Source: Lucinisca nassula (Eukaryota; Mollusca; Bivalvia; Lucinida; Lucinidae). From it: a stretch of 64,000 bases of DNA. The position numbers and the translations under genes were made by a program. This document shows, piece by piece, positions 1-64,000 of this stretch. Numbering within the stretch: the stretch's first letter is position 1; each line of letters starts with the position of its first letter. The stretch lies in assembly GCA_963580285.1 (NCBI GenBank), contig OY757014.1, positions 99,326,072 through 99,390,071 on the forward strand, written 5' to 3'. The notes below the pieces were generated by a model. The model searched no databases, had not been told where the DNA came from, and saw nothing but the letters and a program-made list of their open reading frames with translations.

Positions 1-345
1 CGGCATCACGAGGCTTGCCGAGTGATGCCGGACAGTGATCCCGAGGGACGGATTTTTCTATCCACCCCTCACACCCATATTGGATTCTTTTTCTTGCATA
101 CCTTCCATTTCTATTGCGAATTTTTAATGCTGCTGTCACTTCGGTTACCGACGTCCGCCATTTTGTGATGACACAACAGGAATGTTTAGTGACGTCACGC
201 ATGACGACCCCGCGCATGAGGTTGTAATCAACCAGTGCATTTATCAAACACGCGATTATATCCGATTTGGGGTCGGAACACCAGGGTCAGAACATAAATT
301 TCTATCCCAGGGTAAAATCACGGATTTCCTTGTCTGGTGTGCAAG
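1..345 (+). mobile_element. Fold-back element, half copy cut by the window edge
   Basis: The first 30 bases form a palindrome whose apex reads CGAGGCTTGCCGAG. The following ~315 bases match, in reverse complement, the segment at 19975-20345, including the CCGAGGGACGGATTTTT block, the GTGACGTCAC block and the motif ending near CTTGTCTGGTGTGCAAG. No coding potential is convincing. The element is probably a palindromic MITE whose other arm lies outside the window. Confidence 0.6.
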
Positions 346-859
346 AATATTATTTATTCAGTTTCTGCACATCCAATCATTTTCTTCTTTATCTACTGTC
401 CCTCATTTTCATCTCCTCTTCTATCTCTTGTATCTCGTTTCTCCCCTTTTCTGGGAGACAACACAAAATGACCCACAAGGGTCGATGTATCGTTAAAAGC
501 CAGACAATTATCAGTCATTAAAGAGACGATTTATATAATCGTTATGTTTTTATCAGATCCTGTAACATGTAATATTGTGCTTTGTTTATGTTAATAGTTC
601 AAATTTAATACTGTTTTTACCAAACATAAATATATCGTCAAGAAATTTATTTAGCTGAAATACTTGAGAAATTATTAAGAAATATAAATATATTTTCTAA
701 AATATATAAAATCTTAAATAATAAGAAGAACCAAAACAATAAAACAAAAAATAGCTACCAAACAGTCCCTTAACACCAGCTGTAGGTGTTAAGGTTTATG
801 CTTTGGAAGCATGGAATGCACAAAAAAGTGGGCTAGATAAGCTAGTATCGGCAAAGAAG

Positions 860-1178
860 GCGTCCTTAGTGACCCTCCAATATATTCAAAATAGAAGTGG
901 AGGCGATACAATCAACCTACAACTCACATCAGAGACACCAAAGGGAAAGAAACACAAACATGAAACAACAGACCCGAATAGAAACATCAATAGCGGGAAG
1001 CCAAAATGACAGTTACTTTCCTTAAAAATGGCCAATAGGCTGTCCAAAATAAAATAATATAAGCGACACAAACACCCAACGACAAACCATAACAAAATAA
1101 ACCGCGAAAGAAGAACCGCCTTTGAACGGTCAGCGGAAACGAATTCCACGGGGGGGGGGGGGGGGGGGGGGGGGGGGG
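860..1178 (+). mobile_element. Repeat D copy (Naiad 5'/pseudo-LTR-like segment) ending in G29
   Basis: Dispersed repeat with recognisable blocks: AGTGGAGGCGATACAATC, CACCAAAGGGAAAGAAACAC, GACAGTTACTTTCC, GGCCAATAGGC, AATAAACCGCGAAAGAAG and GAATTCCAC followed by 29 G. Similar segments occur at 5030-5335, 8310-8800, 11800-12060, 14730-15070, 28706-29000 and 33780-33965. At 11800-12060 it directly precedes the endonuclease-like part of the Naiad element, so I infer it is that element's 5' region or pseudo-LTR. Confidence 0.5.
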
Positions 1179-1482
1179 AAGGTGCTTAAACCCGATTATT
1201 ACTATTATATTCTTTCAATCTGATTTACACTACCAACCAGATGCAAAATTTGCCTGTCGCTATCCAAAATAAAATAATATAAGCGACGCAAACACCAAAC
1301 GACAAACCATAATAAAAATAAACCGCGAAAGAAGAACCGCCTTTGAACGGTCAGCGGAAACGAATTCCACGGGGGGGGGGGGGGGGGGGGGGGGAAGGTG
1401 CTTAAACCCGATTATTACTATTATATTCTTTCAATCTGATTTACACTACCAACCGGATGCAAAATTTGCCTGTCGCTATCCA
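1040..1482 (+). repeat. Tandem duplication, ~222-bp unit, each with a poly-G tract
   Basis: The segment from the TCCAAAATAAAATAATATAAG block to the CCTGTCGCTA block occurs twice in direct tandem, at about 1040-1261 and 1262-1482, with few substitutions. Each unit contains the end of repeat D, a G homopolymer (29 and 24 G) and the same downstream sequence (CTTAAACCCGATTATTAC). This is a recent local duplication. Confidence 0.8.
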
Positions 1483-1648
1483 AAGTTCTCAAACCATCGC
1501 TGTATGAGCACGCTTAGTGCTTTGCTTCTAATATGTTTGGACTTACGAGCTTACTCTTATTCAGTTGAAATTGATCTGTATTTTGAAATCACCTGTACCC
1601 TTCAGACTGACGGCCAGCAAAACCTAAGTAGAAAACCTTGAAAAGTCT

Positions 1649-1652
1649 AAAA

Positions 1653-1712
<60 letters not shown>
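1649..1712. repeat. (AAAT)n microsatellite
   Basis: About 16 uninterrupted AAAT/AATA repeats. Confidence 0.95.
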
Positions 1713-2204
1713 CTGCTGACTTCTTTGGTCTTACAAAAAAGAATATTATAGACGGATATGTTAGACCTTATCCAATCACCCAACCAACACAGAACAGCGG
1801 GCCAACCTCGGGCCGACAGCATCAGGTTGACAGGTCGTATCGCTGTCGGCCCGACGTTGGTCCGAAATGCTTTGCTGGCCGGACATACGTTGCATTACTT
1901 TCAAAAATGTGTTAGAATTGACAATAATCGGTTCATGTACTTGTTTCATATGACGTTTATATCCACGCCCACTGTGCTTTATATAAATCATGATAACAGT
2001 AATTTTTAAAAAAAATGAAAGAACAACAGGAAATTATACACGTCTTTTCTGTGCAATTAAACTATACGATTTCATATCATTATTCTTCTTTTTTGCCTCT
2101 TTTGTTTCAGTCGTCGAATAATTGCTGACTCCTGGGTAATGATTTGATAATTACACCGAGAAAATATTTGATTACAAATAACCGATGGTTTCTGATTACC
2201 GGAG

Positions 2205-2310
2205 TAGTATGGAAACAGTATTACGATAACACACCCGTGCGTCATAGTGCATCTTTCACATCTCCAAAACGGTCAATTTTATGAAGAAAATTTGTGAGAT
2301 TATTCATACT
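2205..2310 (-). mobile_element. MITE-C terminal fragment
   Basis: The stretch TATTACGATAACACACCCG followed by a TCACATCTCCAAAA block is the reverse complement of the right end of MITE-C copies at 24748-25046 and 42727-43005. Only one end is present; it abuts the array starting at 2311. Confidence 0.5.
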
Positions 2311-3481
2311 GCACGACCCGCAGAAAAAGCGACCGACTGAAGTCGGTTGATTTCTAAGAGTGCCCTAAAATCACCGTGTCAGTCTGTCATTCTGTCAGTC
2401 TGTCAGTCTGTCATTCTGTCTGTCCGTCCGTAACCCGTTTGTGAAAATTGGTAATAGTGACTTAACCGCTTGGAATATTTAAACAATTTTTGGCATACTG
2501 ATAGATACTAATAAGATCTAACCAATGAACTTGCGAAATATTAAATTCCATTTAGTATAGCCTCGCCGAGGCGAAAAATGTGAAAATTTTCGAACTGCTT
2601 CTCCTCGGAAATCGTTGGGCCGATTGAAGTCAAATTTCATATGGAGCCTCTATGGGATGGGGGAAACCAATATTTGCTTATGGGGTCCATGTCACATGAC
2701 CAAAATGGCCGCCAACACATATAGGGTAAAAACCCTTCAAAAATAGTCGTCTCCAGAACCACTGGGCAGATTTCCACAAAAATTGATAAATAGCATCTGG
2801 GACGTAGACCCATCATAAATTGCTGAAATGGTGACCCTGGGTTGACCTTGACCTTCTTTGTGCCTAGGTCAAACTTTGACACATATGCTTTTGTTGGAAT
2901 AGTTAAACAATTTTTGGCATACTGATTGATATCAATGAGATCTAACCAATGAACTTGCGAAATATTACATTCCATTTACTATAGCCTCGCCGAGGCGAAA
3001 AATGTGAAAATTTTCGAACTGCTTCTCCTCGGAAACCGTTGGGCCGATTGAAGTCAAATTTCATATGGAGCCTCTATGGGATAGGGGAAACCAAAATTTG
3101 CTCATGGGGTCCAGGTCACATGACCAAAATGGCCGCCAAGCCATATATGGTAAAAACCCTTCAAAAATAGTCATCTCCAGAATCACTGGGCAGATTTCCA
3201 CGAAACTTCATAAATTGCTAAAATGGTGACCCTGGGTTGACCTTGACCTTCTTTGTGCCTAGGTCAAACATTGACACATATGCTTTTGTATTGGAAAAGT
3301 GAGAATGCATTTTATCCTGCAAACGATTCAGAATACAGTACTAAAGTATAAGATATATTTTTGCTCCTTACGATAAGGCGCATCTATTTGGGGAACCGTT
3401 TTAGGTCCAGGTCACATGAAATGGCCGCCATACCCATATATGGTAACACTCATAAAGCTAAAAGTATCCAGCGGGTCGTGC
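2311..3481 (-). repeat. Pearl/Helentron-like tandem array bounded by an 11-bp inverted repeat
   Basis: Two ~424-bp direct units lie at about 2473-2896 and 2897-3290; shared blocks include CAATTTTTGGCATACTGAT, TAGCCTCGCCGAGGCG and the TTGACCTTGACCTTC motif. On the left is a GTCTGTC-type microsatellite (about 2380-2430) next to a small hairpin (ACCGACTGAAGTCGGT). The ends carry a perfect inverted repeat, GCACGACCCGC at 2311-2321 and GCGGGTCGTGC at 3471-3481. The order hairpin, microsatellite, core repeats resembles bivalve pearl elements read in reverse. ORFs across it are repeat shadows. Confidence 0.55.
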
Positions 3482-3514
3482 ACTTCAGCTGAAGCACTGG
3501 TTTAATACTAAAAA

Positions 3515-3665
3515 CATTGGTTGTGGGAACTTATAACGAGTATCCACAACTTATGTCTAACAGCAGAAATAAGGACAATAATGTATAGCCCCGTAAACCC
3601 CAGTTTTCTCTGTATAAATTGGGGTGTAAGGGGGTGTTTATTTCACGGACTTGTTAGCGTGATGC
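3515..3665 (-). mobile_element. MITE-C fragment
   Basis: Contains a degenerate GTGGGTACTCGTT-type hairpin arm, the AGAAATAAGGACAATA block and the conserved end reading GTTTATTTCACGGACTTG with TTAGCGTGATG, which is the reverse complement of the left terminus of other MITE-C copies. Confidence 0.55.
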
Positions 3666-3721
3666 GAAAAAAAATAGACATCAATTCTTGAAATTTTGTT
3701 TATGCTGCAAACACGAACTAC

Positions 3722-3884
3722 GAGTGAGTGAGTGTTTGAGTTTTACGTCTCACCAACAGCTAAGGTCATACGGAGATGGGACCTCGGTTTAAAGACTCAT
3801 CCGAAAGTCTGGAGAAGCCCGGAATCGATCTTGCGAGCCCTGGTTTATAAAGGCGAGTAGCGTAACCACTACACCACCTAGGCT
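3722..3884 (-). mobile_element. SINE-B (tRNA-derived SINE), full or nearly full copy
   Basis: Read on the minus strand the copy begins with a tRNA-like head (AGAAGCCTAGGTGGTGTAGTGG as A-box region; B-box-like region around GATTCCGGGC), followed by a body with GACTTTCGGATGAGTC and a 3' end TGGTGAGACGTAAAACTCAAACACTCACTCAC. Related copies occur at 9180, 17362, 19435-19619 and 33975. It is a retroposed RNA polymerase III type element, not a functional tRNA gene. Confidence 0.75.
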
Positions 3885-4499
3885 TCTACACAAACTACAA
3901 ACAGTTTCATCTATATGTTTTGCAAGCTTGTGTCTCATGATAAAAAATGAAAATGAACACGATTATAAGAAGCGGAGGGTCCAAATCGATCCACATATGG
4001 ATTTTGTTTTAACGTCAGAGGGTTTTATCCTTTTGATTACTAAAGCGTATTTCTGCGTAAGAGCTGCTCAAAACATTTTAACGATACTCGTTCCTTCACA
4101 TATGAAATGGATGTTTCCTAACATCGTGAACCCAGCTCTCTTAGAGATACTAGAGAATGAAAAGAAACTCTCAAAACGACCCAAAAAGGCTAATTCTAAC
4201 ACAGCGCGCCTATATAGGCAATGGAAAACAACTGTGTTTTATTCTGCAACAAATCACGGCAAGGAAGAGCGTGACAAGTGACGTCATTCCAAACTGCCAA
4301 TTTATGACGTCATTAGTCGATTTCTTTGACGTTAGACGGTGAAACGTCATATTCTTGCATCGAAAACGTTAGAAAAGGATATAAATGCATGTGTTTCAGT
4401 CGATAATTTTAGCGGGATTTCTTCTAACAATGGCGAAAAGTTGTGAGATTTTGAAGGAAACAACAGCATTACTGCCGATTTTAAGCCTTTTAGAATCGA

Positions 4500-4672
4500 A
4501 ATAGATCAGCTCTAGTTTGGGTTTTGTTGAGTAATAATTCACAGTTTGTCGGTCAGTTGTAAGTAGACAAATCACGCGCGCTACGCGCTCGTGATTTGAT
4601 CTACTTTACAAATAACCTCCAAACTGTGATAAATTAATCAACAAATCACAGTTAGAGCTGATCTATTTCTTA
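4500..4672. repeat. Long imperfect palindrome (fold-back element)
   Basis: ATAGATCAGCTCTAG at the left and AGAGCTGATCTAT at the right are inverted, as are CACAGTTTG/CAAACTGTG, and GTAGACAAATCACGCGCG/CGCTCGTGATTTGATCTAC around the apex GCTACGC. No coding content. Confidence 0.8.
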
Positions 4673-5029
4673 AATAAAATGGTAAATTAATTTCCATTTT
4701 GACCTGCCTCTTTTGGGACGGCTTGCTGTCTATACCAAACAAGTGCGGCTACAATGAAGGCACACCGAAAATAAAAGAAAATATATCAGAGAGGAGAATG
4801 GGGAAAATGTCAACCAACGTGCATTATCGACCCCTTATCTGGTTTAATTGGTTTCGTGAGAATACTAATTGATTCCTAGATTTAGTAGTACCTGGGATAT
4901 ATATTGCGTGATAATATCGTCTCGAAAATCAGAGTGACTTTCTCTTCCGGATATGCTAGTGTGATTGCTGGGAAAAATCTCATCTTGGGTGGTCAGAGTT
5001 CCATTTTCTGAATATCTTGTTGTTACGAG

Positions 5030-5335
5030 CGCCGATGAGGTCGGAGTATTGTTCATTCTGCTACTGTTTGTTAAATTTCGGCTCTTCTGTCGCGGTTTAT
5101 TTTTGTTATAGTTCATCTTTGAATGTGTGTTTCGCTTATATAGTTTTGTTTGGGATAGCCAATTGGCCATTTTGTGGGAAAGTAACTGTCCGTTTGGCTT
5201 CCCGTTGTTGTTGTTTCCATTAGGGTCTAGTTCATGTTTGTGTTTCTTTCCCTTTGGCGTCTCTGATGGGAGATGTTGGTTAATTGTTTCGATTTCTGAT
5301 CATTGCCTCTACTTCCATTTATTAGGCCTTTAACG
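5030..5335 (-). mobile_element. Repeat D copy (Naiad 5'/pseudo-LTR-like), minus orientation
   Basis: Shows the repeat D blocks in reverse complement: CGGCTCTTCTGTCGCGGTTT, GGATAGCCAATTGGCCATTT, GGGAAAGTAACTGTCC, TGTTTCTTTCCCTTTGGCGT and the AATTGTTTCGATTTCTGATC end. The G/C homopolymer seen in other copies is absent here. Confidence 0.55.
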
Positions 5336-5391
5336 TTTGACTATAATTTCACTTGTGCTATGGGCGCCAAAGTGCAACACCGTCCATATCA

Positions 5392-5423
5392 CGTGTGTGT
5401 GTGTGTGTGTGTGGGGGGGGGGG
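5392..5423. repeat. (GT)n-G11 microsatellite
   Basis: Eleven GT dinucleotides run into a homopolymer of G. Confidence 0.95.
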
Positions 5424-6055
5424 TTCGATAATTACACAGCCGAAGTCGTCACCCTACAGTTATTGACCCCCACCAAGCCCACATGTTATCATATTGTCTA
5501 GATACCGATTTAATTTTGATTTTGTCTTGAATTACGTGATATATATTTGTATTTGTGCAAGCTATTTTGTCGCAGGGCAGAGCTAGGCATGGCAATTTAA
5601 TATCGCACAGGCCTAGCTGTGGGATAAGGTGTGTGATACGACAAGAAAGGCTTATGGCAGTGAAGTAAAGGGTTAGTATTTAGAAAGAAGTGATGGATTT
5701 TGCGTAGTATGGTGGACGGAGTAGACTGACGTAGGGTAGGGTATGCCATTGTTGAGGGTACGTAGGCTGGTTAGGGTAGACCTATTTATTTGTTTGCCCG
5801 TTTAGCTATCTAGCAAACAACCAACCTATAAAACAAACAGCCAAAGTAACTAACTAACTAACTAACTACATGCTCATTTAGTTAATTGTAGCATTCATAT
5901 ATTTAGACTGGTTATTCTTTGCATTAATATTTGATTGAGATCAATAATTGTTGATGGGTACATTTTGCTAAACAAATCCGATGTTTCTGAAGTCATATCA
6001 TCAATATGCAGACAAGAGAATCAGTTTATATTGGGTTTTATATCCACGTCAACAT

Positions 6056-6285
6056 TATTTAGATCATTTTGGAGACTTTGCTTCTGATTTTGTTGGACTT
6101 TTACCCGACATTGAAATGATAAGACATCTCAAGCCCTACGGCCCAAGGAAACCACTAAGGTTAATGAACTCGCAGTACTTTTCCTGGGTAAGCTAAGACC
6201 TTCTAAGTGGTTTCCCGATACTCAAGTTCGGTTTTCAGCTCTGCATGGAAACACTTTGCAGCCCAATCTATTTATCCAAGTGTAA
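6056..6285 (-). mobile_element. Old, degenerate SINE-A copy
   Basis: Recognisable by CATTTTGGAGACTTTGCTTC, TTGGACTTTTACCCGACATT, ACATCTCAAGCCCTACGGCC, TTCTAAGTGGTTTCC and TCAGCTCTGCATGGAAAC in the order expected for a reverse-complement SINE-A, with many substitutions and an internal deletion. It is older than the SINE-A copies in the 31-41 kb cluster. Confidence 0.65.
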
Positions 6286-6374
6286 AAATAAAGTTTCGTA
6301 GATCATCGAAATCGAGGACAAAACTTACCCCATATTGAAATTGTATATGGTACACCTGCACAATCTGTTTTGAT

Positions 6375-8240
6375 TTCAGAGAAATGTCTGCACAAGTTGG
6401 TGCCAATAAGAGGTTAAAGTATCATCCTGAGCAAATAGCATTCGCCATTCAAATTGTGGAGAACGGCCAATTAAGTAAAAGGCCGCTGAAAAGCGTATGA
6501 CATACCACAACAGCACTTTTATACAAGCTTGGCGGTCGCGTTCCTGAAACTCCTACTAAATCTTGTCCTAAGACCATTCTGACTAAAGCGAAAGAGACTG
6601 TGCTGGTGAACAACATGCTAATGGCCGAGATCGGCTATCCCCACAGCAGACCGGAGTTCTGTACTGAGGTGAAAAAACTTATATCTAGACGGAAGACCTA
6701 ATTCCTTTCAAAATAATCTGCGATAAAAGGATTGGTTTACAAGATTCTGAAAAAGAATCCACACTCCAATGACCTTGGGGCAGGAAAGATGTCAATATCG
6801 ATATGGTAAATGTATGGTACGATGGCTAATGTACATATTTAGATAAAGAAGTCCCTGACTATGAAAGTACGGGAAAAAAAACACGCACAACACTGACGAT
6901 TCTTGGTTCCCACTTTAGTTGAAAACCAGGAAAGTTCTGACTCCAACGGAGGCAAAAACACATGTGTACCATGTTGCAAGGGACACAAAGATGCAGGTGT
7001 CTGTAATGGCTGGGTAAAACGCATTCGGACAGGATATGCCTCCCATGACATTTTATCCAGGGAAAAGATTTCAAGATGTTTGAATTGACGGTTTTCCAGA
7101 GGCAACATTCGTTCATACATCAAACAACAGTTGATTGACTGAATAACTTCTATTAAAGCCTTTTCCTTGAATGCTTGAATTGCTCAGGATTTCCAGTGTT
7201 GTTGGTCGTTGGTGGCCATTCAACGCTTATGCCACTGACGGCTTCTTCGAGTACTGTAGAGACACTTAGATTATACTTTACTGTCTCTTGCCTAACCCTA
7301 TCCATATTTTGCAATCCTGTGACATTGCTTTCTACGCAGCCCTGAAGTCTGTTTGGAAGGGCAATGTCAAGGAATGAAAGTTGTAGAATATAGGAAAAAA
7401 CACTAACAAAGAAACAGTTTCCCGCTGTTGTCAAACAAACATGGGATAAAGTGGCAACTCTTGGGAATGCATCACACGGATTTCAAAGAGCGAGATTAAC
7501 TTTTTTATCGATATCTAGAATCGACACGACAAAACTCGGGACGTTAAAAATGACTGTGAAATCTCCCCAAAACTCAAACGCTATAAAACGGTAGAAAGAT
7601 TTCCCAAATCAACTTTTGAGCAATGTACATCCAGACTTCCTGTAAATCGAAACATTGAAGGTGCTTAAGTCATCATAGATTCCGCATCTACAGAATTTGT
7701 AGGTCAGATGCTTGGATTACCGAATGGCACTTCAACAAACAGTGTCTGTCTTCTACAGTCGCCTAGTAATGCTTCTTCTTCCAACTTCAGAGATGACCAG
7801 TAACCGGTGCCTGATATTCCCACCTTTGACGTTACAGCGAGTTAACATAGACGTCAATGATCTGGGACTCATCATAAGTCCAAAGTCTTTATCTTTCCCA
7901 GTGTGATCATTCGTACACGTCTCGTGTATTTTCTAGTCTCCCTGCTCCACAAGTTCGAAAGCAGATGAACGCTAAACTTCCGAAAGCTTCTCGGGAACAG
8001 ACGCGATTCATCTGTTGAAATAGAAGAGACAATTAAAAGTGCTAAACAAAAACGAAAGGATGGACGAGAACATAAAAATGTTTAAAGATAGAAGATATGG
8101 AAGAAAGAAACAAGAGAGGGAATCATAAAAAGAAGAAAAAAAAAGAAAGTGAGAAACAAAAGTGAAAGCAAAAGGATAAAAGAAAGCGTATGTCTGAAAC
8201 AGAATCAGAATCGTCTGGTGAAAAGAATAAAAATGTTCCA
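6375..8240 (+). pseudogene. Decayed pogo/Jerky-type DDE transposase
   Basis: Conceptual translation in shifting plus-strand frames gives, in family order: an N-terminal Psq-type helix-turn-helix region (YHPEQIAFAIQIVENGQLS near 6420-6480), a CENP-B-like region (PKTILTKAKE, then MLMAEIGYPHSRPEF near 6570-6665), the KDWFTRF signature near 6728, a DDE core remnant (PPMTFYPGKRF near 7040-7075; PVLLVV followed by GHST near 7195-7225; a cysteine-aspartate block near 7310), the block KSVWKGNVKE near 7345, GFQRA near 7480, LPKAS near 7980, and a lysine/arginine-rich tail around 8030-8190. This order is typical of Tc1/mariner-superfamily pogo (DDE_1) transposases of about 500-600 residues. There are many stops and frame changes, so it is inactive. 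In living relatives the enzyme cuts and pastes the element at TA sites. Terminal inverted repeats were not found by eye. The family call is by pattern recognition and not by a search. Confidence 0.55.
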
Positions 8241-8309
8241 TATGTTCAAACACATAGCGATACAGAATGGGGAACCATTTTCAATGTATTGGGTTTGAGG
8301 CCCAATGAA

Positions 8310-8800
8310 ATACTTCTTACTGACCGTTCCGAAATAGAAGTGGAGGCAATGATCACGAATCGATACAATCAACCCACAGCTCCCATCAGAGACCGCAAAA
8401 GGGAAAGAAACACAAACATGAAACAACAGACCCTAATGGAAACAACAATAGCGGAAAGCCAAAAGGACAGTTACTTTCCCACAATATGGCCAATAGGCTA
8501 TCGAAAATAAAATAATATAAGCACACAAAGACAAACCATAAAAAAAATAAACCGCAACAGAAGAACCGCCTTGGAACGATCAGCGGAAACAAATTCCACT
8601 GGTGGGGGGGGGGGGGGGCACAATCCTCGCCCTTACTTCCGTTGCGATTTATACAAATAATTTGTTCAGTCCGCATGATGGCCTCCTAACTCATCAGTGC
8701 AACATCTCCGTGAACACAAATAATCAAACAACCACAGAGATGAAACAACGTTGATGACTCGAGAGCAAGAAACCACTGAAATGCTGGAGCAAAAGAAAAC
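8310..8800 (+). mobile_element. Repeat D copy with downstream part
   Basis: Carries the D blocks in plus orientation (AGTGGAGGCAATGATCACG, AAACACAAACATGAAACAAC, GACAGTTACTTTCCC, GAAGAACCGCCTTGGAACG), 15 G after CAAATTCCACTGGT, and then the D 3' segment (CCTCGCCCTTACTTCCG, TTTGTTCAGTCCGCATG, AACATCTCCGTGA) also found near 14740, 26360, 28720 and 33840. The 106-residue ORF across it is probably the relic N-terminus of a Naiad protein or chance. Confidence 0.5.
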
Positions 8801-9179
8801 CAACAGTTAGACTCCGATGGGCCCGACCAGAGACAGAGCATCAGGCCCCAACCAACATTACCTTGAATTAGATCTCTCTAATTCTCAATAAGCCTTTACG
8901 CTGGAACGCTCATAGAATCTGAGGCCTGACCAACCGGCGTGCAATTAAAAGAGGGCAGCAAAGTTGTCAACCGTGATTGGGTTAACTACCACGCATGCGG
9001 TCTGTCCTATAACATTTATGTTGTACCAAATCTTTTTATATCGAAGAATGATTTTACGAAATTGGGTGCTGAAGTCATTGCGGTTATATATTTTTCTGAA
9101 TTTATACACTAAGTCACCATAAAATTCGGGTTCCGATAGATCTTGCTGCAGAAGAGATTTAAGTCCAATATTGAATTTT

Positions 9180-9346
9180 GAGTGAATGAGTGAGTTTTAG
9201 TTTTACGTCCCACCAACAGCTTAGGTCATACGGAGACGGGACCTCGGTTTAAAGACTCATCCGAAAGTCTGGAGAAGCCCGGGATCGATCCTGCGATCCC
9301 TGGTTTACAAGGCGAGTAGCATAACCACTGCGCCACAGGGGGCTTC
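9180..9346 (-). mobile_element. SINE-B copy
   Basis: On the minus strand: GAAGCCCCCTGTGGCGCAGT (A box), CAGGGATCGCAGGATCGATC (B-box region), CTCCAGACTTTCGG, ACCGAGGTCCCGTCTCCG and TGGTGGGACGTAAAAC, ending in an ACTCATTCACTC-like tail. Confidence 0.8.
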
Positions 9347-9404
9347 TATTGAATTTTGAAATTAAATCAGAATGGCGTCTATAAAATATTGAAAAGGATT
9401 CTTT

Positions 9405-11850
9405 CCCTTTGGTGTCTTTTATGGGTGGAGTAAGTTAATTGTATCAATTCCTGATCTTTGTTTTACTTCTACTTTGCGTAGTTTAGGGTTCTGATAACCC
9501 TGATTAATAAGTTTAGCCGTTAACAATTTATTACGAGTGTTGAAGTCAGTTACATGACTACACACTCTGGCAAATCGAATTAACTGCGAAATATAAACGC
9601 CATCGGATGGCGCACGAGGAACATCACCATCCAAAAAAGGAAAATTTACAATCTCAAAATCAAAATAATCGCGTTTATTATAAATTTTGCAAGAAACAAA
9701 CCCTTCTACAAAAGATAGATGTAAATCCAAAAACGGTGCCTCGTCTCAGAAGTATTTGCTTTATTTAACTGAAGTTCTGGGGGGGGGGGGGGGGGAGGTA
9801 AATCTGACTGATCAAACCATCGAAATAGGTATTATCAATATTTAATAAATCATCCAAATATCTAGTAGTGGAGTTAAAAGCTTCAATGATTTCAGGCTGG
9901 TTTTCAGCAGAAAGGGACATGATGAAGTCTCTCTCATAACAAAACAAAAACAGATTAACCACAAGTGGTGCGCAATTAGTACCCGTCGGAATACCCACAA
10001 CTTGTCTAAATAACTTAGTACCAAATCTTATGTAAATATTGTCAAGTAGAAAGGTGAGAGCTTCACACATTTTCTGTCATGACCATAAAGTATAATTTTT
10101 ATGCTCTTCAGAAGTGAAAAAAGCATTTCTTACATTACATGCAAGATAGTGGGTGTATTTCCTATAAAATGTCCATTCAATTAAATCATTAAGTTTTTCT
10201 TTAATAAGATTATGAGGAGGTGTAGTGTAAAGGGTGGAAACATCATAAGTAGACAGACTTGAAGCACGAAACCGCCTGGATTTCAATTTATTTAAAACTT
10301 CATTAGAAATTTTATAGACCAGAATATATTTCTGCCTGATCTTTCGAAGACTTTGTCGCAATATTCTATCATGTTTTTTTTTTTTTTTTTTTTTTTTTTT
10401 GATGGCAGTAAAACATGAAGTTAATAATTTGGAGAGTTCAGTGGTGGTACAAGAGCTTGGATTTGCAATAAACCGTGCTTTGTGTGGTCTTTTATGAAGT
10501 TTAGGTAACCAATATAACGTAGGAAGCTTGTCTTGGCCTTCTGTAACACAGACAGCAAACTTGGTGACGGAGTGACAAATCTGGCCATCAACTAAAGCCC
10601 CCTCTACAGCTAAAGGCTGAAGTTCATAGGCCTTAGTACCACCAAGTTCTTGCTGAAGATTGTTAACATATGAAGCCGTCAAACAACGACCACATTGTTA
10701 GGGGCCTTATCAGCTGGAGCCAAAACAAACTTCCTATGAGATTCTTGAATACCTAGTTTAAGGTGACGAAAAGACGTCTTAGGTTTAGGAGGTAATAAGT
10801 TCGTATTTTGCGAATAAAATGAAATGCGTTTGTTCACTAATTTCTGAATGCAAAGTGTCCATTCCTTAAGAGCTTTATGCTCAACATATTCTCGTTTACA
10901 CCATCGACTACCAAATTCATTCAAGGCAGCAACGATTTCATCTCTGCATTTATTGATTCAATTTTAGAAGGAAATCGATATTTCGGTCCTTTAGATATTA
11001 TATTACGTATCCTAGAATCAGGAATAATTTTTAATTGCCAGTAATAATCAGTAATAATATGACCAGCAGCAGGATAGCAATACACTGAATATTTACAACC
11101 ACATGCATCAGGAGTGTTAGTCTCAATATCAAGATCAGAAACAAGTTTATGGAAATTAAAAATGATAGATCTAACATGTTTATTGTATTTATAGCAAATT
11201 ATGGGTGTTTCAGTATTTTGAAAATAAGCAGGAATGGATGAAATAACTAAACTGTCCCGGAAGATACTAGGTAAATTTATGAAATCCAACCCCTTATTAA
11301 TGAACGAAATTTTGATGTAATGACGTTTGTGATTAATTTCAAAATCGATAAAAGGACGAAGAGCATGCTGAGTATAACCTCTAGTTAAAAGAGCAGCGTC
11401 GTATAACTGATTTAAACTATCATAGAATGTATTCGCCTCGGTATCCAGAATCCGTCACTTCAGTCTGGTATTGTTTCTTTTAAAAGCACGCAATTTACGT
11501 TTACAATTACCATTTTTTCTGGTGCCGTGCGATCTAGTTTTACGCTTTCGAGAGTCCAGAAGCGAGAAAATATCAAAGTCGGGCATTTTAGATATATTAC
11601 CGTCATGATAAATGTTGTAATTAAAGCCCAATGGAATAGGTGTTTGTAATAATTTAATCCATTTTAATTCACTTTCATGCCGTTGAATAAATTTAAACCT
11701 AGCTGTAGAATTTACATCATAATAATTTTTTTTCTCTGGCTGTATAGAAATATCTTTATTAGAATGATCTGTACGTCTGAAATGACGGTACAAGAAAGTG
11801 ACCGTTTTTCTGTCATGGTTTATTACTTTTGTAGTTCGTCTTTGCATGTA
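9405..11850 (-). pseudogene. Naiad-type Penelope-like retroelement: endonuclease remnant, CxC linker, reverse transcriptase
   Basis: Reading the minus strand: (1) 11847-11455, a GIY-YIG-endonuclease-like C-terminal part (FLYRHFRRTDH, then ELKWIKLLQTPIPLGFN); (2) about 11440-10921, a linker with a CxC motif (TPDACGCKYS near 11130); (3) 10924-9765, reverse transcriptase with LYWLPKLHKRP near 10500, STYDVSTLYTT near 10250, GIPTGTNCAPL near 9985 and YLDD at 9849-9860; (4) 9730-9419, the thumb/C-terminal part (NFPFLDGDVPR, YISQLIRFARVCS). An N-terminal endonuclease joined by a CxC linker to a PLE-like RT is the described Naiad/Chlamys arrangement. The copy is inactive: 1-nt frameshifts near 10955 and 10670, a T24 (A24 in sense) tract at 10377, an expanded C/G run at 9780 with further shifts to 9730, and truncation near 9480, where it joins repeat D. 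Three in-frame UGA codons (11455, 10679, 10077) interrupt otherwise continuous homology; see findings. Flanking D segments on both sides fit PLE pseudo-LTRs. Confidence 0.7.
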
Positions 11851-12060
11851 TGTATTGCTTATATCTTTTTATTTTGGACAGCTGTTTGGCCGTTTTTGTG
11901 GGAAGTAGCTGTCCTTTTGGCTTTCCGCTTGTGATGTTTCATAAGGGTTTAGTTATTTCATAATCATGTTTCTTTCCCCTTGGTGTCTCTGACGAGGTGT
12001 GGGCTAATTGTATCGACTCCAAGTCATTGTCTTCATTTTTATTTTGTCCCTCTTGGTGGC
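11800..12060 (-). mobile_element. Repeat D segment at the 5' side of the Naiad copy
   Basis: Reverse complement of the D blocks (GGACAGCTGTTTGGCCG, GGGAAGTAGCTGTCC, TTTCTTTCCCCTTGGTGTC, GGGCTAATTGTATCGACTCC) runs without a break into the endonuclease-like coding part of the minus-strand Naiad. This junction is the evidence that repeat D is the 5' portion of this element family. Confidence 0.55.
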
Positions 12061-12227
12061 ATATAAATTGTGTTCATGGATGTACTCTTGATAAATCTAA
12101 TTATTATCTGCCAGCATTGTAAGTAAGTTGGTGGCAAGAAGTTTCTGACATCACTTAGTAATTTACTGAGGGCATTTACACGATTCCAATTGTTGAAATC
12201 CGCCTCTTAAATTCTCCTGTTTTCAAT

Positions 12228-12531
12228 TTTGTTTGTTTCATTTGAGGTTTAACGTCCCCGTCAGCACTGTAAAGGTCATTTTGGAGACGTTGCTTCCAAT
12301 TTTGTTGGACTTTTACCCGACACTGAGATAAAATGACATCTCAAGCCCTGTTGCCAAATGAAACCAATACGGTTTATAACCATGGACGGTCCGACACTCG
12401 CACCGCTTTGCCCGGGCAGGCTTAGATCCTCTATGCGGTTTACCAGTACTCGTGTGCGGGTCGGATTCAGCTCTGCGTGGAAGCATCATGCAGCCCATCT
12501 ATTTCTTCAAGCCCCGACGGGCGGGGGTCGT
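12228..12531 (-). mobile_element. SINE-A, full-length copy
   Basis: Reverse complement of the ~300-bp SINE-A: tail side TTTGTTTCATTTGAGGTTTAACG, body GGAGACGTTGCTTCCAAT, CTCAAGCCCTGTTGCC, TTAGATCCTCTATGCGGTTT and head CAAGCCCCGACGGGCGGGGG. Short ORFs here are shadows of the repeat. Confidence 0.85.
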
Positions 12532-12559
12532 CTGTTTTCAATAAATGATGGTTTTGAGA

Positions 12560-14255
12560 CTGGTGCAACACTTTTTTTTTCACATAGCCAGGAATCGAAA
12601 CAATTACCTTACAATGTCAATTCAAGACACCAAATCACAAAGCAATGGTACTGTAATTAAAGCATTACAAATAGAAAGCCAAAATGTATGCTTCCCCCCC
12701 CCCCCCCAAAAAAAAAAAATGTCCAAACCCTGCTCAAAATATAACACCAGTGCATACATTGTAAGACAGAGAATGACAAAATAAACCACAACAGAAACAT
12801 TGTCGCATTAATCTAGACTTACTAATTGTAGAGAAATTGCACTTAGAATATTTTCATGGCCAAGAAATGATTTGGCCTAGTTGTATTTGCATTGGTATAT
12901 TCAAGTGTTCTAGAATTTTATGACATAATATTATTGCTTTCCTTTTTTTATTCTTACACAACTGCAGTACTAGCTGGTAAGACTGCTATGTGAAATGGTT
13001 AACGTATAGCGCTGGTCACTCGGTCTTCGACAAAATTGTCTTCTTCTTCTGAACAAATCTATAACTGGCCTATGACATTTGCATGTATAAGCCATTTCAG
13101 CCAGAAAATGCAAATATACTTTAAGCCAAAACTAATATAACGCAATATTTTATGCCATAGAAAAGTGGTTATAGCATGGATATTATGCTACAGACCGCGC
13201 GCTTGGTTATCGACCCTTTTACAGTAAACAACGCTGCTTCGCTCTTTGGTTGCACTCCGGACTCTTTGATGACGGTCCCAGTCTAAATTCATTGAAATCG
13301 GGACGAGTGGAGCCGGATATTTCCTTCGTGATCTAACTGGTGGTTTTCTTCTGCTCTGACGTCGGATTGTTGTTGAGTCCTCAATCCCGGTTCATGATAA
13401 AATTAATCTATACATAACCATTTTACCACGCAGTTTATCATGACTCGCTGTTGAGCTAGAAAGCCGCCATGCGGATCAATTTGTTATTGTTATTATGTTT
13501 GATACTGTACTGGAACTGAGGGCGAGAGATGAAATTTCATAAACTCCGGAGTTGAAGCCTCACCGTAGTTTTACTGCTGACCCACTAAGGCGGTAGTTCT
13601 TTTGCAGTGTCTTATTTGTTATCTGGCTTTCATGTTCATGTTTCGTCTGTTTTTGTGTGTGCTTCCGTGTCACTTTCTATAGGTGACTTGAGAGACTGCG
13701 TTCTTGGCTTGTGGCCTTTCCTTGGTGACCTTTTCTTACTAGTTTTCAGAACTTGACAAAAATAGACAAAAACTTATAAACTGTTCTTAGATACATTTCT
13801 TTACCTTTTGTTTCGCAAAACAAAATTATTCAAACGAAGTGACAGTGCAATAAATTTACGTTAACGTACGGATGTGTTTTTTTTTTTTTTTTTTTTTTTT
13901 TTACCTTTCAGAATACACGTTGCCACGTTACTACACATTTCAGTATCGAATATGCCCATCTCGTGCCCAGTTAGTATTTGATATGCCCATCATGTGCCCC
14001 AGTAACTACTGATATCTCCTACCTATCGAAAAGGCGTAGTACTGGGTGGAAAATGCGAAGCGCTGGGTGACGAACTATGGAATGGCTTGCACCAGCGTAG
14101 CTTCCAGCTGTCGGAAGTTTACTGGTTATAAATATGTTCTATACAAGGGTTATCATTTGGAAGCAAGGAGCCATTGATCGCGCTCATCATGCCTGTTCGG
14201 CCGACAAATCTTGAATTATGGTGAAAGCAGGACGTATCGTCTACTCATGATTTTT
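12560..14255. other. Stretch without recognisable genes
   Basis: Contains a C15-A10 tract near 12695-12718, a run of 26 T at 13877-13902 and otherwise unremarkable sequence. I recognise no coding region or repeat family here. Confidence 0.5.
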
Positions 14256-14257
14256 TC

Positions 14258-14665
14258 ACCCTTTACACTACACATCCTCATAATCTTATAAAAGAACACC
14301 TTTATAATTAAACTGAATGGACAATTCATGGGGAAGATTCCCTCTTTCTTGCATGTAATAAATGCTTTTTTCACTTCTGAAGGGCATAAAAAATTATACT
14401 TTATGGCTATTTATGACAGTATGTGAAGCTCTCACCTTTCTACTTGACAAAATTTACATGAGATTTGGTACTAATTTATTTAGGCAAATTGTGGGTATTC
14501 TGATGGATACGAATTGCGCATCCCTCGTGGCTGATCTGTTCTTGTTTTGTTATGAAAGAGACTTCATGATGTTCCTTTCCGTTGAAAAGCAATCTGAAAT
14601 CATTGAAATCTTGATATTTGGATGATTTATTAAATATTGACAATACCTATTTCGATGGTAGTTAA
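14258..14665 (+). pseudogene. Second Naiad-type RT fragment
   Basis: Plus-strand translation gives the same RT segment as the minus-strand copy: relics of the LYTT-PHNLIKE region near 14258-14310, then CEALTFLLDKIYMRFGT near 14420, NCASLVADLFLFCYERDFM near 14510 and a broken YLDDLLNID region near 14610-14645. Frameshifts and an I-L-M-D change in the usually GIPMGTNC region show that it is dead. The sequence TGACAG at 14414-14419 aligns with the in-frame UGA of the first copy (10077-10079). Confidence 0.65.
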
Positions 14666-14729
14666 CAATAACGCTTGACACTTTGCCCCCCCTCTTGAAC
14701 TTCAGGCCGGTGGTCAGGCCTCAGATTCT

Positions 14730-15070
14730 AGGACGCTTGTCAAAATCGCGACGGAAGTAAGGGCGAGGATTGCCCCGTAAAATCGATTTTAGCCCCCCCC
14801 CCCCCCCCCTCCACCCCAGTTGAATTTGTTTCACTGACCGTTCCAAGGCGGTTCTTCTGTCGCGATTTATTTTTGTTGTGGTTGGTCTTTGAGTGTGTGT
14901 ATCGCTTAAAGTGTTTTGTTTTGGATAGCTAATTGGCCATGGCCATTTTGTGGGGAAAGTAACTGTCCTTTTGGGTTTCCGCTATTGATGTTTCCATTAT
15001 GTGTAGTTATTTCATGTTTGAGTTTCTTTCACTTTGGTGTCTCTGGTGGGAGCTGTGGGTTAATTTTATC
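14730..15070 (-). mobile_element. Repeat D copy with C17 tract
   Basis: Reverse orientation: D 3' segment (CGACGGAAGTAAGGGCGAGG), 17 C, then CACTGACCGTTCCAAGGCGG, TTCTGTCGCGATTTATTTTTG, GGAAAGTAACTGTCCTTTTG and TGGTGTCTCTGGTGGGAG. It lies just 3' of the second Naiad fragment. Confidence 0.5.
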
Positions 15071-15369
15071 AGTTACCCCTTGTGTATATTGCATTGTAAC
15101 GCATTGACCTGATAAAGATATGCTATCTCAGGACAAGTGAGCTTTACCAGGTCAACGTGACATTGCACTTTTACGAATGAACCGGACTACTAGAAAAATG
15201 ACAAAAATATTATTGTTACTGGGAAATTTGAAAAAAAAAAATACCCGAAAAAAATATCATAGGAAAATATGGTCAGCTGATAATAAATATATCGACCGCT
15301 AGAATGCTCGGATGCACTGTGGATCATCAATAACTGATCGTAAATTGTTAAATTAAGAGTGTAACAGGG

Positions 15370-15545
15370 GATAAACTGATAAATAGAATACCAGATTCGT
15401 GTCATTTGATATCAAGTTTATTCGGCTCGGCTTCGAGAACGTATGTAGAATCGCTCGGCAAGCCTCGCGATTCTACAAGCGTTCCCGAAGCCTTGCCTGA
15501 TAAACTTGATATCAAAAGACACGAGCCTGGTATTCTCTATGTATC
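15370..15545. repeat. Palindrome P1 with apex CTCGGCAAGCCTCG
   Basis: AGAATACCAGATTCGTGTC and GACACGAGCCTGGTATTCT are inverted, as are TTGATATCAAGTTTAT/ATAAACTTGATATCAA and TGTAGAATCGC/GCGATTCTACA around the apex. Arms are ~75 bp. The short ORF through it is incidental. Confidence 0.85.
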
Positions 15546-15644
15546 GATTCCTGATCATTGCCTTCACTACTATTATGACAGCGCACTTACCCGCTGCTTC
15601 CTCTATGTGCCAAAGAAACTACTTGAAACAGCAAGGTGGTATCT

Positions 15645-15838
15645 CGGTGTACATTAGGGGATAACTATATTCAAAATTGTGATTTGGGGAGGTAAATCGG
15701 CGGTTTCACGGTCGGAAATTTCGTTTTACGGCGACGCGTCAGCGGAGCCGTAAAACGTAATTTGCGACCATAAAACCGACGATTTACCTCTCCAAATCAC
15801 AATTTTGCAATGCAGTTATCCCCATTCTATAGAGGATC
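15645..15838. repeat. Palindrome P2
   Basis: Inverted arms include GGGGATAACT/AGTTATCCCC, AAAATTGTGATTTGG/CCAAATCACAATTTT, GAGGTAAATCG/CGATTTACCTC and CGTTTTACGGC/GCCGTAAAACG around a GACGCGTCAGCG-containing apex. Confidence 0.85.
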
Positions 15839-15985
15839 TTACATAAGTGCTCATATATTATTGAATTTATTAAACGAGTTGAGGAAAAGGGATAAAATGC
15901 GAGGCTTGCTGAGCATTTTATTCCTTTTCCTCAACGAGTTTAATAAACTCAATAATACATGAGCACGAATGCAAGATTCTATTTA
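15839..15985. repeat. Palindrome P3 with apex GCGAGGCTTGCTGAGC
   Basis: GTGCTCATATATTATTGA/TCAATAATACATGAGCAC and TTTATTAAACGAGTTGAGG/CCTCAACGAGTTTAATAAA are inverted. The apex is a variant of the apex of P1 and of the fold-back at 1 and 20310. Confidence 0.85.
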
Positions 15986-16137
15986 TCATGCGACATTTAA
16001 AGCAAATTTTATTCCCGTTTGTTTACAAAAATGTCAATGGTCCGCCATTAGTAAACGCGACGTCGTTAAGGACGTCGTATATGTAACGTTACGGGACTAG
16101 TTAATTTGCATATTTAATCCACTAGTGGATTATCGAA

Positions 16138-16297
16138 AATATTACATAGAGGTTATTATATGGTAAAGGTGTGCCTCTAAGTCATATTGGCACCGGTATG
16201 TCATATTGGCCCGAGGGCTTTAGCCCGAGGGCCAATATGACTTCCGGTGCCAATATGACTTAGAGGCACACCTTTACCATATCATAACCTCTTTATT
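16138..16297. repeat. Palindrome P4
   Basis: ATAGAGGTTATTATATGG/CCATATCATAACCTCTTT, GGTGTGCCTCTAAG/CTTAGAGGCACACC and GTCATATTGGC/GCCAATATGAC are inverted around GGCCCGAGGGCTTTAGCCCGAGGGCC. Arms are ~75 bp and nearly perfect. Confidence 0.9.
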
Positions 16298-16689
16298 ACA
16301 TCATTTATATAGCATAGTTATATTGCAACGTGAAGAAATGAAGGCAAAGAGAACATTTACTATTTAAATGTTGATGCCGGTAACGTTTCATCGAGTGGGT
16401 TGAGGCTATATTTTCGGTATCCGCCGAAAAAAAAGAAAGAAATTCCTTTTAAATTATATAACTGATAAGTAGGCCTACACTAACCATGCTCACGGTAATA
16501 CAGTAACATAGTAGTGCGCAGCAAATTACGTCACAAGTGACGTCGCAACTGTAAGTTTAAAAACAAAAACAAATCGCCATTTTAAATACAGAATTTCTGC
16601 AGTCCAAAGAATGCTTTTTAAGGTATTTTAAAGAATGTTTTGTGCTTATTTGAAGACCATTTTAATTTTAAAGGCTCTTAGTGTCATTC

Positions 16690-17094
16690 ATCAAGCTACT
16701 GCATAATCGATTCCGTGTGTAGCAGTCGGTCGCGGTGGTTGTTTACGTTAAAATTCAAGACGACACTTTTTGGGGACATGTTTCCCTCCCACAGATTTCT
16801 TCTGCACAATTTCCAGCTCCTCATAAGTGAAGGGATCTGTTCGTTTAAGGTTGTTGGCAAGACCTTATTGTTTCAAATGTTGGGACAGCCCTGCTGTGCT
16901 TGAAAGCAATGTCCTTCACAATGCTTCCCAATTGTGAGTGAACTTCTTTTAAAAAGTATTTTGTTTTTCATTTTTCATGCTTGCCACGAAATATCAGACT
17001 TTTCTCAAAATCTATTGTTATCCCTGTCTTCTATCGCTCTGTCTAGGTCCAGAAGTCCGGTTGACATTGCTTCAAGTGATTTTTCTGCGGCCAT
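16690..17094 (-). pseudogene. Unrecognised coding-like remnant, minus strand
   Basis: Two pieces look coding. At 17094-17005 an ATG with A-rich context opens a 29-codon ORF beginning MAAEKSLEAM and ending in TGA. At about 16920-16745 a shifted frame reads SIVKDIAFKHSRAVPTF, then PFTYEELEIVQKK and HVPKKCRLEF before a TAA. I do not recognise the family. It lies just downstream of four palindromes and may be the relic of the DNA transposon that carried them. Confidence 0.25.
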
Positions 17095-17361
17095 TTTGAA
17101 GCTTATGGAGTACGGCATTAACGTTCTATTGCTATAGTAACAGAGGGGAGCAGTGCCAATATGGAAAGGCAGTGCCAAAAATCCATATTATATGGATTTT
17201 TGGCCAGTCACATGACTGTGCCATCAAAATAGCGAATAAATGAGCCTGTATTGAAAGATTCTAATGTAATTTTCCTGTAGAAGGTATGTAATAAATGGCG
17301 TTATTACACTCTCATACGCGACGTCATATGTTAAAATGCACTTATACGGTTGTTTTGTTAA

Positions 17362-17490
17362 AAGTGAGTGAGTGTTTGAGTTTTACGTCCCACATACAGC
17401 TAAGGTCATACGGAGACGGGACCTCGGTTTAAAGACTCATCCAAAAGTCTTGAGAAGGCCCGGGATCGATCCTGCGACCCCTGGTTTACC
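17362..17490 (-). mobile_element. SINE-B, truncated in its tRNA head
   Basis: The tail and body (GAGTGAGTGTTTGAG, TTTTACGTCCCACATACAGC, GGAGACGGGACCTCGG, GATCGATCCTGCGACCCC) are present, but the A-box half of the head is missing after TGGTTTACC. Confidence 0.75.
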
Positions 17491-17889
17491 ATTATTTTGC
17501 ACTAAACGGCTAGCGCTGTGAGCTGCGTAAAACCAAATGCCGGCCAATGAAAAGCGGCGTTACGCGATGACGTCGGGTTTCCGACATTATATCGCAGAAT
17601 ATACTGTCGCAAATTCTTGATTTTATCCAATCAGACGTCGCGTTACATACGCATTAGAATATGTACTGGCGTCTTAAGGTCAGTACTGACGCCGGACCAC
17701 AACAACACTGGGCGAACTGTTCACCTCTACGTCTGCAGATTTGCTTGTTACCGTCAGCGAAGTACATGCTACATTTATTTTGCCGGTAAAGGGTTTTTGC
17801 CAAGGCTTGTCGATTACGAAGGTTGTGCGCATCCAGAATGGGCCTTTTGAAGGACCTTCCGGGAATATTCGGAAAACACCAATGAAAAA

Positions 17890-18657
17890 TAAAACAAATG
17901 AGTTCCTTTAAGAGCAATGAAAACATTCATAAGAAAGAAGATGGGTCATACTACGTAGTTTCGGCTAATAAAGCCTCATCAGTGACCCTGTAATGATCCG
18001 GCAAAGAAAGCCAGAGGAAACATACTGCAATTTTGCGAATTTCGAATAGGCAGTCGATTCAAAGACTGATATAAATCAAAATGGGGTCCAAATAATTAAA
18101 AACCTGTCTAGAATATGAGTCTAAACCAATAATTTATTTCTGATTTCTCAGAATATTCACGCTGATCTCAAAGGACCAAAAGAAAAATATAAACTGCACT
18201 ATGGTTGATGTACGGGGAGACGTTTTACGGCCGCCACACGGCACAACTCCAGCTGCAGTGAAGGCAAATAAAAATAAAAAAATGAGTTCCTTTAAGAGCA
18301 ATGAAAACATTCATAAGAAAGAAGATGGGTCATACTACGTAGTTTCGGCTAATAAAGCCTCATCAGTGACCCTGTAATGATCCGGCAAAGAAAGCCAGAG
18401 GAAACATACTGCAATTTTGCGAATTTCGAATAGGCAGTCGATTCAAAGACTGATATAAATCAAAATGGGGTCCAAATAATTAAAAACCTGTCTAGAATAT
18501 GAGTCTAAACCAATAATTTATTTCTGATTTCTCAGAATATTCACGCTGATCTCAAAGGACCAAAAGAAAAATATAAACTGCACTATGGTTGATGTACGGG
18601 GAGACGTTTTACGGCCGCCACACGGCACAACTCCAGCTGCAGTGAAGGCAAATAAAG
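17890..18657 (+). repeat. Exact-looking tandem duplication, unit 384 bp
   Basis: 17890-18273 and 18274-18657 read the same throughout by eye (for example AGTTCCTTTAAGAGCAATG at 17901 and at 18285). The unit includes CTACGTAGTTTCGGC, a motif that recurs more diverged near 26655. No substitution was noticed, so the duplication is very recent or an assembly artefact. Confidence 0.85.
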
Positions 18658-19053
18658 TCTGATTATGTGACGGTTGTGAGTACCCGTTGTGTTTCTTGGA
18701 GGTTCTGCTCCTGTCTCCCATGCTGTAACCGGTCCTGGTTGAGCGTTGTACTCGTAACAGGCGGCCGGACATTCAGTTGTGGGAATGCCTTCAAAGCCTT
18801 GTTTATGACTGCTTCGGTTCGCAAAAAAAAATATCGCATCGCTAAGGCATGGAATTGTTGGTCTAATGTCCAAGAATGTGCAAATAGGTGTTCGTTTAAC
18901 TTTGTCCATTCGTATGAAGGGTGCTCGAAAACTTCTGCTTCGTACCAAGGGTGCTAGAAAACTCCTGCAAACGCAACGTATACTCGACAATCACGGTATT
19001 TACATGTAAAACACCAATACTGAAGTGTTTACTAACCATCACCGTATATTGTG

Positions 19054-19229
19054 TATTCACCTTATTTGCATTATCTGCTGGTTCCTTGTCTGAACATTAT
19101 CAGTGTTGGAAAAACAGGTTACCAGACCCCCCTGACCTTGAAAGGTCAGGGAGTCTGGTTACCTGTTTTTCCAATATTGACAATGTGCAAGCTGGGAGCC
19201 AGTAAATAGTGCAAATATGGTGAATAAAT
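19054..19229. repeat. Long palindrome (fold-back element)
   Basis: TTGGAAAAACAGGTTACCAG is inverted to CTGGTTACCTGTTTTTCCAA. Outer arms TATTCACCTTATTTGCA and GCAAATATGGTGAATA extend it to ~176 bp, with apex CTGACCTTGAAAGGTCAG. Confidence 0.85.
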
Positions 19230-19335
19230 ATACATTAAATCCACAAACCGTTTCTTTAGCAATTTTGATTGCTTTCAGGTGTATTCATAGACAATGCGTT
19301 GAAAATGAATGGAAAGCAAATAGAAAATGTTTCTC

Positions 19336-19416
19336 ATTACGAAAACACGCCTATGCAAATACATGGTAAACTTTACCGCCGAAGGGGGTCAACATTATAG
19401 GCGTGTTTTGGTGATG
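19336..19416. mobile_element. Short MITE with ~20-bp terminal inverted repeats
   Basis: CATTACGAAAACACGCCTAT at the left is inverted to ATAGGCGTGTTTTGGTGATG at the right. The same termini occur at 41110 and 33115, linking it to MITE-C. Confidence 0.6.
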
Positions 19417-19434
19417 GCGATACGGGCCCGGAAG

Positions 19435-19619
19435 AGAAGCCTCCGTGGTGTAGTGGTTACGCTACTCGCCTTGTAAACCAGGGATCGCAGGATCGATCCC
19501 GGGCCTCTCAAAACTCTCGGTTTAAAGACTCATCAGAAAGTCTGGAGAATACCGGGATCGATCCTGCGACCCCTGGTTTACGAGGCGAGTAGCATAACCA
19601 CTGCACCACGGAGGCTTCT
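19435..19619. mobile_element. Head-to-head inverted pair of SINE-B copies
   Basis: A plus-strand tRNA-like head (GAAGCCTCCGTGGTGTAGTG through CGATCCCGGG, 19435-19504) is followed at once by a minus-strand SINE-B fragment (19505-19619) ending in the same head in reverse (CACCACGGAGGCTTCT). The pair forms an almost 70-bp-armed inverted repeat. Confidence 0.75.
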
Positions 19620-19621
19620 GA

Positions 19622-19830
19622 AAGCTGGGGTTTACGAGGGTATACATTATTTTTCTTGTTCCGCTTCAAGACATAGGTTGTGGGTACTCTTTAGAACCGC
19701 CTCTAACAGGCGCCCACAACCTATGCTTGCAGTACAATATAAGAAAAATATCACGGATTTTCATAAAAAAATAGCCATTTTAGAGATTTGAGTATAATGC
19801 ACTATGTCGCACGGGTGAGTTATCTATATG
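19622..19830 (+). mobile_element. MITE-C copy
   Basis: Shows GGGTTTACGAGGGTATACATT, the hairpin arm GTTGTGGGTACTC with GGCGCCCACAACC, AAGAAAAATATCACGGATTTT, the GTCGCACGGGTGAGTTATC end and the same order as copies at 24748 and 42727. The apex is partly deleted. Confidence 0.65.
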
Positions 19831-19974
19831 CACATCTGCTGTAATAATTCAACATAAACGTTTCAAAACTGTAAGCCATACTTTCTATGTACCATTATAA
19901 TAAGCAACAGTATTTGTAAAAACTATGAAGTGCATACAGTTTGTGACGTGTGGTGGAAGGAAAGCTAATTTCTT

Positions 19975-20400
19975 GCACACCAGACAAGGAAATCCGTGAT
20001 TATACCCTGGGATAGAAATTTATGTTCTGACCCTGGTGTTCCGACCCAAAATCGAATATAATCGCGTGTTTGATAAATTCACTGGTTGATTACGACCTCG
20101 TATGCGCCGTCTATAAGATCGACGTCACAGCACGTTACGTGACGTCACTAAACATTCCCGCAGTGCCAACACAATATGGTGGACGTTGTTAACCGAAGTG
20201 ACTGCAGCATTAAAAATCCGCGCTAAGAAATGGGCGGTATGCAAGAAAAAGAATCCAATATGGGTGTGAGGAGTGGATAGAAAAATCCGTCCCTCGGGAT
20301 CACTGTCCGGCATCACTCGGCAAGCCTCGTGATGCCGGACAGTGTCCCTCGGGACGGATTGTTCCATCCACCCCGCACACCCATATAAGATTCTTATAGT
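19975..20400 (-). mobile_element. Fold-back element, inverse copy of the element at position 1
   Basis: Reverse complement of 1-345 plus the second, shorter arm. The apex CTCGGCAAGCCTCG lies near 20315 between GATCACTGTCCGGCATCA and TGATGCCGGACAGTG. The arms then continue CCCTCGGGACGGATT on both sides. Confidence 0.75.
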
Positions 20401-20659
20401 ATAGTTCGGGCTGTACACAGAGAAATATTTGTGCCTCTGTTAATGAGCACTTCTAGATGTTTCTTAGAGCTGCAGATAATGAGTACAGTAAGATGCCGCT
20501 TTTATGACCATATAAAACTAAGACTGATTACAGTCGAACTTCAATGGCTCGCACACCTTTTGGACCTCGAAAATGTGTTAGAGACAGGGGTAGTTCGAGT
20601 CACTGAGGGTTACTATCAGGAGGCATAACAGGATACTTTTAGACATCTTTTCGGTGTTC

Positions 20660-20750
20660 TATAATGAAAATGCATGCTGTGTGTACTTATTAGAATCGCC
20701 TCATCAAGGCGATTCTAATGAGTACACACAGCATTCATTTGCAAGATAAA
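20660..20750. repeat. Hairpin repeat, MITE-C-like apex
   Basis: TGTGTGTACTTATTAGAATC and GATTCTAATGAGTACACACA are inverted around GCCTCATCAAGGC. Related hairpins are near 23930-23990 and in all MITE-C copies. Confidence 0.75.
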
Positions 20751-20904
20751 AGACTAAAATCTCCTAAATTATCCCCCACTATTTCTTATGTAGAGGATTT
20801 CGCTAGGGGCTCAAGAATGGGTTCGACACATCCATGGTGAGCGAGCCATCGGTGTTCGAGCCATCGAAGTTCTACTGTATATATTCTCAGAAACATATTG
20901 AGCC

Positions 20905-21105
20905 AGGGCACAGCATTTCCTTCAATTTACATGTGCGCGCAGCGAAGAATCCGTCCAGCCTGCGCATCCATATAGTCCGACCAGAGACTTCTCTTGCTGC
21001 ATGAAGGAGCAATCCTTAGTTTTCATTAAAGCGCACAACGAAGACTCTGATCAGACTGTCTGGATGCGCCGGCTGGTCTTAGTTTTCGCTGAGCGCACAT
21101 GAAAA
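20905..21105. repeat. Fold-back repeat E
   Basis: TGTGCGCGCAGCGAAGAATC is imperfectly inverted to the TTTTCGCTGAGCGCACA block, and CAGCCTGCGCATCCA is inverted to TGGATGCGCCGGCTG. A partial direct copy lies at 26790-26955. Confidence 0.7.
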
Positions 21106-21299
21106 TTGTGGGAAATGTTGTGCCCCAGCTCATTATTAAACTATATTTGAAAATTTTTGTTTTTCTTTCTTTCTGATTTCTACACTGAGTGACCTCTGAT
21201 GAAGGACCACCGTAAGGACTTTTCAAAAGTGGTCTTAATCTAGGAATTTCACTGTAGTTACTGTGAACTTTTATATGACTTTGGTCTTCAGATTTCTCA

Positions 21300-23815
21300 T
21301 TAATATATTTGCTTCTTCTGTTTAAAAGTTTGACTTATATCAAGTACCTTAAACCAAGGACCACGAAAATGATAACTAATTTGGACCAACTGAAGACCAA
21401 CATAAAAGAGATCTCTCAAGAGACAGTTAGACTACACAAATGTGGATCATCTGTTCATGAGCTCTGGGACACATTCAAGAATGATTTGATGGCAGCAATT
21501 TAACAATTGCATTCCCTCCAAGATGAAGACCGCCAAGCGCTCTTACCCCCTGGATTACAACAAAAGTAAAATGCCTGCTAAGACGCAAAGCTTGACTATA
21601 CAAGAAGGCAAGGAAGACAAATAAATGGTCAGCATACAGAAAATGTCAGCAGGAATGCAAAAGACAAATAAGGAAAGCAGAATGGTCACACATAAATAGC
21701 ATAAAAAATGAGGGCCTTCAGAATGGAAACACCAAACCCTTTTGGAAGTACACAAAATCCAAAAGAGAGGACAGCATCGGCATAGCTCTACTGAAGAGTA
21801 AAGGTCAGCTGACCAGCGACAGAACTTCTGGTCGACCAGTTCCTCTCTGTATTTACTAAAGATGATGGTTCAACAAACATGCCAAGAGTTTCCAAAAGAG
21901 TGGAAGAAGATATTCCTCCAATTGTCATAAGTGAAAGTGGAATGCTGAAACTATTGCGTGAGATCAAAGTCAACAAGCCTGCCGTCCCTGATGGACTCCC
22001 CAATAGATTGGTACATGAATGTGCAGAAGAAATCACGCCAGCAAGTACAGCAATTTTCGAGAAATCCATAGTCACAGGCGAACTAGCCAAAGACTGGAGG
22101 GACGCCAATGTTTCACCTGTATACAAGAAAGGTGATCGACACAGCCCGTAGAATTATCGACCCGTATTTGTCAAAACGCTTAAAACACATCATATGCCAT
22201 CATATACTGAACCTCTTGGACAAGCTTAATGTGCTGACATCATTGAATCATGGATTCCGCTCAGGATACTCATGTGAAACCCAATTTATTGGTACAGTTC
22301 ATGATCCCCTAGGCTTCTACGACGAGAATAAGAAAGTGGACACTGTGATACTCGACTTCAGTAAGGTCTTTGACAGTGTTCCTCATCAGAACCTTCTACA
22401 CAAGCTGGACGCATTCGGTATAAGATGACCAATGCTCAGCTTGATTGCCAACGTCTTGACTCAGCGAATAATGTGTGTTGTCGTCGAAGGTGAGAAGTCC
22501 AGACAGGTTGATGTTGGGTCCGGCGTTCCACAAAGCACAGTGTTAGGCCACTTGCTCTTCCTTTATCTCAAAAACGACCTTCCAGAATGTGTGAATTCCC
22601 AAATTCGACTGTTTGCAGATGACTGCCACCTTTATAGACCTATAAACTCTCCAAAGGACCACCAAATTCAACAACAAGATCTGAACAACCTTCAACTTTG
22701 GCCCAATGAATGAAATTCAACGCTATGAAATGTTACCTGGTGAGCACCAAGAATAAGTCTACCCAGTTTTACACAATCGACAATAGTATTCTCAAACAAA
22801 TTCAAGATAATCCTTATTTGGACATCACCTTCTCTGAGGACCTGAAATGGAAGAATCATTTAAACAGCATCGCTATAAAGGTTAAATCTACCTTAGGATT
22901 CCTTATGAGAAACCTACACCATTGTCCTCTAGACTGCAGGAAAATGCCTACTAAGGCTTTATCAGGTCGTAACTCGAGTACGGAATTGTAGTATGGGATC
23001 CCTACACGAAGGCTGAAATTGACAGACTAGAAAGGATCCAAAGATCAGCTGCACGTTTCATTACTAGAGACTACAAATCCAGACATGAAGGTTGTGTAAC
23101 AAACATGCTACAAGACTTACTACAAGAGAGGCGACACAAGCTGCGACTGATCTTCCTGTATAAGGAGGTGAAAGGTCAAGATCGAACACTTTCTAAAACC
23201 ATAGCGGCCTAAACTAATAATCAGGGCAAAACAATTTGAAAACTACGTTCAGAAAAATATTGTTGACAACTCTAGCCTATCTGTAACAACTCTCAGTGCT
23301 TCAACGGAAAAATACATACACTCATTCTTTATTCAAACTTTGTATGACTTGGCGCCCGCCCATAGGGGCTTGAAGAAATATATTGGCTGCATGATGCTTC
23401 CACGCAGAGCTGAATCCGGCCCGCACACTAGTACTGGTAAACCGCTTAGAGGATCTAAGCCTGTCCAGGAACCGCGGTGCGAGGCGGACCGTCCATGCTA
23501 ATAAACCCTATTGGTTTCATGGGGCGGCAGAGCTTGAGATGTCATTTCATCTCAATGTCGGGTAAAAGTCCCACAAAATTTGAAGCAACGTTCCCGAAAT
23601 GACATTTAAAGTGTTGACGGCGACGTTAAACCTCAAATCATACAAACAAAAACTTTGTATGACTGGAACAAATTAAGTGATTCAGCTGTGAATGCAAAGA
23701 CTGCAGAAAGCTTTTAAATATCACTAAACCACGTTCCTCTCAACCCGTTGTATAAAAGCCATTATTGGTGTCTAAAACGTACCTTATAGATACAGACAGA
23801 TACAGATATAGACTA
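21300..23815 (+). pseudogene. 5'-truncated, inactivated CR1/Jockey-like LINE polymerase
   Basis: Plus-strand frames give the region between endonuclease and RT (RTSGRPV and KRVEEDIPPIVISESGM, 21820-21945), then RT motifs in order: PDGLPNRLVHECAEEI near 21990; NHGFRSGYSCETQF near 22240-22280; VILDFSKVFDSVPHQ near 22340; VDVGSGVPQSTVLGHLLF near 22510; QIRLFADDCHLY near 22600-22635, containing the FADD catalytic motif; MKFNAMKCYLV at 22710; SEDLKWKNHL near 22835; and the C-terminal block DRLERIQRSAARFIT near 23020-23060. Stops or shifts occur at 21503, around 22140, 22428, 22713 and 22990. No endonuclease domain is present, as expected for a 5'-truncated LINE insert. The 3' part is split by a SINE-A (23350-23649), and the copy may end near the GATACAGACAGATACAG tail at 23790-23815. 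In active relatives the protein performs target-primed reverse transcription. Confidence 0.75.
23350..23649 (+). mobile_element. SINE-A inserted in the LINE, with a 15-bp target site duplication
   Basis: The SINE is flanked by AAACTTTGTATGACT at 23335-23349 and 23650-23664. This fixes the ends and orientation: head GGCGCCCGCCCATAGGGGC, tail CTCAAATCATACAAACAA. The duplicated site restores continuous LINE sequence when one copy is removed. It is the best-defined SINE-A in the window. Confidence 0.9.
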
Positions 23816-24143
23816 TTTGGTAGTACAGAAAAGTTTCACCCTTTGATGACAATGGGATGGGTCGTCTTGCATTACACCCGCCATACCTACTGCAGATTCT
23901 TCAGGGGAATATAAAAAACACTACGCTTGGCTCCTACAGTACTTCTAAGAATCGCCTCATTGAGTCGATTCTAATAAGTACACACGACATATACGTGTAT
24001 TTCCAAGATAGAAGTCACAAGTTATCCGACATTGCTTTAGGACTTAAATACGAGTTAAAAACAGTCCTGGTAATCGAGTCAGCAATGTCCGAGCCACCGA
24101 AGCTTCATCGTAGTGTACTCGTCTTCACTGTCTTCAGTTGACC

Positions 24144-24171
24144 GTTTTTTTTTTTTTTTTTTTTTTTTTTG
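24144..24171. repeat. Poly-T tract
   Basis: About 28 T, followed by more T-rich and (TTTG)n sequence to 24200. The ORF through it is not supported. Confidence 0.9.
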
Positions 24172-24249
24172 TTTTTTTTTTTTGTTTGTTTGTTTGTTTT
24201 CGCTCGGTTGAAACTGAAAAAGAAAATCAAAACAAAATGTTCACCAAGC

Positions 24250-25900
24250 TCTCCCTTTTTACTGAAAGCAAATTTCCAGCGCTACTAGACCAAAACCCAG
24301 AAATGTTTTCAAAGAAAAACTATGCCCCCCCCCCCCACCCCACCATAAAAATAACTTAAAACACCCATTTGCCTTTGAAAACGAGGTCTAGGTCCCCAAA
24401 TATGAACATGTCTTGCTTATCGGAACACCATTCAGGAATTCTTTTTGAAGATAAGATGCCGGTAAGCCATTTTGGGCTCAAAAATTAATAGTTTTCAGGA
24501 GGCTGTAATCTTAAAAATACCGCAAGGTCACCAAAATCTAATCAAATCTTCGGTATGTTGAAATGATATATTGTACGAAGCCTGACCAAAGTTTATCATT
24601 TCATTCATGAACTAGGGTGCAGACAAGATATTTTTGCCCAAATTTCATTTTTCTGTAACTTGTTACCTTTAAAATAAGGTCAAGTCACCAAAATCTAATC
24701 AAGTCTTTGGTACGTCGCAATGATATATTATACCAAGTTTGACCACAGTCCATCACGTGAACAAGTCCGTGAAATAAACAACCCCCCCCCCCCCCCTAAA
24801 CACCACTTTATATAGAGCAAACCGGGGTTTAAGGGGTAAACATTATTTTTCTTATTTCTGCTCCAAGACATAGTTTGTGGGTACTCGTAGGAACCGCCTC
24901 AACGAGGCGGTTCCAACGAGCACCCACAACCTATGTTTGCAGTATAAATAAGAAAATAAGACGGATTTTCATAGGAAAAGTAGCCATTTTAGAGATGTGG
25001 AAAAATAGTTTTACTATGCCGCATAGGTATGTTATCGTAATGCATCAACGTGTTCTTGAACAAGGGTGCAGACAAGCCATATTTGGCCCAAAATAAGGTT
25101 TTGGGGGGCCTGGGACTTTGAAAATAAGGTAAAGGTCACCAAAATCTAATAAAAGCTTGAATAGATATCAGCGATATAGTGTATCAAGCGTGACCAAAGT
25201 CATTGATTCGTTCATGAGACTGGGTCAGACAAGTCATTTTAGACCCAAAGAATCACATTTTCCAGAGCTGGTGACCTTGAAAAAAGCGTCGTCACAAAAA
25301 TTCATTTACATTTTTGGTAGGTTGCAATAATATATTGTACCAAGTTTGGTATAAATTCATAAATCCGTTCATGAGATAAAGTGCAGACAATTCATGTTTG
25401 GCACAAAATTGAGGTATGGGGCTGTGTCCTTGAAAATAAAGTCCAGGTCACAAAAATATTACCAAATTTTCGATAGGTTGTAATGATATTTTTTACCATG
25501 TTTGATCAAAATTCATCCAATCGCAAAAGGGTGCAGACAAGCATTTTGGCCCAAAATTGACAGTTTTGAGGAGGCGGAGGGGCTGTGCCCTTGAAGCTAC
25601 GGTCAAGGCCATCAAAACCTAATGTCTGTGTTTCCTTATCCTAGTTATATATCCATGCAAGTTTGGTCAGAATTCACCCATAGATTCAGGACACATGGTG
25701 CCTCAAACACGCTACGCCGACTCCAACGCCGACGCAAACGCCGGCGTCGATACAAACGGGTTCCGCACCAAAAAACGACATGACTCTCTGCCCTTGGTGG
25801 GGGGACATATTTTAGTCTTTGAATTGTACCAATTCAACAAATGTGAGTATAAATTTTCTCAGAATATTATTGTCCGGTTTTTTCACGTATAGACTGGGTT
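24250..25900 (+). repeat. Pearl-like core-repeat array, copy 1
   Basis: Consecutive ~180-200-bp units contain GGTGCAGACAAG, TTTTGGCCCAAAATTGA, AAAATAAGGTCAAGGTCACC and ATGATATATTGTACCAAGTTTG. The array ends in a CGCCGACGCAAACGCCGGCG block (25720-25745) and the CGGGTTCCGCACCAAAAAACG motif. The whole segment is duplicated at 26955-28300. Confidence 0.65.
24748..25046 (+). mobile_element. MITE-C copy inserted in array copy 1
   Basis: Absent from the matching place in array copy 2 (near 27432), so it is a clean insertion of ~295 bp. Left end CACGTGAACAAGTCCGTGAA, right end near CGCATAGGTATGTTATCGTAATG; internal hairpin GGAACCGCCTCAACGAGGCGGTTCC. A C15 run lies at about 24782-24796. Confidence 0.75.
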
Positions 25901-26136
25901 GCATCAAAATGACATTCTCAATGACTGTCAAAATAACATTCATAGAATAATGTCCATAAAGAATCGTGGAGTAGACTGAATCCTTATTTCACGACAGTTT
26001 AGACGGAATCATGTTTATTCTTATCGATTCTGCTGACAGTGTTTCGGCATCGTTTTATTTCAGGCAACAGTTAGCTGTGCGTCAAAGATTTTCAAGGAGA
26101 TATATTCAGTAGGTCCCCACGCTTAGCACTCAAATT

Positions 26137-26345
26137 GTTTTTTGTTTGATTTGAGGTTTAACATCCCCGTCAACACTGTGTATGTCATTTTGGAGACGTT
26201 GCTTCCAGTTTCGTGGGACTTTTACCCGATACTGAGATGAAATGACATCTCAAGCCCTGTCGTCCAATGAAACCAATAGGGCATATAAGCATGGACGGTC
26301 CTACTCGCACCGCTTTGCCTGGGCAGGCTTAAATCCACTAAGCGG
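26137..26345 (-). mobile_element. SINE-A, truncated at the head
   Basis: The tail to mid-body is present (TTTGATTTGAGGTTTAACATC, GGAGACGTTGCTTCCAG, CTCAAGCCCTGTCG, AATCCACTAAGCGGTTT), then it joins the D 3' segment. The same junction is seen at 28700, so it was present before the segmental duplication. Confidence 0.8.
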
Positions 26346-26394
26346 TTTTGAGTGAGGAGGCCTTCATGCGGACTGAACAAATTATTTGTCTACG

Positions 26395-26590
26395 TAAAAG
26401 TTAGTTATCTCGTTATAACGACTTAATTATCTCGTAATAACGAGTTAATTATCGCGTAATAACGAGATAACTAAGTCGTAATAACGAGATAACTAACTCG
26501 TAATAACGAGATAACTAACTCGTAATTACGAGAAAACTAAGTCGTAATAACGAGATAACTAACTAGTAATAACGAGAAAATTAACTTTGG
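26395..26590. repeat. Palindromic minisatellite (CGTAATAACGAGATAACTAA)n
   Basis: About nine 20-22-bp units. Each unit is itself close to a palindrome (TCTCGTAATAACGAGA), so the array can fold in many registers. Confidence 0.9.
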
Positions 26591-26789
26591 AAGGAAGAAA
26601 TACACCACATAACTGGAAAATATGGAGTGTACATGATTTCTGGGCCAGACTAGCTAGTTTCGGCCATTTAGGCCTCACCAGTGACCTTCAAGTATTTTCA
26701 AAATTCCACAATGGAACCAATGATCCCAAAGGACAAAAACTATACATTACACTATGATGTAGTGATTGAATATAGTTTTAAAAACATAT

Positions 26790-26955
26790 TGAGCCAGGGC
26801 ACAACATTTCCTTCAATTTACATGTGCGCCCAGCGAAGAATCAGATCAGCCTGAGCATCCATATAGTCTGCCAATAGACTTCTCTTGCTGCATGAAGGAG
26901 TGACCCTTAGTTTTCATTAAAGCGCACAACGAAGACTCTGTTCAGACTGTGTGCT
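26790..26955 (+). repeat. Fold-back repeat E, partial copy
   Basis: Shares CATATTGAGCCAGGGCACA, TTCCTTCAATTTACATGTGC, TTCTCTTGCTGCATGAAGGAG and AAGCGCACAACGAAGACTCT with 20890-21060. It is cut short by array copy 2. Confidence 0.75.
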
Positions 26956-28300
26956 CTCCGTTTTTACTGAAAGCAAATTTCCAACGATACTAGACCAAAA
27001 TCCAGAAATGTCTTCAAAGAAAAACTATGTCCCCCACCATAAAGATAACTAAAACACCCATTTGACTTTGAAAACGAGGTCTAGGTCCCCAAATGTAAGC
27101 ATGTCTGGCTCATCTGAACACCATTCAGGAATTCTTTTTGAAGATATGTTGCCGGTAAGCCATTTTGGGCTCAAAATTGACAGTTTTCGGGAGACTGTAA
27201 TCTTAAAAATACCGGCAAGGTCACCAAAATCGTAGGTTGAAATGATTTATTCTACGAAGCCTGACCAAACTTTATCATTTCATTCATGAGCTAGGAGACA
27301 GACAAGACATTTTGGCCCAAAATTCATTTTTCTGTAACTTGTTACCTTTAAAATAAGATCAAGTCACCAAAATCTTATCAGGTCTTTGGTACTCCGCAAT
27401 GATATATTGTACCAAGTTTAACCACAGTCATCAACTTGCACATGAACTAGGGTACAGACAAGCCAAATTTGGCTCAAAATAAGGTTTTGGGGGCCTGTGA
27501 GTTTGAAAATAAGGTAAAGGTCACCAAAATCTAATCAAAGCTTAAATAGATATCAGTGATATAGTGTATCAAGCGTGACCAAATTTCATTGATTCGTTCA
27601 TGAGACAGGGTCAGACAAGTCATTTTTGACCCAAAGAATCACATTTTCCGAGAGCTGGTGACCTTGAAAAAAAAGGTCAAGGTCACAAAAATTCATTTAC
27701 ATTTTTGGTAGGTTGCAATAATATATTGTACCAAGTTTGATATAAATTCATAAATCCGTTCATGAGATAAAGTGCAGACAATTCATGTTTGGCACAAAAT
27801 TGAGGTTTGGGGCTGTGTCCTTGAAAATAAAGTCAAGGTCACAAAAATCTTACCAAATTTTCGATAGGTTGTAATGATATTTTGTACCATGTTTGATCAA
27901 AATTCATCGAATCGCAAAAGGGTGCAGACAAGCATTTTGGCCCAAAATTGACAGTTTTGGGGAGGGGGAGGGGCTGTGCCCTTGAAGCTACGGCCAAGGC
28001 CATCAAAACCTTATGCCTGTGTTTCCCCATCCTAGTTATATATCCATGCAAGTTTGGTCAGAATTCACCCACAGATTAAGGACATATGGTGCCTCAAACA
28101 CGCTACGACAACGTCAACGCCGACGCAAACGCCGGCGTCGATACAAACGGGTTCCGCACCAAAAAACGACATGACTTTCTGCCCTTGGTGGGGGGGGGGG
28201 GGCATATTTTAGTCTTTGAATCGTACCAATTCAACAAATGTGAGTATAAATTTTCTCAGAATGTTATTGTCCGGTTTCTTCACGTATAGACTGCTGCATG
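26955..28300 (+). repeat. Pearl-like core-repeat array, copy 2
   Basis: Diverged direct duplicate of 24250-25900: the same order of blocks from TTTTTACTGAAAGCAAATTTCC to the CGCCGGCGTCGATACAAACG end and the same flank to the D junction at 28749. It lacks the MITE-C of copy 1 and has different small indels. Confidence 0.75.
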
Positions 28301-28548
28301 GGTTACATCAAAATGACATTCTCAATGACTGTCAAAATGGCATTCATAGAGAAATGTCCATAAAGAATCGTGGAGTAGACTGAATCCTTATTTCCCGACA
28401 GTTTAGACGGAATCATGTTTATTCTTATCGATTCTGCTGACAGTGTTTCGGCATCGTTTTATTTCAGATCACATGGCAACAATTAGCTGTGCGTCAAAGA
28501 TTTTCAAAGAGATATATTCAGTATGTCCTCACGCTTAGCACTCAAATT

Positions 28549-28705
28549 GTTTTTGTTTGGTTCTAGGTTTAACGTCCCCGTCAACACTGTGTATGTCATT
28601 TTGGAGACGTTGCTTCCAATTTCGTGGGACTTTTACCCGATATAGAGATGAAATGACTTCTCAAGCCCTGTCGCCCAATGAAACCAAAGATCCACTAAGC
28701 GGTTT
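28549..28705 (-). mobile_element. SINE-A, truncated, with an internal deletion
   Basis: Same locus-specific truncation as the copy at 26137-26345 (both join the D 3' segment), with an extra deletion between CCCAATGAAACC and GATCCACTAAGCGG. Confidence 0.75.
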
Positions 28706-29000
28706 TGAGTTAGGAGGCCTTCATGCGGACTGAACAAATTATTTGTCTAAATCGCAACGGAAATAAGGGCGAGATGGTGGCCACGTAAAATCTATTTAGG
28801 CCCCCCCCCCCCCCCCCCCCCACCAAAGGCTGTTCTTCTGTCGCGGTATGTTTTTGTTATGGTTTGTCGTTAAGTGTGTGTATCGCTTATATTATTTTGT
28901 TTTGGATAGCCAATTGGCCATTTTGTGGGAAAGTAACTGTCCTTTTGGCTTTCCGTTATCGATGTTTCCATTAGGGTCCAGTTGTTTTATGCGTGTGCTT
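28706..29000 (-). mobile_element. Repeat D copy with C21 tract
   Basis: D 3' segment (CATGCGGACTGAACAAATT, CGCAACGGAAATAAGGGCG), 21 C at 28801-28821, then TTCTTCTGTCGCGGTATG, TGGATAGCCAATTGGCCATT and TCCATTAGGGTCCAG, in reverse orientation. Confidence 0.55.
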
Positions 29001-29009
29001 CTTCAAGGG

Positions 29010-30510
29010 ACAGAGGAACTGTATATTTATGAAGCAAAGAAACATCTGTCAATTTGTTCACAATTTACAATAACGCTGTCCAAAAATTTAGATCATCTAA
29101 ATTTTGCGACACCTAAAAATTTTACTGTAATCAATCAGAAAAAGATTTTTTATGGTTTTTATATGGGCATTGCGGCCATCTTGGTCACTTGACCTGGATC
29201 ATCCATATAATTTTTTATTCTTTAAGAGCCCTAAGGCTGCATATAAAGTTTGAATGAAATTGGCACAGTGGTGTTTGAGAAAATGTATTCTAACATGTAA
29301 ATAGACCTGCAGTACAAGTGACCTTAAGCCAAGATTGACATTGACCCGTACCATTCACAGGCATTCATTTTTTACCAATTCTCATATCACAGACCACAAC
29401 GTTTTTCGAAAAATGCGCTGATTTACCTACTTCCCATAGAAAAGCATAGGAGTCAAATTTGGACTTGGCGTAAAATACGTCAGGGTCAACCAAGGGTCAT
29501 CATATTTGCAAATTAGGTAGTAGTCAGTCACCTTATGCTACATACCAAGTTGCAAAAAAATCGGCCCAATGGTTCTGGAAAAGAAGATGTTTTAAGGTTT
29601 TTACCATATTTGGGCATGGTGGCCAGCTTGGTCATGTGACATGGACCATCCGAACACATGTTTGTTTTCTCAGTGGCCTAAGGCTGAATATAAAATTTAA
29701 TTGAAATTGGCCCAACTCGACCTATAATTCAAGTGACCTGGAGCCAAGGTCACTGAATGACCTTGACCATACGCGTTCAAAGACATTCAATTTTTACCTA
29801 TTCTTATGTCATAGAGCACAATATTTTCCGAAAAATGCATTGTTTTACTATTTTCCCGTTGAAAAGATTAAGGAACCAAATTTGACTTTGGCAGAAAATA
29901 GGTCAGTGTCAACCTAGGGTCATCATATTTGCAAACTTGGTAGTACTCAGTCACCTAATGCTACATACCAAGTTTCAAGACAGTCGACTTACTGGTTCTG
30001 GAAAAGAAGAGTTGGAGTTTTTTTACCATATTTGGGCATGGCGGCCATCTTGGTCATGTTACCTGGACCATTCGAATAAATTTTCGTTTCCTCACTGTTA
30101 TAAGACAGCATATAAAATGTAATTAAAATTGGCCCTGTGGTTTCAAAGAAAATATATTTTGGAATGTCAATAGACCTGCAATTCTAGTGAACTTGAGCCA
30201 AGGTCAGTGAATGACCTTGACCTTAAGCATTCATATACATCCAATTTTTACCTATTCTTATGCCATAGACCACAATAGTTATTTCGAAAAATGCATTGTT
30301 TTACCCTTTTCCCATTGAGAAGCTTAAGGAGCTTAATTTGACCTTGGCAGCAAATAGGACAAGGTAAACCTAGGGTCATCATATTTTCAAACTTGGTAGT
30401 ACTTAGTCACTCGATGCTTCATACCAAGTTTCAAGACAATTGGCTCAGTGCTTCTGGAGAAGAAGATTTTTAAAGGTTTTTACCATATTTGGGCATGGCG
30501 GTGTAGCGTG
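29010..30510 (+). repeat. Tandem array, ~430-bp units
   Basis: Three to four diverged units, each with GGCCATCTTGGTCATGTGAC (29170, 29625, 30045 and a last partial near 30490), ACCTTGAGCCAAGGTCA, CGAAAAATGCATTGTTTTACC and AGGGTCATCATATTTGCAAAC. A fragment of the same family with its end hairpin lies at 39075-39290. No coding capacity is conserved between units. Confidence 0.75.
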
Positions 30511-30819
30511 AGATCTTTAAACCCATGAGAAAGTTAATACCAAGGTATATCTGCGCATGCGCAAGAAGATGTGAGAAATGTCATCCATTTCCTGTTAGCC
30601 CCTGCCCCGTTCATCTTGAGCCTATGTTAAAAATGCTACCATTACGAACTAGAACACTATTTATAACAAGCTTTATTTATTTACTTTCGAAAGATACCCG
30701 TATTAAATATGCTATAAATTGGTATCATGTGTTCAACAAGAACAAAATTTATACGGGTACATGTATTTTCTTTAAATTATTACGAAAAAACGCCTTTAAT
30801 TTAAACCCCATTTTTATAC

Positions 30820-31030
30820 AGTAAAACTTGGGTTTACAGCGATGTATATTATTTTCATATTTCCGCTGGAAAACATTAATTGTAGGTACTCGTTAGAACC
30901 GTCTCGGCGAGGCGATTCTAGCGAGTACCTACAATCTATGTTTACCAGCGGAATACGAAAACTATCAGAATATTTTATCTAAAAATTTGATGGTAATGTT
31001 TCAATATATTTTTTATGGGCGTGTTTATGC
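30820..31030 (+). mobile_element. MITE-C copy
   Basis: GGGTTTACAGCGATGTATATT, hairpin GTAGGTACTCGTTAGAACCG/CGATTCTAGCGAGTACCTAC, and a right end GGGCGTGTTTATGCAAT resembling the family terminal repeat. Confidence 0.65.
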
Positions 31031-31449
31031 AATTAATACTTTTAAAAGCAAGTTCTTTGACAATTTTAAAATTATTTATCTGCCTAAATAAGCCTGATCT
31101 CAATAGAAGTGCCCTGCTACAAAATAATAATAATAATAATGATAATAAAATAACAATAATAATAACAATTATAGTAAATTATAATGATAATATTATTCAT
31201 AATCCGAGTAAGCATGTACACTCTTACCTTTTCAGTTCTACGGTGTATTCCTGGCTTCCAAAGGATATTGAATGGAATTTAAATTTTAGCCATATACCAA
31301 GGTGATTAACATGTGTGATTTATGGTTTCACATTTCCTGTTGTCCCCATGCTTATCAAAACACAGTGACTAATTTTCACACCTTTCTGCTTATGTGGGGT
31401 AATAATGCCTAATGTCAACTAAACAGGTTTTCTCTTAACAATAAAAGAA

Positions 31450-31450
<1 letters not shown>

Positions 31451-31509
<59 letters not shown>
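31451..31509. repeat. (CA)n microsatellite
   Basis: About 29 uninterrupted CA repeats. Confidence 0.95.
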
Positions 31510-31510
<1 letters not shown>

Positions 31511-31745
31511 AAATACAAACTTTACAATACAATACTTAAACTTAAAAAAAAAACAGTAGCAATAATAGAACCCAGTGCTTAATATCAATCCGACCCACCG
31601 GGGCTCGAAGAAACAGATGGGCTGCATGGTAGCTAGGTAGGCAGGTAGGAAGGTATATAGGTAGGGTGAATGGTCTGGTGGGTGCGTGGCTGGATATGTA
31701 GGTAGTTAGGTAGGCTTACTTAACTTCTTCTTTCGACCCTGTAGG

Positions 31746-32032
31746 TTTCGTTTGTTTGATTTAAGGTTTAACGTCCCATTCAACACTGTAAAGGTCATTT
31801 TGGAGACGTTGCTTACCATTGTGTGGGACTTTTACCGAAATGTCATCTCAAGCCCTGTCGCCCAATGCAACCAATACGGTTTATAAGCATGAACGTTCCG
31901 ACTCGCACCGGCTACCTGGGCAGGCTTAGATCCACTAAGCGGTTTACCAGTACTCGTGTGCGGTCGGATTCAGCTCTGCGTGGAAGCATTATGCAGCCCG
32001 TCTATTTCTGCAAGCCCCGATAGGCGGGGGCT
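31746..32032 (-). mobile_element. SINE-A, near full length
   Basis: Tail TTTGTTTGATTTAAGGTTTAACG at the left, head CAAGCCCCGATAGGCGGGGG at the right; internal blocks intact. A head-only fragment lies upstream at 31590-31627 in the opposite orientation, followed by a degenerate (GTAG)n run. Confidence 0.85.
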
Positions 32033-32077
32033 AACGACGCTGTATGTAGGTAGGAAGTTAGATAGACAGATCGGTTT

Positions 32078-32370
32078 TGTTTGTTTGTTTGATTTGAGGT
32101 TTAACGTCCCCGTCATCACGGTACAGGTCATTTTGGAGACGTTGCTTTCATTATTGTGTATCTTTGGCCCGACATTGATGTCACCTCAAACCCTGTCGCC
32201 CAATGAAACCAATAGGGTTTATAAGCATGAACGGTCCGACTCCGACCGCTTTCCCTGGGTAGGCTTAGAGCCTCTACGCGCTTTACCAGCACTCGAGTGC
32301 GGTCGGTTTCAGTTCTGCGTGGAAGCATCATGCAGCCCATATATTTCTTCAAGCCCCGATGGGTGGGGGC
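32078..32370 (-). mobile_element. SINE-A, full length
   Basis: Tail GTTTGTTTGTTTGATTTGAGG to head CAAGCCCCGATGGGTGGGGG. Only ~45 bp separates it from the preceding copy, in the same orientation. The 148-residue plus-strand ORF spanning the two copies is a shadow. Confidence 0.88.
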
Positions 32371-32739
32371 GACAGGTAGGTAGAGTGGAGATATGCATGT
32401 AGGCAGGTATATTAAAGCCCTGGGGCCAATAATGGCCCTCTCTGGGCCTACTTGTTACACTATGAATCAGGTGAGTGATCCAGGGCCATCATGGCCCTCT
32501 TGTTTGTGTTTGGGGGGATTATACTTAACCATTTTTATTAATTTGCACATAAATAATATCTCAAGCCAAAAGTTTTAAAAGTTTAAAAAACAAAAAACAA
32601 CAAAAAAGTCTAATTGTTTAAAATATTCTTTAAAATGATCCGTCCACATATTCAAACATTACTGTATATTAATAACAAACCAAAAACATTAAAATTATCA
32701 ATTTTAACTAGTCATTATATTAATCTGGCCAAATTGTCC

Positions 32740-32835
32740 TACCCAATATTTTTGGCTGGCCAAATTGTCCTAGGCCGAATTGTCCTAGGCCAAATCGTCC
32801 GGGCCAAATCGTCCGCTGGCCAAATCGTCCTACAT
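32740..32835 (+). repeat. Short tandem repeat (GGCCAAATTGTCCTA)n
   Basis: About six degenerate 13-15-bp units of the type GGCCAAATCGTCC. Confidence 0.75.
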
Positions 32836-32924
32836 TCATTACGAAAACAGGCAAATTCAAATATATTGACAAATTACTACCACAAAAAAACGAAATTTTT
32901 CAGATAAAAATCCTGATATTTTTC

Positions 32925-33137
32925 ATATATCTGCACAAAACATACATTGTGGGTACTCGTTAGGACCGCCTCGGCGAGTCGGTTCTAACGAGTACCCACA
33001 ATCTATGTTTTTGAGCAGAAATAAGACAAATAATAAATATCCATGTAAACCCCAGTTAAAATATCTAAACCCGAGTTTTAATATCTAAAAGTGGGCATTA
33101 AGGGGATCAAATTTATATAGGCATGTTTGCGTGATGA
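32925..33137 (+). mobile_element. MITE-C copy
   Basis: Hairpin GTGGGTACTCGTTAGGACCG/CGGTTCTAACGAGTACCCAC with apex CCTCGGCGAGTC; right end ATAGGCATGTTTGCGTGATG, a clear copy of the ~20-bp terminal repeat seen at 19398 and, inverted, at 19336 and 41110. Confidence 0.75.
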
Positions 33138-33164
33138 GGTAGGAATGGTAGGTTTGGACTGGTA

Positions 33165-33340
33165 GCGATGGTTATGTAGGTAGATCTATAGGAAGGTCGT
33201 AGGTAGGATCGTATATTTTTGCTTTGGTTGGTTGGTTGGTTGGTAGGTAGGTAGGTAGGTAGGTAGGCAGGCAGCATGTAGGTAAGTAGGTATTACGTCC
33301 GTATATCGATAGTATAGGTAGGTATATAGGAATGTTACTA
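33165..33340. repeat. (GTAG)n / (TTGG)n degenerate microsatellite
   Basis: Runs of GGTA and TTGG around 33220-33275, with looser GTAGGTA repeats on both sides. Such repeats lie between neighbouring SINE-A copies throughout 31.6-38.4 kb. Confidence 0.85.
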
Positions 33341-33349
33341 AGTAGGTAT

Positions 33350-33642
33350 GTTTTTGTTTGAATTGGGATTTATGACCCGGTCAACACTATTTAAGTCATT
33401 TTGGAGACATTGCTTCCAATTTTGGTGGACTTTTACCCGACATTGAGATGAAATGACAGCTTCAGCCCTGCCGCCCAATTAAACCAAAATGCTTTGGACG
33501 GATTGACTCATACCACTTTGCCTGGGCAGGCTTAGTCCTTCTAAGCGGTTTACCAGTACTCATGTGTGGTCAGTTTCAGCCCTGCGTGGAAGCACCATGC
33601 AGCCCATCTATTTATCCAAACCCCGATGGGCGGGGGCGACTA
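33350..33642 (-). mobile_element. SINE-A, full length, diverged
   Basis: Left TTTGTTTGAATTGGGATTTATG, then the usual body, right head CCAAACCCCGATGGGCGGGG. More diverged at the tail than neighbouring copies. A head fragment in opposite orientation follows at 33680-33720. Confidence 0.8.
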
Positions 33643-33779
33643 AGTCGGTATGTACGTAGGTAGGTAGATATGCAGTCCGGCCCCGCCCACCGGGGCTTAA
33701 AGAAATAGATGGATTGAGTGGTAGTTAGGCAGGCATGTAGGTATGTAGGTAGGGTAAATGCAGGTAGTTAGGAAGGTGT

Positions 33780-33965
33780 AGGTAGGAATGTGACAGAAGA
33801 ACCGCCTTGGAACGGTAAGTGAAACGAATTCTCGCCCTTACTTCGGTCGCGATTCAGACAAATAAATTGTTCAGTCTGCACGAAGGCCTCCTAACTCATC
33901 AGTGCAACATCTCCGTGATCACAAGACTCAAACAACCACAGCGATGAAACAACGGCGAGACCTCG
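33780..33965 (+). mobile_element. Repeat D fragment
   Basis: GACAGAAGAACCGCCTTGGA, CTCGCCCTTACTTCGGTCGC, TTGTTCAGTCTGCACGAAGG and CATCTCCGTGATCACA. The homopolymer found in other copies is deleted here. Confidence 0.6.
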
Positions 33966-33974
33966 ACAGCAACA

Positions 33975-34100
33975 GTTTGTCATTCAGTTTTACGACCCAC
34001 CTACGGCGACGGGACCTCGGTTAAAAGACTCATCCAAAAGTCTGTTAAAACCCGGGATCGAATATGTGACCCAAGGTCTATGAGGCCAGTAACATAACAA
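33975..34100 (-). mobile_element. SINE-B, diverged copy
   Basis: TTTTACGACCCACCTACGGC, GACGGGACCTCGGTTAAAAG, CGGGATCGAATATGTGACCC and a decayed A-box end (AGGCCAGTAACATAAC). Confidence 0.65.
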
Positions 34101-34439
34101 GAGTTGTCAGAAGACAACATAGCTCGCCTTTGGGGGCCTAAGATGGATGAGGGCAAGTTATCAAAAAAAATTTCTTCTGTAAAACAGCCCAATTGACTGC
34201 AGCAAATGAAAGAGAACCAAAATGTACCCCTAATCATCCTGTTTTCAAGCCTTTCTACTGCAAAAAAAAAAAAAAAAAAAAAAAATGAAAAAGAAATCTA
34301 TATTTGATAAAAAAAAAATTCTACAAACTACCAAGTAATAACAAGGCATCACAGACGATACAAATCCCCTCGAGCAAGACAAATTAAAAAAAAGCCTAGC
34401 CTAGCATTTGTGTAAAATTAGATTATATCCATCAATAAA

Positions 34440-35690
34440 TGTAGGTACTTAAGAGTGATGACAAAGTTTTTCTAAAAATAGCCACAAAGACCTTGACTTT
34501 GAGCCCCAGACCCTGAAAGTTGAACTTCATACCCAACATTTGTATGAAGTTATCTTAAAATCCATGAATTAATCTGGACACTAGAGCAATGAACAAGTTT
34601 TTCTAAAAAATAGCCACAGTGACCTTGACCTTCAGCCCCTGACCCGGAAAGTCAAAGTCACTCAAGATATCATCATACCAAACATTTGTGTCAAGGTATA
34701 TTAAAATCCATCAATAAATGAAGGTGCAAGAGCGATGACAAAGTTTTTCTAAAAATAGCCACAGTGACCTTGACCTTCAGCCCCAGACCCTGAAAGTCGA
34801 ACTCGCTCAAGATATCATCATTGCCAACATTTTTGTGAAGTTATATTAAAATCCATCCATAAATGAAGGCACTAGAGCGATCACAAAGTTTTTTCTAAAA
34901 ATAGCCACAGTGACCTTGACCTTCAGCCCCGGAACCTAAAAGTCGAACTTGCTAGAGATATCATCATACCCAACATTTGTTTGAAGTTATATTAAAATCC
35001 ATCAATAAATTAAGGTGCAAGAACGATGACAATGTTTTTTCTAAAAAATAGCCACAGTGACCTTGACCCCGTGACCCTGAAAGTAGTGACCTTGACCTTA
35101 GGCCCCAGACCCTGAAAGTCAAAGTCACTCGAGATATCATTATACCAAACATTTCAGTGAAGTTATATTAAAATCCATCAATAAATGAAGGCGCTAGAGC
35201 AATGACAATGTTTTTCTAAAAATAGCCACAGTGACCTTGACCTTGAGCCCCAGACCCCGCTATGTTTTTAAAAAGAAAAAAAAAGAAAAGACAAAAAAAA
35301 AAAACAAAAAAAAAAACGTTCCTCCCCCGGGATTTGAACTCACGCAGCTTGCAGGTAAACGTTAACACAGAGAAGTAAGGGAGGTAATACAGAGGAAAAT
35401 ATTAACTTCTCAAAAGTCCAATTTAAGCCAAAAAACCTGTAAAATGAAGTACAATGATAATGTTAAATATTGTTTTTTTAGAAATTATTAATTATATTCA
35501 AAATGAAGTTGTAAAACATCACATATAAGAGCTTGCAGGTAAACTTTAACCAAATGCGGACGCCGACGCTGACGCCGACGCCGACGCCGACGCTGACGCT
35601 GACGCCGACGCTGACGCTGGCGCTGACGCCGACGCCGGACGCCCGGGGGTATGGCAATAGCTCCCCCTTACTTTCGTAAGGCGAGCTAAA
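34440..35690 (+). repeat. Pearl-like array, ~150-bp cores, with (GACGCC)n and terminal hairpin
   Basis: Five or more units with TTAAAATCCATCAATAAATG, TTTTTCTAAAAATAGCCACA, GTGACCTTGACCTTCAGCCC and AGATATCATCATACC. After an A-rich stretch the element has GACGCCGACGCTGACG repeats at 35560-35640 and ends in a hairpin, TAGCTCCCCCTTACTTTCG/CGTAAGGCGAGCTA. The order core repeats, short microsatellite, hairpin matches the right side of bivalve pearl/Helentron-type elements. Confidence 0.65.
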
Positions 35691-35759
35691 AACTACACCA
35701 AGGAGACTTCCTTCGTATGCATGGGAACGGACGGTCAGACATTCATTTACTTATTTCTT

Positions 35760-35935
35760 ACCACACCTAAGTACACTATTGGTTTCATAAGGCGGTATAA
35801 CTTGAGAAGTCATTTCATCTCAATGTCGGGTAAAAATCCAACTAATTGGTAGCAGTTGGTCGTAATGTCTCCAAACTAACTTTCACAGTGTTGAGGAGAA
35901 CCTTAAACCTCAAGTCAAACAAATAAGCAAACAAA
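35760..35935 (+). mobile_element. SINE-A 3' part
   Basis: Begins inside the body (ATTGGTTTCATAAGGCGG) and ends ACCTCAAGTCAAACAAATAAG; head missing. Confidence 0.75.
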
Positions 35936-35954
35936 ACATCTACCTACCTTCCCT

Positions 35955-36252
35955 TAGGCCCCCACCCATCGGGGCTTGAAGAAATATATGGACTACACGA
36001 TGCTTCCACGCAGAGCTGAAACCGACCCGCGCATGAGTAATGGTAAACCGCTTAGAGGATCTAAGCCTGACCAAGCAAAGCGGTGCGAGTCGGCTCGTCC
36101 ATGCTTATCAGCTCTATCGGTCTCATTGGGCGGCAGGGCTTGAGATGTCCTTTCATCTCAAGGTCGGGTAAAAGTCACACAAAATTGGAAGCAACGTCTC
36201 CAAAATGACCTTTACAGGGTTGACGGGGGCGTTAAACCTCAAATCAAACAAA
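35955..36252 (+). mobile_element. SINE-A, full length, higher-order unit 1a
   Basis: Head CCCCCACCCATCGGGGCTTG, tail GTTAAACCTCAAATCAAAC. The copy at 36713 is its counterpart 758 bp away. Confidence 0.88.
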
Positions 36253-36387
36253 ACCTACCTTCCCACCATCACCTTCCCCCACCTTACCTGTCTGCCTAAA
36301 TCTACCCCGCCCATCTGGACTTAAAGAACTAGATGGGCTGCATGATTCCTTACAACCTGAGTACTGGTAAACCGCATAAGCCTGCCC

Positions 36388-36690
36388 TTGGCCCCCGCCC
36401 ATAGGGACTTGAAGAAATATATTCGCTGCATGATACTTCCACGCAGAGCTGAATCCGGTCTGCACACTGGTACTGGTAAACCGCTTAGAGGTTCTAAGCC
36501 TGTCCAAGAACCGCGGTGCGAGGCGGACCGTCCATGCTAATAAACCCTATTGATTTCATTAGGCGACAGAGCTTGAGATGTCATTTCATCTCAATGTCGG
36601 GTAAAAATCCAAATTGGTCGCAATTGGTCGCAATGTCTCCAAACTAACTTTCAAAGTGTTTAAATCTCAAGCCAAACAAACAAGCAAACA
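36388..36690 (+). mobile_element. SINE-A, full length, higher-order unit 1b
   Basis: Head CCCCCGCCCATAGGGACTTG, tail AATCTCAAGCCAAACAAACA. Preceded at 36308-36385 by a truncated SINE-A head with TACCCCGCCCATCTGGACTT. Counterpart at 37147. Confidence 0.88.
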
Positions 36691-36712
36691 AACATTTACC
36701 TACCTTCCCTAA

Positions 36713-37016
36713 TGCCCCCGCCCATCGGGGCTTGAATAAATATATGGGCTGCATGATGCTTCCACGCAGCGCTGAAACCGACCCTCGCATGAGTACTGGT
36801 AAACAACTTAGAGCATCTAAAAGCCTGACCAAGCAAAGCGGTGCGAGTCGGCTCGCCCATGCTTATAAACTCTATCGGTCTCATTAGGCGGCAGGGCTTG
36901 AGATGTCATTTCATCCTATAATGTCGGGTAAAAGTCACATAAAATTGGAAGCACCGTCTCAAAAATGACCTTTACAGTGTTGACGGGGACGTTAAAGCTC
37001 AAATCAAGCAAAACCT
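36713..37016 (+). mobile_element. SINE-A, full length, higher-order unit 2a
   Basis: Head GCCCCCGCCCATCGGGGCTT, tail GTTAAAGCTCAAATCAAGC. Followed by a C14 run (37028-37041) and the same truncated head fragment (37066-37145) that follows unit 1a. Confidence 0.88.
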
Positions 37017-37146
37017 GCCTTCCCAACCCCCCCCCCCCCCTTTACCTGCCTACCTAAATCTACCCCGCCCATCTGGACTTGAAGAACTAGATGGGCTTCA
37101 TGATTCCATACCACCTAAGTACTGGTAAACAGCATAAGCCTGTCCA

Positions 37147-37460
37147 TAGCCCCCGCCCAAAGGGGCTTGAAGAAGTATATGGGCTGCGTGATGCAACCAC
37201 GCAGAGCTGAATCCGGCCGCACACTAGTACTGGTAAACCGCTTAGAGGATCTAAGCCTGTCCAGGAACCGCGGTGCGAGGCGGACCGTCCATGCTATATA
37301 AACCAATAAACCCTATCGGTTTCATTGGGCGACAGGGCTTGAGATGTCATTTCATCTAAATGTTGGGTAAAAGTCCCACAAAATTGGAAGCAACGTCTCC
37401 TAAATGACCTTTACAGTGTTGACAGGGATGTTAAACCTCAAATCAAACACACAAACAAAG
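37147..37460 (+). mobile_element. SINE-A, full length, higher-order unit 2b
   Basis: Head GCCCCCGCCCAAAGGGGCTT, tail TTAAACCTCAAATCAAACAC. Closes the second ~760-bp unit. Confidence 0.88.
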
Positions 37461-37462
37461 CA

Positions 37463-38260
37463 TAAGACTGCCCAGGCAAAGTGATGTGAGTAGGACCGTC
37501 CATGCATAAAAACCCTATTGGTTTCATTGGGCGGCAGGTCTTGAGATGTCTTTACATCTCAAAGTCGGGTCCCACGAAATTTGAAGTATCGTCTCCAAAT
37601 GCCCTATATAGTAATGACGGGGACGTTAAACCTCAAATCAAACCTACCTACCCACCCACCAAGACACATCTCCTAACCTACCTACTTAAATCTACCCCGC
37701 CCATCGGGACTTGAAGAAATGATGGGCTGCATGATGCCCCACCGCACATGAGTACTGGCAAACCGCTTAAGCCCTCGCCCAAAGTTATGCGAGTCGGACC
37801 GTCAATGCATATAAACCCTATTAGTTTCTTTCCTTCTTTCTTTCTACTGATACTGCCTCGGTCATATTTGGGCATTACCGCAGGTGTACATTACATACAC
37901 TCCAGGTTGGCAGGATGAAAGCCTACACAGTAATCATGTAATTACGGTAGGGATCTTTAACCTACACAGGGGATGGTTCTCCCTGCACAGGTGGGGGGTG
38001 GTGTTTGGGCTCCAGTTAACGTCCCGATCCGAAGGACGGTGCACTTTATGACATTCAACCCCGCAAATGATGCCAATGGAGCGTGTTCGGACACCGAAAT
38101 TTTATCACCGCTGCCGGGGATCGAACCCGGGACCTCTAGCATCAGAGACAAGTGCACTAACCACTGGACTATCTCAAAGTCGGGTCCAACGAAATTGGTA
38201 CATCGTCTCCAAATGACCTATATAGTATTGACGGGGACGTTAAACCTCAACTTAAACTTA
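37463..38260 (+). mobile_element. SINE-A fragments interrupted by another SINE
   Basis: A 3' SINE-A part (37463-37650), a (CCTA)n link, a head part (37695-37836) and the matching 3' part (38170-38255, starting TCTCAAAGTCGGGTCC). Between the last two lies a different, minus-strand SINE (37840-38170). The two 3' parts share private changes (CTCAAAGTCGGGTCC, ATATAGTA), so they are duplicates of one another. Confidence 0.7.
37840..38170 (-). mobile_element. tRNA-derived SINE nested in SINE-A
   Basis: Read on the minus strand it opens with GATAGTCCAGTGGTTAGTGC (A box TAGTCCAGTGG), then GGTCCCGGGTTCGATCCCC (B box GGTTCGATCCC), and ends toward 37840 in a GAAAGAAAGAAGGAAAG tail. It is an RNA polymerase III type SINE distinct from SINE-B and from the one at 40223. 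Confidence 0.8.
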
Positions 38261-38369
38261 CCTACCTACCCAGCCACCCATCTACGTATCTAGCCACAAA
38301 CCACCTACCTACTTACTCCCCTACCTAAACAACGTTGAAGCAGAAGTTAGAAGTAAGAAGTCAGCTTGC

Positions 38370-38500
38370 CCCCGCCCATCGGGGCTTAAAGAAATAGATG
38401 GGCTGCACGATGCTTCAACGCAGAGCTGAAACCGACCGCACACGAGTACTGGTAAACGGCTTACAGGATCTAAGCCTGACAAGGAAAATCGGTGCGAGTC
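38370..38500 (+). mobile_element. SINE-A head half
   Basis: CCCCCGCCCATCGGGGCTTA through CTAAGCCTGACAAGG and GGTGCGAGTCGTC; the 3' half is missing and AATA-rich DNA follows. Confidence 0.8.
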
Positions 38501-38545
38501 GTCTATAAATAAATAAACAAATAAATATTATAATATTATAAAATC

Positions 38546-38549
<4 letters not shown>

Positions 38550-38636
<87 letters not shown>
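38550..38636. repeat. (GT)n microsatellite
   Basis: About 43 uninterrupted TG repeats, attached to the 3' end of the retroposon at 38637-38880 as a (CA)n tail on the minus strand. Confidence 0.95.
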
Positions 38637-38639
<3 letters not shown>

Positions 38640-38880
38640 TCGGGTTTAACGTCGCTTTCAACAATTTTTCAGTTATATCACGACGGTGTCTGGTTGCGAC
38701 AGGGAGCTCAATGCTCACGTTTATAGTGCTGCCTCACTGAAGTATCATGTCCCAGACACATTACATGATACAACACCCAGTCACATTATCCTGACACTGG
38801 ATCGACCAGTCCTAGCTCTACCCCGTAAATCTGAGTGCCAAGCGAGGAGCAGCTAGTACCTTCTAATTTCCTTAGATAGA
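38637..38880 (-). mobile_element. SINE-like retroposon with (CA)n tail
   Basis: On the minus strand it ends TTGTTGAAAGCGACGTTAAA followed by CCCGAATTC and (CA)43. The CGTTAAAC terminus is shared with SINE-A and with the SINE at 40223. The upstream part (CACCGTCGTGATATAAC and beyond) has no clear tRNA boxes. Confidence 0.55.
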
Positions 38881-39074
38881 CTTCTCCAGCATAAAATTAA
38901 AGTTTAATTAATGTAGCAGCATAATTTATTATTTAATATACTTAGAGAGTTTCGATACCCGAGTCTTTTATAGAGTTATCGTATTACACTTCTCACGGCT
39001 GAATTATCTCACACCCCTCCGTGAGGGATTTCAGCCGCTTCCGGTGGGACTGAAGAATCTCACGGGATCAATAA

Positions 39075-39290
39075 TCTCACGCTACAGCGGCCATCTTGGT
39101 CATGTGACCTGAACCATACTTGCAAACTTATGTTCCCCCATTGCCAGGAGGTTGCATATGAAATTTAATTGGAATAGGCCCTCTGGTTTCAGAGAAGAAG
39201 ACATTTGAAAATGGTGGACGGATGACGGAGGCCTACTATCCTATAAGCTCCCCCGGAGCCTTCGGTTCAGGGGAGCTTAAAAACAAAGGG
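39075..39290 (+). repeat. End piece of the 430-bp-type array with terminal hairpin
   Basis: GGCCATCTTGGTCATGTGAC matches the array at 29-30.5 kb. It is followed by GGTGGACGGATGACGGA and the hairpin AAGCTCCCCCGGAGCC-TTCGG-TTCAGGGGAGCTT. Confidence 0.65.
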
Positions 39291-39354
39291 ACCCAGAGTT
39301 GTGGTTCTTGTTCATGGCACACCGTAAAAGTCTACCAGGTCCACGTCCATACAA

Positions 39355-39580
39355 TATAAAGCTGAAACCGATGCACTTGTGTACTGGAAAACCACATAGA
39401 GGGTCTAAGCATGCCCAGGCAAAGTGATGTGCATATAAACCCTATTGGTTTCGTTGGGCGGCAGGGCTTGAGATGTCATTTCATCTCAGTGTCGAGTAGA
39501 AGGCCTTCAAAATTGGAAGCAACGTCTCCAAAATTGTCTATATAATGTTGAGGGGGTTGGTTAAAACTCAAACCAAACAA
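39355..39580 (+). mobile_element. SINE-A 3' two-thirds
   Basis: Starts near AAAGCTGAAACCGATGCAC, retains TTGGTTTCGTTGGGCGGCAG and CAAAATTGGAAGCAACGTCT, and ends AACTCAAACCAAACAAATAA. Confidence 0.75.
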
Positions 39581-39609
39581 ATAAACAAATCATTTTATCT
39601 GATATGGTA

Positions 39610-39760
39610 TTGGAGTTATTATTATTTTCAGGAAAGATAACTGAAATATTATGATACCCAGAGTTGTGGTTCCTGCTCATGCAAAACCTTCTTGAATACC
39701 AAATAGCATCAATATATCTCAAAGGAGTTTGGAGTTATGGCGATCTATACTTTACCTTCT
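39610..39760 (+). repeat. Isolated unit of the 157-bp core repeat
   Basis: GGAAAGATAACTGAAATATT, CCAGAGTTGTGGTTCCTG and AGCATCAATATATCTCAAAG match the units of the array at 59924-61030. A smaller piece lies at 39290-39335. Confidence 0.65.
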
Positions 39761-40067
39761 GTCAAGCAATGAACAGACGACAACAACCGCCAATTGAAAC
39801 AGAAAATTTCATTCAAACAAGAAATTTCATAAATATCTATCCGTTTACAGCTATGCTCAGACAATTTGACGCACTGTCTCAGAAGATAAGACATTGGAGT
39901 TCTGACAGTACCAGTGCTCTTTTAAACAAGACATATGAAAAGGTGCATTATGGTATTATCGCGATTTTTTCAGTGTGTGTGTGTGGGGGGGGGGGGGGGG
40001 GTGCTTTATGTTTTCGTGTATGCTGGGCACTAACCTGAAACTAAATTGGAAAGACATAGAGTTTATT

Positions 40068-40196
40068 ACTCTGCCCATTTTAAATATGGGATTTATAAAC
40101 CTCGGGAGGTTGAACATCCGACAAGCACTCGTTTCTTTGTCGGATGTTCAACTTCACGAGGTTTATAAATCCCATATTTAAAATTGGCGGAGTCAA
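40068..40196. repeat. Palindrome, ~55-bp arms
   Basis: TTTAAATATGGGATTTATAAACCTC is inverted to GAGGTTTATAAATCCCATATTTAAA, with GTTGAACATCCGACAA/TTGTCGGATGTTCAAC inside (each stated in part). The ORFs crossing it in both strands are consequences of the palindrome. Confidence 0.9.
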
Positions 40197-40222
40197 TAAA
40201 CTGTATATTGCATGCATTTTGG

Positions 40223-40534
40223 CCGGCATTCGTAGCTCAGTCGGATGCGCGTCTGACTGGTGATCGGGGGGACGCGGGTTTGATTCCCCTGCTTGGGTCG
40301 GCAACATTCTTTCGTGGAGATTTATCATGAAATCTTTTCTACGGTCATTCTCTCCCTTCCGCTGATTCAAGAAGGGCAGTTGTCAGTTTCTGGCGAAAGA
40401 ATGTGCACTGTACTAATTAACCGCTTACGTATAAGCCAGCCCAGGAAAAGTGTGGATAGGTAAACTGACCGGCTCAAAAATGACCTAAAATAGTGTTGAC
40501 TGGGCCGTTAAACTCCAATACAAACAAAAACAAA
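40223..40534 (+). mobile_element. tRNA-derived SINE with perfect 13-bp target site duplication
   Basis: Flanked by GCATGCATTTTGG at 40210-40222 and 40535-40547. The head carries TAGCTCAGTCGG (A box) and GGTTTGATTCC (B box); the body has GAAGGGCAGTTGTCAGTTTC; the 3' end is AGTGTTGACTGGGCCGTTAA followed by ACTCCAATACAAACAAA. Length 312 bp. A 3' fragment of the same family lies at 62287-62440. Confidence 0.92.
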
Positions 40535-40782
40535 GCATGCATTTTGGTGGAGCTGATAGATCACTCTGCATGTAATTCTTAGCACAGAGCACTCTTAACA
40601 TTCAAGGTCCCGAACCAGCTATTACTGACTGTTCCAAGGCGATTCTTCTGGCTTTGGTTTAAACACATTTACTTCAAAAGAACCATTGGATGTTTTACAA
40701 ATACAACATAGACATGACTCAACAATATAGAATCGGAACCGAAGCTTTCTATTCATTTTGGCTTTCCACTTGTAACGCTCAC

Positions 40783-41090
40783 GCCCCCGCCCCCGCCCCT
40801 CGGGGATTGAAGAAGTATATGGGCTGCACGATGCTTCCACGCAGAGCTAAATCCGACCCGCACACGAGTACTGGTAAACACTTAGAGGATCTGAGGCTTC
40901 CCAGGCAAATCGGTGCGAGTCGGACCGTCCATGCTTATAAACCCTATTGGTTTCATTGGGCGACACATTGCTTGAGATGTCATTTCATCTCAACGTCGGG
41001 TAAAAGTCCCACAAAATAGAAAGCGTCGTCTCCAAAATGACATTTACAGTGTTGACGGGGACGTTAAACCTCAAATCAAACAAACTTGTA
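40783..41090 (+). mobile_element. SINE-A, full length
   Basis: Head CCCCCGCCCCTCGGGGATTG, tail GACGTTAAACCTCAAATCAA. The 109-residue ORF starting at 40690 reads through the SINE and is not supported. Confidence 0.88.
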
Positions 41091-41407
41091 ACGCTTTCAT
41101 GATCATTACGTAAATACGCCTATACAAATACATTGTAAATTTTACCGCCAAAAAGTAACTCGTAAGATAAAAAATATGATGCTTTTCTTATTTCTGTTCA
41201 AAATATAGACAGTGGGTACAGGTTAAAATGTGAAATATACATGTACTATCCTATCATTTGGGATATTCGGCTCTCTTCGCTGCATTCACTTAAAATCCTT
41301 GATTAGGTCACGCAGTGCGGGACTAACTTTCAGTCAAGAGCTCATCACACATAAGCTCCTTGCTTTCAGTGTATTCTTGCCCGCCAAATGTCCGAGAAAT
41401 TATCACT

Positions 41408-41539
41408 ATGGACAATTCGTCTATTGTTGTTAGTAATTTGCCGGAAGAAACATACGATGGCTACAGTAGTTTTGAATGTGGGGCCATTGTAAATAACTTA
41501 ATCAATGGCTTAAGAAATCTCAAAGTCGATGAATTACAG
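41408..41539 (+). CDS. Candidate first coding exon of a host gene (weak)
   Basis: An ATG in good Kozak context (A at -3, G at +4) opens MDNSSIVVSNLPEETYDGY and continues ECGAIVNNLINGLRNLKVDELQ, ending at CAG followed by GTTATT, a possible but weak splice donor; a TGA follows six bases later. Composition looks coding and differs from nearby repeats. I do not recognise the protein. The next candidate exon in the same direction (43560) does not match in phase, so an unseen exon would be needed. It could equally be chance. Confidence 0.3.
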
Positions 41540-42726
41540 GTTATTTGATCCGGATCTACACTATTTGCCAGTGTCCAACATTTATATGTGAAGAAACATT
41601 ATAATAGCGTAAACATATAACATTTCAAATTATTATCTGATTTTCGTCTGTCTCTTTGACAAAACAGTTGCAGGAATGATTCTGGACTGTTACATGTATT
41701 TCTGCTTCTAATATACATATACATAGTAGACGCATTCTTTTACAGCTCAAACACTGAGGTTTTGCTGGTGATGTTTTTATACCTGTTTCAAACATCGATT
41801 GTAGCTGCTCATTGGAACTGCGTCAATGAAGATGTTCTAACGGATACCCACAATCCTTGTTTTAGAAGAGAAATAAGAAGAATGGTGCCCTGCAGACCCT
41901 ATTTTTCTCTGAAAATAGTTGGTATATGGGGTGTTAATTACATAGGATTGTTTCCCTTATAGGTTTAAAAATGTTTGTTATTTAAATTGAGACCTTGTAA
42001 ACCACAAGAAACATGCTGGATTACATGTTTATAAAGCAATTATGAGCTGCCACATTTTATCAGATTATCGGGTCATTCATACTGATAAAGAATGCAGAGG
42101 ATTGTACAGACATAACACAGCTGTATTGATAGCAGAATATACTATTTATCAATGGTTTCATGACCTACAATCTTTAATTAAGCACTAGATTTTGAGCGGA
42201 GTATTTCATGAATCCTAAGGCATATACCAAAAGCGATAGCTATTATACTTCTTAAAAAACACACTCAATAGATGGTGGATGAGAAGGGTCATCGAGCGAC
42301 AACTAAAGCCTGACGAATTCACGATTCACTTTGTGCATTCACCGACTAAAATGCGAGAGTGCACTAATCAAACTTACGCCTAATTCAGCGGTTATGTCCG
42401 TGCAATTTATATTTCAACGGTACCTCCGAGTCTAATGTTATACATTTTGAACGTGAGACGCCGTTGAGATGACGTCAAGAACAACGCGTCAACGTGAATT
42501 AAACTTTATCACGTCTACATATAGCTATTGCACTGGAAAAGTAGGACTCGCTATAAGGAAATAATTCCTTAGACGAAATTAATCTTCCTTGGCCAGAGGT
42601 GATTATCATTTCTAATTTTCATGAGAAATTGTGGCTATTCTTCGCTATGCATGTAAAATATGACCATAACGGTCCAGGCAAAGGTGAGACTTGCGATCAC
42701 TTGTAATTTCAGTGTATTCCTCATCA

Positions 42727-43005
42727 CGTGAACATGTCCGTGAAATGAACACCCCCTAAACCCCACTTTATACAGGGTAAGCTAGGGTTTACGGGGGTAT
42801 ATATTATCTTTCTTATTTCTGCTCCAATACATAGTTTGTGGTTTCTCGTTAGAACCGCCTCATTGAGGCGGTTCTAACGAGCATCCACAACCTATGTTTG
42901 AAGTAAAAATAAGAAAAATATCACGGATTTTAATCAGAAAAGTAGCCATTTTGGAGATGTGAAAAAATGCACTATGTCGCACGGGTGTGTTATCGTTATG
43001 AGTGT
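42727..43005 (+). mobile_element. MITE-C, well-preserved copy
   Basis: Left TCACGTGAACATGTCCGTGA, CCCCACTTTATACAGGG, hairpin TCGTTAGAACCGCCTCATTG/AGGCGGTTCTAACGA, AAGAAAAATATCACGGATTTT, right GCACGGGTGTGTTATCGTTATG. Confidence 0.8.
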
Positions 43006-43149
43006 ATGCATGTGAAACTTGGGCACTGACAGTAGAACCCAATCCCTAGACGTAGGGACTGTGGAATTCCCACGCCGATCAAGAAAGATAATCCAATAAT
43101 TTCAAATCCGAATTTCAGAAGAAAAAATACAGAAAAAACATCACTACTG

Positions 43150-43390
43150 TTAAAGAATACAAGATATTAAGTTTGTGCGAAAAAGATATTATATTGTCCG
43201 CACAAAATATCTTGCCCGCACAACATAGATCTTGTTCCGACACATATTAATTTGTTCGCACAACTTAATATTTTGTGTGGACAACATAATATCTTGTGCG
43301 CACAAGATAATATCTTGTTCTCACAACTTCCCAAGATCTTTGTTGTACAAACAAGATATGGTGTTCGCACAACATATTAAAAATATCATG
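43150..43390. repeat. Palindromic minisatellite (TTGTGCGCACAAGATAATATC)n
   Basis: Degenerate units alternate TTGTGCGNACAA and AAGATATTATCTT-type blocks, both self-complementary. The short ORFs on both strands through this region reflect the repeat. Confidence 0.85.
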
Positions 43391-43559
43391 TCCCTTCCCG
43401 GGTTCCGTATAAAGATATGCCGAAAGGACAAACAAGTTTTCATTTTATTTTCTTGAAATAAAAACCAATTTATTCCCCTTTTTCGCCGCTACTCTTTAAT
43501 TCCAGCAAAACATTCCTAATATGATATTTAAATGACTAATTTCTTCGTTTTATTCTTAG

Positions 43560-43660
43560 AGCCCGAAAAAATAGCCATCGGAAGAGATGGCAAATCCCCC
43601 GACCAAAAGCCAATATGGCCTTCAGAAGATTGTTCACCAATAGAAAGTGCACCAGATTGA
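43560..43660 (+). CDS. Candidate 3'-terminal host exon (weak)
   Basis: A good acceptor-like sequence (TTCTTCGTTTTATTCTTAG, ending 43559) precedes an open frame reading PEKIAIGRDGKSPDQKPIWP, then SEDCSPIESAPD and TGA at 43658-43660. It lies 26 bp upstream of the LTR element, and the sequence between resembles the 157-bp core repeat. No homologue is recognised. The frame is short enough to be chance. Confidence 0.28.
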
Positions 43661-43685
43661 AACCAGCAATATATCACAAAAGTAT

Positions 43686-45828
43686 TGTAACGGGCCACCA
43701 CCTGGTCGAGCGGTGTGTTGACTGAGACACCTCAGTAGGTCAGGATGTGGTGGTGGCGTCACAATGAATATTTGTGGATTCGACCTGGGTTGAGCTCAAT
43801 ACTACAGGGAAGAGAACATATTACTAACCCTAGTTTCAGTTTTTGATATTTATTGTGATTTTCCCTTAACAATTTGATTCTGCAAACTTAACTAAGAATT
43901 ATGGCAATTAACATTGACATGAGTATTCGGTCAAATAAGCATTCACACAATATGAGATCAGTTAGACAATGCACATCAAGTCTGCATTAACAATTTTAAG
44001 ACGTTCCTATAGCAGGCATTAGTTTGCTTTATACCTTCTATTGTTAATAATGACACAGAAACATTCTAAATAAGTCTGGAAGATGAATGGCTACACGCTT
44101 AAATAACATCAATATGATGCACTTAATTTAATATTTGCATTGTGTAGCAGGCCACACCAATATGCGCGCATCAGATTCCACCTATATACGGGCACAAAAC
44201 GTCACCTATTTCTGCGTACATATGATTCCACTGATATAAGCTAACACAAAGATTAATATATTTTGGCGCATACAAGGTTTTATCTATATATGCGCACACA
44301 AAGCTTCACCCACATAGGCGCACAGCATACTATACATTCAAGTTATAACGTGATTGTGTAAATAATCCACTCAGCTGTTATTCTACTAGCAATAAGGCAG
44401 ACTTCAAAATAACACAAGGGTTATAGAGAGCGTTTGCGTCGTCCAGTGTGTATCTACACACCAATCTAACATTAATCAGTCAGTGCATATAAGTGTTACG
44501 CAAACTGAACAACTCTATACCACTACAAGCATTACTGTGAAGCATCAAACGTACTGTAACTGTGTGAAGGAACTTATACGCTCATATCTGTGGAATGCGC
44601 CTGTGTGGGGGAACTTACGCTCATATATGCAAAAATGCGCCTGTTTGTGTGGAACTTCACTCATATGTGTGGAATGCGGCCGTTAGGGCGTACTCCCGTT
44701 TATTTATGTGCAATGCGTCTAATTATATGACCTTGCGTCTATTTGTGCGAAACTGCACTCATTTATGTGTAATGGGTCGATTTATGTGACTTTGCGCCTG
44801 TTTAAGCGAAACTACGCTCATATGAGTGAAAGACGTTAATTCGACGTTGTACATGCAACAAAACTTTCACCAAAACTTTGAATACATCTATTTATGGTTT
44901 ACAACGTCTAGGACACATTTATTTTATCTAAAAATGTAATAAACAAGACGTACTCGCGGCAAACGGTTTTCACTCATATAAGCGGAGAGATGAAACATGC
45001 GCAAACAGAAATATTCCAGTTTTATAAGTTAGTTACACTATTATTTTAACACTTACTCATAATCATTCAATGAAATTTCACTCACATTTATTACATAAAC
45101 CTGTGCCAACTTTGCCTAAATAAGGGGAGAGATAGCGGAGAGATAGTAAAGGAAAGTGTCCACTCAAATTGTGTACAGTACTCAAGATGGGTGGAGAAAC
45201 AGAAAAGATGAGATCTGCGAATGGTAAAATTATGAGACCTGGCTGGGGCCTTTCTTTGGTCTGGGCATCACTGAAGCTGCTGCTGGTCCACTTAAACCAG
45301 CGCCGATCAGAGTAACTCTGATGTGTGCGTTCTACGTTCTTTTCAGTCTTGGCAAGATACCAAACGTTCCGGTTGCTATCCGTAAACAACAACAAGATTC
45401 TGACAGCAGACGCTCGTATTTATACTATCCAGGCGCGTGCGCTACGTCGCCTAGTTGCCAATCATGCGGAACATTTCGGTCATTACGGTGCGGCTCATTG
45501 TATGAATGTCAACAATGGCCGATCGGGAAAACAAGTTTCTGATGAGGAAGAAACGGAAAATTAAGCAATAAAAAGGGGCTCAAAGGGCAGGACACGGTAG
45601 GACAAGCTTGATATGAGTTAATATTTAGTGATTTAGCGTAGAATTATGTATGACAATGGGTATTTATGCGGTAAATGCTAGGCAAAGTTAGCACACGTTC
45701 GTTCGGCCTTGGAACGATCCGTACCGAAGATAGATGATACTGTATCAAAATTATGCGTGTTTGTCATCTAATTAAACTTTAAACACTGACAGCCATAGGA
45801 ATAACAATAATAGCCAGGTGCCATTACA
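43686..45828 (-). repeat. 3' LTR (left copy)
   Basis: Starts TGTAACGG, ends CCATTACA on the plus strand; 2143 bp. It differs from the right LTR at 44980 (A versus G), 45715 (C versus T) and 45823 (A versus G) as far as I could see. In transcription orientation it would supply the polyadenylation site; an AATAAA lies on the minus strand near 43850. Short ORFs here are identical in both LTRs and not credible genes. Confidence 0.95.
44150..44830. repeat. Oppositely oriented short-repeat arrays inside the left LTR
   Basis: At 44555-44830 degenerate units of the form CTCATATNTGTGGAATGCGC recur six or more times. At 44150-44320 the complementary form (GCGCATATGATTCCAC-like) recurs. The two blocks face each other across ~230 bp and are repeated in the right LTR at 58243-58923. 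The RNA could fold into an extended imperfect stem. Confidence 0.6.
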
Positions 45829-45842
45829 ACAGCCCCCTACCC
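45829..45842 (-). other. Polypurine tract of the LTR element
   Basis: On the minus strand GGGTAGGGGGCTGT stands directly before the TGTAAT start of the 3' LTR, the expected place for the plus-strand primer. Confidence 0.75.
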
Positions 45843-47928
45843 AATAAAGGCATGGACCCCATGAGGAAGGTAAGTAAGCTTTTACATGCAGCTTGGAAAG
45901 TTGGATATTATAACTTATACAGATATTTGAAGGAGGCGACCGGCTATTACTGTTAATCCTTGCCATCTTTTCAAAATATTAAGATATACATATACATGGA
46001 GAAGAACTTGCAAGTTAAACATTTAACACGTAGATTCAAATCAACCTGACACAACCGCAGAAACGTACACAGTATGTTCATAAGACTTAAGATTATCGCG
46101 AAACAGAATACACATAATTATAAAGGTATGAATGAATAACATGCTGGAAAAGCTGAGATATCCGCGAACTTCAACATTAGTTGTAACATCGCGAAAACAG
46201 TAAATCTGCGTACATTTCTACAGGTCATAATAAAGAATGAAACTTCTTAGAGCACTTTTAAGATCATTTGAAATTGTTATAACTTTGACACATTCATGCA
46301 AATGATAATTCATTTACCATATGTTTCAGATAATGGTGACTCAGATTATGAACAATGATTAAGTATTTAGGCTAGAAGCAGCTTCTTTCCACCAACCTAG
46401 GTTCAGAGTGATCTTGGAGGATCACCTGTCACGAGTTCACCCTACACCGAGGTAAGTAAAAGAAATCTGGCCTCTTGTATAATGAATCATCATCAGCACT
46501 CAATTTTCCAGGAAATAGAATAATTTGAAATATCGGCAAATATTTCTCATATAGAAAATGCTCACTTTCTCCCATCCTACATGGCAATAATAGACATTTC
46601 ATATAATCAGTTCAGTTAAATAGCTTGCCATTAATGCCAGGAGAAAAATAGTTAAACATGGCATTTCATTAGACATTAGCAATATAACAATTATGACAGT
46701 TAAACAATGAACTTCCAACAACAAAGGCCCTTGTTTTGAAGTTATTCACCTCATCATACAAGGATCACTGCTTCAATTTCGGGATCTCCAGACCTTTGGT
46801 TAAGTTTTCAAATTGAGGTCCCATCTCTATTTGACCTTAAATGTTGAAGGGATATAAATCTTAAACGCAAATTAACAGTTACCACAACACTTGACAAAAA
46901 TATAAGATCAATAGTTCCGAAGGCTCTGGGATCTGACACACCTCAGGCTGTGTGATAGGAATCCAGAGCCACAGAGTATTTCAGACCACAGAACTTCAGA
47001 TCTTATTTCCTCTTCTGAGAACACATTTTTTTTTTTAGTTTCATATGAAGGGATACACAGCTAAGGTGAGAAAATACACTCCCAGGAGAGTTCCTAATGC
47101 CAAACGGAATAGGTTCTCTTCTATGAATGTATCAAAAAAAATAACTAGTACAGAATTAACTATAACTATATATAGAAATGCATATGGTCAACCCAAATCT
47201 ATGTATCCGCACATGAAATCACATATATACAATGAAAAGGAATTTAGGAACAATACCTTTTCACAGATTAAGAATTTACTTTATATTTCCCACTTAGTAA
47301 GATTTCTGAATTCGGTCAATGAAAGGCTATGCAGAGATAACCTTCACTGAACTATGATATGACATGGTCACTTGTATCTGTCAACTTGTAAACAAGATGC
47401 TAAATTTCATACAACCAATTTACATATGAAAGAAGCCAAAATTTAGACCAAAATACTGACTGTTGCCAATATTTAGATCCAAATATTGACCTTATGGTAA
47501 TGAAATTTTCTTATTATTGGCTGGCTCAAATTTATGAAAACTTTGTAAGAAACAATGGGAAAAAAAAATATTGTATACTTTGACAGATAAAGGACTTCAA
47601 ATATTTCATTGTTGATAATAGCTGTGACAATAAAATTGATCTTATTCTAACCTATCTAATTTAACAAAGTTCATGGTTTTCTTTCCTCTTTGAATGTTCA
47701 CCTTTAATTAGACTCTACAGTTAAGTATATATTATAATTAAATACTGTCTATTTAAGCTGTTATTTAATGTTCATAAACTAAACTCGAAAACACAGTCAC
47801 TGCAGCTCTCCAGGGATAGAATCAGGTACCAGGAACATACTTTTTAAGTCCACAGGTGTAGACTGCAAACATTTTCCATGATATATGACATACCTATGAA
47901 TTAGATATGTCATATACCAGGACGAACT
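45843..47928 (-). other. 3' untranslated stretch of the LTR element
   Basis: About 2.1 kb between the accessory ORF stop and the polypurine tract. No sense ORF of note. One plus-strand (antisense) ORF of 101 codons at 47045-47350 (basic, starting MKGYTAKVRKYTPRR) has no recognisable family. The length is unusual for a Ty3 element and may hold relics of a second accessory gene or regulatory sequence. Confidence 0.5.
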
Positions 47929-50421
47929 TTATGGGTCAGTCAAATGACGAAGTCGCTTCTGCACAATTTTCCTTAAACCCTTGACCCGGTAATATGTACA
48001 CTCACTTTCGAGCTCAATGAGATACCTCCTTTCCCTGGGCAGAACTGTTAAACTGGGAAGCTGACAGTCATTCCTTAAGTAGTAAAGGATTAACCTAAAA
48101 TGTGACGGGTCGCGATCTATAAAGATGCTATTTCCATGAGGGATTATTTTTCTTTCTATTTTAGCCAGCAGTGAATCTGGATCTTTGTGGAGGGTCATGC
48201 GACTTGTCTCAAACCTGACACCACCTATATTCAGAATGAGACGTTTAGTTTGGAGCTTTCGTAAGTTTGTTATTTCTTCATCATCTTCACTGATTTCTTC
48301 TGCTTCAATCTCATCATGTTTTCTCTTTCTATTACTATCCTCTCTAATGTCAGTTTCACGTACTTCTTGATCTTGTCTTTCTGCTTCCCTCTGTCTTTTC
48401 ATGTTTTGTCTTCTTTCTTCTGCTTGTTCTAGACTTATATCAAGTACACTTTCTCTAGATATATTCTCTAATTCCTTTTGAAATCCCTCCTCATATATAT
48501 CATTTGTTTCTTCTTCTATTGCCTGCATTTCTGGAACCAATTCAGAGATTGCATCATTTATTATCTCTGGCAGTATTCTCTTCTGCATAAGTGTAACAGA
48601 CTGCAGACAGAAATCATCCATTCCTTTATCAATTGCTTGAACTAAAGGGCCTTCTGTAATACTTTCGACTGCAGCTATTGTTTCTTTGTCCATCTCTTGA
48701 ACATTAGAATAAGTATTTGTAATGTCTGACATTATTCTATCTAGGAGCAATTCGCTTACAATTTCACCACTGTTTTGTTGATCTTTTGAGTTTTCAGTCA
48801 CATTTAGCTTCTTATTTTCACTTTCCTTATTGATTTCTCTCGTTTTATCATTTTCCACTTGTCTATTTTCATTACAATTCTCCTTTTGATTTTGCTCATC
48901 TTTATTTATCACATCACTAGTTTCCTTTCTATTATTTCCCTTTCCATTCTCTCTATCTTTATCTTTGGTTTGTGTGTTTACTATTTCTTTCTCTTTACAC
49001 TTAGCATTATTCAGATTTGTATTTCTCTCACTGTTAGTTTTATTATCTGCTTTTGTCACAGTCACTTTCTGGAGTTTTCTACCCTCACTTTGCTTTTCAC
49101 TTTGTCTCTCATTTCTGGAGTCTTTCTTTTCATTTTTATTCTGTGTACTTTTCTCCTTTTCAGAATTTCTTATTTTGTGTCTTTCATTTTCTCTATCATT
49201 TCTCTTTTCTTCACAACTTTCTGTTTCTATGACTTGTTTATTTGTCTTACTACCACTTTCCTCGTCTTTCTGTTTTCCTTTTTCGGTTTCTTTCTCCTTT
49301 TCATTCCCTTTCTGTTCACTTTTTGCATTGTTATTTCTATCTTTACTTGCTTTCCTTTGTGTCTCACTTTGTTTGTCTTTACTTTCAACCACTTTATCTA
49401 CACTTATCTTATTACTTATATTTGTTTCCACTTCAACTGTATTATCATCTCTTATTTCATATTGCATTTCATTATCACTATCTTCTTTTCCATTATCATT
49501 TTCAGCTTTCTTATTCTCTCTCTGCTTTTCATCATTACTACATTTTCTTTTCACATTTTCTACTTTCTTATTTTTACTCTGCTTCTCACTATTACTACAT
49601 TTTTCTTTATTTTGCACATTTTCCACATTCTTATTTTTACTCTGCTTCTCACTATTACTACATTTTTCTTTATTTTGCACATTTTCCACATTCTTATTTT
49701 TACTCTGTTTCTCATTACAGACTTTTTCCTTTCTATTCTCATGTTCCACTTTCTTATTTGATCTGTCGCTGCGAGCTCTTGATTTAACATTTATTAGTCG
49801 TTTTGGACTTTCTATTTCAGATTCTGATGCTGATGCAGACTCAGACTCGGAGCTCGACTCGCTGCTTTCACTACTACTGCTGCTTTCTTCATCCGACATT
49901 GATGGGGTGAGGTCAAGATCTGATATGATTGAAGTTCCACTTGATACTGGCTCAAGCTCCAGCCTAGATATCTGTAGCCTGGGTATCTTTGGAGGAGGCT
50001 CATAAAGATTGATATCTTCTGGTTCTTCCAGCTGCACAGATAGAGCAGGTGAGACTGTACTGCTAATAGGAATTTTCCTAGGCCTGGGCTGTCTTGATGG
50101 TTCATTTACTGGTGCTGTATTTATGGGTTCGAGCTCATCCATTGTCTTAACATACCGCCACTTGCTGTCCTGCACCTCGCGAATGAACTTAGTCATCATA
50201 GCTTTCGCTGCATCGCCCCTTTCCCCAGTAATTCGGTGGATGAAAATCATATCATCTTCCCGGACGTCACACGCATGTTTATAATTTCTGCTTGTGAATA
50301 TCATGCTGCACTGTGAACATTGGTAGCCAATGCCTGTGTGTTGGCTCTGCAGGTGTCTCTGAACTTCGTACTTGGTCCGGAAAAATGTATTATTACATAT
50401 CAAGCACAGGTAGTGATGGCC
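47929..50421 (-). CDS. Accessory protein: C2H2-type zinc fingers, charged low-complexity region, C-terminal BTB/T1 (KCTD-like) domain
   Basis: Lies in the env position, sense to pol. Seen in order, with residue 1 at the TTG at 50403: finger 1 just before and through residue 22 (CLIC then HLQSQH), finger 2 at residues 28-44 (YQCSQCSMIF then HAC); an acidic serine run at ~165-195 (DEESSSSSESSESSSESES); a K/E/N-rich region from ~200 to 540 with two near-identical 22-residue repeats; a helical, probably coiled-coil part to ~680; a basic RKRKHDE stretch; and residues 722-821 matching the BTB_2/T1 fold (LILNIGGVRFETSRMTLHK, FIDRDPSHFRLILYYLR, LIELESECTYYRV). T1 domains tetramerise potassium channels and KCTD proteins, some of which are CUL3 adaptors; here a nuclear DNA- or RNA-binding oligomer is inferred. 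There is no transmembrane segment, so it is not an env gene. No ATG precedes finger 1 in frame; the stop TAA is at 50437-50439, and a splice acceptor fits at 50422. Nearly all the long plus-strand ORFs here are antisense shadows. Confidence 0.85.
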   Translation of the reverse strand, partial: GHHYLCLICNNTFFRTKYEVQRHLQSQHTGIGYQCSQCSMIFTSRNYKHACDVREDDMIFIHRITGERGDAAKAMMTKFIREVQDSKWRYVKTMDELEPINTAPVNEPSRQPRPRKIPISSTVSPALSVQLEEPEDINLYEPPPKIPRLQISRLELEPVSSGTSIISDLDLTPSMSDEESSSSSESSESSSESESASASESEIESPKRLINVKSRARSDRSNKKVEHENRKEKVCNEKQSKNKNVENVQNKEKCSNSEKQSKNKNVENVQNKEKCSNSEKQSKNKKVENVKRKCSNDEKQRENKKAENDNGKEDSDNEMQYEIRDDNTVEVETNISNKISVDKVVESKDKQSETQRKASKDRNNNAKSEQKGNEKEKETEKGKQKDEESGSKTNKQVIETESCEEKRNDRENERHKIRNSEKEKSTQNKNEKKDSRNERQSEKQSEGRKLQKVTVTKADNKTNSERNTNLNNAKCKEKEIVNTQTKDKDRENGKGNNRKETSDVINKDEQNQKENCNENRQVENDKTREINKESENKKLNVTENSKDQQNSGEIVSELLLDRIMSDITNTYSNVQEMDKETIAAVESITEGPLVQAIDKGMDDFCLQSVTLMQKRILPEIINDAISELVPEMQAIEEETNDIYEEGFQKELENISRESVLDISLEQAEERRQNMKRQREAERQDQEVRETDIREDSNRKRKHDEIEAEEISEDDEEITNLRKLQTKRLILNIGGVRFETSRMTLHKDPDSLLAKIERKIIPHGNSIFIDRDPSHFRLILYYLRNDCQLPSLTVLPRERRYLIELESECTYYRVKGLRKIVQKRLRHLTDP
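49560..49700 (-). repeat. 66-bp tandem repeat inside the accessory ORF
   Basis: Two almost identical in-frame 66-bp units, with a third partial, encode NKNVENVQNKEKCSNSEKQS-type blocks. The period is divisible by three, so expansion keeps the frame. Confidence 0.9.
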
Positions 50422-50445
50422 CTGAAAATATATGTATTACAATAC
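50422..50445 (-). promoter_or_regulatory. Candidate 3' splice site for the accessory mRNA
   Basis: On the minus strand the sequence ACATATATTTTCAG is followed immediately by GGCCATCACTACCTGTGC, which encodes the start of finger 1. The upstream frame is closed by TAA at 50437-50439 and no in-frame ATG exists between, which argues that translation starts in an upstream exon. Confidence 0.55.
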
Positions 50446-51440
50446 GTGAGAACCATTTCTGTTTCTCTCCTTAAGGGAACTATTTGTTCCTTGAATAGAT
50501 TTCACTCTATAATCGGACATAGACACATGTAGACTTTGGCGATGATCATGTTGAGCTACTGTAAAGTTCAGTAGCTCACAAGCTACCTTCTACATTATTA
50601 AGAAGGAAATGTGCAAAACGATAGTTATACCATAAAACTATCTGCATAGCAAGCACCTTTTCTATCCGTATACAAAGTGAAATACTCAATTTAGTTTTTC
50701 GGCCTATCCCATACAAATGTACCACAATCTTAGAATTTACCTACGTCCCCTTCAAAATTGTTTCACTTATCTCGAGCTGATTACATATCAAATACAGTGT
50801 CAACAAGTATACCTTGAGAAAAACCACCTGACCATTCGTTCCAGAACTTGGCTTCTCACATTGGTGTAAAACTACAAGCTGGCTTGCGCTCAGACTGCCT
50901 GCTTGTCATAAAATGCTATCTATTTCACTTGCCTAGATGCACATTATCTTTAAACACATCAATTTACAAAAATACTTCACACTTCATTTAACTAAGTTTA
51001 AACAGATTTTTATGTTCTTTCCTTGCAGGTGCCCCTGTATCACTGTAGAACCAACAGACAAGATATAAGCATTCCGTTGCACAGCCAAATATACACTTCG
51101 ATTCCTGACAGACCTAAAGATGCGGACTTTTCATCATGAAAATTTCAAACTTCAGGCTCATACAACTACTGAATTGTTAATTCTAATTTTGGAAGCCTGA
51201 GTTTCGTACTTTTAATGTTAGCAAATGATCATACATGTTCATAAACACAATGTAGGAACAGATAAAGGAGAAAATATTAGAGAATCTTAAAGAGGCACAG
51301 TTATAGAAGTCACAGATTTATAGAATAATAAGATAAGCACATGTCAGCACAGGTTAATGTAAAACTTATTTTTAGTATTAAAATAAACACATGCTTTAGT
51401 GACATTATGTACTATTTAAAGAATATATTTGATATTGTTG
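50446..51440 (-). other. Non-coding gap between pol and the accessory ORF
   Basis: About 1 kb with no ORF of note on the minus strand. It probably acts as intron or leader for the spliced accessory mRNA. No convincing short first exon was found by eye; one usable donor-like sequence (GTAG|GTAAAT on the minus strand) is near 50740. Confidence 0.45.
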
Positions 51441-54400
51441 TTAGATTTCCTTACTGGTAAACCATTCTGGCTTGTCTTCCCCTAAGTATGGTTTAAGTTT
51501 GTCATGATGTACGACCATGGGTTTTGTCTTAGGACCAGTTTGAATCCTAAAGAGAACATCGTTCATACATTCTACTACGATCATTGGACCTTTCCAGGGT
51601 CTTTGAAGTTTCGGATTGAAACCTAATTTTCGTTTCGGATTATAATACCACACTGCATCTCCAATTTTATAGGAAATTTTGTGAGCCTTAATATCGTATC
51701 TCCTTTTCATGCTTTCGCTTGAAATATTCAGATGTTTTCGAGCGAAATCATGAATGTCCAGTAGCTTTTCCTCCAACTGATAGGCATGTTCTGTAGCACA
51801 CAGCCTATCTTCTCTTAGTGGTCTACCAAGGGCCATGTCAACTGGCAGAGTCAGTTCCCTACCGAACATCATCATCGCAGGGGAGACCCCTGTACTCTCA
51901 TGAACAGATGACCTGTATGCGAGCATGAGTAGAGGTAAGTGTTCATCCCAGTCATCTTGCTTATCTGAAATGTAGGAGGACATCATGTTTTGAATAGAAC
52001 GATTAGCCCTCTCAACCATGCCATCTGACTGAGGCCTGCGAACGGTAGTTCTAGTCTTATAGATTCCAAGAAGTTTGCATACCTCTTGGAACACTTTTGA
52101 TTCAAAGTTAGACCCTAAATCTGTATGAAGTTGCAAAGGTACTCCAAATATTGATATGAATCTGTTAACTAGTTTAGTTGCTACATAACTAGCTTCTTGT
52201 GTTTTCAGGGGTATCGCATCCACCCATTTGGTAAAATAACAGGACACAACCAAAAGATATTTGTTACCCTTTTTCGAAACAGGGTACGGTCCACTTATAT
52301 CAACTGCTATACGTTCCATTGGATAACCAACGTTGTACTGCTTCATGGGGGCTTTTGCGTATCTATGTGGCATTTTTCTTGACCCACAGGTAGAACAAAT
52401 ACGACACCAGTATGACACATCTTTATACATGTTACACCAGTAAAATCGTTTCTTTATTTTGTCATAAGTCTTTCTTCTGCCTAAATGTCCAGCAGTAACG
52501 GACTCATGTAACTGTCGAAAGACTTCTTTTCTCAAAACTTCTGGCACTAGAATAAGGTATTCAGAATCATTACCAACATCTCTCAACCGTTTCTTGTATA
52601 GTATATTACCTTTTATTTCAATGGTATCCCATTCATGCCAGTATGCCTTGAGTTCTTTTCGATATGGTGCCACTGTAGACCAGGTAGGTTTCTCACCACC
52701 TACTTTCCATTGTAATAAGAGTTTCAGAACAGTATCACTTTCTTGTCTATCTCTTATATTTTCTAGTGTTAACTCTAGACAATCATCTGTCTCTGAACTA
52801 TTAGAAGTGGATTGACCAGATCCACTGATATTTAGACATGCATTTCTATTGCAGTCATTGTAACAGGTGCTTAAATCTTCAATACTATTCATATGATCAT
52901 CGTGATCATTCTGTGGATTATCAAAGTCTGTAGTGTTTCTGTCCATTTTACACTCATGCTCATGTGAACTCCCAGGACTGTCCTCATGAGCCCCGTCTTT
53001 TGTTGCCACGCCTGCGTGAGCAACTTGCATCTTTGTGGAATTTTCCTCTAACTCAAATAAACACCCAAACAATGACTCGTCCTCAGAACGATCCCACCAA
53101 TTTCCACTACTTACTGCTACGTTGCAGCAACATACTTCACCATCAGCTGCCATCCTGCAGCAAAATCTATGTACGTGACGACAATTAATTTTGTGAGCTG
53201 CTTTGAGCTCATCACAAGCGAGATTATCACCTGTATGCGTGAAGGATTGAACCTCGATCTGGGTCATATCAGATGACATCTCCGACGAGAGCACATCAGC
53301 TGCTCCAGGTCCAAAAGAAGTGGTAGTGTGCGCATCGCTACCACTGTCGTCCATACTGTTGGGCCCATAATACACAGGATTTTTCCCCTGGCTTAAGGAA
53401 GATACACGGGTTTTATCTTCCAAGCATAAGGATATGCCTTGTTCGCATTCCTTAAAGCTACCGACGTCGGACAGTGTGATTCTATGATCACCCTCACAGG
53501 TGTTCTCATAGTCACCCCCAATTACGCTTTGAGTGATCCTTTTGTCACTCTCAGAACTGCCTATCTTTAAGGCTGCGTTCTTTATAGCACCTGATTCTTT
53601 TGTCATGATATCGGGATTTGTCAAGATATCGGGATTTGTCAAGATATCGGGTTTTGTCAAGATATCGGGTTTTGTCAAGATATCGGGAAAGTATCGTCTC
53701 TCGTATCGGTCACAGTATTTACAATTATTGTTATAGCATGGTCTACGTGACATTGCATCAGCATTATTATGCACCCTACCTGCCCTGTGTTGGACGGTAA
53801 AGGTGTATGCTGACAGGGTTTCGATCCATCGTGCAATCTGTCCTTCACAATTCTTAAATCGCATAAGCCACTGTAAGGAGCCATGATCCGTTCTAACTGA
53901 AAAGTTTTGCCCTAACAAATAGTGATGGAAATGTTTCACTGCCATTACCACGGCCAGAAGTTCCTTTCTTGTAGTACAATATTGCCTCTCAGATTTGGAC
54001 AAACACTTACTGAAATAGCTAATTACTTTTTCTTCGCCGTTCTGAACTTGCGACAAGACGGCCCCGATTCCAACGTTCGATGCGTCACAATCAAGCACAA
54101 ACGGTTGTCCTTGAAGAAGTGGATAACTAAGAATAGGAGCACTGGTCAATAACTGTTTTATAGTGTCAAATGCATTCTGAGTTTGATCACTCCAAGAGAA
54201 GTGAGTGTCCTTTTCAGTGAGCTTATGCAGAGGTTTACACACAGTTGCAAAGTAAGGTATGAACTTCCTATAATAAGAAGCCAAACCAACAAACTGCCTC
54301 ACTTCTGTAGCGTTCTTTGGCTCCGGCCATTCTTTGACAGCTAGAACTTTTGATGAATCAGTGGCGATTCCTTCCTCAGACACCTCGTGTCCAAGGAAGG

Positions 54401-55943
54401 CGACCTTTCTACACAGCAAACTGCACTTTTTGGGGTTAAGTTTTAGGTTTACTTCTCGAAGTCTTTTTAGAATCACCCTTAGGTTTTCCAAATGTTCTTC
54501 GAATGTCTTGGAAAACACAATTATGTCATCAAGGTATATAAGCAAAATGAGGAAGGTCAGACCAGCAAATACCCTCTCCATCAGGCGTTCAAAAACACTA
54601 GGGGAGTTAATCAAACCGAATGGCAAGACTCGCCATTGCCACAAGCCACTGCCTGGGATAGAGAAAGCAGTTTTAGGCCTGTCCTCCTCGGCTATGCTTA
54701 CTTGATGAAAGCCACTCTTTAAATCTAACGTAGAGAACCAGCTAGAGCCTCCAAGCGCATCCAACGTATCGTCTATTCTTGGTAAGGGGTGGCTGTCGGG
54801 AATAGTAAGCTGATTTAGACGCCTATAATCTATGCAGAACCTAGTTGAACCATCACGTTTAGGCACCAATACAGCGGGTGCACTCCAAGCGGAATGGGAA
54901 GGCTCAATAAGACCCTTTTCCGCCATTGCCTTAATTTCTTTTTCTGCGAAATCTCTTTTAGCAAGTGGAATTCTATATGGCCTCAGTTTCACAGGCTTAC
55001 AATCAGGTAATGTTTTTATAGTATGCTCAACCAAATTAGTGCAGCCTAAATCATGAGAAGATTTTGAGAACTGGTCCTTATACTCGTACAAAAGTGATCT
55101 TAAACTTTTCTTTTGCGATTCGTTTAAGTTTGAGGAACTTTGAAGAATGAGTTCATCAATATGAGGACAAGACTCCGGTTCAAGAGTAGTTTTACTGTTC
55201 ACAGAGTTTACGACCCCAAACTTTTCTATTTCTACTGGCTCATACATTGCAGCTACCATATTTTTGTGAAGCATGCAAGGCTCATTGCTCAGATTCATAA
55301 TGCGCAGTGGGACAGTACCGAACTTAGGATTAACTAAAGCTTTAGCTATCAACAGCCCACTGCGGTCTACAAAACTTTCAGTGGCCTCTATAACACCAAT
55401 GCTACATGTATCAACTCTATCCATTGTGTGACCCAAAATGATGATTTCACACTCAGGCGGGACTTCAACATTCTCATTGATAGCAATTCTACAGCAAGAA
55501 GGTATGATGTCAACACTACTACGATAGCTAGCAATCTTTTCACCATTCAGCAGGATATGATTCTTGCTCAAAAACACATCACACCCATGCTTTGTAAGAA
55601 AATCCATGCCAAGAATTCCATCATTTTTAACATCAGCGAACAGAACATCATGCATTAACAACTGACCACCAAGTTTAATCTCAATTTCAGCTCTGCCAAT
55701 AAAAGGAGATGCTTCACCCGTAGCTGTTACCAGGTGCATATTTACAGGTGTTAAACTAGGGCGCATTTCATATGGCCAATTTTCAAAAACATTTTTGCTT
55801 ATAATAGTGCAGCAGGAGCCAGTATCAACCAGAAGAGCAAGAGGTTTACCTTTAACGTACCCAGCAACAAAATATCCGTCCTCCATGCTTCTTATTGGAA
55901 CATCAGCGGACCTTTTTATCGACGTCGGGTTGTGGTCCCCCAA
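51441..55943 (-). CDS. pol: Pol polyprotein of the Ty3-type element
   Basis: 1500 codons, uninterrupted. Domains by residue: aspartic protease with LLVDTGS at 38-43 and ILGMDF at 110-115; reverse transcriptase ~305-560 with FCIDYRRLNQLT at 369-380, LPFGLINSPSVF at 440-451 and the catalytic YLDD at 470-473; RNase H ~610-735 with VLDCDAS at 616-622, the RKELLA helix and VRTDHGSL; a long linker ~740-1090; integrase zinc-binding H2C2 at ~1144-1186 (HESVTAGH, CRICSTC); catalytic core with the aspartates in AVDISGPY (~1215) and HTDLGSNF (~1275) and the glutamate in VERANRSIQ (~1311); and a C-terminal GPY/F-like module around WKGPMIVV (1450-1457). It matures into the enzymes for Gag-Pol processing, cDNA synthesis and integration. 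The frame overlaps the end of gag by 28 nt in the -1 register, so frameshifting is likely; the TTG given as start is only the frame limit. The linker holds a DILTKP/DILTNP hexapeptide repeat (753-782). Confidence 0.95.
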   Translation of the reverse strand: MGDHNPTSIKRSADVPIRSMEDGYFVAGYVKGKPLALLVDTGSCCTIISKNVFENWPYEMRPSLTPVNMHLVTATGEASPFIGRAEIEIKLGGQLLMHDVLFADVKNDGILGMDFLTKHGCDVFLSKNHILLNGEKIASYRSSVDIIPSCCRIAINENVEVPPECEIIILGHTMDRVDTCSIGVIEATESFVDRSGLLIAKALVNPKFGTVPLRIMNLSNEPCMLHKNMVAAMYEPVEIEKFGVVNSVNSKTTLEPESCPHIDELILQSSSNLNESQKKSLRSLLYEYKDQFSKSSHDLGCTNLVEHTIKTLPDCKPVKLRPYRIPLAKRDFAEKEIKAMAEKGLIEPSHSAWSAPAVLVPKRDGSTRFCIDYRRLNQLTIPDSHPLPRIDDTLDALGGSSWFSTLDLKSGFHQVSIAEEDRPKTAFSIPGSGLWQWRVLPFGLINSPSVFERLMERVFAGLTFLILLIYLDDIIVFSKTFEEHLENLRVILKRLREVNLKLNPKKCSLLCRKVAFLGHEVSEEGIATDSSKVLAVKEWPEPKNATEVRQFVGLASYYRKFIPYFATVCKPLHKLTEKDTHFSWSDQTQNAFDTIKQLLTSAPILSYPLLQGQPFVLDCDASNVGIGAVLSQVQNGEEKVISYFSKCLSKSERQYCTTRKELLAVVMAVKHFHHYLLGQNFSVRTDHGSLQWLMRFKNCEGQIARWIETLSAYTFTVQHRAGRVHNNADAMSRRPCYNNNCKYCDRYERRYFPDILTKPDILTKPDILTNPDILTNPDIMTKESGAIKNAALKIGSSESDKRITQSVIGGDYENTCEGDHRITLSDVGSFKECEQGISLCLEDKTRVSSLSQGKNPVYYGPNSMDDSGSDAHTTTSFGPGAADVLSSEMSSDMTQIEVQSFTHTGDNLACDELKAAHKINCRHVHRFCCRMAADGEVCCCNVAVSSGNWWDRSEDESLFGCLFELEENSTKMQVAHAGVATKDGAHEDSPGSSHEHECKMDRNTTDFDNPQNDHDDHMNSIEDLSTCYNDCNRNACLNISGSGQSTSNSSETDDCLELTLENIRDRQESDTVLKLLLQWKVGGEKPTWSTVAPYRKELKAYWHEWDTIEIKGNILYKKRLRDVGNDSEYLILVPEVLRKEVFRQLHESVTAGHLGRRKTYDKIKKRFYWCNMYKDVSYWCRICSTCGSRKMPHRYAKAPMKQYNVGYPMERIAVDISGPYPVSKKGNKYLLVVSCYFTKWVDAIPLKTQEASYVATKLVNRFISIFGVPLQLHTDLGSNFESKVFQEVCKLLGIYKTRTTVRRPQSDGMVERANRSIQNMMSSYISDKQDDWDEHLPLLMLAYRSSVHESTGVSPAMMMFGRELTLPVDMALGRPLREDRLCATEHAYQLEEKLLDIHDFARKHLNISSESMKRRYDIKAHKISYKIGDAVWYYNPKRKLGFNPKLQRPWKGPMIVVECMNDVLFRIQTGPKTKPMVVHHDKLKPYLGEDKPEWFTSKEI
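53595..53690 (-). repeat. 18-bp tandem repeat in the pol linker
   Basis: Five in-frame copies encode DILTKP, DILTKP, DILTNP, DILTNP, DIMTK. On the plus strand the unit reads AAGATATCGGGTTTTGTC. It lies just after RNase H, within the unusually long spacer. Confidence 0.92.
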
Positions 55944-57332
55944 ACCGACCGATTCCAGTTTCCCTGGTTGTTTTCAAATCTTGTAGGCACGTTTCTGGTA
56001 TTTGTATTACCAAAGTTCCTATCACTATTTTGCCTATTTCTATAATGATCGTTCAAACGCGAACGCGAACCCTGTGAACGCGGATTCTGCACTAACTGGT
56101 CTAAGTAAGATTCATTTCCTCGGCCTTGTTGGTTATTAATAGGTGGCTGACTAGATGAATTTTTCTGTGAAGCAAGCATACGAGGAGGGTTATTTGGATA
56201 GGGTCTACCAAAATTGACGTTGTTCTTAGAATTTTGATTGCCTATTTGCTTTTCATATGAGAACATGCCTTTTGATTTGTTTTGACTAGTCTGCTTTGCC
56301 AGGTCCTTAACATAACTTGTCAGAGCATCCATGGATTTTTGGAGAGTCAGCATGCTATCATTTACCCCTTTATTATGATCATCTTTCTCATGCCTTTTAT
56401 CGGTTTCAATCTGACTAACATTTCGTGAACGTTGCCTATCCGCAATTTTATGGGATTCTAGTCTCAAAGCTGTTCGCTCAGCATCACCAAGAGTCTTGGG
56501 ACCAATCTCTCGAACACGTAAACGGATTTCTGAATCTCTTAGAGCATCAATAAAATGATCAATCGATAGGGTCTCGACCACGTCCTTATTGACTCCTGGG
56601 TATGCCTGACGTACAAGCTTTTTTAACAGCCTGAGCTAACTCTGGTATAGATTCCCCTTTGTTTCTAACTCGAGACTTAAGCTGAGTTCTGTAAATTTCT
56701 GATCTATTTATTGACCCAAATCGGTTGGCTAATTTCTCCACTAAAGTGTCAAAATCGCGCCTACCGTCATAATCGAGCTCACTCAACAGGGACCTTGCCT
56801 CCCCTGTCAAACAATTAGCAAGGTATAGAGACTTTTCTCTATACTGCCATCCGTTTATCTCACATGTGATTTCGAACTGAGATAAAAAGTCGTCAAAATC
56901 TGTCTCTCCACTAAAACACTGGGGTTTGAGTTTAAAATTGGGGTGGTTCGTACTTGAACTGGAGCCAGTGGCAACTGTAGGCGTTACAGTTGCCCCATTA
57001 CACTGGTTTGTTTGAGTAATTGAGGAATTTTCATTTGAGTTTTTCGGAGTAAGATCAGCAACAAGATTGTTGAATTTTGAATTTATTTCAGCAAGTTTCT
57101 GATCCATGTGCTCAGATAAACTCGAAATCGTATTTTTCATCATAGTGCCCATTTTAGTGATTTCAGACTCAAGTTTGCTCTCAAGCATTGACATTTGTAG
57201 AGAGTTTGCAGAACTTGCCAGTGAATTTTCATCACCGTACATATTGTTTTCATTGGTAGTATTTTGTTGAGAAGTCGACTGAGCATTGAGATCTTTCTCC
57301 ATATTAGAGTTATTTAAATTGTTACCTTCCAT
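55916..57332 (-). CDS. gag: Gag of the Ty3-type element, broken by one frameshift
   Basis: First frame 57332-56586 (248 codons, ATG start) holds an N/S/Q-rich N-terminus, a probable coiled coil (~50-90, MLESKLESEITKMG) and a retrotransposon Gag core (FKLKPQCFSGETDFDDFLSQ, then YLANCLTGEARSLLSEL) ending in a stop at 56586. The second frame continues the protein from about 56617 to 55916 (SIDHFIDALRDSEIRLRVRE, later an N/R/Q-rich tail). The frames join at a run of six T on the plus strand (56619-56624; A6 in sense), where one base too many closes the frame. No CX2CX4HX4C zinc knuckle is visible; nucleic acid binding is probably by the basic tail. Gag would form the particle. The shift could be a mutation, an assembly error in a homopolymer, or less likely programmed. 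Confidence 0.85.
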
Positions 57333-57448
57333 TTTTGTTAGTATTATTTATTGCTATGGATTTTTTTTTTTTTTTTTTGTTCTCTTCCACAATAGCAAAG
57401 ACCATACACCAGGATTTTTTAATATTTATGGATTATTTTATTTTCACT

Positions 57449-57672
57449 GGTGGCTGCCAAGGTTCAAATCTATGTCGTCTATTATTTGAATCAGACGGAC
57501 AGGATATCACACTATAAAAACGTACTAGGTGGCTGCCAAGGTTCAAATCTATGTCTTGCACTATTTGAATCAGACCAACAGGATACCTTACTAGGTGGCT
57601 GCCAAGGTTCAAATCTATGTTGTCTATTATTTGAATCGGACGGACAGGATACCTCACTATAAAAACGTACTA
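57449..57672 (-). repeat. Triplicated leader repeat between primer binding site and gag
   Basis: Three units beginning GGTGGCTGCCAAGGTTCAAA (plus strand) at 57449, 57528 and 57594, each followed by an ATTATTTGAATCAGACGGAC-type block. Units 1 and 3 share an extra CTATAAAAACGTACTA segment that unit 2 lacks. Confidence 0.9.
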
Positions 57673-57758
57673 AGATCAGCTGCAAATAACGATTATTATG
57701 TTTCCAAACTGTGTTACGTGCTATATTTCACTCCAGAATTTATTAACTTAACATTCAT

Positions 57759-57775
57759 CCCAATCTCTGACACCA
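57759..57775 (-). other. Primer binding site, tRNA-Leu type
   Basis: On the minus strand TGGTGTCAGAGATTGGG starts three bases after the 5' LTR end. The first ten bases are complementary to the 3' end of animal tRNA-Leu species ending TCTGACACCA; the remainder matches less well. Confidence 0.75.
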
Positions 57776-57778
57776 AAT

Positions 57779-59921
57779 TGTAACGGGCCACCACCTGGTC
57801 GAGCGGTGTGTTGACTGAGACACCTCAGTAGGTCAGGATGTGGTGGTGGCGTCACAATGAATATTTGTGGATTCGACCTGGGTTGAGCTCAATACTACAG
57901 GGAAGAGAACATATTACTAACCCTAGTTTCAGTTTTTGATATTTATTGTGATTTTCCCTTAACAATTTGATTCTGCAAACTTAACTAAGAATTATGGCAA
58001 TTAACATTGACATGAGTATTCGGTCAAATAAGCATTCACACAATATGAGATCAGTTAGACAATGCACATCAAGTCTGCATTAACAATTTTAAGACGTTCC
58101 TATAGCAGGCATTAGTTTGCTTTATACCTTCTATTGTTAATAATGACACAGAAACATTCTAAATAAGTCTGGAAGATGAATGGCTACACGCTTAAATAAC
58201 ATCAATATGATGCACTTAATTTAATATTTGCATTGTGTAGCAGGCCACACCAATATGCGCGCATCAGATTCCACCTATATACGGGCACAAAACGTCACCT
58301 ATTTCTGCGTACATATGATTCCACTGATATAAGCTAACACAAAGATTAATATATTTTGGCGCATACAAGGTTTTATCTATATATGCGCACACAAAGCTTC
58401 ACCCACATAGGCGCACAGCATACTATACATTCAAGTTATAACGTGATTGTGTAAATAATCCACTCAGCTGTTATTCTACTAGCAATAAGGCAGACTTCAA
58501 AATAACACAAGGGTTATAGAGAGCGTTTGCGTCGTCCAGTGTGTATCTACACACCAATCTAACATTAATCAGTCAGTGCATATAAGTGTTACGCAAACTG
58601 AACAACTCTATACCACTACAAGCATTACTGTGAAGCATCAAACGTACTGTAACTGTGTGAAGGAACTTATACGCTCATATCTGTGGAATGCGCCTGTGTG
58701 GGGGAACTTACGCTCATATATGCAAAAATGCGCCTGTTTGTGTGGAACTTCACTCATATGTGTGGAATGCGGCCGTTAGGGCGTACTCCCGTTTATTTAT
58801 GTGCAATGCGTCTAATTATATGACCTTGCGTCTATTTGTGCGAAACTGCACTCATTTATGTGTAATGGGTCGATTTATGTGACTTTGCGCCTGTTTAAGC
58901 GAAACTACGCTCATATGAGTGAAAGACGTTAATTCGACGTTGTACATGCAACAAAACTTTCACCAAAACTTTGAATACATCTATTTATGGTTTACAACGT
59001 CTAGGACACATTTATTTTATCTAAAAATGTAATAAACAAGACGTACTCGCGGCAAACGGTTTTCACTCATATGAGCGGAGAGATGAAACATGCGCAAACA
59101 GAAATATTCCAGTTTTATAAGTTAGTTACACTATTATTTTAACACTTACTCATAATCATTCAATGAAATTTCACTCACATTTATTACATAAACCTGTGCC
59201 AACTTTGCCTAAATAAGGGGAGAGATAGCGGAGAGATAGTAAAGGAAAGTGTCCACTCAAATTGTGTACAGTACTCAAGATGGGTGGAGAAACAGAAAAG
59301 ATGAGATCTGCGAATGGTAAAATTATGAGACCTGGCTGGGGCCTTTCTTTGGTCTGGGCATCACTGAAGCTGCTGCTGGTCCACTTAAACCAGCGCCGAT
59401 CAGAGTAACTCTGATGTGTGCGTTCTACGTTCTTTTCAGTCTTGGCAAGATACCAAACGTTCCGGTTGCTATCCGTAAACAACAACAAGATTCTGACAGC
59501 AGACGCTCGTATTTATACTATCCAGGCGCGTGCGCTACGTCGCCTAGTTGCCAATCATGCGGAACATTTCGGTCATTACGGTGCGGCTCATTGTATGAAT
59601 GTCAACAATGGCCGATCGGGAAAACAAGTTTCTGATGAGGAAGAAACGGAAAATTAAGCAATAAAAAGGGGCTCAAAGGGCAGGACACGGTAGGACAAGC
59701 TTGATATGAGTTAATATTTAGTGATTTAGCGTAGAATTATGTATGACAATGGGTATTTATGCGGTAAATGCTAGGCAAAGTTAGCACACGTTCGTTCGGC
59801 CTTGGAATGATCCGTACCGAAGATAGATGATACTGTATCAAAATTATGCGTGTTTGTCATCTAATTAAACTTTAAACACTGACAGCCATAGGAATAACAA
59901 TAATAGCCAGGTGCCGTTACA
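57779..59921 (-). repeat. 5' LTR (right copy)
   Basis: 2143 bp, TGTAACGG to CCGTTACA on the plus strand, offset 14093 from the left LTR. The promoter is inferred from a TATA box at 59510-59517, placing the cap site near 59494. U3 would then be only ~430 bp and R plus U5 ~1.7 kb. Confidence 0.95.
59510..59517 (-). promoter_or_regulatory. TATA box of the LTR promoter
   Basis: TATAAATA on the minus strand. A TCAG initiator-like sequence lies 21-24 bp downstream (59493-59496). Upstream is GC-richer DNA (GCGACGTAGCGCACGCGC). The same box is at 45417-45424 in the left LTR. Confidence 0.6.
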
Positions 59922-59923
59922 AC

Positions 59924-61110
59924 ATTGCAGTTATGGCCATCACAAGATTATACTTCAGGAGAGATAACTAAAAAAACCAGGGTACTCAGAACTGTGGTTC
60001 TTGTGCATGACATGCCTGCTTAAGTTCATGCATATCTGTACAAAGTACCATCAATATGTCTCAAAGGGTGTTGGAGATCACAAGCTGGTCATACTGTTAT
60101 ATTGGAAGGATAGATAACTCAAATATTTATCATAGCACCCAGAATTGTGGTTCTTAGGCATGAAGCGCCATCTCAACCTTGTATACAATTGTGCCAAGTA
60201 CCATCAATATATCTCAAAGGGTATTGGAATTACGGCCATCAAAAGGTTATATTGTCAGGGGAGATAATTAAAAAACCAGGGCACCCAGAATTGTGGTTCA
60301 TGCACGTGACACAACTGCTTAACCTCATGTACAACTGTACCAAGTGCCATCAATATATCTCAAAGAGTATTGGAGATGTGGCAATCACAAGGTAGTGATT
60401 CTATATTATTGGAAGGGGAGATAACTCAAAAACCATTGCACCCAGAGTTGTGGTTCTTGTACATGACACACCGTATCGGCCTTGTGAACAACTGGGCCAG
60501 GTATCATCAATATATCTTAAAGGGTATTGGAGTTATGGCCATCACAAGGTAGTTGCTCTATTTTATTGGAAGGGGAGATAACTAAAAAAACATGGCAGCC
60601 AGAGTTGTGGTTCTTGTGCATGACACACCGTCTCGGCCTTGTGAACAACTGTGCCAGGTATCATCAATATATCTTAAAGGGTATTGGAGTTATGGCCATC
60701 ACAAGGTAGTCTGTCTATTTTATTGGAAGGGGAGATAACTAAAAAAACATGGCAGCCAGAGTTAAGGTTCTTGTGCATGACACGCTGTCTCAGCCTTGTG
60801 AACAACTGTGCCAGGTACCATCAATATATCTTAAGGGGTATTGGAGTTATGGCCATCACAAAGTAGTCATTCTATTTTATTAAAAGGGGGGATAACTAAA
60901 AAAGTATGGCATCCACAGTTCTGGTTCTTGCGCATGACACGCTGTCTCAGCCTTGTGAACAATTGTGCCAAGAACTATCAATGAATCTCAAAGCGTATAG
61001 GAGTTATGGCCATCACAAGGTTGCGTCTACGGACGGACGGACGGACCGACAGACGGATGGACGCCAGGCTGATCGCTATATCCCCCGAACCTATTCGGTC
61101 GGGGGATAAA
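59924..61110 (+). mobile_element. Pearl-like non-autonomous element: ~157-bp cores, (GGAC)n, terminal hairpin
   Basis: About seven tandem units, each with GGAGATAACTAAAAAAAC, CAGAGTTGTGGTTCTTGTGC, CATCAATATATCTTAAAGGG and GGAGTTATGGCCATCACAAGG; the last four are spaced 157 bp. They are followed by (GGAC)n at 61027-61060 and a hairpin TATCCCCCGAACC-TATT-CGGTCGGGGGATA. Core repeats, tetranucleotide repeat and hairpin are the described plan of bivalve pearl elements, thought to be Helentron-related. The 60-residue ORFs in each unit are shadows because the period is not divisible by three. Confidence 0.65.
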
Positions 61111-61242
61111 AACAGACGCTTTACTAAATACATTTAGATACGGGCCTTAAACGATCGCCAAAAGATATAGGAAATGTTTGCCCTAGAAATATGAATATAT
61201 CAGCACTTTTGTTGACAAATGCAGTACCTTAATTTCACAGCA

Positions 61243-61265
61243 AAAAAAAAAAAAAAAAAAAAAAA
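61243..61265. repeat. Poly-A tract
   Basis: About 23 A. Confidence 0.95.
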
Positions 61266-61454
61266 GTTTCCATTCTCAGATGTTTTTAATGACTCTTAAA
61301 CCAAAGTGAACCTATTTAATTCTTTACATTTTGCCGCTTGTATTGTTTCAGATATATCGGACACGGCGGTCGCTTTAAAGACTTCAGCAAGCGCGCAGGG
61401 TAAGGAACAAACGCGTAGGATAAGGATTTTCTTCCGCTCAGGATAAGGAAGAAA

Positions 61455-61481
61455 ATGGCGGAATCGGCATCACATGTGCAG
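61455..61481 (+). CDS. Candidate first coding exon of a host gene (weak)
   Basis: AGAAAATGG gives an ideal start context; the frame reads MAESASHVQ and ends exactly at CAG|GTTTGT, a usable splice donor. Upstream, ATTGTTTCAG at about 61341-61350 could be an acceptor for a 5' untranslated exon. The reading is attractive but only nine codons long, so it cannot be confirmed from the sequence. Confidence 0.28.
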
Positions 61482-61758
61482 GTTTGTTGTTGTTCTAGAT
61501 CTCGTGTTATGGTTACTAATCAATACGGCTGCTCACATTAACTTCACGGAAGACACATATCATTCACAAATTTATCTTCGATGGTCCGAATTTGACAGTT
61601 ACAGCCAGACAAACGGAGAACCGCACACAGTGGAGCTACTCACCCACGAAATCTCATTATTTTACATGAAACGCTCTTTTGGGAAGATTGCATGCACTTT
61701 TTTGTTGGTTGTTGACATACACATGATAAATCGGACTGTTGCAAATACGCTTTAAGGA
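61474..61758 (+). CDS. Small ORF with signal-peptide-like N-terminus (weak)
   Basis: 93 codons, ATG start, beginning MCRFVVVLDLVLWLLINTAA, a hydrophobic stretch, then INFTEDTYHSQIYLRWSEF with a possible N-glycosylation site. No family is recognised. It overlaps the candidate exon at 61455 in another frame; at most one of them is real. Confidence 0.22.
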
Positions 61759-61759
61759 A

Positions 61760-62286
61760 AATTGGAAATTGGAAGGCCCACAGTGAGACATCTTAGTTCC
61801 ATTTTCAATACAACGCCCGCGGGCAAGGAAATGGGTACAACGCAATTGATAAGACACAAAATTTTCCGGGTAAAATGGTAGTTGTATGGTCGTAGCACTA
61901 GTAAAATTCTATCTCAGATTTGGTTTTCCGATATTAATAATTAGTCCTACATAGTTTAAAGCACCAGTTGTGACCTTTAGGAAACGTTCAAAGTTTGTGT
62001 GCCTTGTCTTGGCATGCGAATTGCTCTGGTTCTAGCAATATAATACCCCCACCCCACCCCCACCCCACCTACTATGAATCTAGGACGATGTGATATAATT
62101 GATAACTATACAAAATACATAAACTATATTGATTTTGTTTAAACTTGTTGGAAGACAAGATCAATTAGCACTTGGTTGACTGGCTGACTGATTTGTTGAC
62201 TGGTCATGTTTCTTTGCTTTCTTAATTACCTTTTTCACACTTAAATTGTTGGTTTTGTTTGTTTGTGTAAACATTGTGATATTTTT
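61760..62286. other. Stretch without recognisable features
   Basis: Includes a C/A-rich CCCCCACCCCACCCCCACCC tract at about 62047-62070 and some GTTGACTGGCTGACTG repeats near 62170-62205. Nothing else was identified. Confidence 0.5.
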
Positions 62287-62440
62287 CATTAACTCTTAAC
62301 AAGAAGGGCAGTTGTCAGTTTCTGGCGAAAGAATGTGCACTGACCTGGTTAACCGCTAACGTATAAGCTTTCCCAGGAAACTGATCGGCTCAAAATTGAC
62401 CTAAAATAGTGTTGACTGGGCCATTAGTTAAACTCCAGTA
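62287..62440 (+). mobile_element. 3' fragment of the tRNA-derived SINE seen at 40223
   Basis: GAAGGGCAGTTGTCAGTTTC, GGCGAAAGAATGTGCACTG and TAGTGTTGACTGGGCCATTA match the body and tail; the tRNA head is missing. Confidence 0.85.
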
Positions 62441-62883
62441 CTCACTATCGAAATGTAAACAAATGACCATCACAGTTGAAACAATATCTGTACGAAGCCA
62501 ACGAAGCGCCCAACTTAAGGGACGTTGTACAAAGCAGTGGCGTGTAGACAGTCAAAAACATGAAATCCGCGGTTTTAGTGGGACAGTCCGTAGGAGAGGC
62601 AATACAGATCCAACACCTTTGATCTATATTACTCAAATATTTAAAAAGTACACAGTTAATTACGACTTTCTGTTTCACTCTCGATTGTGCACATTTTAAA
62701 CCTGTAGGATATTTGAATAACCAAAATAAGTTTCCATCAGTCGACCATAAATCGACAAACCACACCAACAAGGTGGGACTTGTCACAAAGGTGCAATTTG
62801 ACAACTTTAACGCTGTATGTGTTGATCAAAAATTAAAAAATAAAGAAGTTAAAACCTTAAAACGCGGCAAAAAGATTATTTTT

Positions 62884-63187
62884 TGTTTGTTTTTGTTTGA
62901 TTTGAGGTTTAACGTCCCCGTCAACACTATAAATGTCATTTTGGAGTCGTTGCTTCCAATTTTGTGGGACTTTTACCCGACATTGAGATGAAATGACATC
63001 TCAAGCCCTGTCGCCAAATGAAACCAAAAGGGTTTATAAGCATGGAGGGCCGCCTCGCACCGTGGTTCCTGGACAGACATAGATCCTCTAAGCTGTTTAC
63101 CAGTACTAGTGTGCGGGCCGGATTCAGCTCTGCGTGGAAGCATCATGCAGCCCATATATTTCTTCAAGCCCCTATGGGCGGGGGCCG
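62884..63187 (-). mobile_element. SINE-A, full length
   Basis: Tail TTTGTTTGATTTGAGGTTTAA at the left, head AAGCCCCTATGGGCGGGGGC at the right. Followed after ~65 bp by a very similar partial copy. Confidence 0.88.
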
Positions 63188-63255
63188 GCGGCAAAAAGAT
63201 AAAAATGCGACTTTAATAACAATTGTGTGAAACATATAATGGTAGCTTATTAACA

Positions 63256-63473
63256 CCGACATTGAGATGAAATGACATATCAAGCCCTGTCGCCCAATGC
63301 AACCATAAGGGTTTATAAGCATGGACGGTCCGCCTCGCACCGTGGTTCCTGGACAGGCTTAGATCCTCTAAGCTGTTTACCAGTACTAGTGTGCGGGCCG
63401 GATTCAGCTCTGCGTGGAAGCTGCATGCAGCCCATATATTTCTTCAAGCTCCTATGGGCGGGGGCCGGCGGCA
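63256..63473 (-). mobile_element. SINE-A, lacking the tail third
   Basis: Starts ACCGACATTGAGATGAAATG and shares private variants with the previous copy (CTAAGCTGTTTACC, CTATGGGCGGGGGCCGGCGG and the GAAACATATAATGG flank), so the two are a local duplication. Confidence 0.85.
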
Positions 63474-63529
63474 TAACTGTAATAACAATTGAGTGAAACA
63501 TATAATGGGAGCTTAGTAACACCGGTCTA

Positions 63530-63735
63530 TTTCAACTCAAAACTCGAAGTTTCAACTCTAAACTCGAAGTTTTCAACTCGAAACTCGAATATTTCAACTC
63601 GAAACTCGAAGTTTCAACTCGAAACTCGAATATTTCAACTCGAAACTCGAAGTTTTCAACTCGAACTCGAATATTGCAACTCGAAACTCGAAGTTTTCAA
63701 CTCGAAACTCGAATATTTTAACTCGAAACTCGATA
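63530..63735. repeat. Minisatellite (TTTCAACTCGAAACTCGAAGT)n
   Basis: About nine 20-22-bp units alternating AACTCGAAGTTT and AACTCGAATATT endings. ORFs on both strands are repeat shadows. Confidence 0.92.
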
Positions 63736-64000
63736 CTCGAAAAAAAGAAACCCTCCTTAACATGGACCCACAACATATTTTTAAGATTTTGTAAAACAAA
63801 CCCTTGTTAGGATGTATTCCAAAGATAATTTGGGATAAACTTCCTTATTTCCTGTCTGTAGTATATGTTGTGGCTCAGATGAGGCAACAGTTTACTCTGT
63901 ACCCACAACAATGTTTTGAACTATGTTTGCAAACAGTGTGGATCACGATCACTCTGCACACACAAGTTTGAATGAAGTAGACACAATTTAGTTTGATTGT

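What the first reader, a model, noticed from the sequence alone, without database searches (positions are those of the whole stretch)
43686..59921. Giant, young Ty3 element carrying a zinc finger-BTB/T1 accessory gene in the env position
Seen: a 16.2-kb element with 2143-bp LTRs, full pol and an 824-codon sense ORF after pol with C2H2-type fingers at one end and a KCTD-like T1 domain at the other. Known: some large LTR elements carry extra ORFs and env-like genes, and T1/BTB_2 domains oligomerise channels and KCTD proteins. I know of no described Ty3 lineage with this fusion. Inferred: a captured host-type domain that may give the element a nuclear oligomeric regulator, for example of its own RNA or of host repression.
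Basis: partly seen in the sequence, partly recalled or inferred. Interest (0 to 1): 0.92.

Follow-up and report, generated by a model that had tools for sequence, protein, structure and literature searches.

The report
Mobile element with spliced zinc-finger/KCTD gene
A large virus-like jumping gene in an invertebrate genome carries an extra gene, joined on by RNA splicing, that combines DNA/RNA-binding zinc fingers with a self-assembling KCTD-type domain; many related copies keep it intact, so the element itself probably uses it.

Summary
[quoted passage not shown] KCTD-like by sequence and predicted fold). The fingers are one C2H2 and one C2HC-like motif, below Pfam's cut-off. It is no one-off capture. 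The window's own 2.9-Gb assembly gives 86 matches. In 17 of 20 fetched loci, from several diverged lineages, the gene follows pol on the same strand; 14 copies of the window's subfamily and 15 of another lie between LTRs. Close-pair dN/dS is 0.05 (BTB), 0.10 (fingers), 0.21 overall. It is a 3' exon: all 19 unspliced fetched loci have an AG|GG acceptor, four with a stop codon just before it. One LTR-flanked copy lacks exactly a 1,365-bp GT-AG intron found in its relatives and fuses pol in frame to the gene, at the start of the integrase C-terminal domain. Ten paper searches listed no such element. Function is inferred: a nuclear, oligomeric nucleic-acid-binding factor, acting with integrase or on the element's RNA (as CERV of Cer1 does).

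The parts
57779..59921 (-). 5' LTR (2,143 bp; TGTAACGG...CCGTTACA ends; TATA-like at 59517, AATAAA at 59185)
   Evidence: copies of part of this LTR in pairs mostly about 14.1 kb apart across the genome
57333..57778 (-). leader between 5' LTR and gag, with about two 66-bp direct repeats (57523-57659)
55916..57332 (-). gag region, broken in this copy (248-aa and 221-aa frames); no CCHC knuckle pattern in the three sense frames
   Evidence: (Retrotrans_gag, below cut-off)
51441..55943 (-). pol, 1,500 codons: PR-RT-RNase H-integrase with C-terminal domain
   Evidence: best relative 88% identical
50422..51440 (-). spacer between pol and the accessory exon, inferred part of an intron; ends ...TATATTTTCAG
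47929..50421 (-). accessory 3' exon (830 codons from the acceptor to the stop)
   Evidence: no in-frame ATG before residue 40
50266..50421 (-). C2H2 finger and C2HC-like finger
   Evidence: sequence; C-x2-C...H-x4-H visible at the exon start in 19 of 19 loci listed; conservation
48769..49788 (-). variable K/E/N-rich linker with an in-frame 63-bp repeat (49497-49714)
48319..48768 (-). predicted long helices (residues 546-695), coiled-coil-like
   Evidence: AlphaFold2; blocks 551-690 have pLDDT 55-88
47974..48237 (-). KCTD-type BTB_2 (T1) domain
45832..45842 (-). polypurine tract GGGTAGGGGGC before the 3' LTR; the same boundary motif in 14 of 20 fetched loci
43686..45828 (-). 3' LTR

Best explanation
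This is a recent insertion of an animal Ty3/gypsy retrotransposon (host probably a bivalve mollusc, inferred) from a lineage that carries an accessory gene in the env position: a spliced 3' exon encoding zinc fingers, a long disordered linker, a helical stretch and a KCTD-type BTB domain. Shown: the exon is present, in the same place, in many insertions of several diverged subfamilies; it is under purifying selection at both conserved ends; an acceptor precedes it in every unspliced locus fetched; and in one subfamily a proviral copy made from spliced RNA joins Pol in frame, just before the integrase C-terminal domain, to this exon. Inferred: the protein is nuclear, assembles into a ring through its KCTD-type BTB, and binds the element's own nucleic acid or chromatin through its fingers. 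Either it rides on the Pol/integrase product into the pre-integration complex and tethers it, or, released as a separate spliced protein, it escorts unspliced genomic RNA as CERV of Cer1 does. I favour the integrase-linked role slightly.
Against: No RNA, localisation or binding data. Only one spliced provirus, from a subfamily other than the window's; at that codon the window has ATT, so the same donor cannot be used there, and its donor is unknown. 3 of 20 loci had no pol match within about 4.5 kb upstream (L028, L033, L034). The finger annotation is below Pfam's cut-off. pol and exon distances agree only in part. Some KCTD chains (KCTD9, KCTD1, SHKBP1) match the profile over only about 60 positions, as Kv does, so the KCTD label leans on KCTD5 and on the fold comparison.
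Confidence: 0.6

Rival explanations
1. Rev/CERV-like factor: the exon is the 3' part of a separately spliced nuclear protein whose ring and fingers bind unspliced genomic RNA and carry it out of the nucleus; the Pol fusion in L037 is a by-product.
For: Cer1's CERV is an env-position, spliced, nuclear protein, modelled as a ring of five or more subunits with a Cys-rich possible RNA-binding loop, and needed for gRNA export (PMC10309623: abstract, found passages and section 15). Here too the exon has no start codon of its own before residue 40, gag lacks a CCHC knuckle, and the L037 donor is not conserved in the window's subfamily.
Against: No gag- or leader-to-exon spliced copy was seen among the copies scored; the one spliced provirus joins pol. 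No donor was resolved in the window.
Confidence: 0.3
2. Cul3 adaptor: the KCTD-type BTB recruits cullin-3 and the N-terminal part brings in a host silencing or restriction factor for degradation, as viral BTB proteins do.
For: Close matches include KCTD5, KCTD7 and KCTD13; chains of KCTD5 and KCTD7 listed there were solved with cullin-3. Vaccinia A55 is a viral BTB protein that subverts Cul3 (PMC6484134, search listing with the start of its abstract).
Against: KCTD1, KCTD15 and KCTD16, which also match, are recalled not to act mainly through Cul3; no Cul3-contact residues were tested; zinc fingers are not a known substrate-receptor module for KCTDs (recalled).
Confidence: 0.2
3. Passenger: a host gene fragment carried along without use.
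For: LTR elements can carry extra sequence (PMC6431247, passages).
Against: Same position in several diverged lineages and dN/dS 0.05-0.10 at both ends.
Confidence: 0.03
4. Envelope-like gene.
For: [quoted passage not shown]
Against: No hydrophobic segment (maximum 19-residue mean 1.42 in 26 rows); a BTB domain and K/E-rich linker.
Confidence: 0.01

Closest known systems
Cer1 of C. elegans with its CERV protein (Ty3/gypsy; PMC10309623: abstract, passages, section 15)
   [quoted passage not shown] predicted oligomer; possible zinc-binding loop
   Different: CERV has no reported homology outside nematodes and starts from gag-frame exons; here the domains are C2H2/C2HC fingers and a KCTD-type BTB, and the one spliced copy joins pol. 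No sequence comparison with CERV was run.
Bdelloid rotifer LTR retrotransposons with captured ORF3s (PMC5408684, passages)
   Same: Diverse extra ORFs downstream of pol, made from spliced messages
   Different: Those are GDSL esterase, DEDDy exonuclease, env-like or TM/CC types; 'BTB' and 'zinc' do not occur in the main text
Orchid Ty3 elements with an m6A-demethylase domain (PMC9289625, listing and start of abstract only)
   Same: A captured functional domain fixed in a Ty3 lineage
   Different: Different domain and hosts
KCTD proteins (KCTD5, KCTD13, KCTD15, KCTD1)
   Same: BTB_2 fold
   Different: Cellular proteins; zinc fingers at the other end and a place inside a retrotransposon are not known for them (recalled)
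KCTD1 isoform b / Crypton (PMC3212892, passages)
   Same: A KCTD BTB domain joined to transposon-derived sequence
   Different: The reverse case: a host gene gained transposon sequence
Chromoviruses (Ty3 with an integrase chromodomain; recalled)
   Same: Extra module at the integrase C-terminus
   Different: Constant chromodomain rather than a spliced zinc-finger/BTB exon; Pfam named no chromodomain in this pol

Membership tests
Ty3/gypsy LTR retrotransposon | PR-RT-RNase H-integrase order | tested here: met
Ty3/gypsy LTR retrotransposon | LTR pair with TG...CA ends and a polypurine tract | tested here: met
Ty3/gypsy LTR retrotransposon | target-site duplication | tested here: not met
   flanks do not match in the window copy; may reflect recombination or decay; other copies not examined
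Ty3/gypsy LTR retrotransposon | tRNA primer binding site | not tested
   sequence after the 5' LTR was read but not matched to a host tRNA
BTB_2 / KCTD-type BTB | profile match above cut-off | tested here: met
   59.1 bits against 21.4; 14 of 14 family members match BTB_2 at E up to 1
BTB_2 / KCTD-type BTB | KCTD rather than Kv T1 | tested here: met
   profile: KCTD5 over about 100 positions, Kv about 60-68, but KCTD9, KCTD1 and SHKBP1 also only about 60; fold: best Z for KCTD15, KCTD13 and KCTD1 (12-13.4), Kv1.3 9.5; the BTB model has mean pLDDT 65.5
BTB_2 / KCTD-type BTB | oligomerisation | not testable with these tools
   inferred from the domain
C2H2 zinc finger | Pfam match above cut-off | tested here: not met
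   zf-H2C2_2 16.1 bits against 40; ligand spacing visible in 19 of 19 loci listed (a pattern scan of the protein rows found it in 6 of 14, the others starting inside or after the finger)
CERV/Rev-like export factor | spliced product with the env-position ORF as its 3' part | tested here: met
   acceptor in 19 of 19 unspliced fetched loci; spliced provirus L037
CERV/Rev-like export factor | nuclear and needed for gRNA export | not testable with these tools
   needs an experiment
CERV/Rev-like export factor | sequence homology to CERV | not tested
   no comparison run
Cul3 adaptor | binds cullin-3 | not testable with these tools
   needs an experiment
Envelope protein | transmembrane segment | tested here: not met
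   maximum 19-residue Kyte-Doolittle mean 1.42 in 26 rows, 23 distinct

The most novel reading that the evidence does not exclude
Alternative splicing lets one retrotransposon make two integrases: the normal one, and one whose C-terminal domain is replaced by zinc fingers and a ring-forming KCTD-type BTB, a swappable cassette that tethers the integration complex to chosen chromatin. The cassette is exchanged between element lineages by recombination (near-identical pol with very different exons in L024 and L036), so lineages could change target preference by changing cassettes.
Probability: 0.22. Interest if true: 0.93.

Novelty: new variant of a known kind. Interest (0 to 1): 0.76.

Why it matters
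Extra genes in the env position of LTR retrotransposons are known, but few (recalled) have a recognisable fold, evidence of selection and a natural record of how they are spliced. This one has all three, in a multicopy family with young copies. It gives a directly testable case of a retroelement using a KCTD-type protein, and an intron-less provirus that fixes a splice junction without RNA data. If the Pol fusion is functional, it is a new way to change an integrase's C-terminus. The zinc-finger/BTB pairing also recalls host chromatin factors, so it bears on how elements meet host silencing.

Tried and rejected
Relatives by scan: genome contigs with the ORF (29 pattern matches, none confirmed) and with a pol alignment (66, none); viral contigs with the ORF family alignment (295, none) and pol (53, none); phage records by tblastn of the ORF (none); plasmid records by tblastn of pol (3 records, all under 60% identity, not pursued). 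Rfam at gathering threshold on the window: none.

First exon of the window's own transcript: not resolved. Donor scans with an approximate, recalled weight matrix give several phase-0 candidates in pol and none that stands out. The best-scoring site (53779) lies inside pol but in another frame. A plain gag-start junction is out of frame. The 9-mer AAA|GTAGGT used in L038 recurs in phase 0 at pol residue 1080 in the window's subfamily and 1439 in L029-L032; this may be chance (Lys-Val-Gly codons).

Results against a simple story: (1) pol and exon distances agree only in part (rho 0.55 over 16 rows, 1 of 2000 permutations as high). L024 and L036 have near-identical pol (94% DNA) but very different exons; nine copies match the pol half at 98-99% and the exon half at only 86-90%. 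I read this as cassette exchange. (2) The fingers of L001 and L005 differ strongly at silent sites (dS 1.0) while the middle does not (0.05), again a mosaic; this pair's whole-gene dS (0.10) is in the close-pair set. (3) Between subfamilies dS is saturated in most pairs (BTB: 7 of 209 finite), so those ratios are not used. (4) In one search, a protein-level test for fewer changes at the ends, 5 of 11 pairs had p<0.01; 4 in the expected direction, 1 (P0010-P0011) in the opposite one, probably because P0011's C-terminus diverges. (5) In L024 pol ends about 1.7 kb, not about 1 kb, before the exon, with a short inverted pol piece between.

Rows dropped: dN/dS used 23 of the 29 extracted exon rows; L030, L034 and L039 were left out as interrupted under 700 codons, and L021, L022 and L023 as duplicates of L002, L003 and L006. 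Tree work used 16 rows. One search scored 55 of 14,141 first-look candidates, so its counts are lower bounds; one search scored 40 of 71, 40 of 142, 40 of 508, 17 of 17. Two of the 14 LTR-bracketed copies of the window's subfamily (C22 and C17:12.97 Mb) have one LTR match only in pieces. In three of the 14 split loci (C2, 43.27-43.32 Mb) the second half starts 8 bases before the junction.

Pol lineage: not assigned to a named Ty3 clade; no reference set was at hand.
Full report
WHAT IS THERE. Window 43686-59921 holds one LTR retrotransposon on the minus strand. Its LTRs (2,143 bp) differ at 3 positions, so the insertion is young. pol is a single open frame of 1,500 codons with protease, RT, RNase H, integrase zinc-binding domain, catalytic core and C-terminal domain. 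gag is split into two frames in this copy and has no CCHC knuckle pattern. About 1 kb after pol comes the 824-codon ORF. Its C-terminus is a BTB_2 domain (E 5.6e-16). Its N-terminus holds a C2H2 and a C2HC-like motif that Pfam does not score above cut-off. Between them lie a K/E/N-rich linker and predicted long helices.

IT IS A FAMILY. Two protein searches (11 proteins; 2 more) gave relatives P0001-P0013, all with BTB_2 (14 of 14 including the window). Both ends are conserved (window against relatives that cover them: fingers 52-93%, BTB 53-84%) while the linker is not (21-58%). The best pol relatives (120 of 2,685 hits listed) include proteins filed under Ca. Thiodiazotropha, a symbiont of lucinid clams (recalled), presumably host contamination; together with named mollusc hits (Patella, Pinctada, Ruditapes) this suggests a mollusc, perhaps bivalve, host. 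That is inference; named non-mollusc hits are in the list too.

IT SITS IN THE ELEMENT, MANY TIMES. The window's assembly (2.93 Gb) gives 86 matches to the ORF: nine copies without stops in the window's own subfamily (the window included), decayed copies, and several other lineages at 28-56% identity. I fetched 20 further 10-kb loci. In 17 of 20, pol lies upstream on the same strand, with 56-99% identity to the window's pol: 0.74-1.16 kb before the exon in 15, about 1.7 kb in L024, fused in L037. L028, L033 and L034 showed no pol in the stretch fetched (L033 carries an insertion of about 3 kb). In 14 of 20, including those three, the same polypurine-tract/LTR boundary motif follows the exon by roughly 1.5-3.1 kb. 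A search with part of the LTR shows LTR matches on both sides of 14 exon copies, two of them in a tandem LTR-element-LTR-element-LTR array on C9.

IT IS SELECTED. For 23 exon copies, pairs with dS 0.01-0.25 give summed dN/dS 0.21 overall (40 pairs), 0.10 for the fingers (21), 0.05 for the BTB (26), 0.34 for the middle (41) and 0.43 for the helical part (35). Pairs are not independent. The tandem repeats in the exon (63 bp) and in pol (18 bp) have periods divisible by three, which fits a maintained frame.

IT IS A SPLICED EXON. In the window there is no in-frame ATG before residue 40. In all 19 unspliced loci of the 20 fetched, the exon begins right after YAG, then GG, in the same phase; in L024, L033, L034 and L038 the codon before it is a stop. 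L037 (C10) is the key: against L038 (97.8-99.1% identical) it lacks exactly 1,365 bp that start with GT and end with TAG, and pol (...KIPYK) runs in frame into the exon (GFHYQCLKC...) as a 2,257-codon frame. A junction search found this copy once, and 14 loci in which both halves are present but separated at that point. Part of an LTR fetched 3' of L037 (L041) occurs on both sides of L037 (13.3 kb apart), and on both sides of all 14 unspliced loci (14.3-15.5 kb apart in 10, 11.9-22.7 kb in 4). So a spliced RNA was reverse-transcribed and integrated as an LTR-flanked copy. The junction falls just before VGDAVWYY, which I take as the start of the integrase C-terminal domain (Pfam's Integrase_p58_C follows at window residues 1452-1485). 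The window's subfamily has ATT where the donor GT would be, so its own donor lies elsewhere and is unresolved.

CASSETTE EXCHANGE. pol and exon distances over 16 rows correlate (rho 0.55) but not cleanly. L024 and L036 share near-identical pol and carry very different exons; nine copies match the pol half at 98-99% but the exon half at only 86-90%. I infer recombination that swaps exons between lineages.

HOW IT MAY WORK. Shown: conserved exon, in-frame splicing to Pol in one subfamily, selection, KCTD-type BTB, no membrane segment. Inferred: an oligomeric nucleic-acid-binding protein acting in the nucleus. The Pol fusion suggests delivery with integrase and a tethering role; the closest described analogue, CERV of Cer1, suggests export of unspliced RNA (PMC10309623); the KCTD kinship also allows Cul3 recruitment. 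No experiment here separates them.

IN PRINT. Ten searches of the open-access library listed, by titles and abstract starts, no Ty3 element with a BTB or KCTD domain; longer result lists were seen only in part (18 of 20, 20 of 27, 20 of 50), and subscription papers and Repbase were not searched. Passages of a mollusc LTR-retrotransposon survey (PMC6238403: 'zinc finger', 'accessory' and 'additional ORF' do not occur) and of an annelid survey (PMC8556966: no 'BTB', no 'zinc') mention nothing similar. Extra ORFs in this position are known (rotifers, PMC5408684, passages; the review PMC6431247, passages; orchids, PMC9289625, listing only). I therefore call it a new variant of a known kind.

Noticed in passing
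59971-61021: 157-bp tandem satellite (about 5-7 diverged copies) starting 50 bp from the 5' LTR; the other flank shows no clear match to it.
   Followed up: partly
26377-26596: 22-bp palindrome-rich tandem array.
   Followed up: no
6015-41103: Dispersed SINE-like copies (families of 6-7) with the core GTCCCCGTCAACACTGTAAAGGTCATTTTGGAGACG, on both strands.
   Followed up: no
10077-11847 (minus): ORFs that look like remnants of another retroelement (recalled resemblance, Penelope- or DIRS-like); Pfam names nothing above cut-off.
   Followed up: partly
44244-44821 and 58337-58914: Degenerate 26-59-bp repeats inside the long LTR; possible protein-binding array, untested.
   Followed up: no
G000:C9 133802644-133831619: Tandem array of two elements sharing LTRs (three LTR matches, two exon copies).
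   Followed up: partly
L001 against L005, exon residues 1-98: Finger region with dS about 1.0 beside a middle with dS about 0.05: mosaic exon.
   Followed up: partly
L024 and L036: Near-identical pol with very different accessory exons.
   Followed up: partly
P0015, P0029, P0035: Ty3 pol proteins filed under Ca. Thiodiazotropha, probably clam DNA in symbiont assemblies.
   Followed up: no
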